Assembly: GCA_015232645.1 (NCBI GenBank)
Contig: JADFZF010000004.1
Location: 1-42,930 of the forward strand
Source of the DNA: Magnetococcales bacterium
GTDB lineage: Bacteria > Pseudomonadota > Magnetococcia > Magnetococcales > UBA8363
Direction of reading: 5' to 3'
Length of the DNA stretch: 42,930 bases
Position 1 is the first letter of the stretch, and each line of letters starts with the position of its first letter. The notes beneath the pieces were generated by a model. The model was not told the origin of the DNA. It searched no databases and was given only the letters and a program-made list of their open reading frames with translations. The position numbers were made by a program, and so were the translations under genes. This document shows, one piece after another, positions 1-42,930 of this stretch.

Positions 1-420
1 AATGTACCGGTGCAGAAGGTGCTGCGGGAGTTTCGCGTGGAGGATTCAGCAGGGTATTCCGTCGGACAGACATTGACGGTGGAGCAATTTACCGTGGATG
101 GGCATGTGGATGTGACCGGCAGAGGGATCGGCAAGGGGTTTGCCGGAGTGATGAAACGGTGGGGCTTTGCTGGTGGCAATGCGACCCATGGTGCTCATCG
201 AATTCACCGTTCGCCGGGGTCGATCGGGCAGAATCAGTCCCCGGGTCGGGTGTTTCGCAACAAGAAAATGGCGGGTCATATGGGTGACGGTACGGTCACC
301 ATGCAAAATTTGAAAGTGGCGGCGGTAGACCTTGAAAACAATTTGCTGGTGATCAAGGGGAGCATACCAGGTTCCAAAGGATCGGTTGTTCTGATACGGC
401 ATGCGGTAAAGAAAACCTGA
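1..420 (+). CDS. rplC: 50S ribosomal protein L3 (3' part, cut by window edge)
   Basis: This is the C-terminal 139 residues of ribosomal protein L3, which nucleates 23S rRNA folding. The reading frame is open to the first base of the window, so the true start lies upstream and the GTG at 10 is internal. The family core is visible: GKGFAGVMKRWGF, then HGAHRIHRSPGSIGQ and GRVFRNKKMAGHMG. The glutamine in the GQNQ stretch corresponds to the residue methylated by PrmB in E. coli. The stop at 418-420 lies 26 bases before the rplD ATG, as expected for the S10 cluster. Identification is certain; only the 5' end is missing. Confidence 0.97.
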   Translation, partial: NVPVQKVLREFRVEDSAGYSVGQTLTVEQFTVDGHVDVTGRGIGKGFAGVMKRWGFAGGNATHGAHRIHRSPGSIGQNQSPGRVFRNKKMAGHMGDGTVTMQNLKVAAVDLENNLLVIKGSIPGSKGSVVLIRHAVKKT

Positions 421-446
421 AATTGATCGTGAATACTGAGGATACG

Positions 447-1067
447 ATGGAATTTTCCCTCAAAGATAACCAAAACAATCATCTGAGGACCATAGAGCTG
501 TCGGAAGTGCTTTTTGGCCGGGAGGTTCGTGGTGATCTTCTGGCGCGGATGGTCAACTATCAGTTGGCGAAGCGACGCTCAGGGACCGCCTCGACCAAAG
601 GGCGTTCCCAGGTCCGCGGCGGTGGGCGCAAGCCATACAGACAGAAGGGGACCGGAAATGCTCGGCAAGGTACCATACGGGCACCGCATTTTCGCACTGG
701 CGGTATTGTGTTTGGTCCGTTGCCGCGCAGCTATGCCCATAAGATGGACAAGAAGGAGCGGCGATTGGCGCTGATGACGGCATTATCGGCCAAGCGGGCT
801 GCGGAAGAGATGGTCGTTGTGGACGCCTTGGGAGTGGCGGAGATCAAAACCAAGGCGATGAAGGCGGTGTTGAAGGCATTGGGTGCAGAGTCATCGGCCC
901 TGATCGTCGTAGCGCAGGAGGATCGCAACGTGGAGTTGTCGGCGCGAAATCTGCCCGGGATCAAGGTCCTGCGTTTGGAAGGGATCAACACCTACGATTT
1001 GCTGGCGCACGAAAAGGTTATCATCACTGAAGAAGCTGTGAAAAAGTTGGAGGAGAGGTTGGCGTGA
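447..1067 (+). CDS. rplD: 50S ribosomal protein L4
   Basis: L4 lines the polypeptide exit tunnel and, in enterobacteria, autoregulates the S10 operon. The protein is 206 residues from ATG 447, close to the usual length. The basic tunnel loop is clear, with GTASTKGRSQVRGGGRKPYRQKGTGNARQG split between residues about 45 and 75, followed by a GGIVFGP segment. ATG 447 is preferred because a GAGG ribosome-binding site lies just upstream and the sequence then starts MEFSLKD; an in-frame TTG at 423 would add eight residues with no support. The last codons overlap the rplW start (GTGA at 1064-1067), so translation is probably coupled. Confidence 0.96.
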   Translation: MEFSLKDNQNNHLRTIELSEVLFGREVRGDLLARMVNYQLAKRRSGTASTKGRSQVRGGGRKPYRQKGTGNARQGTIRAPHFRTGGIVFGPLPRSYAHKMDKKERRLALMTALSAKRAAEEMVVVDALGVAEIKTKAMKAVLKALGAESSALIVVAQEDRNVELSARNLPGIKVLRLEGINTYDLLAHEKVIITEEAVKKLEERLA

Positions 1068-1363
1068 GCGATCCGTATACCCTGTACACCATCCTGGAGG
1101 CTCCAAGGATCACCGAAAAGTCAACCCACTGTCAGGAGGTCGGCAATCAGGTGATTTTTGAAGTGCAGCGGGAGGCCAACAAGGCCCAGATTAAAGCCGC
1201 GGTGGAGAAATTGTTTGAAGTTAAGGTCGTTGGCGTTCAGACCGTCAACGTCAAGGGGAAAGTGAAAAGGTTTGGCAGGACAATGGGACGGCGCAAGGAT
1301 TGGAAAAAGGCGATTGTCCGGTTGGAAGCGGGTCAGACCATCGACTTTTTCCAGACGAAATGA
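1064..1363 (+). CDS. rplW: 50S ribosomal protein L23
   Basis: L23 sits at the tunnel exit, where it contacts trigger factor and the signal recognition particle. The 99-residue product has the family hallmarks: an N-terminal APRITEKS-like segment, a conserved FEV-x-R-x-ANK region (VIFEVQREANKAQIKAAVEKLFEV), and the VKRFGRTMGRRKDWKKAIV basic loop. The start codon is GTG 1064, which overlaps the rplD stop by four bases; the only other choice would remove the conserved N-terminus. It lies in S10-cluster order between rplD and rplB. Confidence 0.95.
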   Translation: MSDPYTLYTILEAPRITEKSTHCQEVGNQVIFEVQREANKAQIKAAVEKLFEVKVVGVQTVNVKGKVKRFGRTMGRRKDWKKAIVRLEAGQTIDFFQTK

Positions 1364-1400
1364 GGCCAAAGAACTTGATGAAGGCGCCGGAGTATAGGTC

Positions 1401-2225
1401 ATGGCACTGAGGACTTACAAACCAACATCGAACGGTAGACGCGGTCTGGTCACCGTAGACTATTCGGAGCTTTCGAAGGTCGAGCCCGAGAGTACGCTGC
1501 TGCACGGTATGAGGAGCAAAGGAGGGCGTAATTCTCAAGGGCGGCTGACGGTTCGCTACCAGGGGGGGGGGCACAAACGGCGGTATCGTGAGATCGATTT
1601 TCGTCGGAACAAGCCTGGAGTACCAGCCAAAGTAGCGACCATCGAGTACGATCCGAATCGGACGGCGTTCATCGCGCTTTTGCACTATGCAGATGGTGAG
1701 AAGCGTTATATTCTGGCGCCGCAGCGGTTGAAGACAGGAGATGAGGTGGTGTCGGGCGACCAGGTGGATGTCAAGCCAGGTAACGCCATGCCGCTGCGCG
1801 GGATGCCTATCGGGACGATTGTGCATAATGTGGAAATGAAACCGGGCAAGGGGGGGCAGATTGGCCGGTCAGCAGGCAACTCCATACAGTTGATGGGTAA
1901 GGAAGGGAAGTATGCCCAACTGAAACTGCCATCTGGGGAAATGCGGATGGTACTGTTGGACTGTATGGCGACAGTCGGGTTGGTTTCCAATCCTGACCAC
2001 GGCAATATCAAGATTGGCAAGGCGGGACGGAAGCGGTGGCTGGGAGTGAGGCCGCATGTACGTGGTGTGGCGATGAATCCAGTGGATCACCCGCATGGTG
2101 GTGGTGAAGGTCGGACATCGGGAGGACGGCATCCGTGCACCCCGTGGGGCGTACCGACCAAGGGAAAAAAGACCCGTGGCAAAGGAAAGAATTCAGACCG
2201 TCTGATCATGAGGCGGCGCAAATAG
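1401..2225 (+). CDS. rplB: 50S ribosomal protein L2
   Basis: L2 binds 23S rRNA next to the peptidyl transferase centre and is needed for subunit association. The product has 274 residues, the normal length. The signature near the C-terminus, [20 protein letters not shown], contains the histidine implicated in peptidyl transfer. The GGGHKRRYR motif near residue 55 is encoded by an unbroken run of ten G residues (1562-1571), a slippage-prone tract in an essential gene. ATG 1401 gives the expected [14 protein letters not shown] start. A 69-base spacer separates its stop from rpsS. Confidence 0.97.
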
Positions 2226-2294
2226 TCTCTGGCGGAAGGGATCAGGATTTGCCGGAAGTCGGAATTTCATGGTTTATTGAACAAGGGGTGACAG

Positions 2295-2570
2295 GTGTCT
2301 CGGTCAATCAAGAAAGGTCCTTTTTTTGACGAATATCTTCTCAAGAAGGTGCAACATCTTCGCACCGAAGGACGCAAGGAGCTGATTAAAACATGGTCAC
2401 GCCGGTCAACGATTATCCCTGATTTTGTGGGGTTTACGTTTGGTGTTCACAATGGCAGAAAATTTGTGCCGGTGCTGGTGACGGAGAACATGGTCGGTCA
2501 CAAGCTTGGTGAGTTCAGTCCGACGCGGACTTATCATGGACACACTGCCGACAAGAAGGCGGGCAGGTAG
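2295..2570 (+). CDS. rpsS: 30S ribosomal protein S19
   Basis: S19 forms the head of the small subunit together with S13 and contacts the A-site tRNA region. The 91-residue product begins [18 protein letters not shown] and contains the conserved [28 protein letters not shown] core and [13 protein letters not shown] near the C-terminus. The start is GTG 2295; no ATG is available in a suitable position and the conserved N-terminus begins directly after it. It is followed after 16 bases by rplV. Confidence 0.95.
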
Positions 2571-2586
2571 TATTGAGGGAGTGGCG

Positions 2587-2922
2587 ATGGAAGCGATAGC
2601 CAAAACGAGGAACCTCAGGGTTGCCCCGACCAGAATCCAGCTCGTCATTGATCAAATACGCGGCAAGGATGTACAGTCGGCTTTGAATGTGTTGGAGTTT
2701 TCAAAGAAGCGAGTAGCGAAGGCGGTGAAGGAGACGTTGAAGTCGGCCATCGCCAACGCCGAGAACAACCACGGTTTGGACGTGGATACGCTGTATGTAT
2801 CTCGGGCCCATGTGGATCAAGGACCGATGTTGAAAAGGTTTTTGCCACGAGCGCGGGGACGGGCTTCAAGGATCTTGAAACGGACATCGCATCTGACAGT
2901 CGGGGTGCAGGAACGGGAATAG
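2587..2922 (+). CDS. rplV: 50S ribosomal protein L22
   Basis: L22 spans the large subunit and contributes the extended hairpin that lines the exit tunnel, a known site of macrolide-resistance changes. From ATG 2587 it is 111 residues: MEAIAKTRNLRVAPTRIQLV, then the VLEFSKKRVAKAVKETLKSAIANAENN helix and the tunnel hairpin with RFLPRARGRASRILKRTSH. A GAGGGAG ribosome-binding site at 2575-2581 selects this ATG over longer in-frame alternatives, which would run into rpsS. Confidence 0.95.
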   Translation: MEAIAKTRNLRVAPTRIQLVIDQIRGKDVQSALNVLEFSKKRVAKAVKETLKSAIANAENNHGLDVDTLYVSRAHVDQGPMLKRFLPRARGRASRILKRTSHLTVGVQERE

Positions 2923-2994
2923 TCAGTTCACTTGGTGCCCGGTCGAGGGTATGAAAAATGGCCTGATAGGCCAAATTTGCTGGAGAGAATACTA

Positions 2995-3630
2995 ATGGGG
3001 CAAAAGGTTCATCCCACCGGATTCAGGCTGGGTATCACAAAAACCTGGGACAATCGTTGGTATGCTGACAAGGAGTATGCCAAACTGCTTCTGGAGGATG
3101 ATAAACTCAGGACGTGGCTGAAGAAGCGTCTTGAGCATGCAAGCGTCTCCAAGATTGTCATTGAGCGGCCGGCCAAGAAGGCACGAATCAACATACATTC
3201 GGCGCGGCCGGGAATCATCATAGGCAAGAAAGGGACCGACATTGAAAAGTTGAAGGAAGACTTGCGCAAGATTGCCGACACCGAGGTTCAGATCAACATT
3301 GTCGAGGTGCGCAAACCGGAAGCCGAGGCGCAGCTGATCGCCGAGAATGTGGCGCAACAGTTGGTGAGGCGGGTGGCGTTTCGCCGGGCGATGAAGCGGG
3401 CGGTGACATCGGCGATGCGTCTGGGTGCGCAGGGGATACGGATCAACTGTTCCGGTCGTCTGGGAGGTGGAGAGATTGCCAGGACCGAGTGGTATCGTGA
3501 AGGACGGGTGCCGTTGCATACCTTGCGCGCTGATATCGACTATGGTTTTGCCTCCGCGTTGACGACCTATGGAATTATAGGCGTCAAGGTCTGGGTATTC
3601 AAAGGTGAAGTGATTGAAAAGGAAAAATAG
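2995..3630 (+). CDS. rpsC: 30S ribosomal protein S3
   Basis: S3 forms part of the mRNA entry channel and helicase of the small subunit. From ATG 2995 (GGAGAG just upstream) the protein is 211 residues and begins [12 protein letters not shown]. The KH-type RNA-binding domain has the I-I-G-K-K-G loop near residue 79, and the C-terminal domain carries the [18 protein letters not shown] motif. An upstream in-frame extension to 2932 lacks family similarity. The gap to rplP is 85 bases, unusually long for this cluster, and holds no recognisable gene. Confidence 0.96.
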
Positions 3631-3715
3631 GGAATTGGGAGTCGGAGGTTGACTCTTGTCGGCAGAGTGAAGGTATTGCCCCTCCGGGGAGCAGACCGGG
3701 AGAAGGTGGTTTTCA

Positions 3716-4135
3716 ATGTTGTTACAACCGAGAAAGACCAAATACAGGAAAGCCCACAAGGGTCGTGTTCACGGCTTGGCCTACAAGTGTTCCGAGCTGA
3801 ATTTTGGACAATATGGGCTTAAGGCATTGACAGCGGGACGGTTGACAGCCCGCCAGATTGAGGCGGGACGAAGGGCGATGACCCGCCATATCAAGAGGGG
3901 CGGAAGGATATGGATCCGTATGTTTCCCAACATCCCTGTTTCAAAGAAGCCGGCAGAGGTCAGACAAGGGAAAGGGAAGGGGAACCCGGAGTTTTGGATA
4001 GCGCGGGTGAAAGCTGGGCGGATTCTGTATGAGATGGAAGGGGTTACGGAAGCCCTGGCCCACGAGGCCATGTCGCGAGCGGCGGCGAAGCTCCCGGTGC
4101 CAACCAAGTTTGTCGTGCGTGGGAGAATAGGCTGA
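3716..4135 (+). CDS. rplP: 50S ribosomal protein L16
   Basis: L16 organises the A-site side of the large subunit and the central protuberance. It has 139 residues and starts [17 protein letters not shown], which is the family consensus. Also present are the GLKAL segment, the [20 protein letters not shown] helix-loop, and the [19 protein letters not shown] region. Its stop overlaps the rpmC start as TGATG (4133-4137), which suggests translational coupling. Confidence 0.96.
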
Positions 4136-4341
4136 TGAAGGCGTCGAAGATACGCGAGCTAAGTGCCGCGGAGCTGGAAGGGAATCTCAAGGGCCTGTAC
4201 CAGGAAGCGTTCAAGCTGCGTTTCCGCAGCGCGGTGTCGCAACTGGAAAACACCTCCTTGATCAGGAAGGTACGTCGGGATATAGCAAGGATCAAGACCA
4301 TTGCAGGCGAAAAGGGCCGGTCCGAGGGGAAGGAGGTTTAA
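4135..4341 (+). CDS. rpmC: 50S ribosomal protein L29
   Basis: L29 is a small two-helix protein beside L23 at the tunnel exit. The 68-residue product has the usual pattern: [29 protein letters not shown], then [21 protein letters not shown], where the last stretch matches the family NxxxIRxVRRxIARIKT consensus. The ATG at 4135 overlaps the stop of rplP. It is followed by rpsQ after two bases, so it is part of a tightly packed polycistronic mRNA. Confidence 0.93.
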
Positions 4342-4343
4342 GT

Positions 4344-4583
4344 ATGCCACCACGGGTTCTTCAGGGAGTTGTTGTCAGTGACAAGATGGACAAGACCGTC
4401 GTGGTACTGGTGGAGAGGCGTGTACGGCATCCCTTGTACGGCAAGATCATACGGCGTTCGAAAAAATACAAAGCCCACGATCCGGAAAATCGGTATGCGG
4501 TAGGAGACACGGTCAAGATTCGCGAGTGTCCGCCGATCAGCAAGGATAAGCATTGGCTGGTGATTGAGGAGGCTGTGGCATGA
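4344..4583 (+). CDS. rpsQ: 30S ribosomal protein S17
   Basis: S17 is a primary 16S rRNA-binding protein with an OB fold. The 79-residue product contains the motifs [20 protein letters not shown], the [18 protein letters not shown] segment, and [18 protein letters not shown], all standard for the family. The ATG at 4344 lies two bases after the rpmC stop, with GAAGGAGG as a strong ribosome-binding site inside the end of rpmC. Its stop overlaps the start of rplN (ATGA at 4580-4583). Confidence 0.95.
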
Positions 4584-4948
4584 TTCAAGTGCAGACAATG
4601 CTGGATGTTGCGGACAACTCAGGAGCCAAGAAAGTCCAGTGCATCAAAGTATTGGGTGGGTCGAAAAGACGCTACGCCAGGGTGGGTGATGTCATCACGG
4701 TGGCGATCAAATCCGCCATACCGCGCGGCAAGGTACAGAAGGGTGAAGTGGCGCAAGCAGTGGTAGTCCGGACCAAAAAGGCGATCATCCGCGAGGATGG
4801 TAGCTATATTCGCTTCGACAGCAACGCTGCGGTACTGATCAACAAGCAGGGCGAACCCATCGGCACACGCATCTTTGGACCGGTGACCCGGGAACTGCGG
4901 AGCAAGAACTATATGAAGATTGTGTCTCTGGCTCCAGAGGTCATATAA
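4580..4948 (+). CDS. rplN: 50S ribosomal protein L14
   Basis: L14 lies at the subunit interface and binds the silencing factor RsfS in other bacteria. It is 122 residues, the exact family length. [20 protein letters not shown] is followed by [20 protein letters not shown], the [18 protein letters not shown] segment and [13 protein letters not shown]. It overlaps rpsQ by four bases. A 130-base spacer (4949-5078) separates it from rplX, with no recognisable gene in it. Confidence 0.97.
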
Positions 4949-5078
4949 GGTCTGGTGGAGTTCGAGTTAGAGCGAGAATGAAGTCAAGCAGGGGATCATC
5001 GGTCGAAGGCCTTAGGGTGTGGCGGGGAGTTTCTCCTGCCGTGCCGGTAGACATAGAGCAGACGGCGGGGTGGATGGG

Positions 5079-5402
5079 ATGAACAAGGGAAGCAAAACCC
5101 GATTGAAAAAAGGCGATCAAGTTATCGTTTTGTCGGGCAAGGACAAGGGTAAACGGGGTCGGATTCTGAAGGTATTGCCCAAAGAGGATGCGGTTTTGGT
5201 CGAGAGGATCAACCTAGTCAAGAGGCATACCAAACAGAGTAAGACCGACGCAGCCGGAATTGTGGAGAAGGAAGCGCCGATTCACAAGTCCAACGTCATG
5301 TTCTATGACCCGATTGCAGGCAGAGGGACAAAGATCAAGATGAAGGTGTTGGAGGACGGCAAGCGGATACGCATTTCCAGCAGGACAGGTGAAGCCGTTT
5401 AG
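5079..5402 (+). CDS. rplX: 50S ribosomal protein L24
   Basis: L24 is an assembly initiator that binds the 5' end of 23S rRNA through a KOW domain. From ATG 5079 the protein is 107 residues. The KOW motif is GDQVIVLSGKDKGKRGRILKV, at about residues 12-32, followed by the VERINLVKRHTKQ segment. An in-frame ATG at 5019 would add 20 residues with no family similarity, so the internal start is chosen, although its ribosome-binding site (GGATGGG) is only moderate. It is followed by rplE after 55 bases. Confidence 0.93.
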   Translation: MNKGSKTRLKKGDQVIVLSGKDKGKRGRILKVLPKEDAVLVERINLVKRHTKQSKTDAAGIVEKEAPIHKSNVMFYDPIAGRGTKIKMKVLEDGKRIRISSRTGEAV

Positions 5403-5457
5403 GCGGGAAGAAGCGCCGCGGAAGTTAATGAGCAATATGCAGCCGGGAAAGTGACTG

Positions 5458-5997
5458 ATGGCCAGGTTGAAGGAACACTATCGAAAGAAGGTCGCGTCGG
5501 ATCTGATCAAGGAATTCGGATACAAGAATCCCATGCAGGTTCCCCGCCTAGAAAAGATTGTGCTCAACATGGGGGTGGGCGAGGCGATCGGAGACCGTAA
5601 TGCCCTGAACGGGGCAGTGAGCGACATGACAGCCATCGCTGGGCAAAAGCCAGTGATCACCCTCGCCAAGCGTTCGGTGGCAGGTTTCAAGTTGCGGGAG
5701 GGGCAGCCGATCGGCTGCCGGGTGACGCTACGGGCGGATCGGATGTACGAGTTTTTGGATCGATTGATCAACGCTGCTTTGCCGAGGGTGCGGGACTTTC
5801 GCGGGGTTTCTGGCAAGTCGTTCGATGGCAGAGGAAACTTTGCCATGGGAGTCAAGGAGCAGATCATTTTTCCCGAGATCGATTATGACAAGGTGGATGC
5901 AGTACGAGGCATGGATGTCATTATTGTGACCACCGCCAAAACGGACGCGGAGGCCAAGGCCCTGCTTCGAGGATTCAACATGCCGTTTGTAAATTGA
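5458..5997 (+). CDS. rplE: 50S ribosomal protein L5
   Basis: L5 binds 5S rRNA and contacts the P-site tRNA in the central protuberance. The 179-residue product starts [20 protein letters not shown] and carries the [14 protein letters not shown] motif, then [25 protein letters not shown] and a C-terminal [25 protein letters not shown]. All are standard for bacterial L5, and the length is typical. It lies in spc-cluster order between rplX and rpsN. Confidence 0.97.
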
Positions 5998-6019
5998 CAG
6001 GTTAGGAAGCCGAGGTCTT

Positions 6020-6205
6020 ATGGCCAAGAAATCGATGGTGGAAAAGTGGAAGCGTAAACCGAAGTTTGCGGTAAGGGCTTACAACCGCTGCGCCCGTTGC
6101 GGGCGTTCCCGGGGCTACTATCGCAAGTTTTCGCTATGCCGGCTTTGTTTGCGTTCCATGGCCTTGAGGGGAGAGGTTCCTGGAGTAGTCAAGGCCTCCT
6201 GGTAG
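6020..6205 (+). CDS. rpsN: 30S ribosomal protein S14, short zinc-binding form
   Basis: This 61-residue S14 is the short form with two CxxC pairs (RCARCGR at about residues 23-29 and LCRLCLR at 39-45), which bind one zinc ion. It starts [16 protein letters not shown] and ends GVVKASW. Most proteobacteria carry the 101-residue cysteine-free S14 at this place, so the short C+ type is worth noting. It is the only S14 in the window; whether a cysteine-free copy exists elsewhere in the genome cannot be seen. It lies in normal spc order between rplE and rpsH. Confidence 0.95.
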
Positions 6206-6283
6206 GGCATAGAGCAATTGTTAGGGCCGTACAGGCCCGAAAGTTGTCGCAAAGAAATCATCAAGACAATTGGAGTGGTATCG

Positions 6284-6679
6284 ATGGGAATGACCGACCC
6301 AGTCAGTGACATGTTGACCCGGATACGCAATGCGCAGATGGCGGGAAAGAAGTATGTTGATATTCCGGCGTCGCGGATCAAACTGCGTATCGGAGAGATC
6401 CTGGCTGCGGAAGGTTACGTAGCCGGTATCGAAAGGTCGGAGGAGATCGGAGAGAGAAACTTCAGGCTTGTTCTCAAGTATCACTCAGGGCGTCCGGTGA
6501 TCGAAGAGATCACGCGAGTTTCGCGTCCCGGACGGCGGCACTATGTAAGACATGATAAATTACCCCGGATTTATCAGGGGTTGGGAGTGGCCATTGTTTC
6601 GACAAGCAAGGGTGTCATGACGGGCAAGGATGCGGGCAAACAGGGTGTGGGTGGGGAATTGCTTTGTACCGTGTTTTGA
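6284..6679 (+). CDS. rpsH: 30S ribosomal protein S8
   Basis: S8 binds the central domain of 16S rRNA and represses the spc operon in E. coli. From ATG 6284 it is 131 residues and starts MGMTDPVSDMLTRIRNAQMA. The C-terminal signature, VSTSKGVMTGKDAGKQGVGG, is complete. A GGAG sequence about nine bases upstream supports this start; the in-frame TTG at 6218 would add an unrelated stretch. No classical S8-binding operator could be identified near rplE. Confidence 0.95.
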   Translation: MGMTDPVSDMLTRIRNAQMAGKKYVDIPASRIKLRIGEILAAEGYVAGIERSEEIGERNFRLVLKYHSGRPVIEEITRVSRPGRRHYVRHDKLPRIYQGLGVAIVSTSKGVMTGKDAGKQGVGGELLCTVF

Positions 6680-6719
6680 TGTGCCGGAAGCTGATATAAC
6701 AGTTAAGGAAGCCATCACG

Positions 6720-7253
6720 ATGTCGAGAATTGGAAAAAAGCCGGTTCCGGTCCCTCAAGGGGTTGATGTCAAGATCCAGAATCAGAGTGTTGAGGTCAAG
6801 GGGAAGCTGGGCATACTGAAATGCGAGTTTCGACCGGAGGTTGAGATCCACAGGGATGGAGAAGCCTTGTTGCTGACCGTCAAGAGTCATGAAAGGAAAG
6901 CGGTGGCGGTATGGGGGCTATCGCGGTCGCTGTTGAGCAACATGGTCAAGGGGGTTTCTGAAGGATTTACCAAGGTATTGGAAATTCAGGGAGTAGGATA
7001 TCGCGCCGCCGTGACAGGGAACCTCATCCAGCTTAGCCTGGGATACTCGCACCCAGTGGAGTTGAAGCTGCCGGAGGGGGTAACCGCCAAAGTTGAAAAG
7101 AACACGGTGATCACCTTTTCGGGAATAGACAAGCAGAGGCTGGGACAGATTTGTGCAGAGGTACGCGAACTTCGGCCCCCTGAGCCGTACAAGGGCAAGG
7201 GTATTCGCTATGTTGGCGAGTATGTACTGCGCAAGGAAGGCAAGAAGAAGTAG
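6720..7253 (+). CDS. rplF: 50S ribosomal protein L6
   Basis: L6 lies near the factor-binding site of the large subunit. From ATG 6720 (AAGGAAG upstream) it is 177 residues. It begins MSRIGKKPVPVPQGVDV, has the LSNMVKGVSEGFTKVLEIQGVGYRA segment in the middle and ends with the L6 signature RPPEPYKGKGIRYVGEYVLRK split over about residues 152-172. The longer in-frame ORF from 6630 overlaps the end of rpsH and lacks family similarity. Confidence 0.96.
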   Translation: MSRIGKKPVPVPQGVDVKIQNQSVEVKGKLGILKCEFRPEVEIHRDGEALLLTVKSHERKAVAVWGLSRSLLSNMVKGVSEGFTKVLEIQGVGYRAAVTGNLIQLSLGYSHPVELKLPEGVTAKVEKNTVITFSGIDKQRLGQICAEVRELRPPEPYKGKGIRYVGEYVLRKEGKKK

Positions 7254-7274
7254 TAACCTTAAGAGGGTAAAGCG

Positions 7275-7640
7275 ATGGCAAAGGAACGGCATCAGGCCAG
7301 GTGGAGACGGAGTCGGAGGATTCGTAACCGGATTGGTCATGTGCGCAAAGATCGGCTCAGGCTGTCGGTATTTCGCAGTGGGACCAATATTTATGCTCAG
7401 ATTATCGACGACACCAAAGGGGAGACGCTGGTAGCCGCCTCGACTCTGGAGAAGGAGATCAGGGAAGGTCTCAAGAGCTGCGGGAACGTTGAAGCGGCGG
7501 CGGTCGTAGGCAAGGTCTTGGCTGGGAAGGCACTAGAAGCGAGCATCAAGCGAGTCGTGTTTGATCGAGGTGGTTATCTATACCACGGACGCGTCAAGGC
7601 ACTCGCTGAGGCAGCGCGGGAGGCGGGGTTGGAGTTTTAG
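7275..7640 (+). CDS. rplR: 50S ribosomal protein L18
   Basis: L18 escorts 5S rRNA into the large subunit. The 121-residue product has an arginine-rich N-terminus ([16 protein letters not shown]), followed by [20 protein letters not shown] and the C-terminal [28 protein letters not shown], which is the family consensus. A 103-base gap to rpsE (7641-7743) contains no recognisable gene. Confidence 0.96.
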
Positions 7641-7743
7641 GCTGACCCGAAGGTGCTGACCTTGAGAAGCGTGCCATCAGAATTCGGTTATGGACGAACA
7701 GGGTCCTGATTGACTGAACATAAAAATTGATCTAGGTGAAACG

Positions 7744-8271
7744 ATGTCGAAACCCCGCCGAGCCTCAGCAGAGGAAAAAGTAGAAAACTGGCAGACTGAT
7801 GACCTGATTGAAAAACTTGTCGCCATCAAACGGACGGCCAAAGTGGTCAAAGGTGGAAGTCGCTTCAATTTTTCGGCGATTGTTGTCGTTGGGGATGGTA
7901 AAGGAAAAGTGGGGTATGGGTTGGGCAAGGCCAAAGAGGTGCCAGAGTCGATTCGTAAGGCCACCGAGCAGGCGCGTAAAAATATGAAAAAGATGCCGGT
8001 CAAGGATGGCCGGACCCTATTCCATGAGGTCCAGGGAAGGTATGGAGCGGGTCGAGTGGTTTTACGGCCAGCGGCGGAGGGTACGGGAATCATCGCCGGA
8101 GGAGCGATGCGCCCCATTTTTGAGGCGGTCGGTCTGACCGATGTCCTGGCCAAGTCGTTAGGCACATCCAACCCGCACAATTTGATCAAGGCGACCTTTC
8201 ATGCCTTGGAGTCGACCCGATCTCCGGCGATGATAGCGGCCAAACGAGGTTTATCGGTTGAGGCTTTATAG
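7744..8271 (+). CDS. rpsE: 30S ribosomal protein S5
   Basis: S5 contributes to decoding accuracy and mRNA helicase activity. The product is 175 residues. The double-stranded RNA-binding-like domain starts at [20 protein letters not shown] and includes [23 protein letters not shown]; the C-terminal domain carries [21 protein letters not shown] and a [17 protein letters not shown] segment. ATG 7744 is preceded by a weak GGTGAA. The gene is in normal spc order. Confidence 0.96.
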
Positions 8272-8323
8272 ACGAATCGGAAGGCGGGGCGGCTTAGAAA
8301 GTGGAGCGAAGGAGCAAGAGTTC

Positions 8324-8506
8324 ATGTCTGGGACCATCAGGATTCGCAAAATCGGATCGATCATCGGTAGGCCGGAGAAACATCGAAAGGTGATGGAGTC
8401 TTTGGGTCTGAGGAAGATGGGACAGGAGAGGGTTCTGCCTGACAACCCTGCGGTTCGAGGGATGATCAAGAAGGTCCCACACTTGGTGCAGGTATTGGAA
8501 GAGTAG
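8324..8506 (+). CDS. rpmD: 50S ribosomal protein L30
   Basis: L30 is a small ferredoxin-like-fold protein of the large subunit. From ATG 8324 it is 60 residues: SGTIRIRKIGSIIGRPEKHRKVMESLGLRKMGQ, then DNPAVRGMIKKVPHLVQVLEE, the family consensus. GAAGGAGC upstream supports this start. The longer frame from 8258 overlaps rpsE and is not supported. Confidence 0.94.
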   Translation: MSGTIRIRKIGSIIGRPEKHRKVMESLGLRKMGQERVLPDNPAVRGMIKKVPHLVQVLEE

Positions 8507-8520
8507 AAGGTGCTCAAGCG

Positions 8521-8982
8521 ATGAAACTGAACGAACTTCCCCCGAGGCAGGCTGATCGCAAGCAGGCGAAGCGAGTGGCTCGTGGATTGGGATGTGGGAC
8601 CGGGAAAACGGCAGGCCGCGGTGTTAAAGGGCAAAAGGCCAGGGCAGGAGGTTACCATAAGGTCGGGTTTGAAGGGGGACAGATGCCCTTACAGAGGCGG
8701 CTGCCCAAAGGAGGTTTCAAGAATCCCTTCCGCAAAGAATATGTGACCGTAAGCGTCGGTGATTTCGAGATTTTTGAAGCGAACGCCGAAGTACGGCTGG
8801 AGGATTTACAGGCGAAGGGATTGGTTCGAAAAAATTTGAAATCGGGGGTCAAGCTCCTGGCGGATGGGGAACTGACCAAGCCGTTGCAGATTCACGTCGC
8901 ACGGGCGTCTGGAAGTGCGGTAGCCAAAGTTGAGGCCGTTGGGGGGAAAGTGCATACCGCTGAAGAAAAAAAGGATAGGTAG
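8521..8982 (+). CDS. rplO: 50S ribosomal protein L15
   Basis: L15 is a late-assembly protein of the large subunit with an extended basic N-terminus. The 153-residue product begins MKLNELPPRQADRKQAKRV and carries the glycine-rich GLGCGTGKTAGRGVKGQKAR stretch, then GGQMPLQRRLPKGGF, and a globular C-terminus with GVKLLADGELTKPLQIHVARAS. It lies 14 bases after rpmD and 9 bases before secY. Confidence 0.95.
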   Translation: MKLNELPPRQADRKQAKRVARGLGCGTGKTAGRGVKGQKARAGGYHKVGFEGGQMPLQRRLPKGGFKNPFRKEYVTVSVGDFEIFEANAEVRLEDLQAKGLVRKNLKSGVKLLADGELTKPLQIHVARASGSAVAKVEAVGGKVHTAEEKKDR

Positions 8983-8991
8983 CGACCTTCA

Positions 8992-10326
8992 ATGGCTACG
9001 ACGGAAGCACAATCGCCATTTGCTGGATTGGCCAATTTAGGGCAGATCCCCGAGCTGCGTAAACGGATCATGTTCACTTTGGGGATGCTGATTGTTTATC
9101 GAATAGGAGCCCATGTACCGACCCCTGGGATCGACCCAGCAGCATTGAGTGTATTTTTTGCCCGGCAGGAAGGGACGCTGCTGGGAATGTTCAACATGTT
9201 TTCCGGTGGTGCGTTGTCGCGGCTGACGGTATTTGCCTTAGGGATCATGCCTTACATTTCGTCGTCGATCATCTTGCAGTTGATGACGTCGGTATTTCCC
9301 AAGTTGGAGGCGATCAAAAAAGAAGGTGAGTCCGGGCGTAGGAAGATCAACCAATACACCCGATACGGGACGGTTGTTCTGTCGATTTTTCAAGGTTTCG
9401 GAATTGCGTATGGTTTGGAGTCGATGCAGGCAGGTGGGATGAGTGTTGTGATCGAACCGGGGTGGTCGTTCAGAATGATGACGGTGATCACTCTGACGTC
9501 TGGAACCGCCTTTATCATGTGGGTCGGGGAGCAGATCACATCGCGTGGAATTGGCAACGGGATTTCGCTGATCATTTTTTCAGGTATTGTCGCCAACCTT
9601 CCAATCGCCCTGATGAAAACCCTGCAGCTGGCACGGACGGGTGATCTGCAGCCGCTGTTTGTTTTGTTTTTGATCATCATGGCCTTTGGCGTAACCGCCT
9701 TTATTATCTTTATGGAGCAGGCGCAGCGACGGATTACAGTGCAATATGCTCGTCGGCAGGTCAGTGGCAGGAGGATGGTCGGTGGGGAGAGTTCACATCT
9801 CCCGCTCAAACTGAACACATCCGGGGTGATACCGCCCATTTTTGCGAGTTCTATCATCTTGTTTCCGGTGACGTTGGCCAACTTTGCCCCCTGGCCCCAG
9901 GTCAAGGCGATTGCAGGGTATTTTTCTCCGGGACAGTGGGCCTACATGGTCGTGTATGCGCTGGCTATTGTGTTTTTCGCCTTTTTTTATACGGCTATTG
10001 TGTTTAATCCCGAAGAGACTGCTGACAATCTAAGGAAATATGGGGGATTTGTTCCCGGTATACGTCCTGGAGCCAAGACCGCGGAACATCTGGACAGTAT
10101 TCTAACCCGGTTGACGTTGATTGGGGCGGTGTATGTAGCGGCTGTATGCCTGTTGCCGGAGATCCTGATTTCCAACTACAATGTGCCGTTCTATTTTGGA
10201 GGCACCTCCATGCTGATTGTTGTTGGGGTCACCATGGACACGGCAGCACAGATTCAATCCTTTTTGATCAGCAGACAGTATGAGGGCCTTATGAAGAAGG
10301 CCAAGATCAGGGGACGCAGGGGCTGA
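8992..10326 (+). CDS. secY: Protein translocase subunit SecY
   Basis: SecY is the pore-forming subunit of the inner-membrane Sec translocon. The 444-residue product matches the family length and contains ten hydrophobic segments, the first near residues 25-40 (RIMFTLGMLIVYRIGAHVPTPG). Conserved features include the plug-region FNMFSGGALSRLTVFALGIMPYI segment, the cytoplasmic loop with IKKEGESGRRKINQYTRYGTV, the QVSGRRMVGGESSHLPLKLN loop, and the NPEETADNLRKYGGFVPGIRPG segment. It follows rplO within the spc operon, as in E. coli. Confidence 0.97.
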   Translation: MATTEAQSPFAGLANLGQIPELRKRIMFTLGMLIVYRIGAHVPTPGIDPAALSVFFARQEGTLLGMFNMFSGGALSRLTVFALGIMPYISSSIILQLMTSVFPKLEAIKKEGESGRRKINQYTRYGTVVLSIFQGFGIAYGLESMQAGGMSVVIEPGWSFRMMTVITLTSGTAFIMWVGEQITSRGIGNGISLIIFSGIVANLPIALMKTLQLARTGDLQPLFVLFLIIMAFGVTAFIIFMEQAQRRITVQYARRQVSGRRMVGGESSHLPLKLNTSGVIPPIFASSIILFPVTLANFAPWPQVKAIAGYFSPGQWAYMVVYALAIVFFAFFYTAIVFNPEETADNLRKYGGFVPGIRPGAKTAEHLDSILTRLTLIGAVYVAAVCLLPEILISNYNVPFYFGGTSMLIVVGVTMDTAAQIQSFLISRQYEGLMKKAKIRGRRG

Positions 10327-10371
10327 AGGGGTTGATGACAATTAAGAATTGTTAGCAAACCGGAGGGGCTT

Positions 10372-10488
10372 ATGAAGGTCAGGGCATCGGTCAAGAAGAT
10401 ATGCAAGGATTGCAAGATGATCAAAAGAAAAGGCGTACAACGGGTCATCTGTACCAAGAGTCCCAAGCACAAGCAACGGCAGGGATAA
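10372..10488 (+). CDS. rpmJ: 50S ribosomal protein L36, zinc-binding form
   Basis: This 38-residue protein is encoded between secY and rpsM, exactly where rpmJ lies in E. coli. It reads [20 protein letters not shown] and continues to a stop at 10486-10488. The zinc ribbon is C11, C14, C27 and H33 (C-x2-C-x12-C-x5-H), so it is the C+ form. A strong GGAGGGG ribosome-binding site precedes ATG 10372. Confidence 0.95.
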
Positions 10489-10532
10489 TATTGGATAGGA
10501 TTTGTAAAAGCATATAATTTGGAGGCTTAAAG

Positions 10533-10901
10533 GTGGCTCGTATCGCTGGTGTCAACATTCCCGTCAATAAGCGACTTGTCGTAGCACTGACGTACATTTA
10601 CGGTATCGGCCGCCAGTCTGCCGAAGAGATCATGGCCAAGGCTGGGATCGATCAGGCGACGCGTACCAAGGATCTGTCTGAGTCTGAGGTAGCCAAGATC
10701 AGGAGTGTCATTGATGAGGGCTACCAGGTAGAGGGTGATCTGCGACGACAGATTGCCATGAACACCAAACGTCTCATGGACCTGGGTTGCTACCGGGGAT
10801 TGCGTCATCGGCGTGGGCTGCCTGTCCGCGGACAGAGAACCCACACCAATGCCAGGACACGCAAAGGCCCGCGCAAGGCGATCGCCGGCAAGGTACGCTG
10901 A
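10533..10901 (+). CDS. rpsM: 30S ribosomal protein S13
   Basis: S13 sits in the head of the small subunit and forms bridges to the large subunit. The 122-residue product begins [25 protein letters not shown] and ends in the basic [20 protein letters not shown] tail, both diagnostic. The start is GTG 10533, preceded by GGAGG at 10521-10525. It opens the alpha-type cluster. The 147-base gap to rpsK (10902-11048) is long for this operon and contains no recognisable gene. Confidence 0.96.
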
Positions 10902-11048
10902 GCCAGCAAACCATTCTGGGACGCCCTGATGGTCGTTGATCTTGGGGGAGACTGGAGAAACAGGCCATCTGGAGCGAGAATACCAGGAGCCTGGATGTTA
11001 AAAATGAGCGAACGGTGCAGATAAAAGTTTTGTCTGGAAGGAGACGAC

Positions 11049-11441
11049 ATGGCGAAAGGGCAGAAGACCAAAGGCAAGAAGAAGGAGAAAAAAAATATCG
11101 CCTCCGGGATTGCCTATATTCGGTCAACATTCAACAACACCCTTATCACCATCACGGATACACTGGGTAACGTGATATCCTGGGGTTCGGCGGGCTCTCA
11201 AGGCTTCAAAGGATCTAGGAAGTCGACTCCATTTGCCGCCCAGATGGCTGCCGAGGATGCCGGGCGCCGTGCCCAGGAACATGGAATGAAAAACTTGGAA
11301 GTACGTTTGAAAGGTCCAGGTTCTGGACGGGAATCGGCCTTGAGGGCGTTGGCGAGCATCGGGTTTGCGATATCTCTGGTGCAAGATGTCACCCCTATCC
11401 CGCATAATGGCTGCAGACCGCCAAAGCGACGTCGTGTTTGA
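11049..11441 (+). CDS. rpsK: 30S ribosomal protein S11
   Basis: S11 forms part of the platform and the mRNA exit region. The 130-residue product has a lysine-rich N-terminus, then the [24 protein letters not shown] motif, the [18 protein letters not shown] segment and the [20 protein letters not shown] tail. GGAAGGAGA precedes ATG 11049. It is in normal alpha-cluster order. Confidence 0.97.
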
Positions 11442-11480
11442 TCTACATTCAATGATCTGAGCAGGGGAACAGGAAGAAAC

Positions 11481-12107
11481 ATGTCCCGATATTTCGGTTC
11501 CAAATGCCGTATGTGCCGGCGCGAAAGCACAAAGCTTTTCCTTAAAGGGGAGAAGTGTTTTTCTGACAAATGCGCCATCGAAAAGAGGAATTATCCCCCA
11601 GGCATGCATGGGCAGAGGCGGAGGAAAGTGTCTGACTATGGCATGCATTTGCGGGAGAAGCAGAAGATCAAGCGTTCCTACGGGCTTTTGGAGTCGCAGT
11701 TTCGAAATTACTTTGCCAAAGCCGAGAGAATGAAGGGGGTGACAGGGGAAAACCTGTTGATACTCCTGGAGCGGCGTTTGGACAATGTGGTGTACCGGCT
11801 GGGATTTTCTGCTTCGCGATCTGAGGCCAGACAGATAGTCACCCACAAACAGATTGTGGTTAATGACAGGGTTGTCAACCTCCCTTCCTTTTTGGTACGG
11901 CCCGGCGACAAGATTGAGGTTCGGGGGAAGGCCAAGACCCATTTGCGCATCAAGGGGGCTGTCGAGACTGCCCATAAGAGTCAGGCGGTTCCTTGGATGG
12001 AAGTAGACACGGCGGGGTTGTCCGGGAGATTTTTGTCTTATCCTGACCGATCCGACCTGCCCGCAGAATATAACGAAAACCTGATCGTCGAACTCTATTC
12101 CAAATAA
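11481..12107 (+). CDS. rpsD: 30S ribosomal protein S4, zinc-binding form
   Basis: S4 initiates assembly of the 16S rRNA 5' domain and is the translational repressor of the alpha operon in E. coli. The 208-residue product has an S4 RNA-binding domain ([20 protein letters not shown]) and ends LIVELYSK. Unlike E. coli S4, the N-terminus carries four cysteines, C9, C12, C26 and C31 (C-x2-C-x13-C-x4-C), so it is the zinc-binding form. ATG 11481 gives the conserved [15 protein letters not shown] start. Confidence 0.97.
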
Positions 12108-12127
12108 TAACACGCAGGGGGCGACGG

Positions 12128-13150
12128 ATGCATCGGAATTGGACGGAATTAATAAAGCCTCGGAAGGTGGAGCTGGTCAGCGAAGGAGATGCGCAACGTA
12201 AAGCGACGCTTGTCGCCGAGCCTTTGGAAAGAGGTTTTGGGACCACTCTGGGGAATGCCCTGAGAAGAGTCCTGTTGTCGTCGCTGCAGGGAGCAGCGGT
12301 CTCGTCGGTTCGCATCGAAGGAGTTCTTCACGAATTCTCTAGTATTCCTGGAGTCATGGAGGACGTTACTGAGATCATATTGAATTTGAAAGAATTAGCC
12401 ATTCGTGTCAGCGGGGCTGGGACCAGAAAAATGCGGCTGTTTGCCGACAAGGAAGGTGCTGTCACCGCTGGAATGATTGAGGCGGGTCCAGACATTGAGA
12501 TTCTCAATCCCAAGCACCATATCGCCACTCTCAACAAGAGCGGCAAGCTGGACATGATCATGACAGTCACCACCGGCAAGGGCTATTTGCGTGCAGCCCA
12601 GGGTGGGGAGGATGACACTCCCTCGCCGATTGGTGAGATCCCTATGGATTGCAGCTACAATCCGGTGAAAAAGGTCTCCTACAAGGTAGAGAATGCCCGT
12701 GTGGGACAGCAGACGGATCACGACAAGCTGATCATCGACATAGAAACCAATGGAGTCGTCGCCCCTGAGGACGCATTGGCGCTCTCAGCCAAGATTCTTC
12801 AGGATCAATTGAGCTTGTTCATCAATTTTGATGACGTTCCAGTGCATGAACAGGGTGACGATGATGCCAGCCCACGGTGGAATCCACATCTGTTCCGCAA
12901 GGTCGATGAACTGGAGCTGTCGGTGCGTTCAGCGAATTGTCTGAAGAACGACGATATCGTGTATATAGGGGATCTGGTTCAAAAAACTGAGGCAGAGATG
13001 CTCAAGACCCCGAATTTTGGCCGTAAGTCTCTGAATGAGATCAAGGAAGTGCTTGATGAGATGAACTTGAGCCTGGGGATGCATCTGGAGAATTGGCCTC
13101 CAGAGAACATTGAGGAACTTGCCAAGCAGTTTGAAGAAGAAAATTTCTAG
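12128..13150 (+). CDS. rpoA: DNA-directed RNA polymerase alpha subunit
   Basis: The alpha subunit nucleates RNA polymerase assembly and contacts upstream promoter DNA and activators. The product is 340 residues. The N-terminal dimerisation domain contains [29 protein letters not shown]. An acidic linker is at about residues 235-255 (EQGDDDASP). The C-terminal domain carries [23 protein letters not shown] and [15 protein letters not shown], which form the UP-element and activator surface. It lies between rpsD and rplQ as in other proteobacteria. Confidence 0.97.
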
Positions 13151-13165
13151 TCGGGGAAATGGTCC

Positions 13166-13540
13166 ATGAGACATCGTAAAAGCGGGCGGAATCTAGGTCG
13201 GGAGACCAGCCACAGGAAGGCGATGCTGTCCAATATGGCGGTGAGTCTTTTCCGCCATGAGCGTATTGAGACAACGGTCACCAGGGCCAAGGAGCTGCGC
13301 ATCTTTGCAGAGCGAATGGTCACCCTTGGGAAGAGGGGCGACCTGCACTCGCGACGCCGGGCCATCGCATTTCTCAGGGATAAGGAAGTCGTGCACAAAT
13401 TGTTTACGGACATTGCTCAGAGAAATAGTACACGCAACGGTGGCTACACCAGGATCATCAAAACCCGTCACCGTTATGGAGACTGTGCGCCGATGTCTTT
13501 TATCGAGCTGGTGGAAAAAGCGGCCACCGCTGCGGCCTGA
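13166..13540 (+). CDS. rplQ: 50S ribosomal protein L17
   Basis: L17 is located near the tunnel exit. The 124-residue product begins [20 protein letters not shown], which is the family signature, followed by [27 protein letters not shown] and a C-terminal [25 protein letters not shown]. It is the last gene of the ribosomal cluster; a clear intrinsic terminator follows about 94 bases downstream. Confidence 0.97.
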
Positions 13541-13633
13541 GACCGACCTGTAGCGTCAAAGTCATGTGAGGAGTGAGACGAAGGCATTCTTGACCGTTGA
13601 AATTATTGGTATTTTGATTATAAGGACGATGCG

Positions 13634-13666
13634 AAGTGGCTTGCTGGAATGAGCCACTTTTTTTTT
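13634..13666 (+). terminator. Intrinsic terminator after the ribosomal cluster
   Basis: An 8-bp perfect stem (AAGTGGCT at 13634-13641 with AGCCACTT at 13652-13659) encloses a 10-base loop and runs directly into nine T residues (13658-13666). This is a textbook Rho-independent terminator at the end of the rplQ transcript. Confidence 0.92.
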
Positions 13667-13794
13667 GCCGTAGGCGATTCATATGGCGGTTTGGCTTTAA
13701 CGGGTTGAGTTGGAGTGTCATTGGCGGCACCGCTTGATTGCCCTGACTGGAGCGGGATATGTTCCCTGGCGGCCATGGGAGGGGATTGCAGTCA

Positions 13795-15474
13795 TCAGGG
13801 GGGAATTTGTTCGAGTATGCGCAAGATGGTTTTTTTATCGACTTTGGTGCTTTTTTGTATGCCAAGTCGTTTTTCGAAATCGTGAATGGCTTTGATGGTT
13901 TTGGTACTCAGGGAGCCATTGGCTGGTCCTGGATCGAAGCCGATCTTTAGGAGTTCGCGCTGCAACCTAGTGATCAGATCTTTAAAGTTGGAAGAAGCGA
14001 GATTTGGTCCGGGGCCGTCCTTCTGCCTCAGAATCGCCACCAATTCTTTATGATCTCTTCTAGCCTCTTCAAGGAGCTGCTGGGGAGTCTCCTTTTTGCC
14101 GGCCAACATGGTCAGATATTCCATCTGAGATTGTTCGGCCTGGAAAAATTGATTTAAATTTTTATAGGCTGCGGTTTGTTCCGTCAGAACAGTGGCGAGC
14201 GTTGCATCGTACTCGGGAGAGTTTCCGCGAAGGATAGCGGCGGCCCGGTTGTAAAATGACAGTGCTTCTTCAGGTTGATGGTTGCCGAGGTGAATGTCTG
14301 CCAGCACCCGGTAGATTTGGGCGATTCCTGGGTGATTTCTACCAAAAAATTCCTCAACCAGACGCAAGCTGCGGTGAATCGTCGTCAATGCCAGAGACGA
14401 TTTTCCCAACTTTCGATAGAGGTGTTCCAATTCCATCAGCACCGGGATCAGGGCGGGATGGTTTTCGCCTTTCAAGTGTTCAGTTTCGGTCAACAGCTTA
14501 TTGAGGAGGGTGATTTTGTCCTCATGGGACATGGCCTCGGAGTGCTGAACCATGGGTAGAATTAAAACGGTCTGGGCATGGCGCCATGATCCAGGATGCT
14601 TTTGTAGCGTATCGATAATTTTATTGGTTGAAGTTATCCCTTCGTAGGTTTTCCCCGCTTGCCAGAGTGTGGGCAATTCGGCCGCCAGCAGTACCGCTTC
14701 GGTGACTGAGTTGGGTTCGACATCGGTTTTCCAAATCTTCAGACTTTGCTTGATGTGTTCATCGGCCAGGGATGCTTTTCCGCTGCGTTGATAAATTGTT
14801 GCTAGTTGATCGTGGATATCGGCGGCAAAGGGGGATTGGGGGCCGAAATCTTTTTCGACAATGCGCAAGGCGCGGTTCAAGGCCTGAATGGCGCGGGTAT
14901 ATTCACCCTTGGCCAACCACAAGGAGGAGAGTTCAGCAATGGGGTCAACCAAAATTGTGTCCTCGGAACCATAGATGTGTTCCAAACGGTGGAAGGCTAG
15001 AATAAACAAACGTTCACTCCGATCCCAGTGACCAGCCAACTGATGGCGTCGGGCCAATTGAAAGATGGTATCGATGACTGGAATGGTCATGGGTTCGGAA
15101 TAGTTAACAGAGGCATCCAAAGAATCAAACAGGGCGTCGGCCCGAATGAGTGGATCCCCATCCCGGAGAGAGCGCACCGTGGTCATAAAATCGTCCCAGG
15201 TCGGCTGAGTTGCCGACCACCCCAAGGGGGAAAGAAGCATAAAAAATAACCACAAAATAATGGAAATTGCGAAAGATTTTGCGCAACCGAACAAAATAGG
15301 CAACAATGGGAGCAGCAGACGTTTGATAAGACTATTCAACATGTCATCTGCCGTCGGCGATGAGTTGTAGGCCCTTGGTTGGAAACCATGCCCCAGCATG
15401 GAAACGGATTCCAAAGCATGGCTTGAGAGGCCGTGGCTGGACCGGGAAGGCAAGGCCTGCGATCGTGTTGCCAT
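13795..15474 (-). CDS. TPR-repeat protein with C-terminal peptidoglycan-binding domain
   Basis: The product (559 residues from ATG 15474) is a predicted envelope protein. The middle, about residues 120-440, is built of tetratricopeptide repeats of the kinesin-light-chain type (for example WLAKGEYTRAIQALNRALRI and LGNHQPEEALSFYNRAAAIL), which mediate protein contacts. The last 55 residues (LQRELLKIGFDPGPANGSLS and on) match the peptidoglycan-binding-1 fold. ATG 15474 has AAGGA upstream; a second ATG at 15342 would place a hydrophobic leader (LIKRLLLPLLPILFG, then a second hydrophobic stretch ending PLGWSATQ) at the extreme N-terminus, so the start is uncertain. The gene is divergent from the addB-like gene. 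The precise function is unknown. Confidence 0.8.
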   Translation of the reverse strand: MATRSQALPSRSSHGLSSHALESVSMLGHGFQPRAYNSSPTADDMLNSLIKRLLLPLLPILFGCAKSFAISIILWLFFMLLSPLGWSATQPTWDDFMTTVRSLRDGDPLIRADALFDSLDASVNYSEPMTIPVIDTIFQLARRHQLAGHWDRSERLFILAFHRLEHIYGSEDTILVDPIAELSSLWLAKGEYTRAIQALNRALRIVEKDFGPQSPFAADIHDQLATIYQRSGKASLADEHIKQSLKIWKTDVEPNSVTEAVLLAAELPTLWQAGKTYEGITSTNKIIDTLQKHPGSWRHAQTVLILPMVQHSEAMSHEDKITLLNKLLTETEHLKGENHPALIPVLMELEHLYRKLGKSSLALTTIHRSLRLVEEFFGRNHPGIAQIYRVLADIHLGNHQPEEALSFYNRAAAILRGNSPEYDATLATVLTEQTAAYKNLNQFFQAEQSQMEYLTMLAGKKETPQQLLEEARRDHKELVAILRQKDGPGPNLASSNFKDLITRLQRELLKIGFDPGPANGSLSTKTIKAIHDFEKRLGIQKSTKVDKKTILRILEQIPP

Positions 15475-15576
15475 CACGTCCTTACCCTTCCGCGGCAAGG
15501 CGTATGTGTCCTGAATAATGACAACGACAACAATGCAGGCCGTCTCTCAAGGTCGGGAAACAAGGGCTGAGGAATC

Positions 15577-18273
15577 ATGACGCCATCGTCGTCGATCCAC
15601 GGAATCGAAGCGTTGAACATCTGTATGGACCGGGGCGGTACCCTGATCACCGTCAATCAGCGGTTATCGAGGTACCTTACCAGAAGATTGAATTCCTTCA
15701 AGGCATCGCAGGATAAAAAAACGTGGTTGACGGTCCCTGTTTTTCCCCTGCAAGCCTGGTTACATCGACAATGGTTGGAACTGTTGGGCAAAGATCGTTT
15801 CAGGGGCGAAGAATGGCCGATGTTGTTGCCACAGCAGGCAGAGCGGCAGTTATGGGAACGGGTGATCATCGAGCATACCAGGAAAGGGAAAACCATTCTG
15901 TGGCCGGGTCGTTGCGCGGTTTTGGCGCAGGAGGCTTGGGAAACATTGCATGAATGGTGTTTGCAACCACCGGTAGCGGAATCCCAGGGGCATGAGGATT
16001 CGGAAGCATTGATCGATTGGTTGATGGCCTTCAAGGAAGAGCTGCGTCGTGGTCCGTTCTTGACCGCGGCGCAACTGCCCGAATGGTTGGGAAGGCAAGT
16101 GGACGCCTTGAATCTCCCCGCGGAAATTGTATTGGCGGGATTTGATAGACTGCCACCGGCACAGGAACGGTTGTTTTCGCTTCTTGAAGAGCAGGGGGTC
16201 GCAATCAGCCGCTATGGGCCAGAGACTTTTGCAGCTCAGGTGACGTTACGGATCGTTCCTGGTCGCGAGGAGGAAATTCGACAGGCGGCGCGTTGGGCCA
16301 AAGCGATGATCGATGGGGAGAATTCGGCTCGCATGGATGACGGGACGATTGGGATCATTCATCCGTCCCTGGGTCAGTGGCGGAAGCAGGTCATTCGCAT
16401 TTTTACCGAGGTGTTTTATCCTGGTGCCATGGAATGGAACGTCCTGCCCAGGGAGCCGTTGTTCAATCTGTCGTTGGGCTTCCCCTTGATGGAAAGCCCG
16501 CTGATCGCCGAGGCATTGTTTTTCTTGCAATCATGTCGGGATGGATGTTGCAGCGCTGCCGGTTTCAGCCGCTTTTTGCATAGCCCCTATTGTGGTGGAG
16601 GCCGTTCGGAGAATGCGGCCCGGGCGATATTGGACGTACGTTGGCGAGAGCAGGGTTGGCGATTGGCAACCTTCAGGGAATTACAGGCCTGGGTCATCCA
16701 GGAGGGTCAGACGCCGGCATTGGCGGCGATTTTGTCAGGCTTGGCCCTTCTGGATCGAACGATCCCGGATTGTTATGAATCCGCCCCACCCAGTGTATGG
16801 GCGGTCCGATGTTCGGCAATGTTGTCGCTGGTAGGCTGGCCGGGGGAAAAGCCGATTTCGAGTGCCGATTTCAAATTGCTGAATGCTTGGCAGGACCTGC
16901 TGGGTGGTCTGACGGCGTTGGATCGGGTCGAGGAGGTCGTCGATTTTGATCGGGCCCTGGCGGTGATGCGTCAGGCCGCCTGTGCGACGGTGTATCAGCC
17001 GGAGGGAGGTGGGGAGGCCCCGGTGCAAATTTTGGGATCCTTGGAGGCGGGGGGGGAAACGTTTGCGGCGCTTTGGATCCTGGGGATGTCGGATGATGCT
17101 TGGCCGCCGCGTCCCGAACCCAACCCGCTGCTGCCACGATCTTTTCAAAGGCGCCATGGTTTGCCGCGTTCTTCGGCAGAGCGAGAGTATGAATATGTCG
17201 CACGGATGACGCAAAACTTATTGATGGCGGCCCCTGTGGTTGTCGTCAGCGCCCCCCGGCAGGACGGTGATACGATATTGCGTCCGAGCCCGTTGGTCCG
17301 TGACTTGGAAACGGTGCTGTCGGACGCAGAAAGACAGCACGACTTTTCGTATGCGGTATTTATCGGCAGGCATCTCGAAGTTGTTGCCGATGATATTCCG
17401 CCACCGTTGACCCAAGGGGGACGGCATTCGTATCCCGCCGGAGTTTTGCGGGGGCAATCGTTGTGTCCATTCCAGGCCTACGCCCATTATCGTTTGGCGG
17501 CACGACCGTTGCCGAAGGTCGGGATGGGGATGACCCCGACCCAACGCGGTCAGTTGACCCATGGTGCTTTGGCCAACTTGTTGGCCCCCGGTTTTTCCAT
17601 CGGCGCATGGCGGAAGAAAACTGTCGAGGAACGAGAGATTCTCATTGCCGCTGCCTGCCGACGGGCCTTGCAGGGGCTGGCTAAAGAGTGGGAGCGACAG
17701 GTCCCGACAGGGTTGCTGGAATGGGAATGTCAACGGCAAACGAATCTGTTGGGGCAGTGGATGGAGTTGGAATGCCGTCGGGGAAGTGATTTTTCGGTCG
17801 CGGCGGTGGAACAACCGGGATCCATTGTTTTGAGCGGCCTGGAACTGAACTATCGTTTGGATCGGGTTGATCGGCTGGAGACGGGTGATACTATTGTCAT
17901 TGATTACAAGACCGGTCGGGTCAATCGAGGAGTCTGGTTTGGAGAGCGCCCCAGGGATACGCAAATGCCCCTGTATGCCCTGGCAATGGACCAGCCGTTG
18001 GTGGCCCTGGTTTATGCGCAGATGTCGCGCCATGGCAAACATTTCGTCGGTTTGGCCGAGTCCCCGGGGGTGCTGCCGGGGGTAGGCTGGATCAAGGAAG
18101 GCCCGGACGCTTTGCCTCCTCCAGATTTTGATTTTTTGAAAAACCATTGGCGCGGAATATTGGAATCGTTGGCGCAGGAATTCATCCAGGGGCGAGCTGA
18201 GGTTGATCCGCAACCGAATGCGTGTGATCAGTGCCAGTTGCACCCACTCTGCCGTGTGGATGAGCCGATGTGA
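15577..18273 (+). CDS. AddB-like PD-(D/E)XK nuclease, probable DNA repair protein
   Basis: The 898-residue product resembles the proteobacterial AddB-related family (TIGR03623-like), the non-helicase partner in an AddAB-type double-strand-break repair nuclease. The nuclease domain near the C-terminus has NYRLDRVDRLE followed by IVIDYKTGR (D776-Y-K), the PD-(D/E)XK core. Four cysteines, C630 (in SLCPFQAYAHYRL) and C883, C886, C892 (CDQCQLHPLC), have the spacing of the iron-sulfur staple known from AddB and Cas4-type nucleases. No intact Walker A motif is seen in the N-terminal part. GAGGA precedes ATG 15577. The stop at 18271-18273 lies just before the addA-like ATG, so the two are co-transcribed. 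Confidence 0.85.
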   Translation: MTPSSSIHGIEALNICMDRGGTLITVNQRLSRYLTRRLNSFKASQDKKTWLTVPVFPLQAWLHRQWLELLGKDRFRGEEWPMLLPQQAERQLWERVIIEHTRKGKTILWPGRCAVLAQEAWETLHEWCLQPPVAESQGHEDSEALIDWLMAFKEELRRGPFLTAAQLPEWLGRQVDALNLPAEIVLAGFDRLPPAQERLFSLLEEQGVAISRYGPETFAAQVTLRIVPGREEEIRQAARWAKAMIDGENSARMDDGTIGIIHPSLGQWRKQVIRIFTEVFYPGAMEWNVLPREPLFNLSLGFPLMESPLIAEALFFLQSCRDGCCSAAGFSRFLHSPYCGGGRSENAARAILDVRWREQGWRLATFRELQAWVIQEGQTPALAAILSGLALLDRTIPDCYESAPPSVWAVRCSAMLSLVGWPGEKPISSADFKLLNAWQDLLGGLTALDRVEEVVDFDRALAVMRQAACATVYQPEGGGEAPVQILGSLEAGGETFAALWILGMSDDAWPPRPEPNPLLPRSFQRRHGLPRSSAEREYEYVARMTQNLLMAAPVVVVSAPRQDGDTILRPSPLVRDLETVLSDAERQHDFSYAVFIGRHLEVVADDIPPPLTQGGRHSYPAGVLRGQSLCPFQAYAHYRLAARPLPKVGMGMTPTQRGQLTHGALANLLAPGFSIGAWRKKTVEEREILIAAACRRALQGLAKEWERQVPTGLLEWECQRQTNLLGQWMELECRRGSDFSVAAVEQPGSIVLSGLELNYRLDRVDRLETGDTIVIDYKTGRVNRGVWFGERPRDTQMPLYALAMDQPLVALVYAQMSRHGKHFVGLAESPGVLPGVGWIKEGPDALPPPDFDFLKNHWRGILESLAQEFIQGRAEVDPQPNACDQCQLHPLCRVDEPM

Positions 18274-18284
18274 GGAGAGCTTCC

Positions 18285-21200
18285 ATGCCATGGATTGATG
18301 ACCAAGCGCGGACCGAGGCGCTGGATGTTACCCGTTCGTTTGTCGTCCAGGCGCCGGCGGGATCCGGGAAAACGGGATTGTTGACGCAAAGAATATTGGC
18401 GTTATTGGGGGAGGTTGGGGATCCGGAGGAGGTGGTGGCCATTACGTTCACCCGCAAGGCGGCTGCGGAAATGAAAGGACGGGTATTGCAGGCGTTGACG
18501 CAGGCCGATGGCGGCTGTCCCGAGGATTCATTTGGACAAAAAAATTGGCAGTTGGCCCGTCGGGTGCTGGAACGGGATCGGGAGCATCGCTGGGGTCTGC
18601 GGGACAATCCCAATCGTTTACGCATCATGACCATCGATGCCTTGTGTCACGCCATCGTGCGCCAATTGCCGGTATTGACCGAGTTGGGGGGGCGGGCAGA
18701 GTTGTCGGAATATCCCGATTTTTTATATCGGCAGGCGGCACGGGATACGTTGGATGTGTTTACCGTGCAACATCCATGGGCCTGGGCGGTGCAGCGGTTG
18801 TTCACACATCTGGACAATGATTGGGGCAGGATTGAATCCATGCTGGCCGAGTTGTTGGCGCACAGGGATCAATGGTTGCGGCATGTGGCCACAGGCGACG
18901 ACAGCACGCTGCGACAGAGGATGGACCAAACCCTTCGAGCCTGGATCGGCATGGAGTTGAAGGCCTTGCATGCCTTTTTCCCGGAGGGTGTCTGGCCCGA
19001 GGTTGGGGCCATCATGGATTTTTCTGGACGGATGAAGTCGTCCGGTACCGGATCGGCCTCCCCCTGGATCGGGCGGATGGCCCCCCCCGGGTTCGATGGC
19101 GTCGATGTGGCGTTATGGCATGAACTGGCAGCCACCCTGTTGACCAGTGAGGGAATGTGGCGCAGACGCTGGGATGTGAAGACCGGTTTTCCTCCCAGGT
19201 CAAAGGCGGGCTCCAAACAGGAAGGGGAGCAATGGGAAACCATGAAACAACGGGTTGCGGCGTTGGTGGCGCAACTTGAAGGTCAGGAAGAGACCCGTGA
19301 TTCATTGCATCGGGTGCGGCACCTGCCTTTGGATCCCTATTCTCAGGAACAGTGGGAAATATTGCAGGCGTTGCTGATGTTGCTCAAAGTGGCGGCGGGG
19401 CATCTGATGGTCGGGTTTGCCGAGCATGAATCGGTGGATCATGGAGAAGTGACCCGCCGGGCCATCATGGCATTGGGGTCGGTCGATGCCCCTTCCGATC
19501 TGGCATTGCGTTTGGATCATCGTCTGCGCCATCTCCTGGTGGACGAATTCCAGGACACGTCGCGGGTGCAGTTTGAATTGTTGCAGCGGTTGGTATCGGG
19601 GTGGGAACCGGGTGGAGGAAATACCGTATTTCTGGTCGGCGATCCCATGCAATCGATCTATCGTTTTCGTGAAGCGGAGGTGGCGCTGTTTTTACAGGTC
19701 CAACAGCAGGGGATCGGTACGGTGCTGACCGAGTCCCTGTTTTTGGAGGTCAATTTTCGGTCTGTCCCGGGCATTGTCGCGTGGGTGAACGATACCATGC
19801 CGTTGGTGTTTCCCCGGGTACCGCGACCGGAGACGGGGGCGATACCCTATAAGGCTTCCAGTTCTTCTCGGAAGGTCAGCCAGGACAGAGCGGTGGAGTT
19901 GCATGCATGCCTCGACCGCGACCTGGAAGCGCAACAGGCGATCGCCTTGGCGGCGGCAGCCCGAAAGGCCGGTGCCAGCGTCTGCATCCTGGCACGGGCC
20001 AGGAGTCATCTGACCCATATATTAAACGGTTTGCATGAGAAAAAATTACGCTTTCAGGCGGTGGAATTGTATCCCTTGGCCGGGCTGCCGGTCATTCAGG
20101 ATTTGCTGGCCTTGACGCGAGCCTTGATTCACCCGGCTGACCGCATTGCCTGGCTGGCCATTTTGAGGGCCCCCTGGTGCGGGTTGTCGCTTGCTGATCT
20201 TGATGTCCTGGGACGATGGAATCCTGACGTTGATATGCGCGAGGTGATCAATCATCCTGGGGTGGATTCCTGTTTATCGACATCGGGCCGGATCGTTTTG
20301 TCACGGGTCCGTCCGGTTTTGAATCGAGCATGGCTGGAACGGGGGCGATGGGAGCCGTTTCCAGGACCTGGATCGTTGCGGCGTTGGGTGGAGGCGACCT
20401 GGAGGCAATTGGGAGGAGCTGCCACCCTGCCAAGCATCGGACATCTGGAGAGTGTGGAGCAATTTTTCGCCCTCCTGGAAAAGTTGGAAGTTCAGGGGGA
20501 ACCGTTGGACATCGATACGTTGTCGGACCGGGTATCGACCCTCTATTCGGGTACGGATCCGGACGCCGATCCTGAACTGGTGTTGATGACCATCCACAAG
20601 GCCAAAGGGTTGGAATTTGATTGTGTCATCATTCCCGGCCTGGATCGGGCCCCACGCTTCGACGAAAAGCGGTTATTATTATGGACCGACCCCCCCCTTC
20701 AGAACGAAGAGAATTCCGATGGAGAGGGTTTGGCTCCGCTTCTGGCTCCCATAGGACGTCTGGATGGCGATGAAGAGGATCCAATCTACCAGTTGGTGCG
20801 GCAAATGGATCGGGAAAAATCACGTCATGAGGTGAGTCGGTTGTTGTACGTTGCGGTCACCCGGGCCAAGCGGCAGCTTCATCTTCTGGGTCTGACCCAG
20901 GAGGAGGGGAGCAAACCGGCCAATGGATCTTTTCTGGCAGCGGTCTGGCCGGCGGTTCAGGAAGCCTTTACTCAGGGGAATCAGACCGATTATGGCTCCA
21001 AAGCGTCGCCGCCGCGGAGGGACAGGGTTGGTCTGCGTCTCCACCATGCTTGGCAGATGCCGCCCTTACCTCCCACAGTGGTCGCCGCCCCCATCCGGGC
21101 GGTCGAAGCGGAAGATCCCATCGTTTTTGATTGGGTTGGTCATGAATCCCGACTGTTGGGAACCGTTATGCATCGTTTTCTTGCGCTCATCGCCTCGGAG

Positions 21201-21686
21201 GGGGTGGCGGCGTGGTCCCTCAACCGAATCGAGGGCAGTCGAAAGCTGTTTCGGCGCCATTTGCAGGAGGTTGGTATGTCGCAACGATCCATCGAGGGAG
21301 CGCAGAAGCTTTTGGTTCGGGGATTGGGGGCAGCGGTCAGTTCAGGAGTTGGCCGTTGGTTATTGGATGGTCGGCATCAAGATGCACAATCGGAATGGGG
21401 CTTGACGGGTGACATAAGTGAACGTATAGTAAGTGTCAGCATCGACCGATCCTTTGTGGATCGGAAGGGGGTGCGTTGGATCGTCGATTACAAGACCAGC
21501 CAGCATGAGGGTGGAGACCGGGACGAATTTTTGGCCAATGAAAGAGTTCGCTATCGACAACAGTTGCACCTCTACGCCCGATTGGTCAGCGCCATGGAAG
21601 ATCGTCCCATTCATCTGGGACTCTATTTTCCGCTGATGGATGCCTGGTTGGCATGGCCATGGGAAGGGAGTCATGCCGGAGAATGA
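18285..21686 (+). CDS. AddA-like UvrD/Rep-family helicase-nuclease
   Basis: The 1133-residue product is a superfamily 1 helicase of the AddA/RecB type that would process DNA ends for recombination with its AddB-like partner. Helicase motifs appear in order: Walker A QAPAGSGKT (residues 22-30), ITFTRKAAAEM, the DEAD-like VDEFQDTSRVQ, GDPMQSIYRFR, the VNFRS motif, TIHKAKGLEF and the motif VI YVAVTRAKRQL. The C-terminal RecB-like nuclease shows VDYKTS. ATG 18285 is chosen because GAGGAG lies seven bases upstream; a GTG at 18270 would add five residues. It converges on cheV with a 15-base gap. Confidence 0.9.
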   Translation: MPWIDDQARTEALDVTRSFVVQAPAGSGKTGLLTQRILALLGEVGDPEEVVAITFTRKAAAEMKGRVLQALTQADGGCPEDSFGQKNWQLARRVLERDREHRWGLRDNPNRLRIMTIDALCHAIVRQLPVLTELGGRAELSEYPDFLYRQAARDTLDVFTVQHPWAWAVQRLFTHLDNDWGRIESMLAELLAHRDQWLRHVATGDDSTLRQRMDQTLRAWIGMELKALHAFFPEGVWPEVGAIMDFSGRMKSSGTGSASPWIGRMAPPGFDGVDVALWHELAATLLTSEGMWRRRWDVKTGFPPRSKAGSKQEGEQWETMKQRVAALVAQLEGQEETRDSLHRVRHLPLDPYSQEQWEILQALLMLLKVAAGHLMVGFAEHESVDHGEVTRRAIMALGSVDAPSDLALRLDHRLRHLLVDEFQDTSRVQFELLQRLVSGWEPGGGNTVFLVGDPMQSIYRFREAEVALFLQVQQQGIGTVLTESLFLEVNFRSVPGIVAWVNDTMPLVFPRVPRPETGAIPYKASSSSRKVSQDRAVELHACLDRDLEAQQAIALAAAARKAGASVCILARARSHLTHILNGLHEKKLRFQAVELYPLAGLPVIQDLLALTRALIHPADRIAWLAILRAPWCGLSLADLDVLGRWNPDVDMREVINHPGVDSCLSTSGRIVLSRVRPVLNRAWLERGRWEPFPGPGSLRRWVEATWRQLGGAATLPSIGHLESVEQFFALLEKLEVQGEPLDIDTLSDRVSTLYSGTDPDADPELVLMTIHKAKGLEFDCVIIPGLDRAPRFDEKRLLLWTDPPLQNEENSDGEGLAPLLAPIGRLDGDEEDPIYQLVRQMDREKSRHEVSRLLYVAVTRAKRQLHLLGLTQEEGSKPANGSFLAAVWPAVQEAFTQGNQTDYGSKASPPRRDRVGLRLHHAWQMPPLPPTVVAAPIRAVEAEDPIVFDWVGHESRLLGTVMHRFLALIASEGVAAWSLNRIEGSRKLFRRHLQEVGMSQRSIEGAQKLLVRGLGAAVSSGVGRWLLDGRHQDAQSEWGLTGDISERIVSVSIDRSFVDRKGVRWIVDYKTSQHEGGDRDEFLANERVRYRQQLHLYARLVSAMEDRPIHLGLYFPLMDAWLAWPWEGSHAGE

Positions 21687-21701
21687 TTGGCTCAGGAGGA
21701 T

Positions 21702-22640
21702 TCATGAGTCAGATTTTTCCAGCCATTTCAACACCAGAGTGGCAATGGAATTGGCCTGATATTTGGGGATGAAGTCGTCGGCCCCCATCTCGATGGCCTT
21801 GAGGCGGTTGGATTCGTTGCTCATGGAGCTGTGCAGGGCGATGGGGATGGATGAAAGACGGGTATCTGTCTGTTTTTTCAACGATTTAGCGAAGGTGAAG
21901 CCATCCATGCCCGGCATTTCGATATCGGAAATGATCAAACCGTAGGGTGGTGAGGATTGCGATTCATAAATTTGCATGATATGCGCAAATGCGGCGGTTG
22001 CGGAATCGAACGATTCAAAAGGTGCCCCCAGTTGTTGCAAAGTTTTTTCAATCTGATTACGGGCTGATTTGGAATCGTCGGCAAGGAGAATTTTGAAGCG
22101 GGATATGTCCACCTGGCGTCCCTTGGCGAGGATATCATCGGCGATGATATCGTCGGCGCCTATGATTTCACTCAATATTTTTTCAATATCCAAAATTTGA
22201 ATGGCATCGCCATTTTTTTCATAGGTCAGGGCGGTGAGGTAGGCCGATTCCTGAAATGAACTTCCCGGGCTTTTGATATCCTGCCAGCTCCGGGTGATGA
22301 GTTTATTGGGTTGGCTCACCAGGAGTCCCTGGATCATGCCGCTGTATTCGCAAACGATGATATAGCTGAGTTCTTTGGAATAATTGACGGGTTGCATGTT
22401 GAGGGCGATACTGATATCGATGACGGTGACGACCTTGCCGCGAAAATCGATGGCGCCGACGATGGCGGGGCTTGTTTGCGGGATCTGAGTGACTTCCTTG
22501 GGCGTCTCGATCACTTCGATGATTTTGAAGACATTGATGCCATATTGTTGTTTGTCGGTTAAAAAGAATGTGAGCATTTCCATCTGGTTTGAAAACGCAA
22601 GGTTCGCCCTTTGGGAAATTTCATCCAGCATATTTTCCAT
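21702..22640 (-). CDS. cheV: Chemotaxis coupling protein CheV (CheW-REC)
   Basis: CheV couples chemoreceptors to CheA like CheW but adds a phosphorylatable receiver that tunes adaptation. The 312-residue product has a CheW-like domain at about residues 20-165 (YGINVFKIIEVIE, GAIDFRGKVVTVIDI) and a receiver domain at about 182-310. The receiver has the acidic pair D188-D189, the phosphoacceptor D239 (LIISDIEMPGMDG) and K293 (FIPKY). GAGGGA lies upstream of ATG 22640. No other chemotaxis gene is adjacent except cheR about 3.7 kb away. The domain architecture is unambiguous. Confidence 0.93.
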   Translation of the reverse strand: MENMLDEISQRANLAFSNQMEMLTFFLTDKQQYGINVFKIIEVIETPKEVTQIPQTSPAIVGAIDFRGKVVTVIDISIALNMQPVNYSKELSYIIVCEYSGMIQGLLVSQPNKLITRSWQDIKSPGSSFQESAYLTALTYEKNGDAIQILDIEKILSEIIGADDIIADDILAKGRQVDISRFKILLADDSKSARNQIEKTLQQLGAPFESFDSATAAFAHIMQIYESQSSPPYGLIISDIEMPGMDGFTFAKSLKKQTDTRLSSIPIALHSSMSNESNRLKAIEMGADDFIPKYQANSIATLVLKWLEKSDS

Positions 22641-22850
22641 CGTGTTCCCTCACTTTGTGTGATGTGTATGGCGTGTATCCAAGGGTCGGAGAAGGGGAGC
22701 GAGGGTATTACGCAGCCCCGGCTCCGATGGTCAGGGTGTATGCATAGGACTGCATCCGACTGTTGATGGCATCCAAGTGCGTTGGCGATCGGCGACGGGT
22801 TTGTCGAGTTTATATTGGCATTTTAGCATAATAGTCACAAGTAATACAGT

Positions 22851-23525
22851 TTATCTCAGAGTCACGGAGGACAAGGAGGAGAGGTCGTGCCATAGGCCGT
22901 GGGCACCAGGGAGATGGGGGAGGATGAGGAGAATGGCCAGGTAGACGCCGATGGTCGGGATCGGGTCGGAGCTTTTAAGTTTGAGAGCGCTCCCCAGGGA
23001 ATGGCGGATGCCAGAGAGGCCAAGCAGATTGAAGCTGGTGATTTCGTCGAGGAGCAGATGAAGCAGGTAGCCGAGGCCGAGGAAACAGCCGCCCAGCCAG
23101 GCCAGGCGATCGGACCAGGCCAGCGAGTGATACAGCAGCAGGACGGTGATCAAACCTCCCAGTGCTGCCGCCGGAATGGAATGAAAGATACCTCGATGGG
23201 TCGTCAGGCGGGTGATGAGGGCGAAGACGGTCAATTTGCAGAAGAGAAAGCAGCCTGACCAGAGGGCGACGAGTTCCAGGGAGTTGTAATGGCTGGTTTG
23301 ACTGAACATGACCAGGGAGGCGATGATCATGGCCGCCAGGGTCATTCCAAAGGCAAGCGGGGTCGAATGATCGGCGTCGATATCGGGCAGGATCCCTCCC
23401 AAGGTGGTCAGGAAGAGACCGACGAGGAGGCCATGAGGTTCGATGAGGTGTCCCTGGAGCAAAGTGGTTCCCACCAGGCCTCCCAGAGTGGCCGAAGTGA
23501 TGAAATGCAACCGGAAACCGGCCAT
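22851..23525 (-). CDS. Membrane metal-dependent hydrolase, DUF457/YdjM family
   Basis: The 224-residue product is an integral membrane protein of the DUF457 (YdjM-like) metal-dependent hydrolase family; its substrate is unknown. Family-type polar motifs lie between five or six hydrophobic segments: LHFITSA at the N-terminus, GGILPDIDADHS near residue 45, the THRGIFHSIPAA segment near 110 and LHLLLDEITSFN near 160. AAGGA lies six bases upstream of ATG 23525; the longer frame to 23633 would run into the previous gene. It follows the Memo/AMMECR1 gene after 14 bases, so the two share an operon, although no functional link is known. Confidence 0.85.
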   Translation of the reverse strand: MAGFRLHFITSATLGGLVGTTLLQGHLIEPHGLLVGLFLTTLGGILPDIDADHSTPLAFGMTLAAMIIASLVMFSQTSHYNSLELVALWSGCFLFCKLTVFALITRLTTHRGIFHSIPAAALGGLITVLLLYHSLAWSDRLAWLGGCFLGLGYLLHLLLDEITSFNLLGLSGIRHSLGSALKLKSSDPIPTIGVYLAILLILPHLPGAHGLWHDLSSLSSVTLR

Positions 23526-23539
23526 GATTATCCTTTCCG

Positions 23540-24952
23540 TTACTCTTTGGATTCTTTGATTTTGGTGACCGTATAGACCTGGATACCGGGATGACGTTGC
23601 CAGCATTGGCCATCCAGACCCGCCTTCTGGCATAAATTGGTCAAAAATGTAATTTTGTCAGGTAGTTGTTCCCACACCTGGGGGAGAAAAGTGGCGCGTC
23701 TGTTTCCCAGGGACAGGATGACGCCATGGATGCCCGGTTTGAGTTGGTTGAGGAGATCCTGAGTTCCCTGGTAGGGCATGGGAACCGCAGGGGTCAGGAT
23801 GGAAACTTCCAGCAGGACCTCATCCAACTCCTGACGCAGGAGAGGTCGAAACCGGGGATCGTGGACAGCGGCGGCCTGGGCATTCTCCAGCAGGTCATCC
23901 AGCAGGGTTCGATGGGCCTCCAGGGAACCGATACACCCACGCAATCGTCCTTTTTTGGTCAATGTGACAAAGCAGGCCCCGGTCTGCGACAACGGTGGGA
24001 AATCCTGCTGCAGTTGTTTTCGGTCGATGGAGGTGGAGTTTCCCTCGAGGAAATGCTCCAGGTGGGTCCGGGCCAGTCCCGGAAGGAGTTCCAGCCGGAA
24101 GGGACTGGAAACGGGGGGAGAGTCCGATGTTTCGGGAGGTCGATCCGAGGTTTGGGTGGGTGGATGAAAGACGTAACTGGCGTAACCGACGACCCGGTTT
24201 TTATCCCCGGCGGTATCACCGGAGTTGCGATAGTCGACGAGGCTGGAATGCCATCGGTGACGTCGGCTTAATTCCAACAGGGCGGAGATGCCCTTATTGC
24301 CGCAAGCTTCGCATTTTTCCAGGGATTTGGGATCGCCGGAAGCGATGGCGGAGTGACATTGGGCATCCAGATGCCGAGCCTGGTCGTAAGGAAAATAATG
24401 GGACAGATCCGAAGAGATGATCAACAGGTCCTGGGGATGCCAAACCTGGGTCAGGATATCGGCCAGGTGTCCACCGCTGATGTCACCGTAGATCATGGGA
24501 ACCAGGTTAAAATTTTTCAGGGTTTCCTGGAGGAAGGGCAGCTGGACCTCCAGGGAGTGTTCATGGTGGTGTGCAGCGGCATCGGTGCTGACGTCGGGAA
24601 GCCTGGCCAGGTGGTCCACGGTTTCCTGATGGATGGGAACCAATCCCAACGGGGTGGCATAGGCGGAATAGTGGCCGACCGAAATACCCTCCTGATAGGC
24701 TCTGTGGGAGGGGGCGAGGATGAAAACTCTCTGGGGGCGCAGGGGGGGAGCGGGTTTGAGGTGGCGGAATCCGTGGGCAGCGGTCAGACCCGAATAGATG
24801 TAACCGGCGTGGGGAACCACCAAAGCCACCGGGGGAAGTGTCTGGGGGGCCTCGACCTGGCTGAGGAAATCTTGCACCATTTTTTTTAATGTTCCTGGAT
24901 CCTTGGGATAGAAGGTGCCAGCGACGGCGGGTTGTCTGACAGGTCGATCCAT
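23540..24952 (-). CDS. Fused AmmeMemoRadiSam protein B (Memo) and A (AMMECR1)
   Basis: The 470-residue product joins two domains usually encoded separately. Residues 1 to about 270 are Memo-like, related to LigB-type extradiol dioxygenases: QPAVAGTFYP at the start, PHAGYIYSG at 47-55, LAPSHRAY, the HHHEHSLEVQLPFLQ segment and CEACGNKG. Residues about 290-470 are AMMECR1-like, with ACFVTLTKKGRLRGCIGSLE and HDPRFRPL. A proline/serine-rich linker joins them. The third member of this gene set, a radical SAM protein, is not in the window. ATG 24952 (GGAG about eight bases upstream) gives the typical Memo start. The biochemical role remains unproven. Confidence 0.9.
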   Translation of the reverse strand: MDRPVRQPAVAGTFYPKDPGTLKKMVQDFLSQVEAPQTLPPVALVVPHAGYIYSGLTAAHGFRHLKPAPPLRPQRVFILAPSHRAYQEGISVGHYSAYATPLGLVPIHQETVDHLARLPDVSTDAAAHHHEHSLEVQLPFLQETLKNFNLVPMIYGDISGGHLADILTQVWHPQDLLIISSDLSHYFPYDQARHLDAQCHSAIASGDPKSLEKCEACGNKGISALLELSRRHRWHSSLVDYRNSGDTAGDKNRVVGYASYVFHPPTQTSDRPPETSDSPPVSSPFRLELLPGLARTHLEHFLEGNSTSIDRKQLQQDFPPLSQTGACFVTLTKKGRLRGCIGSLEAHRTLLDDLLENAQAAAVHDPRFRPLLRQELDEVLLEVSILTPAVPMPYQGTQDLLNQLKPGIHGVILSLGNRRATFLPQVWEQLPDKITFLTNLCQKAGLDGQCWQRHPGIQVYTVTKIKESKE

Positions 24953-25277
24953 GATGGTTACTCCATGATCCAGGTCTCGGGGAATGCGGCCTTCACGGTC
25001 CGTGAGGGCAGGGGATCGGTGGTCATGCGGTATCCCATGCAAGTGGCGTGCAACCAAATCAATGGTCACCGCCCAAGCCTTCCAGAAAGAAAATTGCGCA
25101 TGGGGCTGCAAAGGTGGGGTCGAAATTTAACATCAAGGAGCAGGTTGGATGGTGATTTTATTCATGATTGGAATGGGCCCAAGGATCAACCTCGTGTGCG
25201 GCAACCCGGGAGCGGTCTAATTTTCGGTTGGCGATGGGAGCGAGAGGAAATTGAAAACGATCTGATAGACGCTGATA

Positions 25278-25409
25278 TTGTTGTTAAATCTTTGGGAGAT
25301 CGCGCACCGGACCCAAATCGATGTCGGCCGGCTGGAAACGGCCAGGGATCAGATTGCTGATGACCAGGCCGCACGAACCGCTTTGAGCACCATCCGGAAA
25401 CGTTTATAA
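25278..25409 (+). pseudogene. Short coding-like frame, possible gene remnant
   Basis: A 43-codon frame from TTG 25278 reads as a helical, charged peptide with RTQIDVGRLETARDQIADDQ followed by AARTALSTIRKRL and TAA. Such amphipathic composition suggests the 3' end of a gene, but two stop codons lie just upstream in frame and no family is recognised. The MITE-like element begins three bases after the stop. It may be chance. Confidence 0.2.
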
Positions 25410-25411
25410 TC

Positions 25412-25590
25412 CTACTTTGTCACATTCATTAATTAAAATGGATGGCCAATTATTTATTGATATATGAAAATATTGAAGGAAGAAATGGGTCTGGGGACAA
25501 TCCCCCGGACCCATTTCTTCCTTCAATATTTATTCTATAGATCAGTACACTGTCAATGGTTGGCTCAAGTTAATGTATGTAACAAAGTAG
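25412..25590. repeat. MITE-like palindromic element, short copy
   Basis: The 179-bp element has terminal inverted repeats: CTACTTTGTCACATTCATTAA at the left end matches the reverse complement of the right end, TTAATGTATGTAACAAAGTAG, with two mismatches in 21. The centre is a near-perfect hairpin of about 28 bp (ATTGAAGGAAGAAATGGGTC pairing with the GGACCCATTTCTTCCTTCAA side around 25472-25531). The right half, ATAGATCAGTACACTGTCAATGGTTGGCTCA in pieces, recurs at 28590-28646, and the left terminus recurs at 42895. No open reading frame is inside. It looks like a non-autonomous mobile repeat. Confidence 0.75.
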
Positions 25591-25824
25591 AACCAAGGAT
25601 CTCCCTTCATGCTTTGGTCGCATACGTGGGGAAGAATTCCATCTCCTTCCGGATGCTGGAGGGTATCAAAACGATTGTTTGTTGGTCATCATGCAACGGA
25701 TCAACAGGTTGGGGAGGATGACGTCGTGGCCTCCTTCGAAAGGTTTCTTCTTGAATGTTCTCCACCAGGAGTCGGAGATTGAAATGATTTGTCTGCGTTT
25801 GCAGGCAAGGATCTTTTGCTGGCC

Positions 25825-25914
25825 ATGGATGACTGGCTCAAAAATAACGGGTTCAATGGCGCTTGGGCATTTCGGGAACTCATCCTGACAGAAATTAAAG
25901 AAGGCCACGGATGA
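25825..25914 (+). pseudogene. Tail of a frame with in-frame stop, possible decayed gene
   Basis: The open frame reads MDDWLKNNGFNGAWAFRELI and ends EGHG. The same frame continues upstream to about 25690 as coding-like sequence (for example QVGEDDVVASFERFLLECSP) but is interrupted by a TGA at 25780-25782. The stop at 25912-25914 overlaps an ATG (ATGA) for a further 31-codon frame that ends at 26006. This layout looks like an eroded two-gene unit. No family is recognised. Confidence 0.25.
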
Positions 25915-25988
25915 CGTCTCAACCTGGCGATCTGAGTGGGACCAGCTATGTACTCAAATTCGGAATGAGCAATGAAACAGTCGAGTGG

Positions 25989-26016
25989 GTCATCGCCCCG
26001 GCTTGACCGGGGTGAC
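25989..26016. repeat. REP-like GC-rich palindrome
   Basis: GTCA at 25989-25992 pairs with TGAC at 26013-26016, and CCCCGG (25996-26001) pairs with CCGGGG (26007-26012) around a short CTTGA loop, with a three-base bulge on the left arm. The sequence resembles the common CCCCGGCTTGACCGGGG extragenic palindromes of proteobacteria. Only one copy is seen in the window. Confidence 0.5.
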
Positions 26017-26326
26017 AGTCGCATTCTGACATTTCATGGAGTCTTCCGGGACGCTCCAACCGGCGCCGCACGTTATCGTAAGCCATAGGATGAAACATCT
26101 CGATCTTCCCGGCAAGAATTTGCCTTGATGTCAAGAAGATTTTAACTGTAATTGCCCTGGGCTGAGTCATGGCCCACCTTGAAACTGGGGGGAGTTTTAC
26201 CTTACCATCTCCAAAGCGGGTCGAATGAAATCGGGCTGAAATAGATTGCTGCCGTGGGTTTCCCGCGTTTCTTCCCTTGAGAGAATGCAATGCGCAGGCG
26301 CTAACCCGGAATGTTACTGAAGACCG

Positions 26327-27205
26327 ATGGGACAAGATAATCCTTTTGTTGAGCCCAGGTACGGGCTATCGGACAAAGATTTCAACCGACTGGCCAAGTT
26401 TATCCAGTCCGAGTGTGGCATTCAAATGCCCTCCTCCAAGAAATCCTTGGTGACGGCCCGATTGCAAAAACGTTTGCGGCTGCTGAAAATGGATTCCTTT
26501 ACCGATTATGTCGATTGGGTATTGGATCCCAGCGCCGCAGGACAGGAATTAATCAATTTTATCGATATCATCACCACCAATAAAACCGATTTTTTTCGCG
26601 AACCCGGCCATTTTGAGTATATGACCAAGGAGGCGCTTCCCGATCTTTTGGTGAGGCATCAGGCAGGGCAACGTCGTCCGGTGCAGATATGGAGTGCCCC
26701 CTGTTCCACGGGTGAAGAACCCTACACCATGGCCATCGTCCTCCTTGAATTTGCCGAGAGCCGTCGATTGGCGTCCTACAAGGGGCAGATTTTGGGCACT
26801 GATCTGTCAACACGGGCGCTCAAACACGGCCAGAACGCCGTCTACGATATGGACAGGGTGGCGACCTTGCCCGTGGCCATCAAAAAAAAATACATGCTGC
26901 GCAGTCGCGATCAGGCGAATCCCAAGGTGCGGATGGGACCGGAATTGCGACAGATGGTCCGATTTCAGCACCTCAATTTCATGGATTCGTCGTATAACGT
27001 GTCGCAGTCGATGGATATCATCTTTTGTCGCAATTGTTTGATCTACTTTGACCGTCCCACCACCGAGGCCATCGTCAACAAATTATGCCGGCATCTGTCT
27101 CCGGGTGGGTATTTTTTTGTCGGCCACTCCGAGACGCTCAATAATCTCAAAGTACCTTTGGTGCAGGTGGCGCCGACGATTTACCAACGCCCAGAGAAAG
27201 GGTAG
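26327..27205 (+). CDS. cheR: Chemotaxis protein methyltransferase CheR
   Basis: CheR transfers methyl groups from S-adenosylmethionine to chemoreceptor glutamates. The 292-residue product has the helical N-terminal domain (FNRLAKFIQSECGIQMPSSK, ARLQKRLRLLKM), the ITTNKTDFFREPGHF segment at 82-96, the SAM-binding WSAPCSTGEEPYTMA at 122-136, GTDLSTRAL, DIIFCRNCLIYF at 230-241, and GHSET at 266-270. All are CheR signatures. The ribosome-binding site before ATG 26327 is weak. No receptor gene is adjacent; the functional partner in this window is cheV. Confidence 0.95.
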   Translation: MGQDNPFVEPRYGLSDKDFNRLAKFIQSECGIQMPSSKKSLVTARLQKRLRLLKMDSFTDYVDWVLDPSAAGQELINFIDIITTNKTDFFREPGHFEYMTKEALPDLLVRHQAGQRRPVQIWSAPCSTGEEPYTMAIVLLEFAESRRLASYKGQILGTDLSTRALKHGQNAVYDMDRVATLPVAIKKKYMLRSRDQANPKVRMGPELRQMVRFQHLNFMDSSYNVSQSMDIIFCRNCLIYFDRPTTEAIVNKLCRHLSPGGYFFVGHSETLNNLKVPLVQVAPTIYQRPEKG

Positions 27206-27290
27206 TCGCCTGTCCATTTCGCCAACCCTCTCGGGCCAGGACGGTTCCCATCCCTGGCCACCTCCGTGTCTTGGCAGTGGCAGCACCCGG

Positions 27291-28121
27291 TTGCTGGGGG
27301 TGTTTGGCGACCCTGTCGTCCATTCCCTTTCTCCAGTCATTCATAATTTTGCTCTCAATTGGTTGGGATTGGACTATCGGTATTTGCCATTCCATGTGAC
27401 TCGGCAACGCCTTCCCGAGGCCTTGCAGGGGTTTCGGGTTTTGGGAGGGGTCGGTCTGAATGCCACGATTCCGCATAAGGAGGCCTTGTTGCCGCTGATG
27501 GATGAATTGTCGCCTGCCGCGGTACGCATTGGGGCTGTCAATACGGTCCATATTCAGGATCGGCTCGTTGGGCACAACACCGATGGTTATGGCTTTTTGG
27601 CGGCGCTTCGGGAAGAGCGTCCGCATCTGCCGCAGGGTGTCAAGGCTCTGGTATTGGGAGCGGGAGGTGCGGCGCGTAGCGTCATCCACGCATTGTTGGA
27701 GGCGGGTTGCGAAACCATTTTTTTAGCCAATCGTACTGAGGATCGCGCGGTGGCTCTGGCGCATTTTTTTGCCCCCGCCGACTGTGATCGGCGCATCCGG
27801 CCCATGGCTCTGAATGTGGATCGGTTGCCGTGGAGCGAGGTGGCTTTGCTGGTCAATACGACCGCCCTGGGGTTGCATGGAGAGATGGAGCTTCCGGTGT
27901 CTCTGCACCGACTGCCCGAGGATGGTTTTGTCTATGATATTGTCTACGGCTCCCAGGGGACGCCCCTGACCCGGCTGGCCGCCCGCAACCACAGGAGTTC
28001 CATGGATGGGCTGGGGATGCTGGTGCATCAGGCGGCCGCGGCATTCGCTGTCTGGACCGGCCAGGATATGCCGGTAGCCGCGGTCAAGGCGCATTTGCTT
28101 CAAAAAAATCGCATCGTTTGA
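27291..28121 (+). CDS. aroE: Shikimate dehydrogenase (NADP+)
   Basis: AroE reduces 3-dehydroshikimate to shikimate in aromatic amino acid synthesis. The substrate-binding domain shows GVFGDPVVHSLSPVIHN, the catalytic lysine in NATIPHKEALLP, and NTDGYGF. The NADP domain has LGAGGAARSV and an ANRTEDR loop typical of NADP preference, and the C-terminus has SMDGLGMLVHQAA. The start is uncertain: there is no ATG near the expected place, so TTG 27291 (277 residues to a normal C-terminus) is proposed, although its ribosome-binding site is poor. The open frame extends upstream to ATG 27048 inside cheR, which would overlap cheR by 158 bases. It probably shares a transcript with cheR. Confidence 0.85.
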   Translation: MLGVFGDPVVHSLSPVIHNFALNWLGLDYRYLPFHVTRQRLPEALQGFRVLGGVGLNATIPHKEALLPLMDELSPAAVRIGAVNTVHIQDRLVGHNTDGYGFLAALREERPHLPQGVKALVLGAGGAARSVIHALLEAGCETIFLANRTEDRAVALAHFFAPADCDRRIRPMALNVDRLPWSEVALLVNTTALGLHGEMELPVSLHRLPEDGFVYDIVYGSQGTPLTRLAARNHRSSMDGLGMLVHQAAAAFAVWTGQDMPVAAVKAHLLQKNRIV

Positions 28122-28208
28122 GAACCTCTGTCGATGAACTGTCGTCGCTGTCGGCATCACCATGGGGGGTGGGGAGGCTTCGTCCTGGAGGTCGAGACGT
28201 ACATGTCA

Positions 28209-28646
28209 CATTGACAGTGTACTGATCTATATAATAAATATTGAAAGGGAAAAGGGGTCTGGGGGATTGCCCCCAGGGTTTTGATTTTGTTTTTGTTTCT
28301 GACTTTGATTTTCACTCGCCCTTTGATCCGAAGCGTTTTTTCCGCGTGGTTTTTGCGAAAAGACCTGGACGCCTTGCCTGTGGTCAAGTTTTACATCCGG
28401 CAAGGCGTTGTCCCTTCTTCGCCAAAACCGCGAAGAAGGGACAGCCAAGGCGCGCGCCAGCGCCAGAATCCCGCAAATACTACGCGGGAATCCGGCTTCG
28501 GATCCATGGGCGTGTGAAAATAAAAGTCAGAAACAAAATCAAAACCCTGGGGGCAATCCCCCAGACCCCTTTTTCCTTTCAATGTTTATTATATAGATCA
28601 ATACACTGTCAATGGTTGGCTCAGGTTGATGAATGTAATAAAGTAG
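28209..28646. repeat. MITE-like palindromic element, long copy
   Basis: The left arm from 28209 (CATTGACAGTGTACTGATCT and on) and the right arm ending at 28614 are reverse complements with about 75 of the first 80 bases matching; the match continues with indels for about 130 bases. The centre is a 14-bp perfect hairpin (28409-28422 with 28430-28443). A nested hairpin in the left arm pairs CGCCTTGCC (28370-28378) with GGCAAGGCG (28399-28407). The right end continues to a terminus at 28646 (TGAATGTAATAAAGTAG) like that of the short copy; the left terminus is missing, so this copy looks truncated or rearranged. No transposase is present. Confidence 0.75.
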
Positions 28647-28709
28647 AATTAAGAATCGTTCATCGCCCAAACCGCGCGACTGAAAATCAGAATAGAAATC
28701 TTTTATTAT

Positions 28710-28744
28710 CGCTCCCACCGCCACTGGAAAAGGAGCGGTTTTTT
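28710..28744 (+). terminator. Candidate intrinsic terminator
   Basis: CGCTCC (28710-28715) can pair with GGAGCG (28732-28737) around a 16-base loop, followed by G and six T residues (28739-28744). The loop is large and there is no clear upstream transcript apart from aroE, so this is only a candidate. Confidence 0.35.
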
Positions 28745-28921
28745 CCCCAACCCCTCCCATGATCCGGTCGTCACTGAACCTGGGTCGGGACCTCATCGAC
28801 AAGTCCAGATGCTTGTGACTGTCATGGTTCTGACCTCTGTTAATTGGCATTATATTTGCTTTGGATAATATTTGACAATAAAGTGTCATGTGGGTGACAT
28901 CGAGCGAAGCCGAGGGACCCC

Positions 28922-30739
28922 ATGGTGAGCGCGGGGTGGTCTGAAGCGGTCATGATTGAGCGAATGTGCGGGAAGTCCATGGAGAATCCATTGCAACATT
29001 CCGGTTTTGCGGGGCGGATGATACAGGGGTGCATCCTGGCTTGGCTGACGGCCACGCCGTGCTGGGCAGGTGGCACGGTGGATGAAAAGCTTGTGGCTGG
29101 AGCTGAGGCATTAAGCAAGGAAAATCTGGATCAGGCGGTGGAGTTGTTCTCTGAGGCGATTGATGACAGTTCAGCGACACGGGAGCAGAAGTCTGCCGCT
29201 TTCGAGGGGCGCTGTGCAGCGCGTTACAAAAAAAGCCTGGTCAAAAGCGACACATCTCTGACCAAGGAAGCGGTCTCCGATTGCAGTCGTTCGTTGGAAA
29301 TCAAACCGGATCGTCAACGAGCTTATCGCCTGCGGGGAACGGCGCAATTGACCATCGGTGAAACGGTACGAGCGCTGGAAGATTTAAACGTCGCCCAGGC
29401 GCTGGATCCGCAAGATTATCTCACTCTGCAAAATCGTGGATTGGCATTCGCCCGGATCGGGCAGACCGATCGGGCCATTGTCGATTTCAACCAGGCTATC
29501 CAGGTCAAGCCGAGTCATCCCTGGAGTTACTATAACCGTGGCCGTATCTATGCCGCCCAGGGGCAGAATGACGCAGCCGTGGAGGATTTCAGTACTTTTA
29601 TCCGCTATCGGCATGATTACGAACCGGCCTATCTGTATCGAGGGCGGACCTGGCTGGCATCAGGGGCCTATCAGCAGGCCTTGGTCGATTTACACGAATC
29701 CTTGCGTTTGAAACCGGATGGTAATGCCCAGGCCCACCAATTGCGCGGTGTGGGTTTGTATCTTTTGGAACGCTATGACGAAGCCCTTGCCGATTTTTCC
29801 GAGGCGCGGCAACTGGATGACGGTGATGTGGTCAATGCCATGTGGATGTTTTTTGCGCGGGAACGATTGGGAATGCCAGGCCGGGAGGCCTTTGCCGGCA
29901 TTCGTAGTCCGAAGGAGAATGGGGAATGGCCTGGGGTCATGGTCACCTACCTGATGGGGCGAGGCACCCCCGATGCGGTACAGTCGGCGGCGCGCGCCAG
30001 TGATAGTGATGTGCAGCATGCCCAGGAGGTTGAAAATTTGGCCATGTTTTTCATGGGTGAATTGGAGCTGCTGAAACGTCAACCGATCCAGGATAACGTT
30101 TGGTTTGCCAAATTGGCCACTAGGAACGGAGGATCTCCCTGGGTTCACGCCGCGGCCTGGAGGACTCGGGATCAACCTCAACCCAAGGGTGCGTTGGCTG
30201 ATGGTAAGGCCCCGGAGGTATCGAAAAAACCGGTCATCATTGTCGATCCCATCATTACCGGGGAGGAGGATCTGGGGGAGATGGCAGGGCCGCCGACGGT
30301 CCGTCCGGACTCTCCGTTGACTTCCGGACCACCCATTGGCTTCAGGGCCAAGGAGTCGGCAGGTAACAAAAACGTCACGGCCATCCAACCGATCAAGCTT
30401 TCCTTGTCCCCGCAGGCCCTAGCATCTGGACAGGGAGGCAGCCAAACTCAGGGTGTGGAGGCCAGCCCCGCAAAGAAGGGCGACAGGCGTTCTCCTCATA
30501 TTTCCGGAATGTATGCCTTCAAACTGGCCGCTTACGAAAGCAGTGAGCATGCCGATCAGGCCCTGGCGGAAATCAGCCGAATGAACCTGCCCGTCTATCT
30601 TCAGGATTTCCAGGGAAAAGATCGTACTTATCTCCGGGTATGGGTTGGCCCCTTTCCATCGGAGGCGGAAGCCATGGAGGCCTGGAAACGGGTCAGCGCC
30701 CTGCCCGGAGCCAATCCAAGCGCCGTACGGAAGCGATAG
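28922..30739 (+). CDS. TPR-repeat protein with C-terminal SPOR domain
   Basis: This is a predicted periplasmic protein of 605 residues from ATG 28922. A hydrophobic leader ending ILAWLTATPCWAGG suggests export; ATG 28979 would give a more usual short leader (MENPLQHSGFAGRM and on), while 28922 has the better ribosome-binding site (GAGGGA), so the start is uncertain. Tetratricopeptide repeats fill about residues 50-310 (for example GQTDRAIVDFNQAIQVKPSH and LLERYDEALADFSEARQL). A proline-rich linker follows. The last 75 residues form a SPOR domain (YAFKLAAYESSEHADQALAE and on to RVWVGPFPSEAEAMEAWKRV), which binds denuded peptidoglycan at division sites. A role at the septum or envelope is inferred. 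Confidence 0.82.
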   Translation: MVSAGWSEAVMIERMCGKSMENPLQHSGFAGRMIQGCILAWLTATPCWAGGTVDEKLVAGAEALSKENLDQAVELFSEAIDDSSATREQKSAAFEGRCAARYKKSLVKSDTSLTKEAVSDCSRSLEIKPDRQRAYRLRGTAQLTIGETVRALEDLNVAQALDPQDYLTLQNRGLAFARIGQTDRAIVDFNQAIQVKPSHPWSYYNRGRIYAAQGQNDAAVEDFSTFIRYRHDYEPAYLYRGRTWLASGAYQQALVDLHESLRLKPDGNAQAHQLRGVGLYLLERYDEALADFSEARQLDDGDVVNAMWMFFARERLGMPGREAFAGIRSPKENGEWPGVMVTYLMGRGTPDAVQSAARASDSDVQHAQEVENLAMFFMGELELLKRQPIQDNVWFAKLATRNGGSPWVHAAAWRTRDQPQPKGALADGKAPEVSKKPVIIVDPIITGEEDLGEMAGPPTVRPDSPLTSGPPIGFRAKESAGNKNVTAIQPIKLSLSPQALASGQGGSQTQGVEASPAKKGDRRSPHISGMYAFKLAAYESSEHADQALAEISRMNLPVYLQDFQGKDRTYLRVWVGPFPSEAEAMEAWKRVSALPGANPSAVRKR

Positions 30740-31052
30740 AAGCCTGGGAGATCCGGCTCACCGGGCTGGGCCCGGAAAAGGGATGGCGGCCCCGGCTGGG
30801 GGCGTTGGCGAACCTGTGGTGATGGTATGGGTTTGACCAGACAATGATAATGAATCTTGGAAGAGCTCCCCACTCCCCGATCCATCCTATCCACCTGTCC
30901 CCACTTGATTCGTCCAAGTCGTAGCAGTAATCGGAAAAAAACAATTCCTCAGGGGCCAGAGATCATTTGGCCATGCAGGTCACTCAGGAAAGCGCGCACG
31001 ATTGATCTCGGGTGATCGGGATGGCTCATATTGACAACCAAAGGTGTTCATT
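30740..31052. other. Intergenic region before proC
   Basis: The 313-base region contains no open frame with family similarity; the frames on both strands look like chance. No clear terminator hairpin with a T tract and no convincing promoter hexamers were found. An AAAGG sequence lies just before the proC start. Confidence 0.5.
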
Positions 31053-31880
31053 ATGACTTTTATACACAACAAGGATGTAACCGTGGCTTTTGCCGGCGGT
31101 GGTAATATGGCTGCTGCCTTGATCCAGGGGTTGACTCAGACAGGTCTCAGCGGGGACAAGGTTCGAGTGTTTGAACCCGATGTTGCCCGGGCAGGGGCCT
31201 TGAGAGATCGGTTTGGGGTGGTACTGGCCGACAGTAACGCGGCTGCGGTCGCGGGGGTCCAAGTCCTGGTCGTGGCGGTCAAGCCGGCAATGGTATCCCC
31301 GATTCTTCAGGAAGTGGCTGCCGTTTTGACCAGGGAAACATTGGTGGTCTCCATCGCTGCCGGTGTGACGTTGGAGCGACTGCATTGTGGGTTGGCTCCT
31401 GGCCAGCCGGTCATTCGTGCCATGCCCAATACCCCGTCGCTGATCGGTGCCGGGGTGACGGTTTTATGCCCGGGATCCTCAGTCACGGCGCAACAGCTCG
31501 CCTTGGCAGAAACCCTGTTGGCGGCGGTGGGCGAAGTCAGGACCTTGCGCGATGAGTTGTTGATGGATGGTGTCACGGCGTTGTCGGGCTCGGGACCAGC
31601 CTATTTGTATCTGATCATCGAAGCTCTGTCCGATGCCGGGGTGGCCTGTGGACTTCCCAGGGATATGGCCACCTGGCTCGCGGTTCACACTACCAAAGGA
31701 TCGGCTCAGTTGGTTCATGAAACGGGTCAACATCCGGGGGTGTTGAAAAATCAGGTCACATCTCCCGGGGGAACGACCATCGCCGCCATGCAGGTCTTGG
31801 AAGAGGCGGGGATCCGGGGAACCTTGATGCGTGCCGTGCAGGCCGCCTGGAAACGATCACAGGAGTTGAGTCGCAAGTGA
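31053..31880 (+). CDS. proC: Pyrroline-5-carboxylate reductase
   Basis: ProC performs the last step of proline synthesis, NAD(P)H reduction of pyrroline-5-carboxylate. From ATG 31053 the product is 275 residues. The Rossmann motif is VAFAGGGNMAAALIQGL. The family also shows VVAVKPAMV, VIRAMPNTPSLIGAGVT, the signature TALSGSGPAYLYLIIEALSDAGVACGL and VTSPGGTTIAA. AAAGG lies upstream. GTG 31044 is possible but unneeded. It is followed by yggT and a DUF167 gene, a neighbourhood commonly seen in proteobacteria (proC-yggT-yggU). Confidence 0.95.
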   Translation: MTFIHNKDVTVAFAGGGNMAAALIQGLTQTGLSGDKVRVFEPDVARAGALRDRFGVVLADSNAAAVAGVQVLVVAVKPAMVSPILQEVAAVLTRETLVVSIAAGVTLERLHCGLAPGQPVIRAMPNTPSLIGAGVTVLCPGSSVTAQQLALAETLLAAVGEVRTLRDELLMDGVTALSGSGPAYLYLIIEALSDAGVACGLPRDMATWLAVHTTKGSAQLVHETGQHPGVLKNQVTSPGGTTIAAMQVLEEAGIRGTLMRAVQAAWKRSQELSRK

Positions 31881-32168
31881 CCTTGGCGACACCTTGTCGC
31901 CGTCATACTGGCTCGATGGAACCCCGAAGTGCCGGATGCGGGTCGGATCGGTCAAGGAAAGGGTGGGGCCTTTTTCAGCGATATTAAAAAAAATCGATGC
32001 GACAATTGCAACTCAACCATCGGGACTGGCATCATGCGTGGGTTGCGATAGAACGAAAGTCCAAGCCATCCACCGGCCTGGGCGGTCATGTTGGCCAGTG
32101 CATCGCTCTTTGTACGATTTCGTTCATGAATACGAACCTCATCGGACCTATCTGGAAGGAGGCTTTTC
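31881..32168. other. Spacer between proC and yggT with two weak hairpins
   Basis: A 7-bp hairpin with a three-base loop (GGCGACA 31885-31891 with TGTCGCC 31895-31901) follows proC but has no T tract. A second weak stem, AAAGG with CCTTT, runs into a short T stretch near 31970-31975 and could terminate some proC transcripts. Overlapping open frames in the spacer have no family similarity. Confidence 0.4.
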
Positions 32169-32816
32169 ATGGGATTATCCAGTTCCCTCGCGGTCCTGAT
32201 CGATTTTGTTTTGGGCATCTACACCTGGTTGATATTAATCAGGGTTTTCCTTTCCTGGGTCAATCCCGATCCCTATAACCCCATCGTGCAATTTTTGTTG
32301 CAGGCGACCGAGCCCGTTCTGAAACCGTTTCGGCGTCTGATTCCTCCAATTGCCGGACTGGATCTGTCCCCCATTGCGGCATTGTTGGCGGTACAGATGG
32401 TACAAAGGTTGACGGTGGCGCTGTTGCATGGTGGCATGAGCGGCAGCGCGGTGCTGGGATTGCTAGGGGAGGTGCTGGCCTTTGCCCACCTGTTGCTGAC
32501 CCTTTACATGCTGTTGTTGGTCGTGCGTGCAGGATTTCAATTTTATGCCTGGTACACTTTCAGGAAGCGCCGTCCTATGGCTTTGAATCTGCGGCATCCC
32601 TTGACGCGGTTTGTTTTTCAGGTGACTGAACCCGCAGTCAAACCCTTTCGCAGTCTGGTACCGGTCGTGGCTGGATTGGATATTACCCCTTTGGTGGCGG
32701 CTGCGCTCATCTTGATGCTGCTTTCCTTGTTGCAGCAATTATTTTTGTTGCTCTCTTTGGGAGGCCTGGGCGGTTTTTCCTTTCCTTCTTCCCCGGTAGG
32801 CAATCGGCCGTTTTAA
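32169..32816 (+). CDS. yggT: YggT family integral membrane protein (two YggT repeats)
   Basis: The 215-residue product has four hydrophobic segments arranged as two YggT units, each ending in a conserved proline/phenylalanine motif: TEPVLKPFRRLIPPIAGLDL at about residues 42-61 and TEPAVKPFRSLVPVVAGLDI at about 155-174. YggT proteins are linked to osmotic tolerance in bacteria and to cytochrome b6 maturation (CCB3) in chloroplasts; the molecular role is unsettled. AAGGAGG seven bases before ATG 32169 is an excellent ribosome-binding site. It lies between proC and the DUF167 gene in the usual order. Confidence 0.92.
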   Translation: MGLSSSLAVLIDFVLGIYTWLILIRVFLSWVNPDPYNPIVQFLLQATEPVLKPFRRLIPPIAGLDLSPIAALLAVQMVQRLTVALLHGGMSGSAVLGLLGEVLAFAHLLLTLYMLLLVVRAGFQFYAWYTFRKRRPMALNLRHPLTRFVFQVTEPAVKPFRSLVPVVAGLDITPLVAAALILMLLSLLQQLFLLLSLGGLGGFSFPSSPVGNRPF

Positions 32817-32817
32817 T

Positions 32818-33147
32818 GTGGCCGCCATGGGCGTGGAACAGTGGCATGGAGAAGATTGTCATCTGGCGGTCTGGGTGCAGCCCCGAGCCTCACGGGAGGG
32901 GGTCGTTGGGCTGCGCGGTGAGGAAATACGCATTTCCCTGAATGCGCCCCCGGTGGATGGGGCCGCCAATCAGGCCTTGGTTCGATTCATGGCGCGGGAA
33001 TTGGGGGTTGCCAAGGGGCGGGTGATAATTGTCGCCGGTGAACGCTCGCGCAGCAAGCGTCTGTGTTTGAAAAATCTTTCGCGGCAGGCCCTGCAGACTT
33101 TTTTCTTCAAATGGGGGCTCGGACAGACGGTGGACAAGGGTCTCTGA
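32818..33147 (+). CDS. yggU: DUF167 family protein (YggU)
   Basis: This is a 109-residue member of the DUF167 family of small alpha/beta proteins, of unknown function. The core is VWVQPRASREGVVGLRGEEI followed by SLNAPPVDGAANQALVRF and VIIVAGERSRSKRL, all standard. The start is GTG 32818, one base after the yggT stop, or ATG 32827; both begin before the conserved region. The tail after residue 90 (ALQTFFFKWGLGQTVDKGL) is longer than usual for the family. Confidence 0.9.
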   Translation: MAAMGVEQWHGEDCHLAVWVQPRASREGVVGLRGEEIRISLNAPPVDGAANQALVRFMARELGVAKGRVIIVAGERSRSKRLCLKNLSRQALQTFFFKWGLGQTVDKGL

Positions 33148-33180
33148 ATAACCCTTGGGAACCGTTTGCGAATCGTGTCA

Positions 33181-33218
33181 AGCGAAAACCCAGGGGTCCT
33201 CCCCGGGTTTTCGCTTTT
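33181..33218 (+). terminator. Intrinsic terminator between yggU and trx
   Basis: AGCGAAAACCC (33181-33191) pairs perfectly with GGGTTTTCGCT (33205-33215), an 11-bp stem, and an inner GGGG/CCCC pair tightens the loop. A short TTTT (33215-33218) follows on the plus strand. It lies between convergent genes; on the minus strand the T tract is poor, so it mainly serves the yggU transcript. Confidence 0.75.
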
Positions 33219-33223
33219 GATCT

Positions 33224-33550
33224 TCAGAGGACGCTCTCCACCCATTCAAACAGTTTGGATTTGGGCATGGCGCCAATCTTGGTGGCTTCGATCTGCCCTT
33301 TTTTGAAAATGATCAAAGTTGGGATGCCTCGTACTCCGTACTGAGCCGGGGTGCTGGGGTTGTGGTCGATGTTCAGTTTGCAAACCTTGAGACGTCCTTT
33401 GAACTTGTCGGCCATTTCTTCAAGATAGGGCCCGATTTGCTTGCAGGGCCCGCACCATTCTGCCCAAAAGTCCACCAGGGCGGGCAATTCCGACTGGAGA
33501 ACGTCCTGCTTGAATTGATCATCGGTGGTTTGGATGATTTTATCGCTCAT
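33224..33550 (-). CDS. trxA: Thioredoxin
   Basis: Thioredoxin reduces protein disulfides in the cytoplasm. The 108-residue product has the canonical active site WCGPC (C33 and C36) after the VDFWAEW strand, and the cis-proline P77 in GIPTLIIF. No signal peptide or membrane segment is present. AAGGAGAG lies upstream of ATG 33550. The gene stands alone, convergent to yggU. Confidence 0.95.
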   Translation of the reverse strand: MSDKIIQTTDDQFKQDVLQSELPALVDFWAEWCGPCKQIGPYLEEMADKFKGRLKVCKLNIDHNPSTPAQYGVRGIPTLIIFKKGQIEATKIGAMPKSKLFEWVESVL

Positions 33551-33648
33551 TTTTTATGGTCTCTCCTTCAGGGATCACGGGATGATATCCAAACCGCGCC
33601 ACGGTAATCGCCACCATCCCCTATTGTCAAGACAAGCCGTTGTTCCCT

Positions 33649-33679
33649 TTGACATCGGATACCATTCTTCTCTATGATG
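33649..33679 (+). promoter_or_regulatory. Putative sigma-70 promoter for tRNA-Arg
   Basis: TTGACA (33649-33654) is a perfect -35 hexamer, and TATGAT (33674-33679) is a near-consensus -10, separated by 19 bases, slightly long. A C/G-rich stretch (GCCTGGG) follows, like the discriminators of stable RNA promoters. The mature tRNA begins about 30 bases downstream. Confidence 0.5.
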
Positions 33680-33710
33680 CCTGGGTCGAGAGGGGAGAGA
33701 TGTATTTTCT

Positions 33711-33787
<77 letters not shown>

Positions 33788-34427
33788 GTATTAATACGTT
33801 ACACACATATTGCTTCAGCATGATCCAATAAAAATAACCAAATAGTAACCATCCGGAGCCATTTCGGATCACGGTCTGTTCCCGCGCATCATGACCATTT
33901 ATCGGATGTGTGGTTGATGTTTTCACCCTGGTGGCCCTTGCCCTTGTGAACGGTGACCGCCACCAGAAAACGCGGTTTCCTCCCCTTGTTGCCCCCCTCG
34001 GCTTTTTGAATGATTTCCGGTCGTTCGTCCCCGGTCCACAGGCCGATCACATCATAAACAAGCCAGTGGGAAAAGGATCTTGCGCCCCTGGCCACCGCGT
34101 TTTTTTCCAGGGCTACCTTGGTTCTCCCTTGGTGGCCAAGCAACGTTCCATCGGCAAGGTCGGAGAATCTGATGTAGAATCAGTTTGTTGTAGTATATAA
34201 ACCCAATACCTCATGTTGTTCACATTCTGGATTTTGCCGATTTTGGTCGAGAAAGGCCGGTGAAGGTGTTACTACGCGACATGTCCCGTAGTGGAATTAT
34301 TTGTAATATAATTAATTTTCTCTGGAACGTTAGCAGGCCACCAAGGGACGGTTGCCCCCTCAAGGGTTGGCAGCGAAGCTCGAAGATATCGATCATTTCA
34401 GCCTTCCGTATCCACGAGACCCTGGTC
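33788..34427. other. 640-bp region after tRNA-Arg with no clear gene
   Basis: No recognised gene is present. A minus-strand frame at 33889-34164 has coding-like composition and is listed separately. No integrase gene and no second copy of the tRNA 3' end was found, so an integration site is not supported. The part 34201-34427 is AT-rich around 34290-34325 and shows nothing else. Confidence 0.45.
33889..34164 (-). CDS. Hypothetical short protein or gene fragment
   Basis: A minus-strand frame of about 92 codons is free of stops down to 33889. It begins within DLADGTLLGHQGRTKVALEK, continues SHWLVYDVIGLWTGDERPEI and ends GENINHTSDKWS. Third positions are rich in G and C, as in the real genes here. 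Only a TTG (34143) is available as a start and no ribosome-binding site is seen; a stop lies a few codons upstream of 34164. No family was recognised. It could be the 3' remnant of a lost gene. Confidence 0.3.
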   Translation of the reverse strand, partial: SDLADGTLLGHQGRTKVALEKNAVARGARSFSHWLVYDVIGLWTGDERPEIIQKAEGGNKGRKPRFLVAVTVHKGKGHQGENINHTSDKWS

Positions 34428-34889
34428 CTATTTGGCGCCGTTCAAATTCCATGATTCGATATCCACCCCGCTTCCCGAACCACCCAGTTCACCATCGGAA
34501 CCGGTGGAGACCAGGTCATACTCGCCGTGAACCCCAGGAGCCATGTAGACGTAAGGTCGATCCCAAGGGTCTTTAGGCACTTTGGCCAAATAACCGTTCT
34601 GACGCCACTGTTTGGGAACAGGTTCCGCGACGGGTTTTTTAACCAGGGCGTCCAACCCCTGTTCGGTGGTTGGATAGCTGGAGTTGTCCAGGCGATAAAG
34701 GTCCAGGGCTTGCCCGATGGCTTGGATATCCAGGGCGGCCTTGGTTCTTCGGGCTTCATCCGGTCGGTCCATGATCCTCGGGATGATCAGAGTAGCCAAA
34801 ATTCCCAAAATGACGATGACCACCATGATTTCAATAAGAGTGAATCCCGCCTGACCCCGACGATAGGAAAGGTTTTGCGCATTTTTCAT
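34428..34889 (-). CDS. gspG: Type II secretion major pseudopilin GspG
   Basis: GspG builds the periplasmic pseudopilus of type II secretion. From ATG 34889 (GGAG eight bases upstream) the product is 153 residues. A short basic leader ends at G15; cleavage by prepilin peptidase before F16 would give [20 protein letters not shown] with the required E5. The GspG-specific parts follow: [43 protein letters not shown] and the calcium-binding C-terminal [18 protein letters not shown]. The longer frame to 35063 is unsupported. No other secretion gene is adjacent, so it is an orphan here. Confidence 0.93.
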
Positions 34890-35184
34890 TACCAGACTCC
34901 ATACAAAATAAGGGGCCAGCCCAAACGATACCCACTCCATCAGGCATTGACAAACCCGATGACCACCGTCACCAGCCTCTGAGCGCGGAAATGTTCGGGA
35001 GGCTGTTCGATCGCCAACCATATTGGCCGAAACCATCTTGACGAGCAACGGTGACCTGGCCAACCATGTTATTTATTTTAGGATAGTTATTGGGGCAAAA
35101 AACACCTTCATGCCAACTCCATCCCTGAGGGAACCGTATTTTTCAGATTGTTCATGATCGTCATGTAGACATCCACATGATCAT

Positions 35185-35616
35185 TCAGGAGGGATAAAGG
35201 TAGAACGCCATGGCGTAGACGACCAATCCTGAAACACAGACGAACAACCAGATGGATAAGGTCAACGGGGCGATGCTGACGTGAGCCGACCAACGGCCGC
35301 GCCAAGCCCTGAAAACCGTTTTGGGAACCAGGTACGCCACCGCCAGGGCGGCAAGGACATGCGAAGCAAGCAGGGAAAAATAAACCGGACGTACCCATCC
35401 GTGCCCGGCAAACGGTACATGGCCGACGATGGCATGGTAGACCAGGTACAAAACCAGAAAGATCATTCCAATGAGCAAAGCCAGGGCCATCAACAGTCGG
35501 TGCTGTTCCTCCCGTCCCGAGCGAATGGCCCAATAAGCTGGAACCAGGGTCAATACCCCAGCCAGATTCAGTCCCGCCAGGCAATGGGGCAATGTTGTGA
35601 CGAAATCATTGCTCAT
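35185..35616 (-). CDS. DUF420 family membrane protein
   Basis: The 143-residue product has four hydrophobic segments and matches the DUF420 family, whose members lie near cytochrome oxidase genes (YozB/CtaM in Bacillus). Typical features are HRLLMALALLIGMIFLVLYL, the YHAIVGHVPFAGHGWVRPVYF loop with conserved histidines, and SHVLAALAVAYLVPKTVFRA. It is the last gene of the sco-pccA-DUF420 unit, 56 bases after pccA. A role in oxidase assembly is inferred from this context. No strong ribosome-binding site precedes ATG 35616. Confidence 0.85.
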   Translation of the reverse strand: MSNDFVTTLPHCLAGLNLAGVLTLVPAYWAIRSGREEQHRLLMALALLIGMIFLVLYLVYHAIVGHVPFAGHGWVRPVYFSLLASHVLAALAVAYLVPKTVFRAWRGRWSAHVSIAPLTLSIWLFVCVSGLVVYAMAFYLYPS

Positions 35617-35672
35617 GATGTTTCAACCCGAGAGAAAATGGATCAATTGACAAGACCCCGCCGCGGTACGGA

Positions 35673-36176
35673 TCAGTGCATGTCATGGTGGGATCCATGA
35701 TGGTCCATAGGCTCGGGGGAATGTTGGTGAGATTCGGCCGCATCCCCATCGGCTTTTTTGACCATGGCTTGCACATCGAGGCGGATGCCATCATTGAAGG
35801 TCAGGGAAAGAGGCACCGAATCCCCCTCGCGGATGGCCAACTGGGGGTTGATGAGCATCAGGTGAAGGCCACCCGGTTTCAAGGAGACTTTCTTTCCGGA
35901 AGGGATGGGAAGATCCTTGTGGGGTACCATGGCTGCCATGTCGTGGGTATGGGTGGATTCGTGGATCTCGACTTTAGCAAACTTTGGACTTTGAATCTGG
36001 ACAAGAGTCATATCGACTTTGGCGTCATTCTGGATATCCATGTAGGCGGCCAAAGTTTGTACCGTGGGTGGTGCAGCCATCACCCAAGGGTTGATGATCC
36101 GGACGGACTCATCCGCATAAGCCGCAAGGGCCACCAAGCCAACCAGCAAGCCGACCAGCTGAGAAAATTTTTTCAT
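35673..36176 (-). CDS. Periplasmic copper chaperone PCuAC
   Basis: PCuAC-type proteins deliver Cu(I) to the CuA centre of cytochrome oxidase in the periplasm. The 167-residue product begins with a signal peptide (MKKFSQLVGLLVGLVALAAYA). The copper site is complete: H72, M83, H105 and M107, exactly H-x10-M-x21-H-x-M. The C-terminus is rich in histidine and methionine (SHQHSPEPMDHHGSHHDMH), a likely extra copper-binding tail. Its start overlaps the stop of the sco gene (ATGA at 36173-36176), so the two are translationally coupled. Confidence 0.93.
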   Translation of the reverse strand: MKKFSQLVGLLVGLVALAAYADESVRIINPWVMAAPPTVQTLAAYMDIQNDAKVDMTLVQIQSPKFAKVEIHESTHTHDMAAMVPHKDLPIPSGKKVSLKPGGLHLMLINPQLAIREGDSVPLSLTFNDGIRLDVQAMVKKADGDAAESHQHSPEPMDHHGSHHDMH

Positions 36177-36859
36177 GTCCTACCATCCTTTTGTGTTTGT
36201 TCGCCATAAGATTTCATCATCTCGAGAAAGTAGGAGACAATTTTATCGGCGTTATGGAATTGCGGTTGAAACAGAGCGTGGAATCGGCCGTCGGGATCGA
36301 CCAGGTAGATCCCCGAGGAGTGAGATATGAGATAGGAACCATCCGTTTCGGGAGCTGAAAGACGATACGCCACCCCCAATGAGTCGGTCAAGCTTTTGAT
36401 ATTGTCGTCATCTCCGGTAACGCCGATGAAGTCCTTATAAAAATAAACGACAAAATTCTTCAGAGACTCGGGTTGATCCCGCTTGGCGTCGACGCTGACG
36501 AATACCCCCTGAATGGACTTCAGAACCTGAGGATGTTTTTCGAGCTTTTTGAAGACATCCGCCATCAAGCCCATGGTCACCGGGCAGATGTCCGGACAAT
36601 GGGTGTAGCCAAAGAACAGGAAACTCCATTTTCCACGGAAACGCGCCTTGTCGAAAGTTTTCCCCAAGTGATCGGTCAGAAGAAAGTCAGGGAGGTCCCG
36701 GGGCGATGGCAGGACCACCCCCAAAAGGTCCTTGGGAATCTCTTTTTGGTTCAGAAAGGATTTCAAACCTGCACGCAGTCCAAGGAAGGCGAGGCCGCCG
36801 ATCAGGATGGCCAGCAGGACCATTTTTGCCTCGGGGGGCAATTTTTTGAAAAGAGACAT
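36173..36859 (-). CDS. SCO1/SenC family copper-binding protein
   Basis: Sco proteins are membrane-anchored thioredoxin-fold proteins that help insert copper into cytochrome oxidase. From ATG 36859 the product is 228 residues with one membrane helix at about 13-32 (MVLLAILIGGLAFLGLRAGL). The copper ligands are C88 and C92 in GYTHCPDICP and H180 in LISHSSGIYLVDP. A GTG at 36871 would add four residues; neither start has a clear ribosome-binding site. It heads the sco-pccA-DUF420 operon. No oxidase subunit gene is in the window. Confidence 0.93.
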   Translation of the reverse strand: MSLFKKLPPEAKMVLLAILIGGLAFLGLRAGLKSFLNQKEIPKDLLGVVLPSPRDLPDFLLTDHLGKTFDKARFRGKWSFLFFGYTHCPDICPVTMGLMADVFKKLEKHPQVLKSIQGVFVSVDAKRDQPESLKNFVVYFYKDFIGVTGDDDNIKSLTDSLGVAYRLSAPETDGSYLISHSSGIYLVDPDGRFHALFQPQFHNADKIVSYFLEMMKSYGEQTQKDGRT

Positions 36860-37009
36860 GTTGGATTTCACAATTTTAGAATTGGACTTGTCATCAGCCT
36901 ATAAATATTTTAGATTCGTCTCCGTTGCAAGTCGTCAAATGAGACTTTGGTACCCGTAATGGTACCAGTCAACCTCGTTTTTCCTCCAGACTTTTTGCAG
37001 GAGAAAGCC

Positions 37010-37567
37010 GTGAGCAAAGCTTCCCTGGAAGCCACCGTGGATCCAGAAAAGGTCCATGGCTGGATTACCCAAATCGGATCGGACTCATCCGCAGCCGTTC
37101 CCCTACTCCAAGCCATCCAGAGTGAATATGGCTACCTTCCACGGAAGGCCATGAATCTGGTACTCGAAAACACCGAGATCAATGCCAGCCAATTGTTCGG
37201 CGTTGCGACATTTTATGCTCAGTTTCGGCTCGACCCTGTCGGTCGCCACTTGATCAAGGTATGTCACGGCACCGCCTGCCACGTCCAGGGGGCTGATCGG
37301 CTCAATACCTCTCTGCGTCATGCTCTGGGCATCGTTGACGAAAAAGAGGATACCGCATCCAACGGCAGCTATACCATCGAAAACGTCGCCTGCATCGGTT
37401 GCTGCAGTCTGGCACCGGTCATGTTGATCGATGGAGAGGCCTTTCCCAACCTCAAGGGGGCTGATGCCCAAAAACACTTGGTCAAGCACGCCAAAACCAA
37501 AGGTGAAATCCTCCCTGGTCATGCCGGCGAAGGCGACGACCAACCCGCCGACGAGAAGGAGAAGTAA
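37010..37567 (+). CDS. NuoE-like [2Fe-2S] subunit of a NAD(P)-linked oxidoreductase
   Basis: The 185-residue product belongs to the NuoE/HoxE/FdsG family, thioredoxin-like proteins that carry one [2Fe-2S] cluster. The ligands are C85 and C90 (CHGTACHVQG) and C128 and C132 (CIGCCSLAPV). The helical N-terminus has LLQAIQSEYGYLPRKAMNLV and the QLFGVATFYAQF segment typical of the family. GTG 37010 is preferred since GGAGA lies upstream and the sequence then begins MSKASLEATV; an earlier in-frame ATG at 36947 would add an unlikely 21 residues. It is the first gene of a three-gene redox operon and lies two bases before the NuoF-like gene. Confidence 0.9.
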   Translation: MSKASLEATVDPEKVHGWITQIGSDSSAAVPLLQAIQSEYGYLPRKAMNLVLENTEINASQLFGVATFYAQFRLDPVGRHLIKVCHGTACHVQGADRLNTSLRHALGIVDEKEDTASNGSYTIENVACIGCCSLAPVMLIDGEAFPNLKGADAQKHLVKHAKTKGEILPGHAGEGDDQPADEKEK

Positions 37568-37569
37568 AC

Positions 37570-39345
37570 ATGAGCGGTGACATGGTCATAACAGTGGGTG
37601 AGGGAACCTGTGGCGTTGCTGCGGGAGCTCCGGAGATTACCAAACTCTTGAAAGAACGGTTTCCCCAGGCGCAATTCAAACAGGTGGGCTGTATTGGCAT
37701 GTGCCACCTGGAAGTCATGGTGGAAATTTCCACCGGCGGCAAGAGCTACCTGTGGGGCGGCCTCAACAAGAAAAACCTCCCCAAGGTGGTCCGCTTCCAC
37801 CGCGGGCAGGGAGATCTCCCCGAATCGATGTTGATCCGTTCCACCGATCAACAGCAAACGGAACGGTCCGATTATCTCACCAAACAAACCCGCATCGCCT
37901 TGCGCAACGTCGGACAACTCAACCCCATCTCCATGGACCAGTTTCGTGCCCGTGGGGGGTATAGCGCCATTGAAAAGGTCATCAAGGGGGGGATGACTCC
38001 CGAACAGGTCATTGAAGAGGTGAAAATATCCTCCATCCGCGGTCGGGGTGGCGCCGGTTTCCCCACCGCCACCAAATGGACATTCGCCCGCGGCGCCCCG
38101 GGAGAACCGAAATACCTGGTGTGCAATGGCGACGAAGGCGATCCTGGTGCCTTCATGGATCGCTCGCTTCTGGAAGGAGATCCCCACTCCGTGGTCGAAG
38201 GGATGCTCATCGCCGCCTATGCCATCGGCGCCTCCAAGGGTTATGCCTACATCCGCGCTGAATATCCCCTGGCACTCAAACATTTTGCCATTGCCCTGGA
38301 CGACGCTCGCAAGGCCGGGTTCCTCGGCTACAAGATCCTGGGATCCAACTTTTCTTTTGATATCAAAATCAAGGAAGGGGCCGGAGCCTTCGTCTGCGGT
38401 GAGGAGACGGCGCTGCTGGCCTCCATCGAAGGACAACGCGGCATGCCCAGAATCCGGCCGCCGTTCCCAGCCATCCAGGGTGTGTTCGGCAAACCGACCA
38501 TCATCAACAACGTCGAAACCCTGGCCAACATCCCCTGGATCCTCCTCAACGGCGGTGCCGCCTACGCCAAGATCGGTACCGAAAAGAGTCGAGGAACCAA
38601 AGTGTTCGCCCTGGCCGGCGCCATCAAACGCGGTGGTCTGGTGGAAGTCCCCATGGGGATGAGTATCCGCCAACTCCTCATGGAGATCGGTGGAGGTTCC
38701 GCTTCAGGGCGTCCCCTCAAGGCGGTCCAATTGGGGGGGCCTTCGGGCGGGTGTATCCCCGAATCGATGTTCGATACCATCATCGATTATGATGCCATCA
38801 ACGCCACCGGAGCCATCATGGGCTCGGGAGGTATGGTGGTGACCGATACCAAATCGTGCATGGTCGACCTGGCGCGGTTCTTCCTGGAGTTCACCCAGAT
38901 CGAATCGTGCGGCAAATGTACCTTCTGCCGCATCGGTACCTTGCGCATGAAGGAACTCCTCACCAAAATCTGCGAGGGCCACGGCACTCTGGAAGATATC
39001 GACACCTTGGCTGAACTTGCCGATCGCATCAAGGATGCCAGTCTTTGCGGCCTCGGGCAGACCGCTCCCAATCCGGTATTGACAACCCTTAAATATTTCC
39101 GCGATGAATACATCGCGCACGTTACCGATAAACGTTGCCCGGGCGGAGTCTGCAAGGGTCTGATCACACACACCATCATGCAGGATAAATGTACCGGGTG
39201 TTCCATCTGTGATCGTTATTGCCCGGTCAACGCCATAACGGGTGAACTGAAAAAACCAAACACCTGGGTCATCGACAAGAAAATCTGCATCAACTGCGGG
39301 ATGTGTGTCGAGGTCTGCAACCCTGACGCCATTCTGGCGGCTTGA
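37570..39345 (+). CDS. NuoF/HydB-like NAD(H)- and FMN-binding iron-sulfur subunit
   Basis: The 591-residue product is the flavin subunit of a NAD(H)-linked enzyme. An N-terminal thioredoxin-like domain (GTCGVAAGA, then GCIGMCHLEV) is followed by the NuoF core: NAD-binding GRGGAGFPTATKW from residue 158, FMN-binding CNGDEGDPGAFMDRSLLEGD, and the N3-type [4Fe-4S] site SCGKCTFCRIG (from C447) with a later SLCGLGQTAPNP. The C-terminus adds two ferredoxin clusters, CTGCSICDRYCP (from C541) and CINCGMCVEVCNP. This architecture is that of HydB and NADP-reducing hydrogenase subunits, not of respiratory NuoF. It overlaps the next upstream TTG but the real start of the following gene is 39363. Confidence 0.93.
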   Translation: MSGDMVITVGEGTCGVAAGAPEITKLLKERFPQAQFKQVGCIGMCHLEVMVEISTGGKSYLWGGLNKKNLPKVVRFHRGQGDLPESMLIRSTDQQQTERSDYLTKQTRIALRNVGQLNPISMDQFRARGGYSAIEKVIKGGMTPEQVIEEVKISSIRGRGGAGFPTATKWTFARGAPGEPKYLVCNGDEGDPGAFMDRSLLEGDPHSVVEGMLIAAYAIGASKGYAYIRAEYPLALKHFAIALDDARKAGFLGYKILGSNFSFDIKIKEGAGAFVCGEETALLASIEGQRGMPRIRPPFPAIQGVFGKPTIINNVETLANIPWILLNGGAAYAKIGTEKSRGTKVFALAGAIKRGGLVEVPMGMSIRQLLMEIGGGSASGRPLKAVQLGGPSGGCIPESMFDTIIDYDAINATGAIMGSGGMVVTDTKSCMVDLARFFLEFTQIESCGKCTFCRIGTLRMKELLTKICEGHGTLEDIDTLAELADRIKDASLCGLGQTAPNPVLTTLKYFRDEYIAHVTDKRCPGGVCKGLITHTIMQDKCTGCSICDRYCPVNAITGELKKPNTWVIDKKICINCGMCVEVCNPDAILAA

Positions 39346-39362
39346 ACCGGAGAGACAGCCTT

Positions 39363-42323
39363 ATGGAAACCACCGTTCCCATCATTCTAAACGGTCGCGC
39401 CATCGACGCCAAAGCTGGTGCCACCATACGAGAGGTCGCTGAAGCCCAGGGAATTAAAATTCCCACCTTCTGTCACGACAATCGTCTGAAACCTTTTGCT
39501 TCCTGTTTCTTGTGTGTGGTTGAAGTCAAGGGAGCCCGGACACTGCTGCCCGCTTGTTCGACGCGCGTGGCCCCCAAGATGGAAATCTTCACCGACAACG
39601 ATAAAGTCGCAACATCGCGCAAAATGGCGCTGGATCTGCTTTTGTCCGATCATGCCGGCGACTGTATCGCCCCGTGCGAAGCCACCTGCCCCGCCAACAT
39701 CGATATCCAGGGATACATCGCCCATATCGCCAATGGTGATTTTGCCGGGGCGGTGCATTTGATCAAAAAACGTAACCCACTTCCCGTCGTCTGCGGTCGC
39801 ATTTGCCCCCATCCTTGTGAATCTCAATGTCGACGTGCCTTGGTGGACGAACCGATCGCCATCAACCCCCTCAAGAGGTTTTCGTCGGAGTATGAACTGG
39901 AACACGGTCCGTTTGTCCCGCAGGCCGGTCCCGATTCCGGCAAGAAAGTGGCCATCATAGGGGGGGGACCGGCCGGGTTGTCGGCCGCTTACTTCCTGCG
40001 CCAGTCGGGGCATGCCGTGGAAATCTTCGAGGCCTTGCCGGAACTGGGTGGTATGGCCCGATATGGTATTCCGCGATTTCGGTTGCCCTGGGACGTCATG
40101 GATCGGGAAATCAAGGCCATCCTGGACCTGGGAGTCAAGGTCCACTTCAACAGCAAGCTGGGCGATCATTTCACCTTGGCCGATCTGAAACGTCAGGGCT
40201 TTTCCGCCATATTGATCGCCATCGGTGCTCACAAATCCAAACCCATGCACATCGAGAACGAAAACGTTCCCGGGGTGATGGGAGGGATCGATTTTTTACG
40301 CAAGGTCGTCCTCAAGGAACCGGTGAATGTTGGCAAGAGAGTCGCGGTTCTGGGGGGGGGCGATACGGCCATGGACTGCTGCCGGGTTGCCCTTCGTTTG
40401 GGCGCCCAGGTCACCTTGTTGTATCGTCGTACCCAGGCGGAAATGCCTTCTTCACCCTGGGAGCAGGAAGAAGCCCATGAAGAAGGGGTTGAATTTCGTT
40501 TTCTTACCGCCCCATCGGCCGTGGTTCTAGACGAAAAAGGTCATGCCAAGGCGCTGCGGGTGATCACCATGGAACTGGGTGAGCCTGACGCTTCCGGACG
40601 CCGGCGCCCGGTTCCCATCGAAAACAGCGAGGAGGATTTGGAATTCGACCTGATCATTCCTGCCATCGGTCAGGATCCCGATCTGTCCTGTCTTGCCAAG
40701 GACGATGTCAAACCCCAGACCACCAAGTGGAATACCGTCGTCCATGATGCCAAAACCATGGTCAGTACCATGGAGGGGGTGTTCACGGCGGGTGACTGTG
40801 CCTTTGGTCCCGATATCCTCATCCGCGCCATCGGCGAAGGGCGTAAGGCGGCCGAGGCCATTAACCTTTATCTCAGTGGTGTCGAGGTAAGAATCATCCA
40901 ACCCTATGCCATTTCCAGAGGTCGGTTGAAGGAACTCGATTCTGCCGATTTTGCCCCACGCTTCGTCCACAAAAAACGCGCCCTGGAGACCACTCTGCCA
41001 CCCGAGCAGCGCCTCAGGAACGATTCGGGTTGGGCTCCCATCAACATCGGTCTGGATCAGATTCAGGCCATGGCCGAGGCGACCCGTTGTATCGAATGCG
41101 GGTGTAACGCTCGTTTTGATTGCGATCTGCGCAATTTTTCTACCCTGTACAACGCCACCGAGAAACGGCTTTCGGGTGACAAGCGTTCGTATGAAGAGGA
41201 CAAGCGTCATCCCCTCATCCGTATCGAGTCGGACAAGTGCATTACTTGCGCCTCCTGTGTCCGTATCTGTAGCGAGATCCGTAATATCAATGCTTTGACC
41301 TTCATCAAACGGGGATTCAACACTCGTATTGGGCCCAACTTCAACGATCCCCTTCAGGAGACCGGTTGCGATGCCTGTGGTATGTGTACCGATGTCTGTC
41401 CGACAGGAACCCTTGCCCCCAATACCGGCAAGGAATGTGGCCCCTGGATCTGGAACGAGACCATCAGCACCTGTACCGATTGTTCCAGGGGTTGTGGAAT
41501 CAAGGTAGCGGTCAATCGCAACCGTATCGTCAAGATACAGTCGGTCAATTCCGATCCCGTGAACGGAGCGGTCATTTGTGCCGAAGGGCGTTTTGGATAC
41601 CAGTTACTGACCAAGCGGGTGGACCGGGATAACGATACGGCTATCCAAAAAGGGCGGGAACTGTTGGCCCAAGGTGGTAAGATTGCCGTTCTGGTCTCTC
41701 CCAAGGTGACTGTTGAGGAAGCGTATGCCGCAGCCCGTGTGGCAAAACGGTACGGTGGGCGGTTGCACTGGGTCGAAGGTATCTCCATTCACGGTTCCAG
41801 CAAACCCGCTGGCAAAATGCGGGGCGAGGCCAACGTGGCGTTGTTGAGCCGTCTCGGAGCCACGAGCTGGAAAGGCGATGCCGCCGACATTTTCATCACC
41901 GTCAACTTGTCCGATCTGCCACCCAAATCGGCATCCAGTCGTGTTATCTCCTTGAATTCCCATGGTAGCCAGGATGACGTCAGCATTGCCATCACCATCG
42001 CCGACCCATTGGAAACCAGCGGGACATTTTTAAACCGCGACAGCGAGCTGTGCGTACTCAACACCACCCTGGTCAACGCCGGTGTCCCCACAGGGTTTGG
42101 TGCTCTGATGCGTTTGTGCGGCGAGGATGGATTGGCCGATCTCGAGGCGTTACGTCAGGCGTTGGTGGGAGAGTATCAGGAACTGTCTGCCCTGACCCAG
42201 ATCAACGGTCATCGGCTGATCAAAACCAATGTGGCACCGGTTCTGGTGGCGGCATCGCCAGATACTCGTGAAGCCGCCTTTGCCCTGCATATGAAACAGA
42301 TGGAATTGCCCTGGTCCATCTGA
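39363..42323 (+). CDS. NuoG/GltD-type fusion: ferredoxin, FAD-NAD(P) oxidoreductase, truncated molybdopterin domain
   Basis: This 986-residue protein fuses several redox modules. Residues 1-75 are a [2Fe-2S] domain (C37, C48, C51, C65). Cysteines 101, 105, 109 and CGRICPHPCESQC at 144-156 are the GltD-type [4Fe-4S] region. A FAD-binding IIGGGPAGLSAAYFL starts at 198, and a second NAD(P) Rossmann motif, VLGGGDTAMDCC, starts near 328. After GltD-like AGDCAFGPDILIRAI come CITCASCVRIC and CDACGMCTDVCP ferredoxin sites, then a [4Fe-4S] motif CTDCSRGC of molybdopterin oxidoreductases. The remaining 200 residues look like an eroded NuoG catalytic domain, too short for a cofactor-binding catalytic unit. 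GGAGAG precedes ATG 39363. It is transcribed with the NuoE- and NuoF-like genes. Confidence 0.9.
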   Translation: METTVPIILNGRAIDAKAGATIREVAEAQGIKIPTFCHDNRLKPFASCFLCVVEVKGARTLLPACSTRVAPKMEIFTDNDKVATSRKMALDLLLSDHAGDCIAPCEATCPANIDIQGYIAHIANGDFAGAVHLIKKRNPLPVVCGRICPHPCESQCRRALVDEPIAINPLKRFSSEYELEHGPFVPQAGPDSGKKVAIIGGGPAGLSAAYFLRQSGHAVEIFEALPELGGMARYGIPRFRLPWDVMDREIKAILDLGVKVHFNSKLGDHFTLADLKRQGFSAILIAIGAHKSKPMHIENENVPGVMGGIDFLRKVVLKEPVNVGKRVAVLGGGDTAMDCCRVALRLGAQVTLLYRRTQAEMPSSPWEQEEAHEEGVEFRFLTAPSAVVLDEKGHAKALRVITMELGEPDASGRRRPVPIENSEEDLEFDLIIPAIGQDPDLSCLAKDDVKPQTTKWNTVVHDAKTMVSTMEGVFTAGDCAFGPDILIRAIGEGRKAAEAINLYLSGVEVRIIQPYAISRGRLKELDSADFAPRFVHKKRALETTLPPEQRLRNDSGWAPINIGLDQIQAMAEATRCIECGCNARFDCDLRNFSTLYNATEKRLSGDKRSYEEDKRHPLIRIESDKCITCASCVRICSEIRNINALTFIKRGFNTRIGPNFNDPLQETGCDACGMCTDVCPTGTLAPNTGKECGPWIWNETISTCTDCSRGCGIKVAVNRNRIVKIQSVNSDPVNGAVICAEGRFGYQLLTKRVDRDNDTAIQKGRELLAQGGKIAVLVSPKVTVEEAYAAARVAKRYGGRLHWVEGISIHGSSKPAGKMRGEANVALLSRLGATSWKGDAADIFITVNLSDLPPKSASSRVISLNSHGSQDDVSIAITIADPLETSGTFLNRDSELCVLNTTLVNAGVPTGFGALMRLCGEDGLADLEALRQALVGEYQELSALTQINGHRLIKTNVAPVLVAASPDTREAAFALHMKQMELPWSI

Positions 42324-42375
42324 ACCTCTCCGGTCCCGGGTACATGACCTGTCCATCAGTCGTCGTGCCCAATCT

Positions 42376-42412
42376 ACCGGCTTCAGGGGAGTGTTTTTCC
42401 CCTGAAGCCGGT
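42376..42412. terminator. Strong 14-bp hairpin after the redox operon
   Basis: ACCGGCTTCAGGGG (42376-42389) pairs perfectly with CCCCTGAAGCCGGT (42399-42412) around a nine-base loop that contains the T run (AGTGTTTTT). No T tract follows the 3' arm, so it is not a classical intrinsic terminator; it may protect the 3' end of the mRNA or attenuate transcription into the next small gene. Confidence 0.5.
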
Positions 42413-42430
42413 CCATCCCAGGCCAGATCC

Positions 42431-42484
42431 ATGATCGATCGAGTCAACCTCATCACCCAGATCTTCTCCAGGGTCGTCCTGTGA
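42431..42484 (+). CDS. Possible 17-codon leader ORF
   Basis: ATG 42431 opens a 17-codon frame, MIDRVNLITQIFSRVVL, whose TGA (42482-42484) overlaps the GTG start of the next gene as GTGA. No strong ribosome-binding site precedes it. The overlap suggests possible coupling of translation, but a chance frame of this length is quite possible. Confidence 0.2.
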   Translation: MIDRVNLITQIFSRVVL

Positions 42485-42852
42485 TCGTCCAAAAAACAAG
42501 CCATGATCATTTGAAACAGATTTATCAGCAGCTCAATGATACCAACCGCGATGCGTTGTTGAAATTTGCCCGGTTTCTGCTCCAGGATCAAGAAACCGCC
42601 CCTCGTGCGGCCCTTCCTCAGGAGCCAGTGCCTATTGTTCCCATGCCTGGGGAAAATGTCATTCAAGCCCTCAAACGGTTGAAAAAAACCTACCCGATGA
42701 TTGATGCCGATATGCGACTGTTGGATGCCGCCTCCCAGTGCGTCATGCAGAAAGTTTTGGGTCACCCTGATGCTGTATTGATTGTAAAAATGGAAAGGCT
42801 TTTCCGGGATGCCTATGAGCAATGGCGTCGTCAGACCGAGATGCAAGCCTGA
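42481..42852 (+). CDS. Conserved hypothetical small protein
   Basis: The 123-residue product has an N-terminal helical part (LKQIYQQLNDTNRDALLKFA), a proline-rich connector (PQEPVPIVPMPGENV) and a C-terminal helical part with IQALKRLKKTYPMIDADMRL and VKMERLFRDAYEQWRRQ. From memory, this ExVIxAIKRLxxTYPMLD pattern marks an uncharacterised family widespread in proteobacteria; no function is known. The start is GTG 42481, with AGGG about seven bases before it. The gene follows the redox operon after 157 bases that include a strong hairpin, so it may be partly co-transcribed. Confidence 0.7.
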   Translation: MIVQKTSHDHLKQIYQQLNDTNRDALLKFARFLLQDQETAPRAALPQEPVPIVPMPGENVIQALKRLKKTYPMIDADMRLLDAASQCVMQKVLGHPDAVLIVKMERLFRDAYEQWRRQTEMQA

Positions 42853-42894
42853 TCGCGGTAACGTCGTTGTCCGTTTTCCCCCGATGTTTTAATT

Positions 42895-42930
42895 CTACCT
42901 TGTCACATTCATTAATTGGAATGGATGGCT
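42895..42930. repeat. Left end of a third MITE-like copy, cut by window edge
   Basis: CTACCTTGTCACATTCATTAA followed by a GGAATGGATGGC stretch repeats the left terminus of the element at 25412 (CTACTTTGTCACATTCATTAA and then AAAATGGATGGCC), with few differences over 36 bases. The rest of the copy lies beyond the window. Confidence 0.65.

Follow-up and report, generated by a model that had tools for sequence, protein, structure and literature searches.

A three-gene operon probably encoding a soluble Stn-type ferredoxin-dependent transhydrogenase in a magnetotactic coccus

The window, that is, the whole stretch of 42,930 nucleotides analysed here, comes from a Magnetococcales bacterium (assembly GCA_015232645.1, contig JADFZF010000004.1) and carries a putative stn operon, formed by three open reading frames on the + strand. 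A preliminary description had placed this unit at 36947-42323, coordinates which were confirmed, and its gene calls (a NuoE-like protein, a NuoF/HydB-like protein and a NuoG/GltD-ferredoxin fusion) were borne out by Pfam domains and PDB matches. The Pfam families detected were 2Fe-2S_thioredx (PF01257, 5e-40) in StnA; Complex1_51K, NADH_4Fe-4S, Fer4 and SLBB in StnB; and Fer2_4, Fer4_20, Pyr_redox_2, Fer4_Nqo3 and Molybdop_Fe4S4 in StnC. With the preferred starts, the intergenic gaps measure 2 bp and 17 bp. The features are given below, StnC residue numbers being counted from TTG 39342.

37010..37567, + strand: stnA-like gene (BfuC/HydC/NuoE), thioredoxin-like [2Fe-2S] subunit, 185 aa; PF01257; best PDB matches 9n5u_C, 8oh5_A, 9bov_C; C-x4-C and C-x3-C motifs
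37570..39345, + strand: stnB-like gene (BfuB/HydB/NuoF), FMN/NAD(H) subunit, 591 aa; best PDB matches 9bov_B (3e-234), 8oh5_B (5e-231), 9n5u_B (8e-229)
37570..37869, + strand: StnB N-terminal thioredoxin-like domain; only three cysteines (C14, C41, C45), in 48/48 StnB rows
39172..39333, + strand: StnB C-terminal domain (residues 535-588) with 2x[4Fe-4S], where ferredoxin may dock; Pfam Fer4/Fer4_7
39363..42323, + strand: stnC-like fusion (BfuA of Nfn type), 986 aa; best PDB matches 9bov_A (3e-202), 9n5u_A (2e-179), 8oh5_C (6e-178)
39369..39653, + strand: StnC NuoG/HydA-type N-terminal [2Fe-2S] domain, residues 10-104; Fer2_4 2e-15; C44, C55, C58, C72 invariant
39654..40886, + strand: StnC GltD/NfnB-like domain, residues 105-515, with two cluster motifs and FAD and NADP(H) Rossmann folds; Fer4_20 7e-23, Pyr_redox_2 2e-33
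39792..39794, + strand: StnC C151, a cysteine specific to the clade, 4 residues ahead of the C155-x3-C159-x3-C163 motif (alignment A3)
39873..39875, + strand: StnC K178 (= Sporomusa StnC K170), beside the FAD-proximal cluster; invariant in 20/20 rows
40080..40082, + strand: StnC R247 (= Sporomusa StnC R239); invariant in the 55 rows of alignment A3
41088..41123, + strand: StnC cysteine set C583, C586, C588, C594; Cys in 48/48 rows
41211..41417, + strand: StnC NuoG-type 2x[4Fe-4S], residues 624-692; Fer4_Nqo3 2e-8; eight cysteines invariant in 20/20 rows
41460..41609, + strand: StnC molybdopterin-type [4Fe-4S] motif, residues 707-756 (C711, C714, C718, C746); Molybdop_Fe4S4 1e-11; invariant in 20/20 rows
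41613..42320, + strand: StnC shortened FdhF/NuoG-like tail, residues 758-993; profile matches to 8oh5_C 776-807 and 1033-1111

The start of StnA is probably GTG 37010, behind an AGGAG; the earlier choice, TTG 36947 (206 aa), lies further upstream and is not preferred. For StnC, TTG 39342 (993 aa) was replaced by the probable start ATG 39363, which follows GGAGAG and corresponds to M8, a methionine invariant in the 20 rows of alignment A1 (A3 and A4 have 55 and 27 rows, respectively). Purifying selection acts on the stn genes, as shown here by Nei-Gojobori dN/dS values against two relatives of 0.02-0.08 in StnA, StnB and the StnC core and 0.11-0.15 in the StnC tail, the dS of these pairs (0.8-1.7) being partly near saturation. 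Promoter-like sites (6 versus a mean of 3.1) and terminator-like sites (9 versus 6.9) were near chance and remained unused.

The comparison with StnABC proposed earlier was the right one, since each of the three subunits finds its best PDB matches in the Stn/NfnABC enzymes of Caldicellulosiruptor, Sporomusa and Thermococcus. StnC is found in 30 of the 48 Magnetococcales genomes and StnB in exactly the same 30. A StnB tree was built from 47 loci with both genes reasonably whole (out of 80 found by contig scan), to which the window and its genome's complex I NuoF were added. In it, the window groups with Lambdaproteobacteria, Bdellovibrionota and one gamma- and one betaproteobacterial MAG, in a clade of 28 rows with 99/100 support. 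When 398 sampled Pseudomonadota were searched at E 1e-130, the StnC form of ~990 aa appeared only in Magnetococcales (29 genomes; G009, whose StnC is cut by the contig end, was missed at this threshold) and 9 other genomes had a ~1400-codon fusion instead, in a sample which missed the beta and gamma MAGs recovered by contig scan. The enzyme type is already known, the host and some details being new; among the literature titles and abstract openings listed, none described Stn or bifurcation in Magnetococcales.

The core expected of Bfu enzymes is present: a BfuB with FMN domain, NADH_4Fe-4S, SLBB and C-terminal 2x[4Fe-4S], and a BfuC with a thioredoxin-like [2Fe-2S], the C-x4-C of StnA being the motif of NuoE-type domains. 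The StnB ligand residues C430, C447/450/453/493, C468, H517, C523 and C528 are all present, and the B2 cluster ligands (Cys, Cys/Thr, His, Cys, Cys; C438, C476, H525, C531 and C536 of 7t2r_B) are matched by C430, C468, H517, C523 and C528. As a control, StnB was aligned with the complex I NuoF encoded in that genome; C430, H517 and C523 turned out to be common to both, which weakens the B2 argument. What tells the two proteins apart is C468 (replaced by Glu in NuoF), together with C528 and the C-terminal domain, short of which the 441-codon NuoF frame stops and whose eight cysteines (C541/544/547/551 and C573/576/579/583) occur in 48/48 StnB rows. Of the extra clusters once proposed at both ends of this subunit, the C-terminal pair is complete, but the N-terminal domain, with its three cysteines, probably holds no cluster. 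The three solved Stn/NfnABC chains have the same three N-terminal cysteines, and PMC10482914 lists no N-terminal cluster for Sporomusa StnB. Cluster B5, the N-terminal [2Fe-2S] of BfuB, is missing from the window StnB as it is from the Stn/NfnABC chains, so that it sets Stn apart from HydB and not the window from Stn.

These ligands also bear on another reading, namely a non-bifurcating NADPH:NAD+ or NADPH:acceptor oxidoreductase in which StnC feeds StnB and the ferredoxin branch is idle. Magnetotactic cocci are microaerophilic, which would favour such an enzyme, as would the SCO1 and/or PCuAC genes near stn in 10 of the 19 order loci having an upstream flank and the partial sharing of the B2 ligand set with complex I NuoF. 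In addition, Stn itself has a side NADPH:NAD+ activity (PMC10482914), and nitrate respiration has been attributed to the order (PMC6783814). Nevertheless, C528 and the C-terminal 2x[4Fe-4S] cysteines are conserved in 28/28 StnB clade rows, C468 is Cys in 25 of them (Ser in two, a gap in one Lambda-group row), and the non-bifurcating homologues reported in PMC9304861 are without clusters B2-B5, which makes this reading unlikely.

In StnC, the cysteine motifs for all seven clusters are kept. The NADP motif, GGGDTA 338-343 with R362 and R363, is found in 19/19 Magnetococcales rows; non-conservation of the FAD/NADP site residues, named in the preliminary description as an objection to look for, was not observed. 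Residue 178 is Glu in two StnC paralogues of the same genome, and R247 also occurs in these two and is therefore not Stn-specific. The equivalent of Sporomusa C114 is Ile (I122) in 20/20 rows of A1 and Ile/Val across the clade. Position 151 is Cys in 31/55 rows of A3 (30 of this clade and L070); the remaining 24, like the three solved Stn/NfnABC chains, have Ile or Leu there. The 30 clade rows are 27 of the tree clade and L037, L046 and L050, which were included because of their similarity to the window (57-66%). The motif following C151 is presumably the one that holds the FAD-proximal cluster in GltD-type proteins. An AF2 model of StnC from 55 sequences (pLDDT 88.8, pTM 0.79) superposed with a TM, by query length, of 0.85 to Sporomusa 8oh5_C and 0.84 to 9bov_A, in agreement with the structural comparison to StnABC suggested beforehand; an earlier AlphaFold model, built on 20 close sequences (pLDDT 59.6; top four Foldseek matches at TM 0.26), was discarded. 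According to PMC10482914, C114 is not strictly conserved in the family, the position being Val/Ile in two homologues.

The StnC tail gave zero Pfam matches and the molybdopterin domain was not detected, but its profile aligns to the FdhF-like tail of Sporomusa StnC (whole-sequence E 1.3e-7; single blocks weak, 0.04 and 0.07, in the same order), with ~158 fewer residues between the two matching blocks. Its mean identity to the window is 49% over 19 relatives, versus 76-81% in the Fer2, GltD and 516-705 segments. Judged by this profile, the tail, earlier called eroded and molybdopterin-type, is a shortened FdhF-like remnant descended from a molybdopterin oxidoreductase. In Sporomusa the StnC tail is required for assembly, and the FdhF-like tail holds the Stn tetramer (PMC10482914). 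Such a descent, together with a formate dehydrogenase alpha subunit over cut-off in 13 of the 30 Stn carriers (a fourteenth, G034, has a shortened copy below it), could speak for a Bfu enzyme linked to formate or hydrogen, with its catalytic subunit encoded elsewhere. This is extremely improbable, given that the molybdopterin domain goes undetected in the fusion, that [FeFe]-hydrogenase (PF02906) was found in 0/48 Magnetococcales genomes and that 17/30 carriers, including the window's genome (74% complete), are without formate dehydrogenase alpha over cut-off. The same counts, for [FeFe]-hydrogenase and formate dehydrogenase alpha, do not bear out the constant co-occurrence with a catalytic subunit that the preliminary description named as an objection, and fit the stand-alone enzyme suggested there. 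Nevertheless, the same genome has a fused NfnBA-like gene adjoining a PFOR-like gene, so that Stn is not the sole candidate ferredoxin-linked transhydrogenase in it. The window's genome also encodes a 634-codon GltD-like paralogue, possibly DsrL. A hit of ~970 codons is present in 8/8 genomes of the window's genus, its identity as NfnBA having been checked in one, whereas among acetogens Stn and Nfn are nearly mutually exclusive (PMC7483475).

StnABC of Sporomusa ovata (8oh5/8oh9; PMC10482914) shares with the window the gene trio, the StnC domain order, the seven-cluster StnC cysteine motifs, the K170/R239 equivalents, the StnB ligands and the three-cysteine StnB N-terminus. It differs in its StnC of 1172 aa, whereas that of the window (986-993 aa) has a shorter tail without detectable molybdopterin domain, Ile at C114, the extra C151 and a proteobacterial host. 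NfnABC of Caldicellulosiruptor saccharolyticus (9bov/9bp5) is the closest solved sequence for the window StnB and StnC, but its StnC counterpart, of 1178 aa, is long-tailed, with Cys where Sporomusa has C114 and with Ile at 151. The enzyme of Thermococcus sibiricus, NfnABC or Nfn-Bfu (9n5u/9n5v; PMC9304861), whose reaction has been demonstrated, has a similarly short StnC (963 aa), but is archaeal, has lost NuoG-type cluster cysteines kept in the window and carries Val at the C114 position and Leu at 151. NfnAB (Pyrococcus/Thermotoga, 5jca, 4ylf) shares the net reaction and the GltD fold, but has no HydBC-type core, bifurcates at FAD and carries Glu where Stn has the Lys of the proximal cluster (PMC10482914); in the window there is no NfnA (FNR-like) partner in the operon and K178 is not Glu. 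The window shows the marks of Stn, or Type 1 Nfn-Bfu (BfuA-GltD fusion in a three-gene operon, K178, R247), except for C114. In this magnetotactic coccus, the product of the operon is likely to be a soluble transhydrogenase of the Stn type (Type 1 Nfn-Bfu), dependent on ferredoxin. Points that speak against this reading are the short and weakly conserved StnC tail, the Ile at C114, the three B2 ligands common to NuoF, the NfnBA-like gene in the window's genus and the lack of significant association with partner genes.

The cofactors, activity, reversibility and ferredoxin partner of this transhydrogenase we infer from characterised relatives; the Sporomusa and Thermococcus enzymes catalyse the reaction between NADPH and NADH plus reduced ferredoxin (PMC10482914, PMC9304861). 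The reaction here would be 2 NADPH + NAD+ + 2 Fd(ox) <-> 2 NADP+ + NADH + H+ + 2 Fd(red). Single electrons would pass along the StnC clusters to the StnB FMN. There, the StnB [2Fe-2S] and the mobile StnA [2Fe-2S] would take part in splitting them between NAD+, reduced at the FMN, and ferredoxin, reduced at the C-terminal 2x[4Fe-4S] of StnB; in the reverse direction the two streams would merge. By homology, bifurcation would take place at the StnB FMN and not at the StnC FAD, since in Stn electrons are bifurcated by the FMN together with the neighbouring StnAB clusters, and the GltD FAD only relays NADPH electrons (PMC10482914). Hence, the electron-bifurcating link of NADH, NADPH and ferredoxin put forward previously is favoured by homology to Stn, but the GltD FAD would be a relay and not a second ingredient of bifurcation.

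As regards metabolic partners, 2-oxoacid oxidoreductase alpha, RnfC and NifH were over the family cut-off in 44/48, 38/48 and 21/48 order genomes, and the window's own genome, at 74% completeness, had no match over cut-off for PntB, Fdh, ATP-citrate lyase or TIGR03710. None of five candidate partners (Pnt, Rnf, Nif, Fdh and ATP-citrate lyase) was significantly associated with Stn in Fisher tests ignoring relatedness (p at lowest 0.136); PntB is lacking from 10/30 Stn carriers versus 2/18 non-carriers, which is no more than a hint. For the window's genus, a connection with type II ATP-citrate lyase was dropped, this enzyme having been found in 0/8 genomes. Nitrate reduction/respiration and sulfur oxidation have been ascribed to Magnetococcales, as has, for many of them, CO2 fixation by the ferredoxin-consuming rTCA cycle (PMC6783814); the main text of that metabolic reconstruction has no word starting with ferredoxin, transhydrogenase or Rnf. 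With relatives in an order credited with sulfur oxidation, and with the homologous Nso complex of Thermococcus litoralis as precedent (PMC7483475, PMC6783814), an NADPH-dependent sulfur/polysulfide oxidoreductase might be considered; it is very improbable, because the three proteins have no sulfur-specific Pfam domain, no sulfur gene was found among the scanned neighbouring genes of stn, and Nso itself may be a ferredoxin transhydrogenase (PMC7483475).

Most likely, the Stn-type enzyme would adjust the NADH, NADPH and ferredoxin pools; within the order, reduced ferredoxin is consumed by 2-oxoacid:ferredoxin oxidoreductases and, in a subset of members, also by nitrogenase. A wider proposal, doubtful when taken as a whole, is that the proteobacterial/bdellovibrionotal Stn branch re-tuned its FAD-proximal cluster (losing the C114 that alternates with K170, with C151 replacing it), trimmed the tail to a NuoG-like remnant and, in freshwater magnetotactic cocci, may turn NADPH made by the proton motive force into reduced ferredoxin for CO2 fixation in nitrate- or oxygen-respiring sulfur oxidisers.

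Electron-bifurcating transhydrogenases have been discussed mainly for anaerobes such as acetogens (PMC7483475), and Stn-type genes are here found across much of a magnetotactic proteobacterial order, outside the anaerobes where the enzyme was studied. The natural variant, with its short tail and C151 instead of C114, offers a means of probing the roles of the lysine-ligated cluster and of the remnant domain in Stn. If active, the enzyme would add a soluble NADPH/NADH/ferredoxin valve to Magnetococcales metabolism.

The three stn genes, as delimited by open reading frames, lie on the + strand close to where the 42,930-base contig ends, and Pfam found the domains expected for StnA, StnB and StnC.

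Genes of the stn operon
StnA-like; start favoured at GTG 37010; + strand; NuoE-like protein, possible ribosome-binding site
StnB-like; middle gene of the trio; + strand; HydB/NuoF-like protein
StnC-like; start favoured at ATG 39363; + strand; fusion of 993 codons counted from TTG 39342, start chosen on a possible ribosome-binding site and conservation

The closest PDB sequences common to the three proteins were 9bov (NfnABC of Caldicellulosiruptor saccharolyticus), 8oh5 (StnABC of Sporomusa ovata) and 9n5u (NfnABC of Thermococcus sibiricus), with hydrogenases and complex I ranking lower. In addition, an AlphaFold2 model of StnC (input of 55 related sequences; pLDDT 88.8, pTM 0.79) superposed on the Sporomusa and Caldicellulosiruptor chains with TM scores of 0.85 and 0.84, normalised by query length, or 0.72 by target length. 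The assignment of the operon as a new member of the Stn/Nfn-Bfu family is well supported. Upstream and divergent (35185-36871), Pfam identified SCO1, PCuAC and DUF420 genes, which we take to be cytochrome oxidase assembly factors; SCO1 and/or PCuAC stood near stn in 10 of the 19 Magnetococcales loci with an upstream flank. Elsewhere on the contig, positions 13795-25111 encode an AddAB-like pair, in which a PD-(D/E)XK protein adjoins a UvrD-type helicase, together with a Memo-AMMECR1 fusion and a TPR protein that bears a peptidoglycan-binding domain.

All the motif cysteines of StnC were invariant, both in a 20-row alignment (20/20 rows) and in 28/28 rows of the clade.

Cluster motifs of StnC (residues counted from TTG 39342; cysteines invariant in the 20-row alignment and the 28 clade rows)
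C44/55/58/72
H104, C108/112/116
C155/159/163
C583/586/588/594
C633/636/639/643
C676/679/682/686
C711/714/718/746

By sequence alignment, K178 and R247 are the counterparts of K170 and R239 in Sporomusa. Two paralogues encoded in this genome, one NfnBA-like and the other GltD-like (634 codons), carry Glu at the lysine site, the residue reported there for NfnB (PMC10482914). In StnB the positions aligned to the B2 ligands of the NiFe-Bfu enzyme are retained (C430, C468, H517, C523 and C528), and so are C447/450/453/493 and the cysteines of both C-terminal [4Fe-4S] clusters. The StnB N-terminal domain contains three cysteines, the same number that the solved Stn-type chains show. Departures in the 28 clade rows were confined to C468 (Ser in two, a gap in one, all of the Lambda group). 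The B2-ligand argument is partly weakened, since C430, H517 and C523 also align in a control, the genome's own complex I NuoF; this NuoF has Glu in place of C468 and is too short to include C528 and the C-terminal clusters.

If the complex works like its characterised homologues (PMC10482914, PMC9304861), NADPH would reduce the FAD of the StnC GltD domain, from which electrons would pass through the StnC clusters to the FMN in StnB and there bifurcate to NAD+ and ferredoxin, the StnA cluster acting as a moving gate. The preliminary description had counted both flavins as ingredients of bifurcation; in the characterised homologues the FAD is not the bifurcating flavin, and by analogy that of StnC would not be either.

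Two features set StnC apart from the solved enzymes. The tail comprises 236 residues, against about 440 in the solved enzymes, and has a mean identity of 49%, versus 76-81% in the Fer2, GltD and 516-705 segments. A profile of the tail has two matching blocks in Sporomusa StnC, spaced by 225 residues there and by 67 profile positions here. Pfam gave no Molybdopterin-domain match in this tail; in a Firmicutes member (L059) the match reached 2e-39. The second feature, C151, stands four residues ahead of the C155-x3-C159-x3-C163 motif and is Cys in the 30 clade rows and in L070; the remaining 24 rows of the larger, 55-row alignment have Ile or Leu there. The position of Sporomusa C114 is Ile (26) or Val (4) in the 30 clade rows. 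As a hypothesis from sequence, C151 may lie near the FAD-proximal cluster, replacing C114.

StnC was found in 30 of 48 Magnetococcales genomes, at full length in 28 and truncated at a contig end in G030 and G009; these 30 are also the genomes that have StnB. Of the 27 genomes with completeness of at least 90% and contamination of at most 5%, 19 have StnC. Named relatives at 82-89% StnC identity are Magnetococcales MAGs, among them HA3dbin1 and DCbin4. Among the 48, StnC was absent from all 3 genomes of family f12 and from 12 of the 18 genomes in family f7. Homologues of nearly full length in other taxa (L038, L042, L046, L049-L056) occur in one MAG each of Chromatiales, Sulfuricella and Rhodocyclaceae, two of Lambdaproteobacteria, one labelled Deltaproteobacteria, in Bdellovibrio/Oligoflexia MAGs and in an unclassified MAG, where the contig end cuts the protein at residue 840. 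In the StnB tree, 28 rows, the present StnB among them, form one clade (support 99/100), and the group of the present StnB has 5 rows (100/100). Rows that could be assigned to families f1, f9 and f7 cluster family by family, a pattern consistent with largely vertical inheritance accompanied by losses; the Sulfuricella StnB is nested within the order's rows (92/97).

In PMC6783814, many freshwater Magnetococcales are credited with sulfur oxidation and the rTCA cycle, and some of them with nif genes; ATP-citrate lyase is noted as lacking from five MAGs of the group that HA3dbin1 and DCbin4 belong to. Matches over family cut-offs in the 48 genomes were 38 for RnfC, 36 for PntB, 44 for TIGR03710 (2-oxoacid:acceptor oxidoreductase alpha), 21 for NifH, 17 for Fdh alpha, 35 for the ATP-citrate lyase domain PF16114 and 0 for [FeFe]-hydrogenase (PF02906). 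PntB, RnfC, NifH, Fdh alpha and ATP-citrate lyase did not differ significantly between Stn carriers and non-carriers. In the source genome (74% complete), RnfC and NifH were over cut-off, and PntB, Fdh alpha, ATP-citrate lyase and TIGR03710 gave no such match. The citrate-binding domain of ATP-citrate lyase was found in 0 of 8 genomes of the genus (G000-G007). As completeness reaches at least 95% in five of these, gaps in the assemblies alone do not account for the absence reported in PMC6783814. PF16114 was present in 7 of the 11 non-Magnetococcales Stn carriers searched. A proposal for other rTCA sulfur oxidisers has the cycle fed by a bifurcating Flx-Hdr complex together with Pnt and Rnf (PMC6315080), and Stn could play such a part in Magnetococcales. 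A simple story is opposed by the lack of ATP-citrate lyase in the genus and by the NfnBA-like gene (956 aa protein, NF009415 over cut-off) of the source genome. This gene, fused, follows a 1680 aa PFOR-like gene after 34 bp (contig C382, L113:4742-12689), possibly forming a PFOR-Nfn unit, and a match of about 970 codons was found in 8/8 genomes of the genus.

Related fusions were also observed elsewhere. In L091-L107 (e.g. L097:3341-7635), mostly Planctomycetota, BfuC and BfuB are fused, in 14 of the 17 loci as a single frame some 800 aa long. Their StnC-like partner, 520-610 aa in length, has apparently lost its NADP-binding fold, as Pfam confirmed for L097; 14 of 17 align to StnC in two blocks, skipping residues roughly 300-430, and only one of four rows retains R247. 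Among 21 fusion loci (16 of these 17 and 5 others), 13 have a membrane-type 4Fe-4S protein nearby and 15 a family with a PQQ-propeller representative. This group reads as a Bfu enzyme, perhaps membrane-linked, with a third substrate that may differ from NADP(H). Furthermore, StnC-like fusions in frames of 1387-1511 codons occur in 9 of 398 sampled Pseudomonadota (e.g. L111:7815-11993 and L112). In the one scanned, a complete molybdopterin oxidoreductase (PF00384, PF01568) accompanies Fer2, GltD and Fer4, and the lysine of Stn is present. The two regions examined (L111, L112) gave no match to StnA or StnB, and the type is possibly a formate/NADP enzyme. StnC-like proteins that lack the tail and are about 680-710 aa long (L064, L066-L069, L071-L073, L075-L078, L080, L083-L086, L090) come mostly from Acidobacteriota, Verrucomicrobiota and Planctomycetota; their lysine site is His in 16 of 18 rows of the 55-row alignment (Thr in L086, Lys in L090), and nine tabulated rows have lost cysteines of the second NuoG-type cluster.

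The hosts of this Stn/Nfn-Bfu member are an unexpected but coherent set, and the two clade-specific features of its StnC, the short tail and C151, merit testing.
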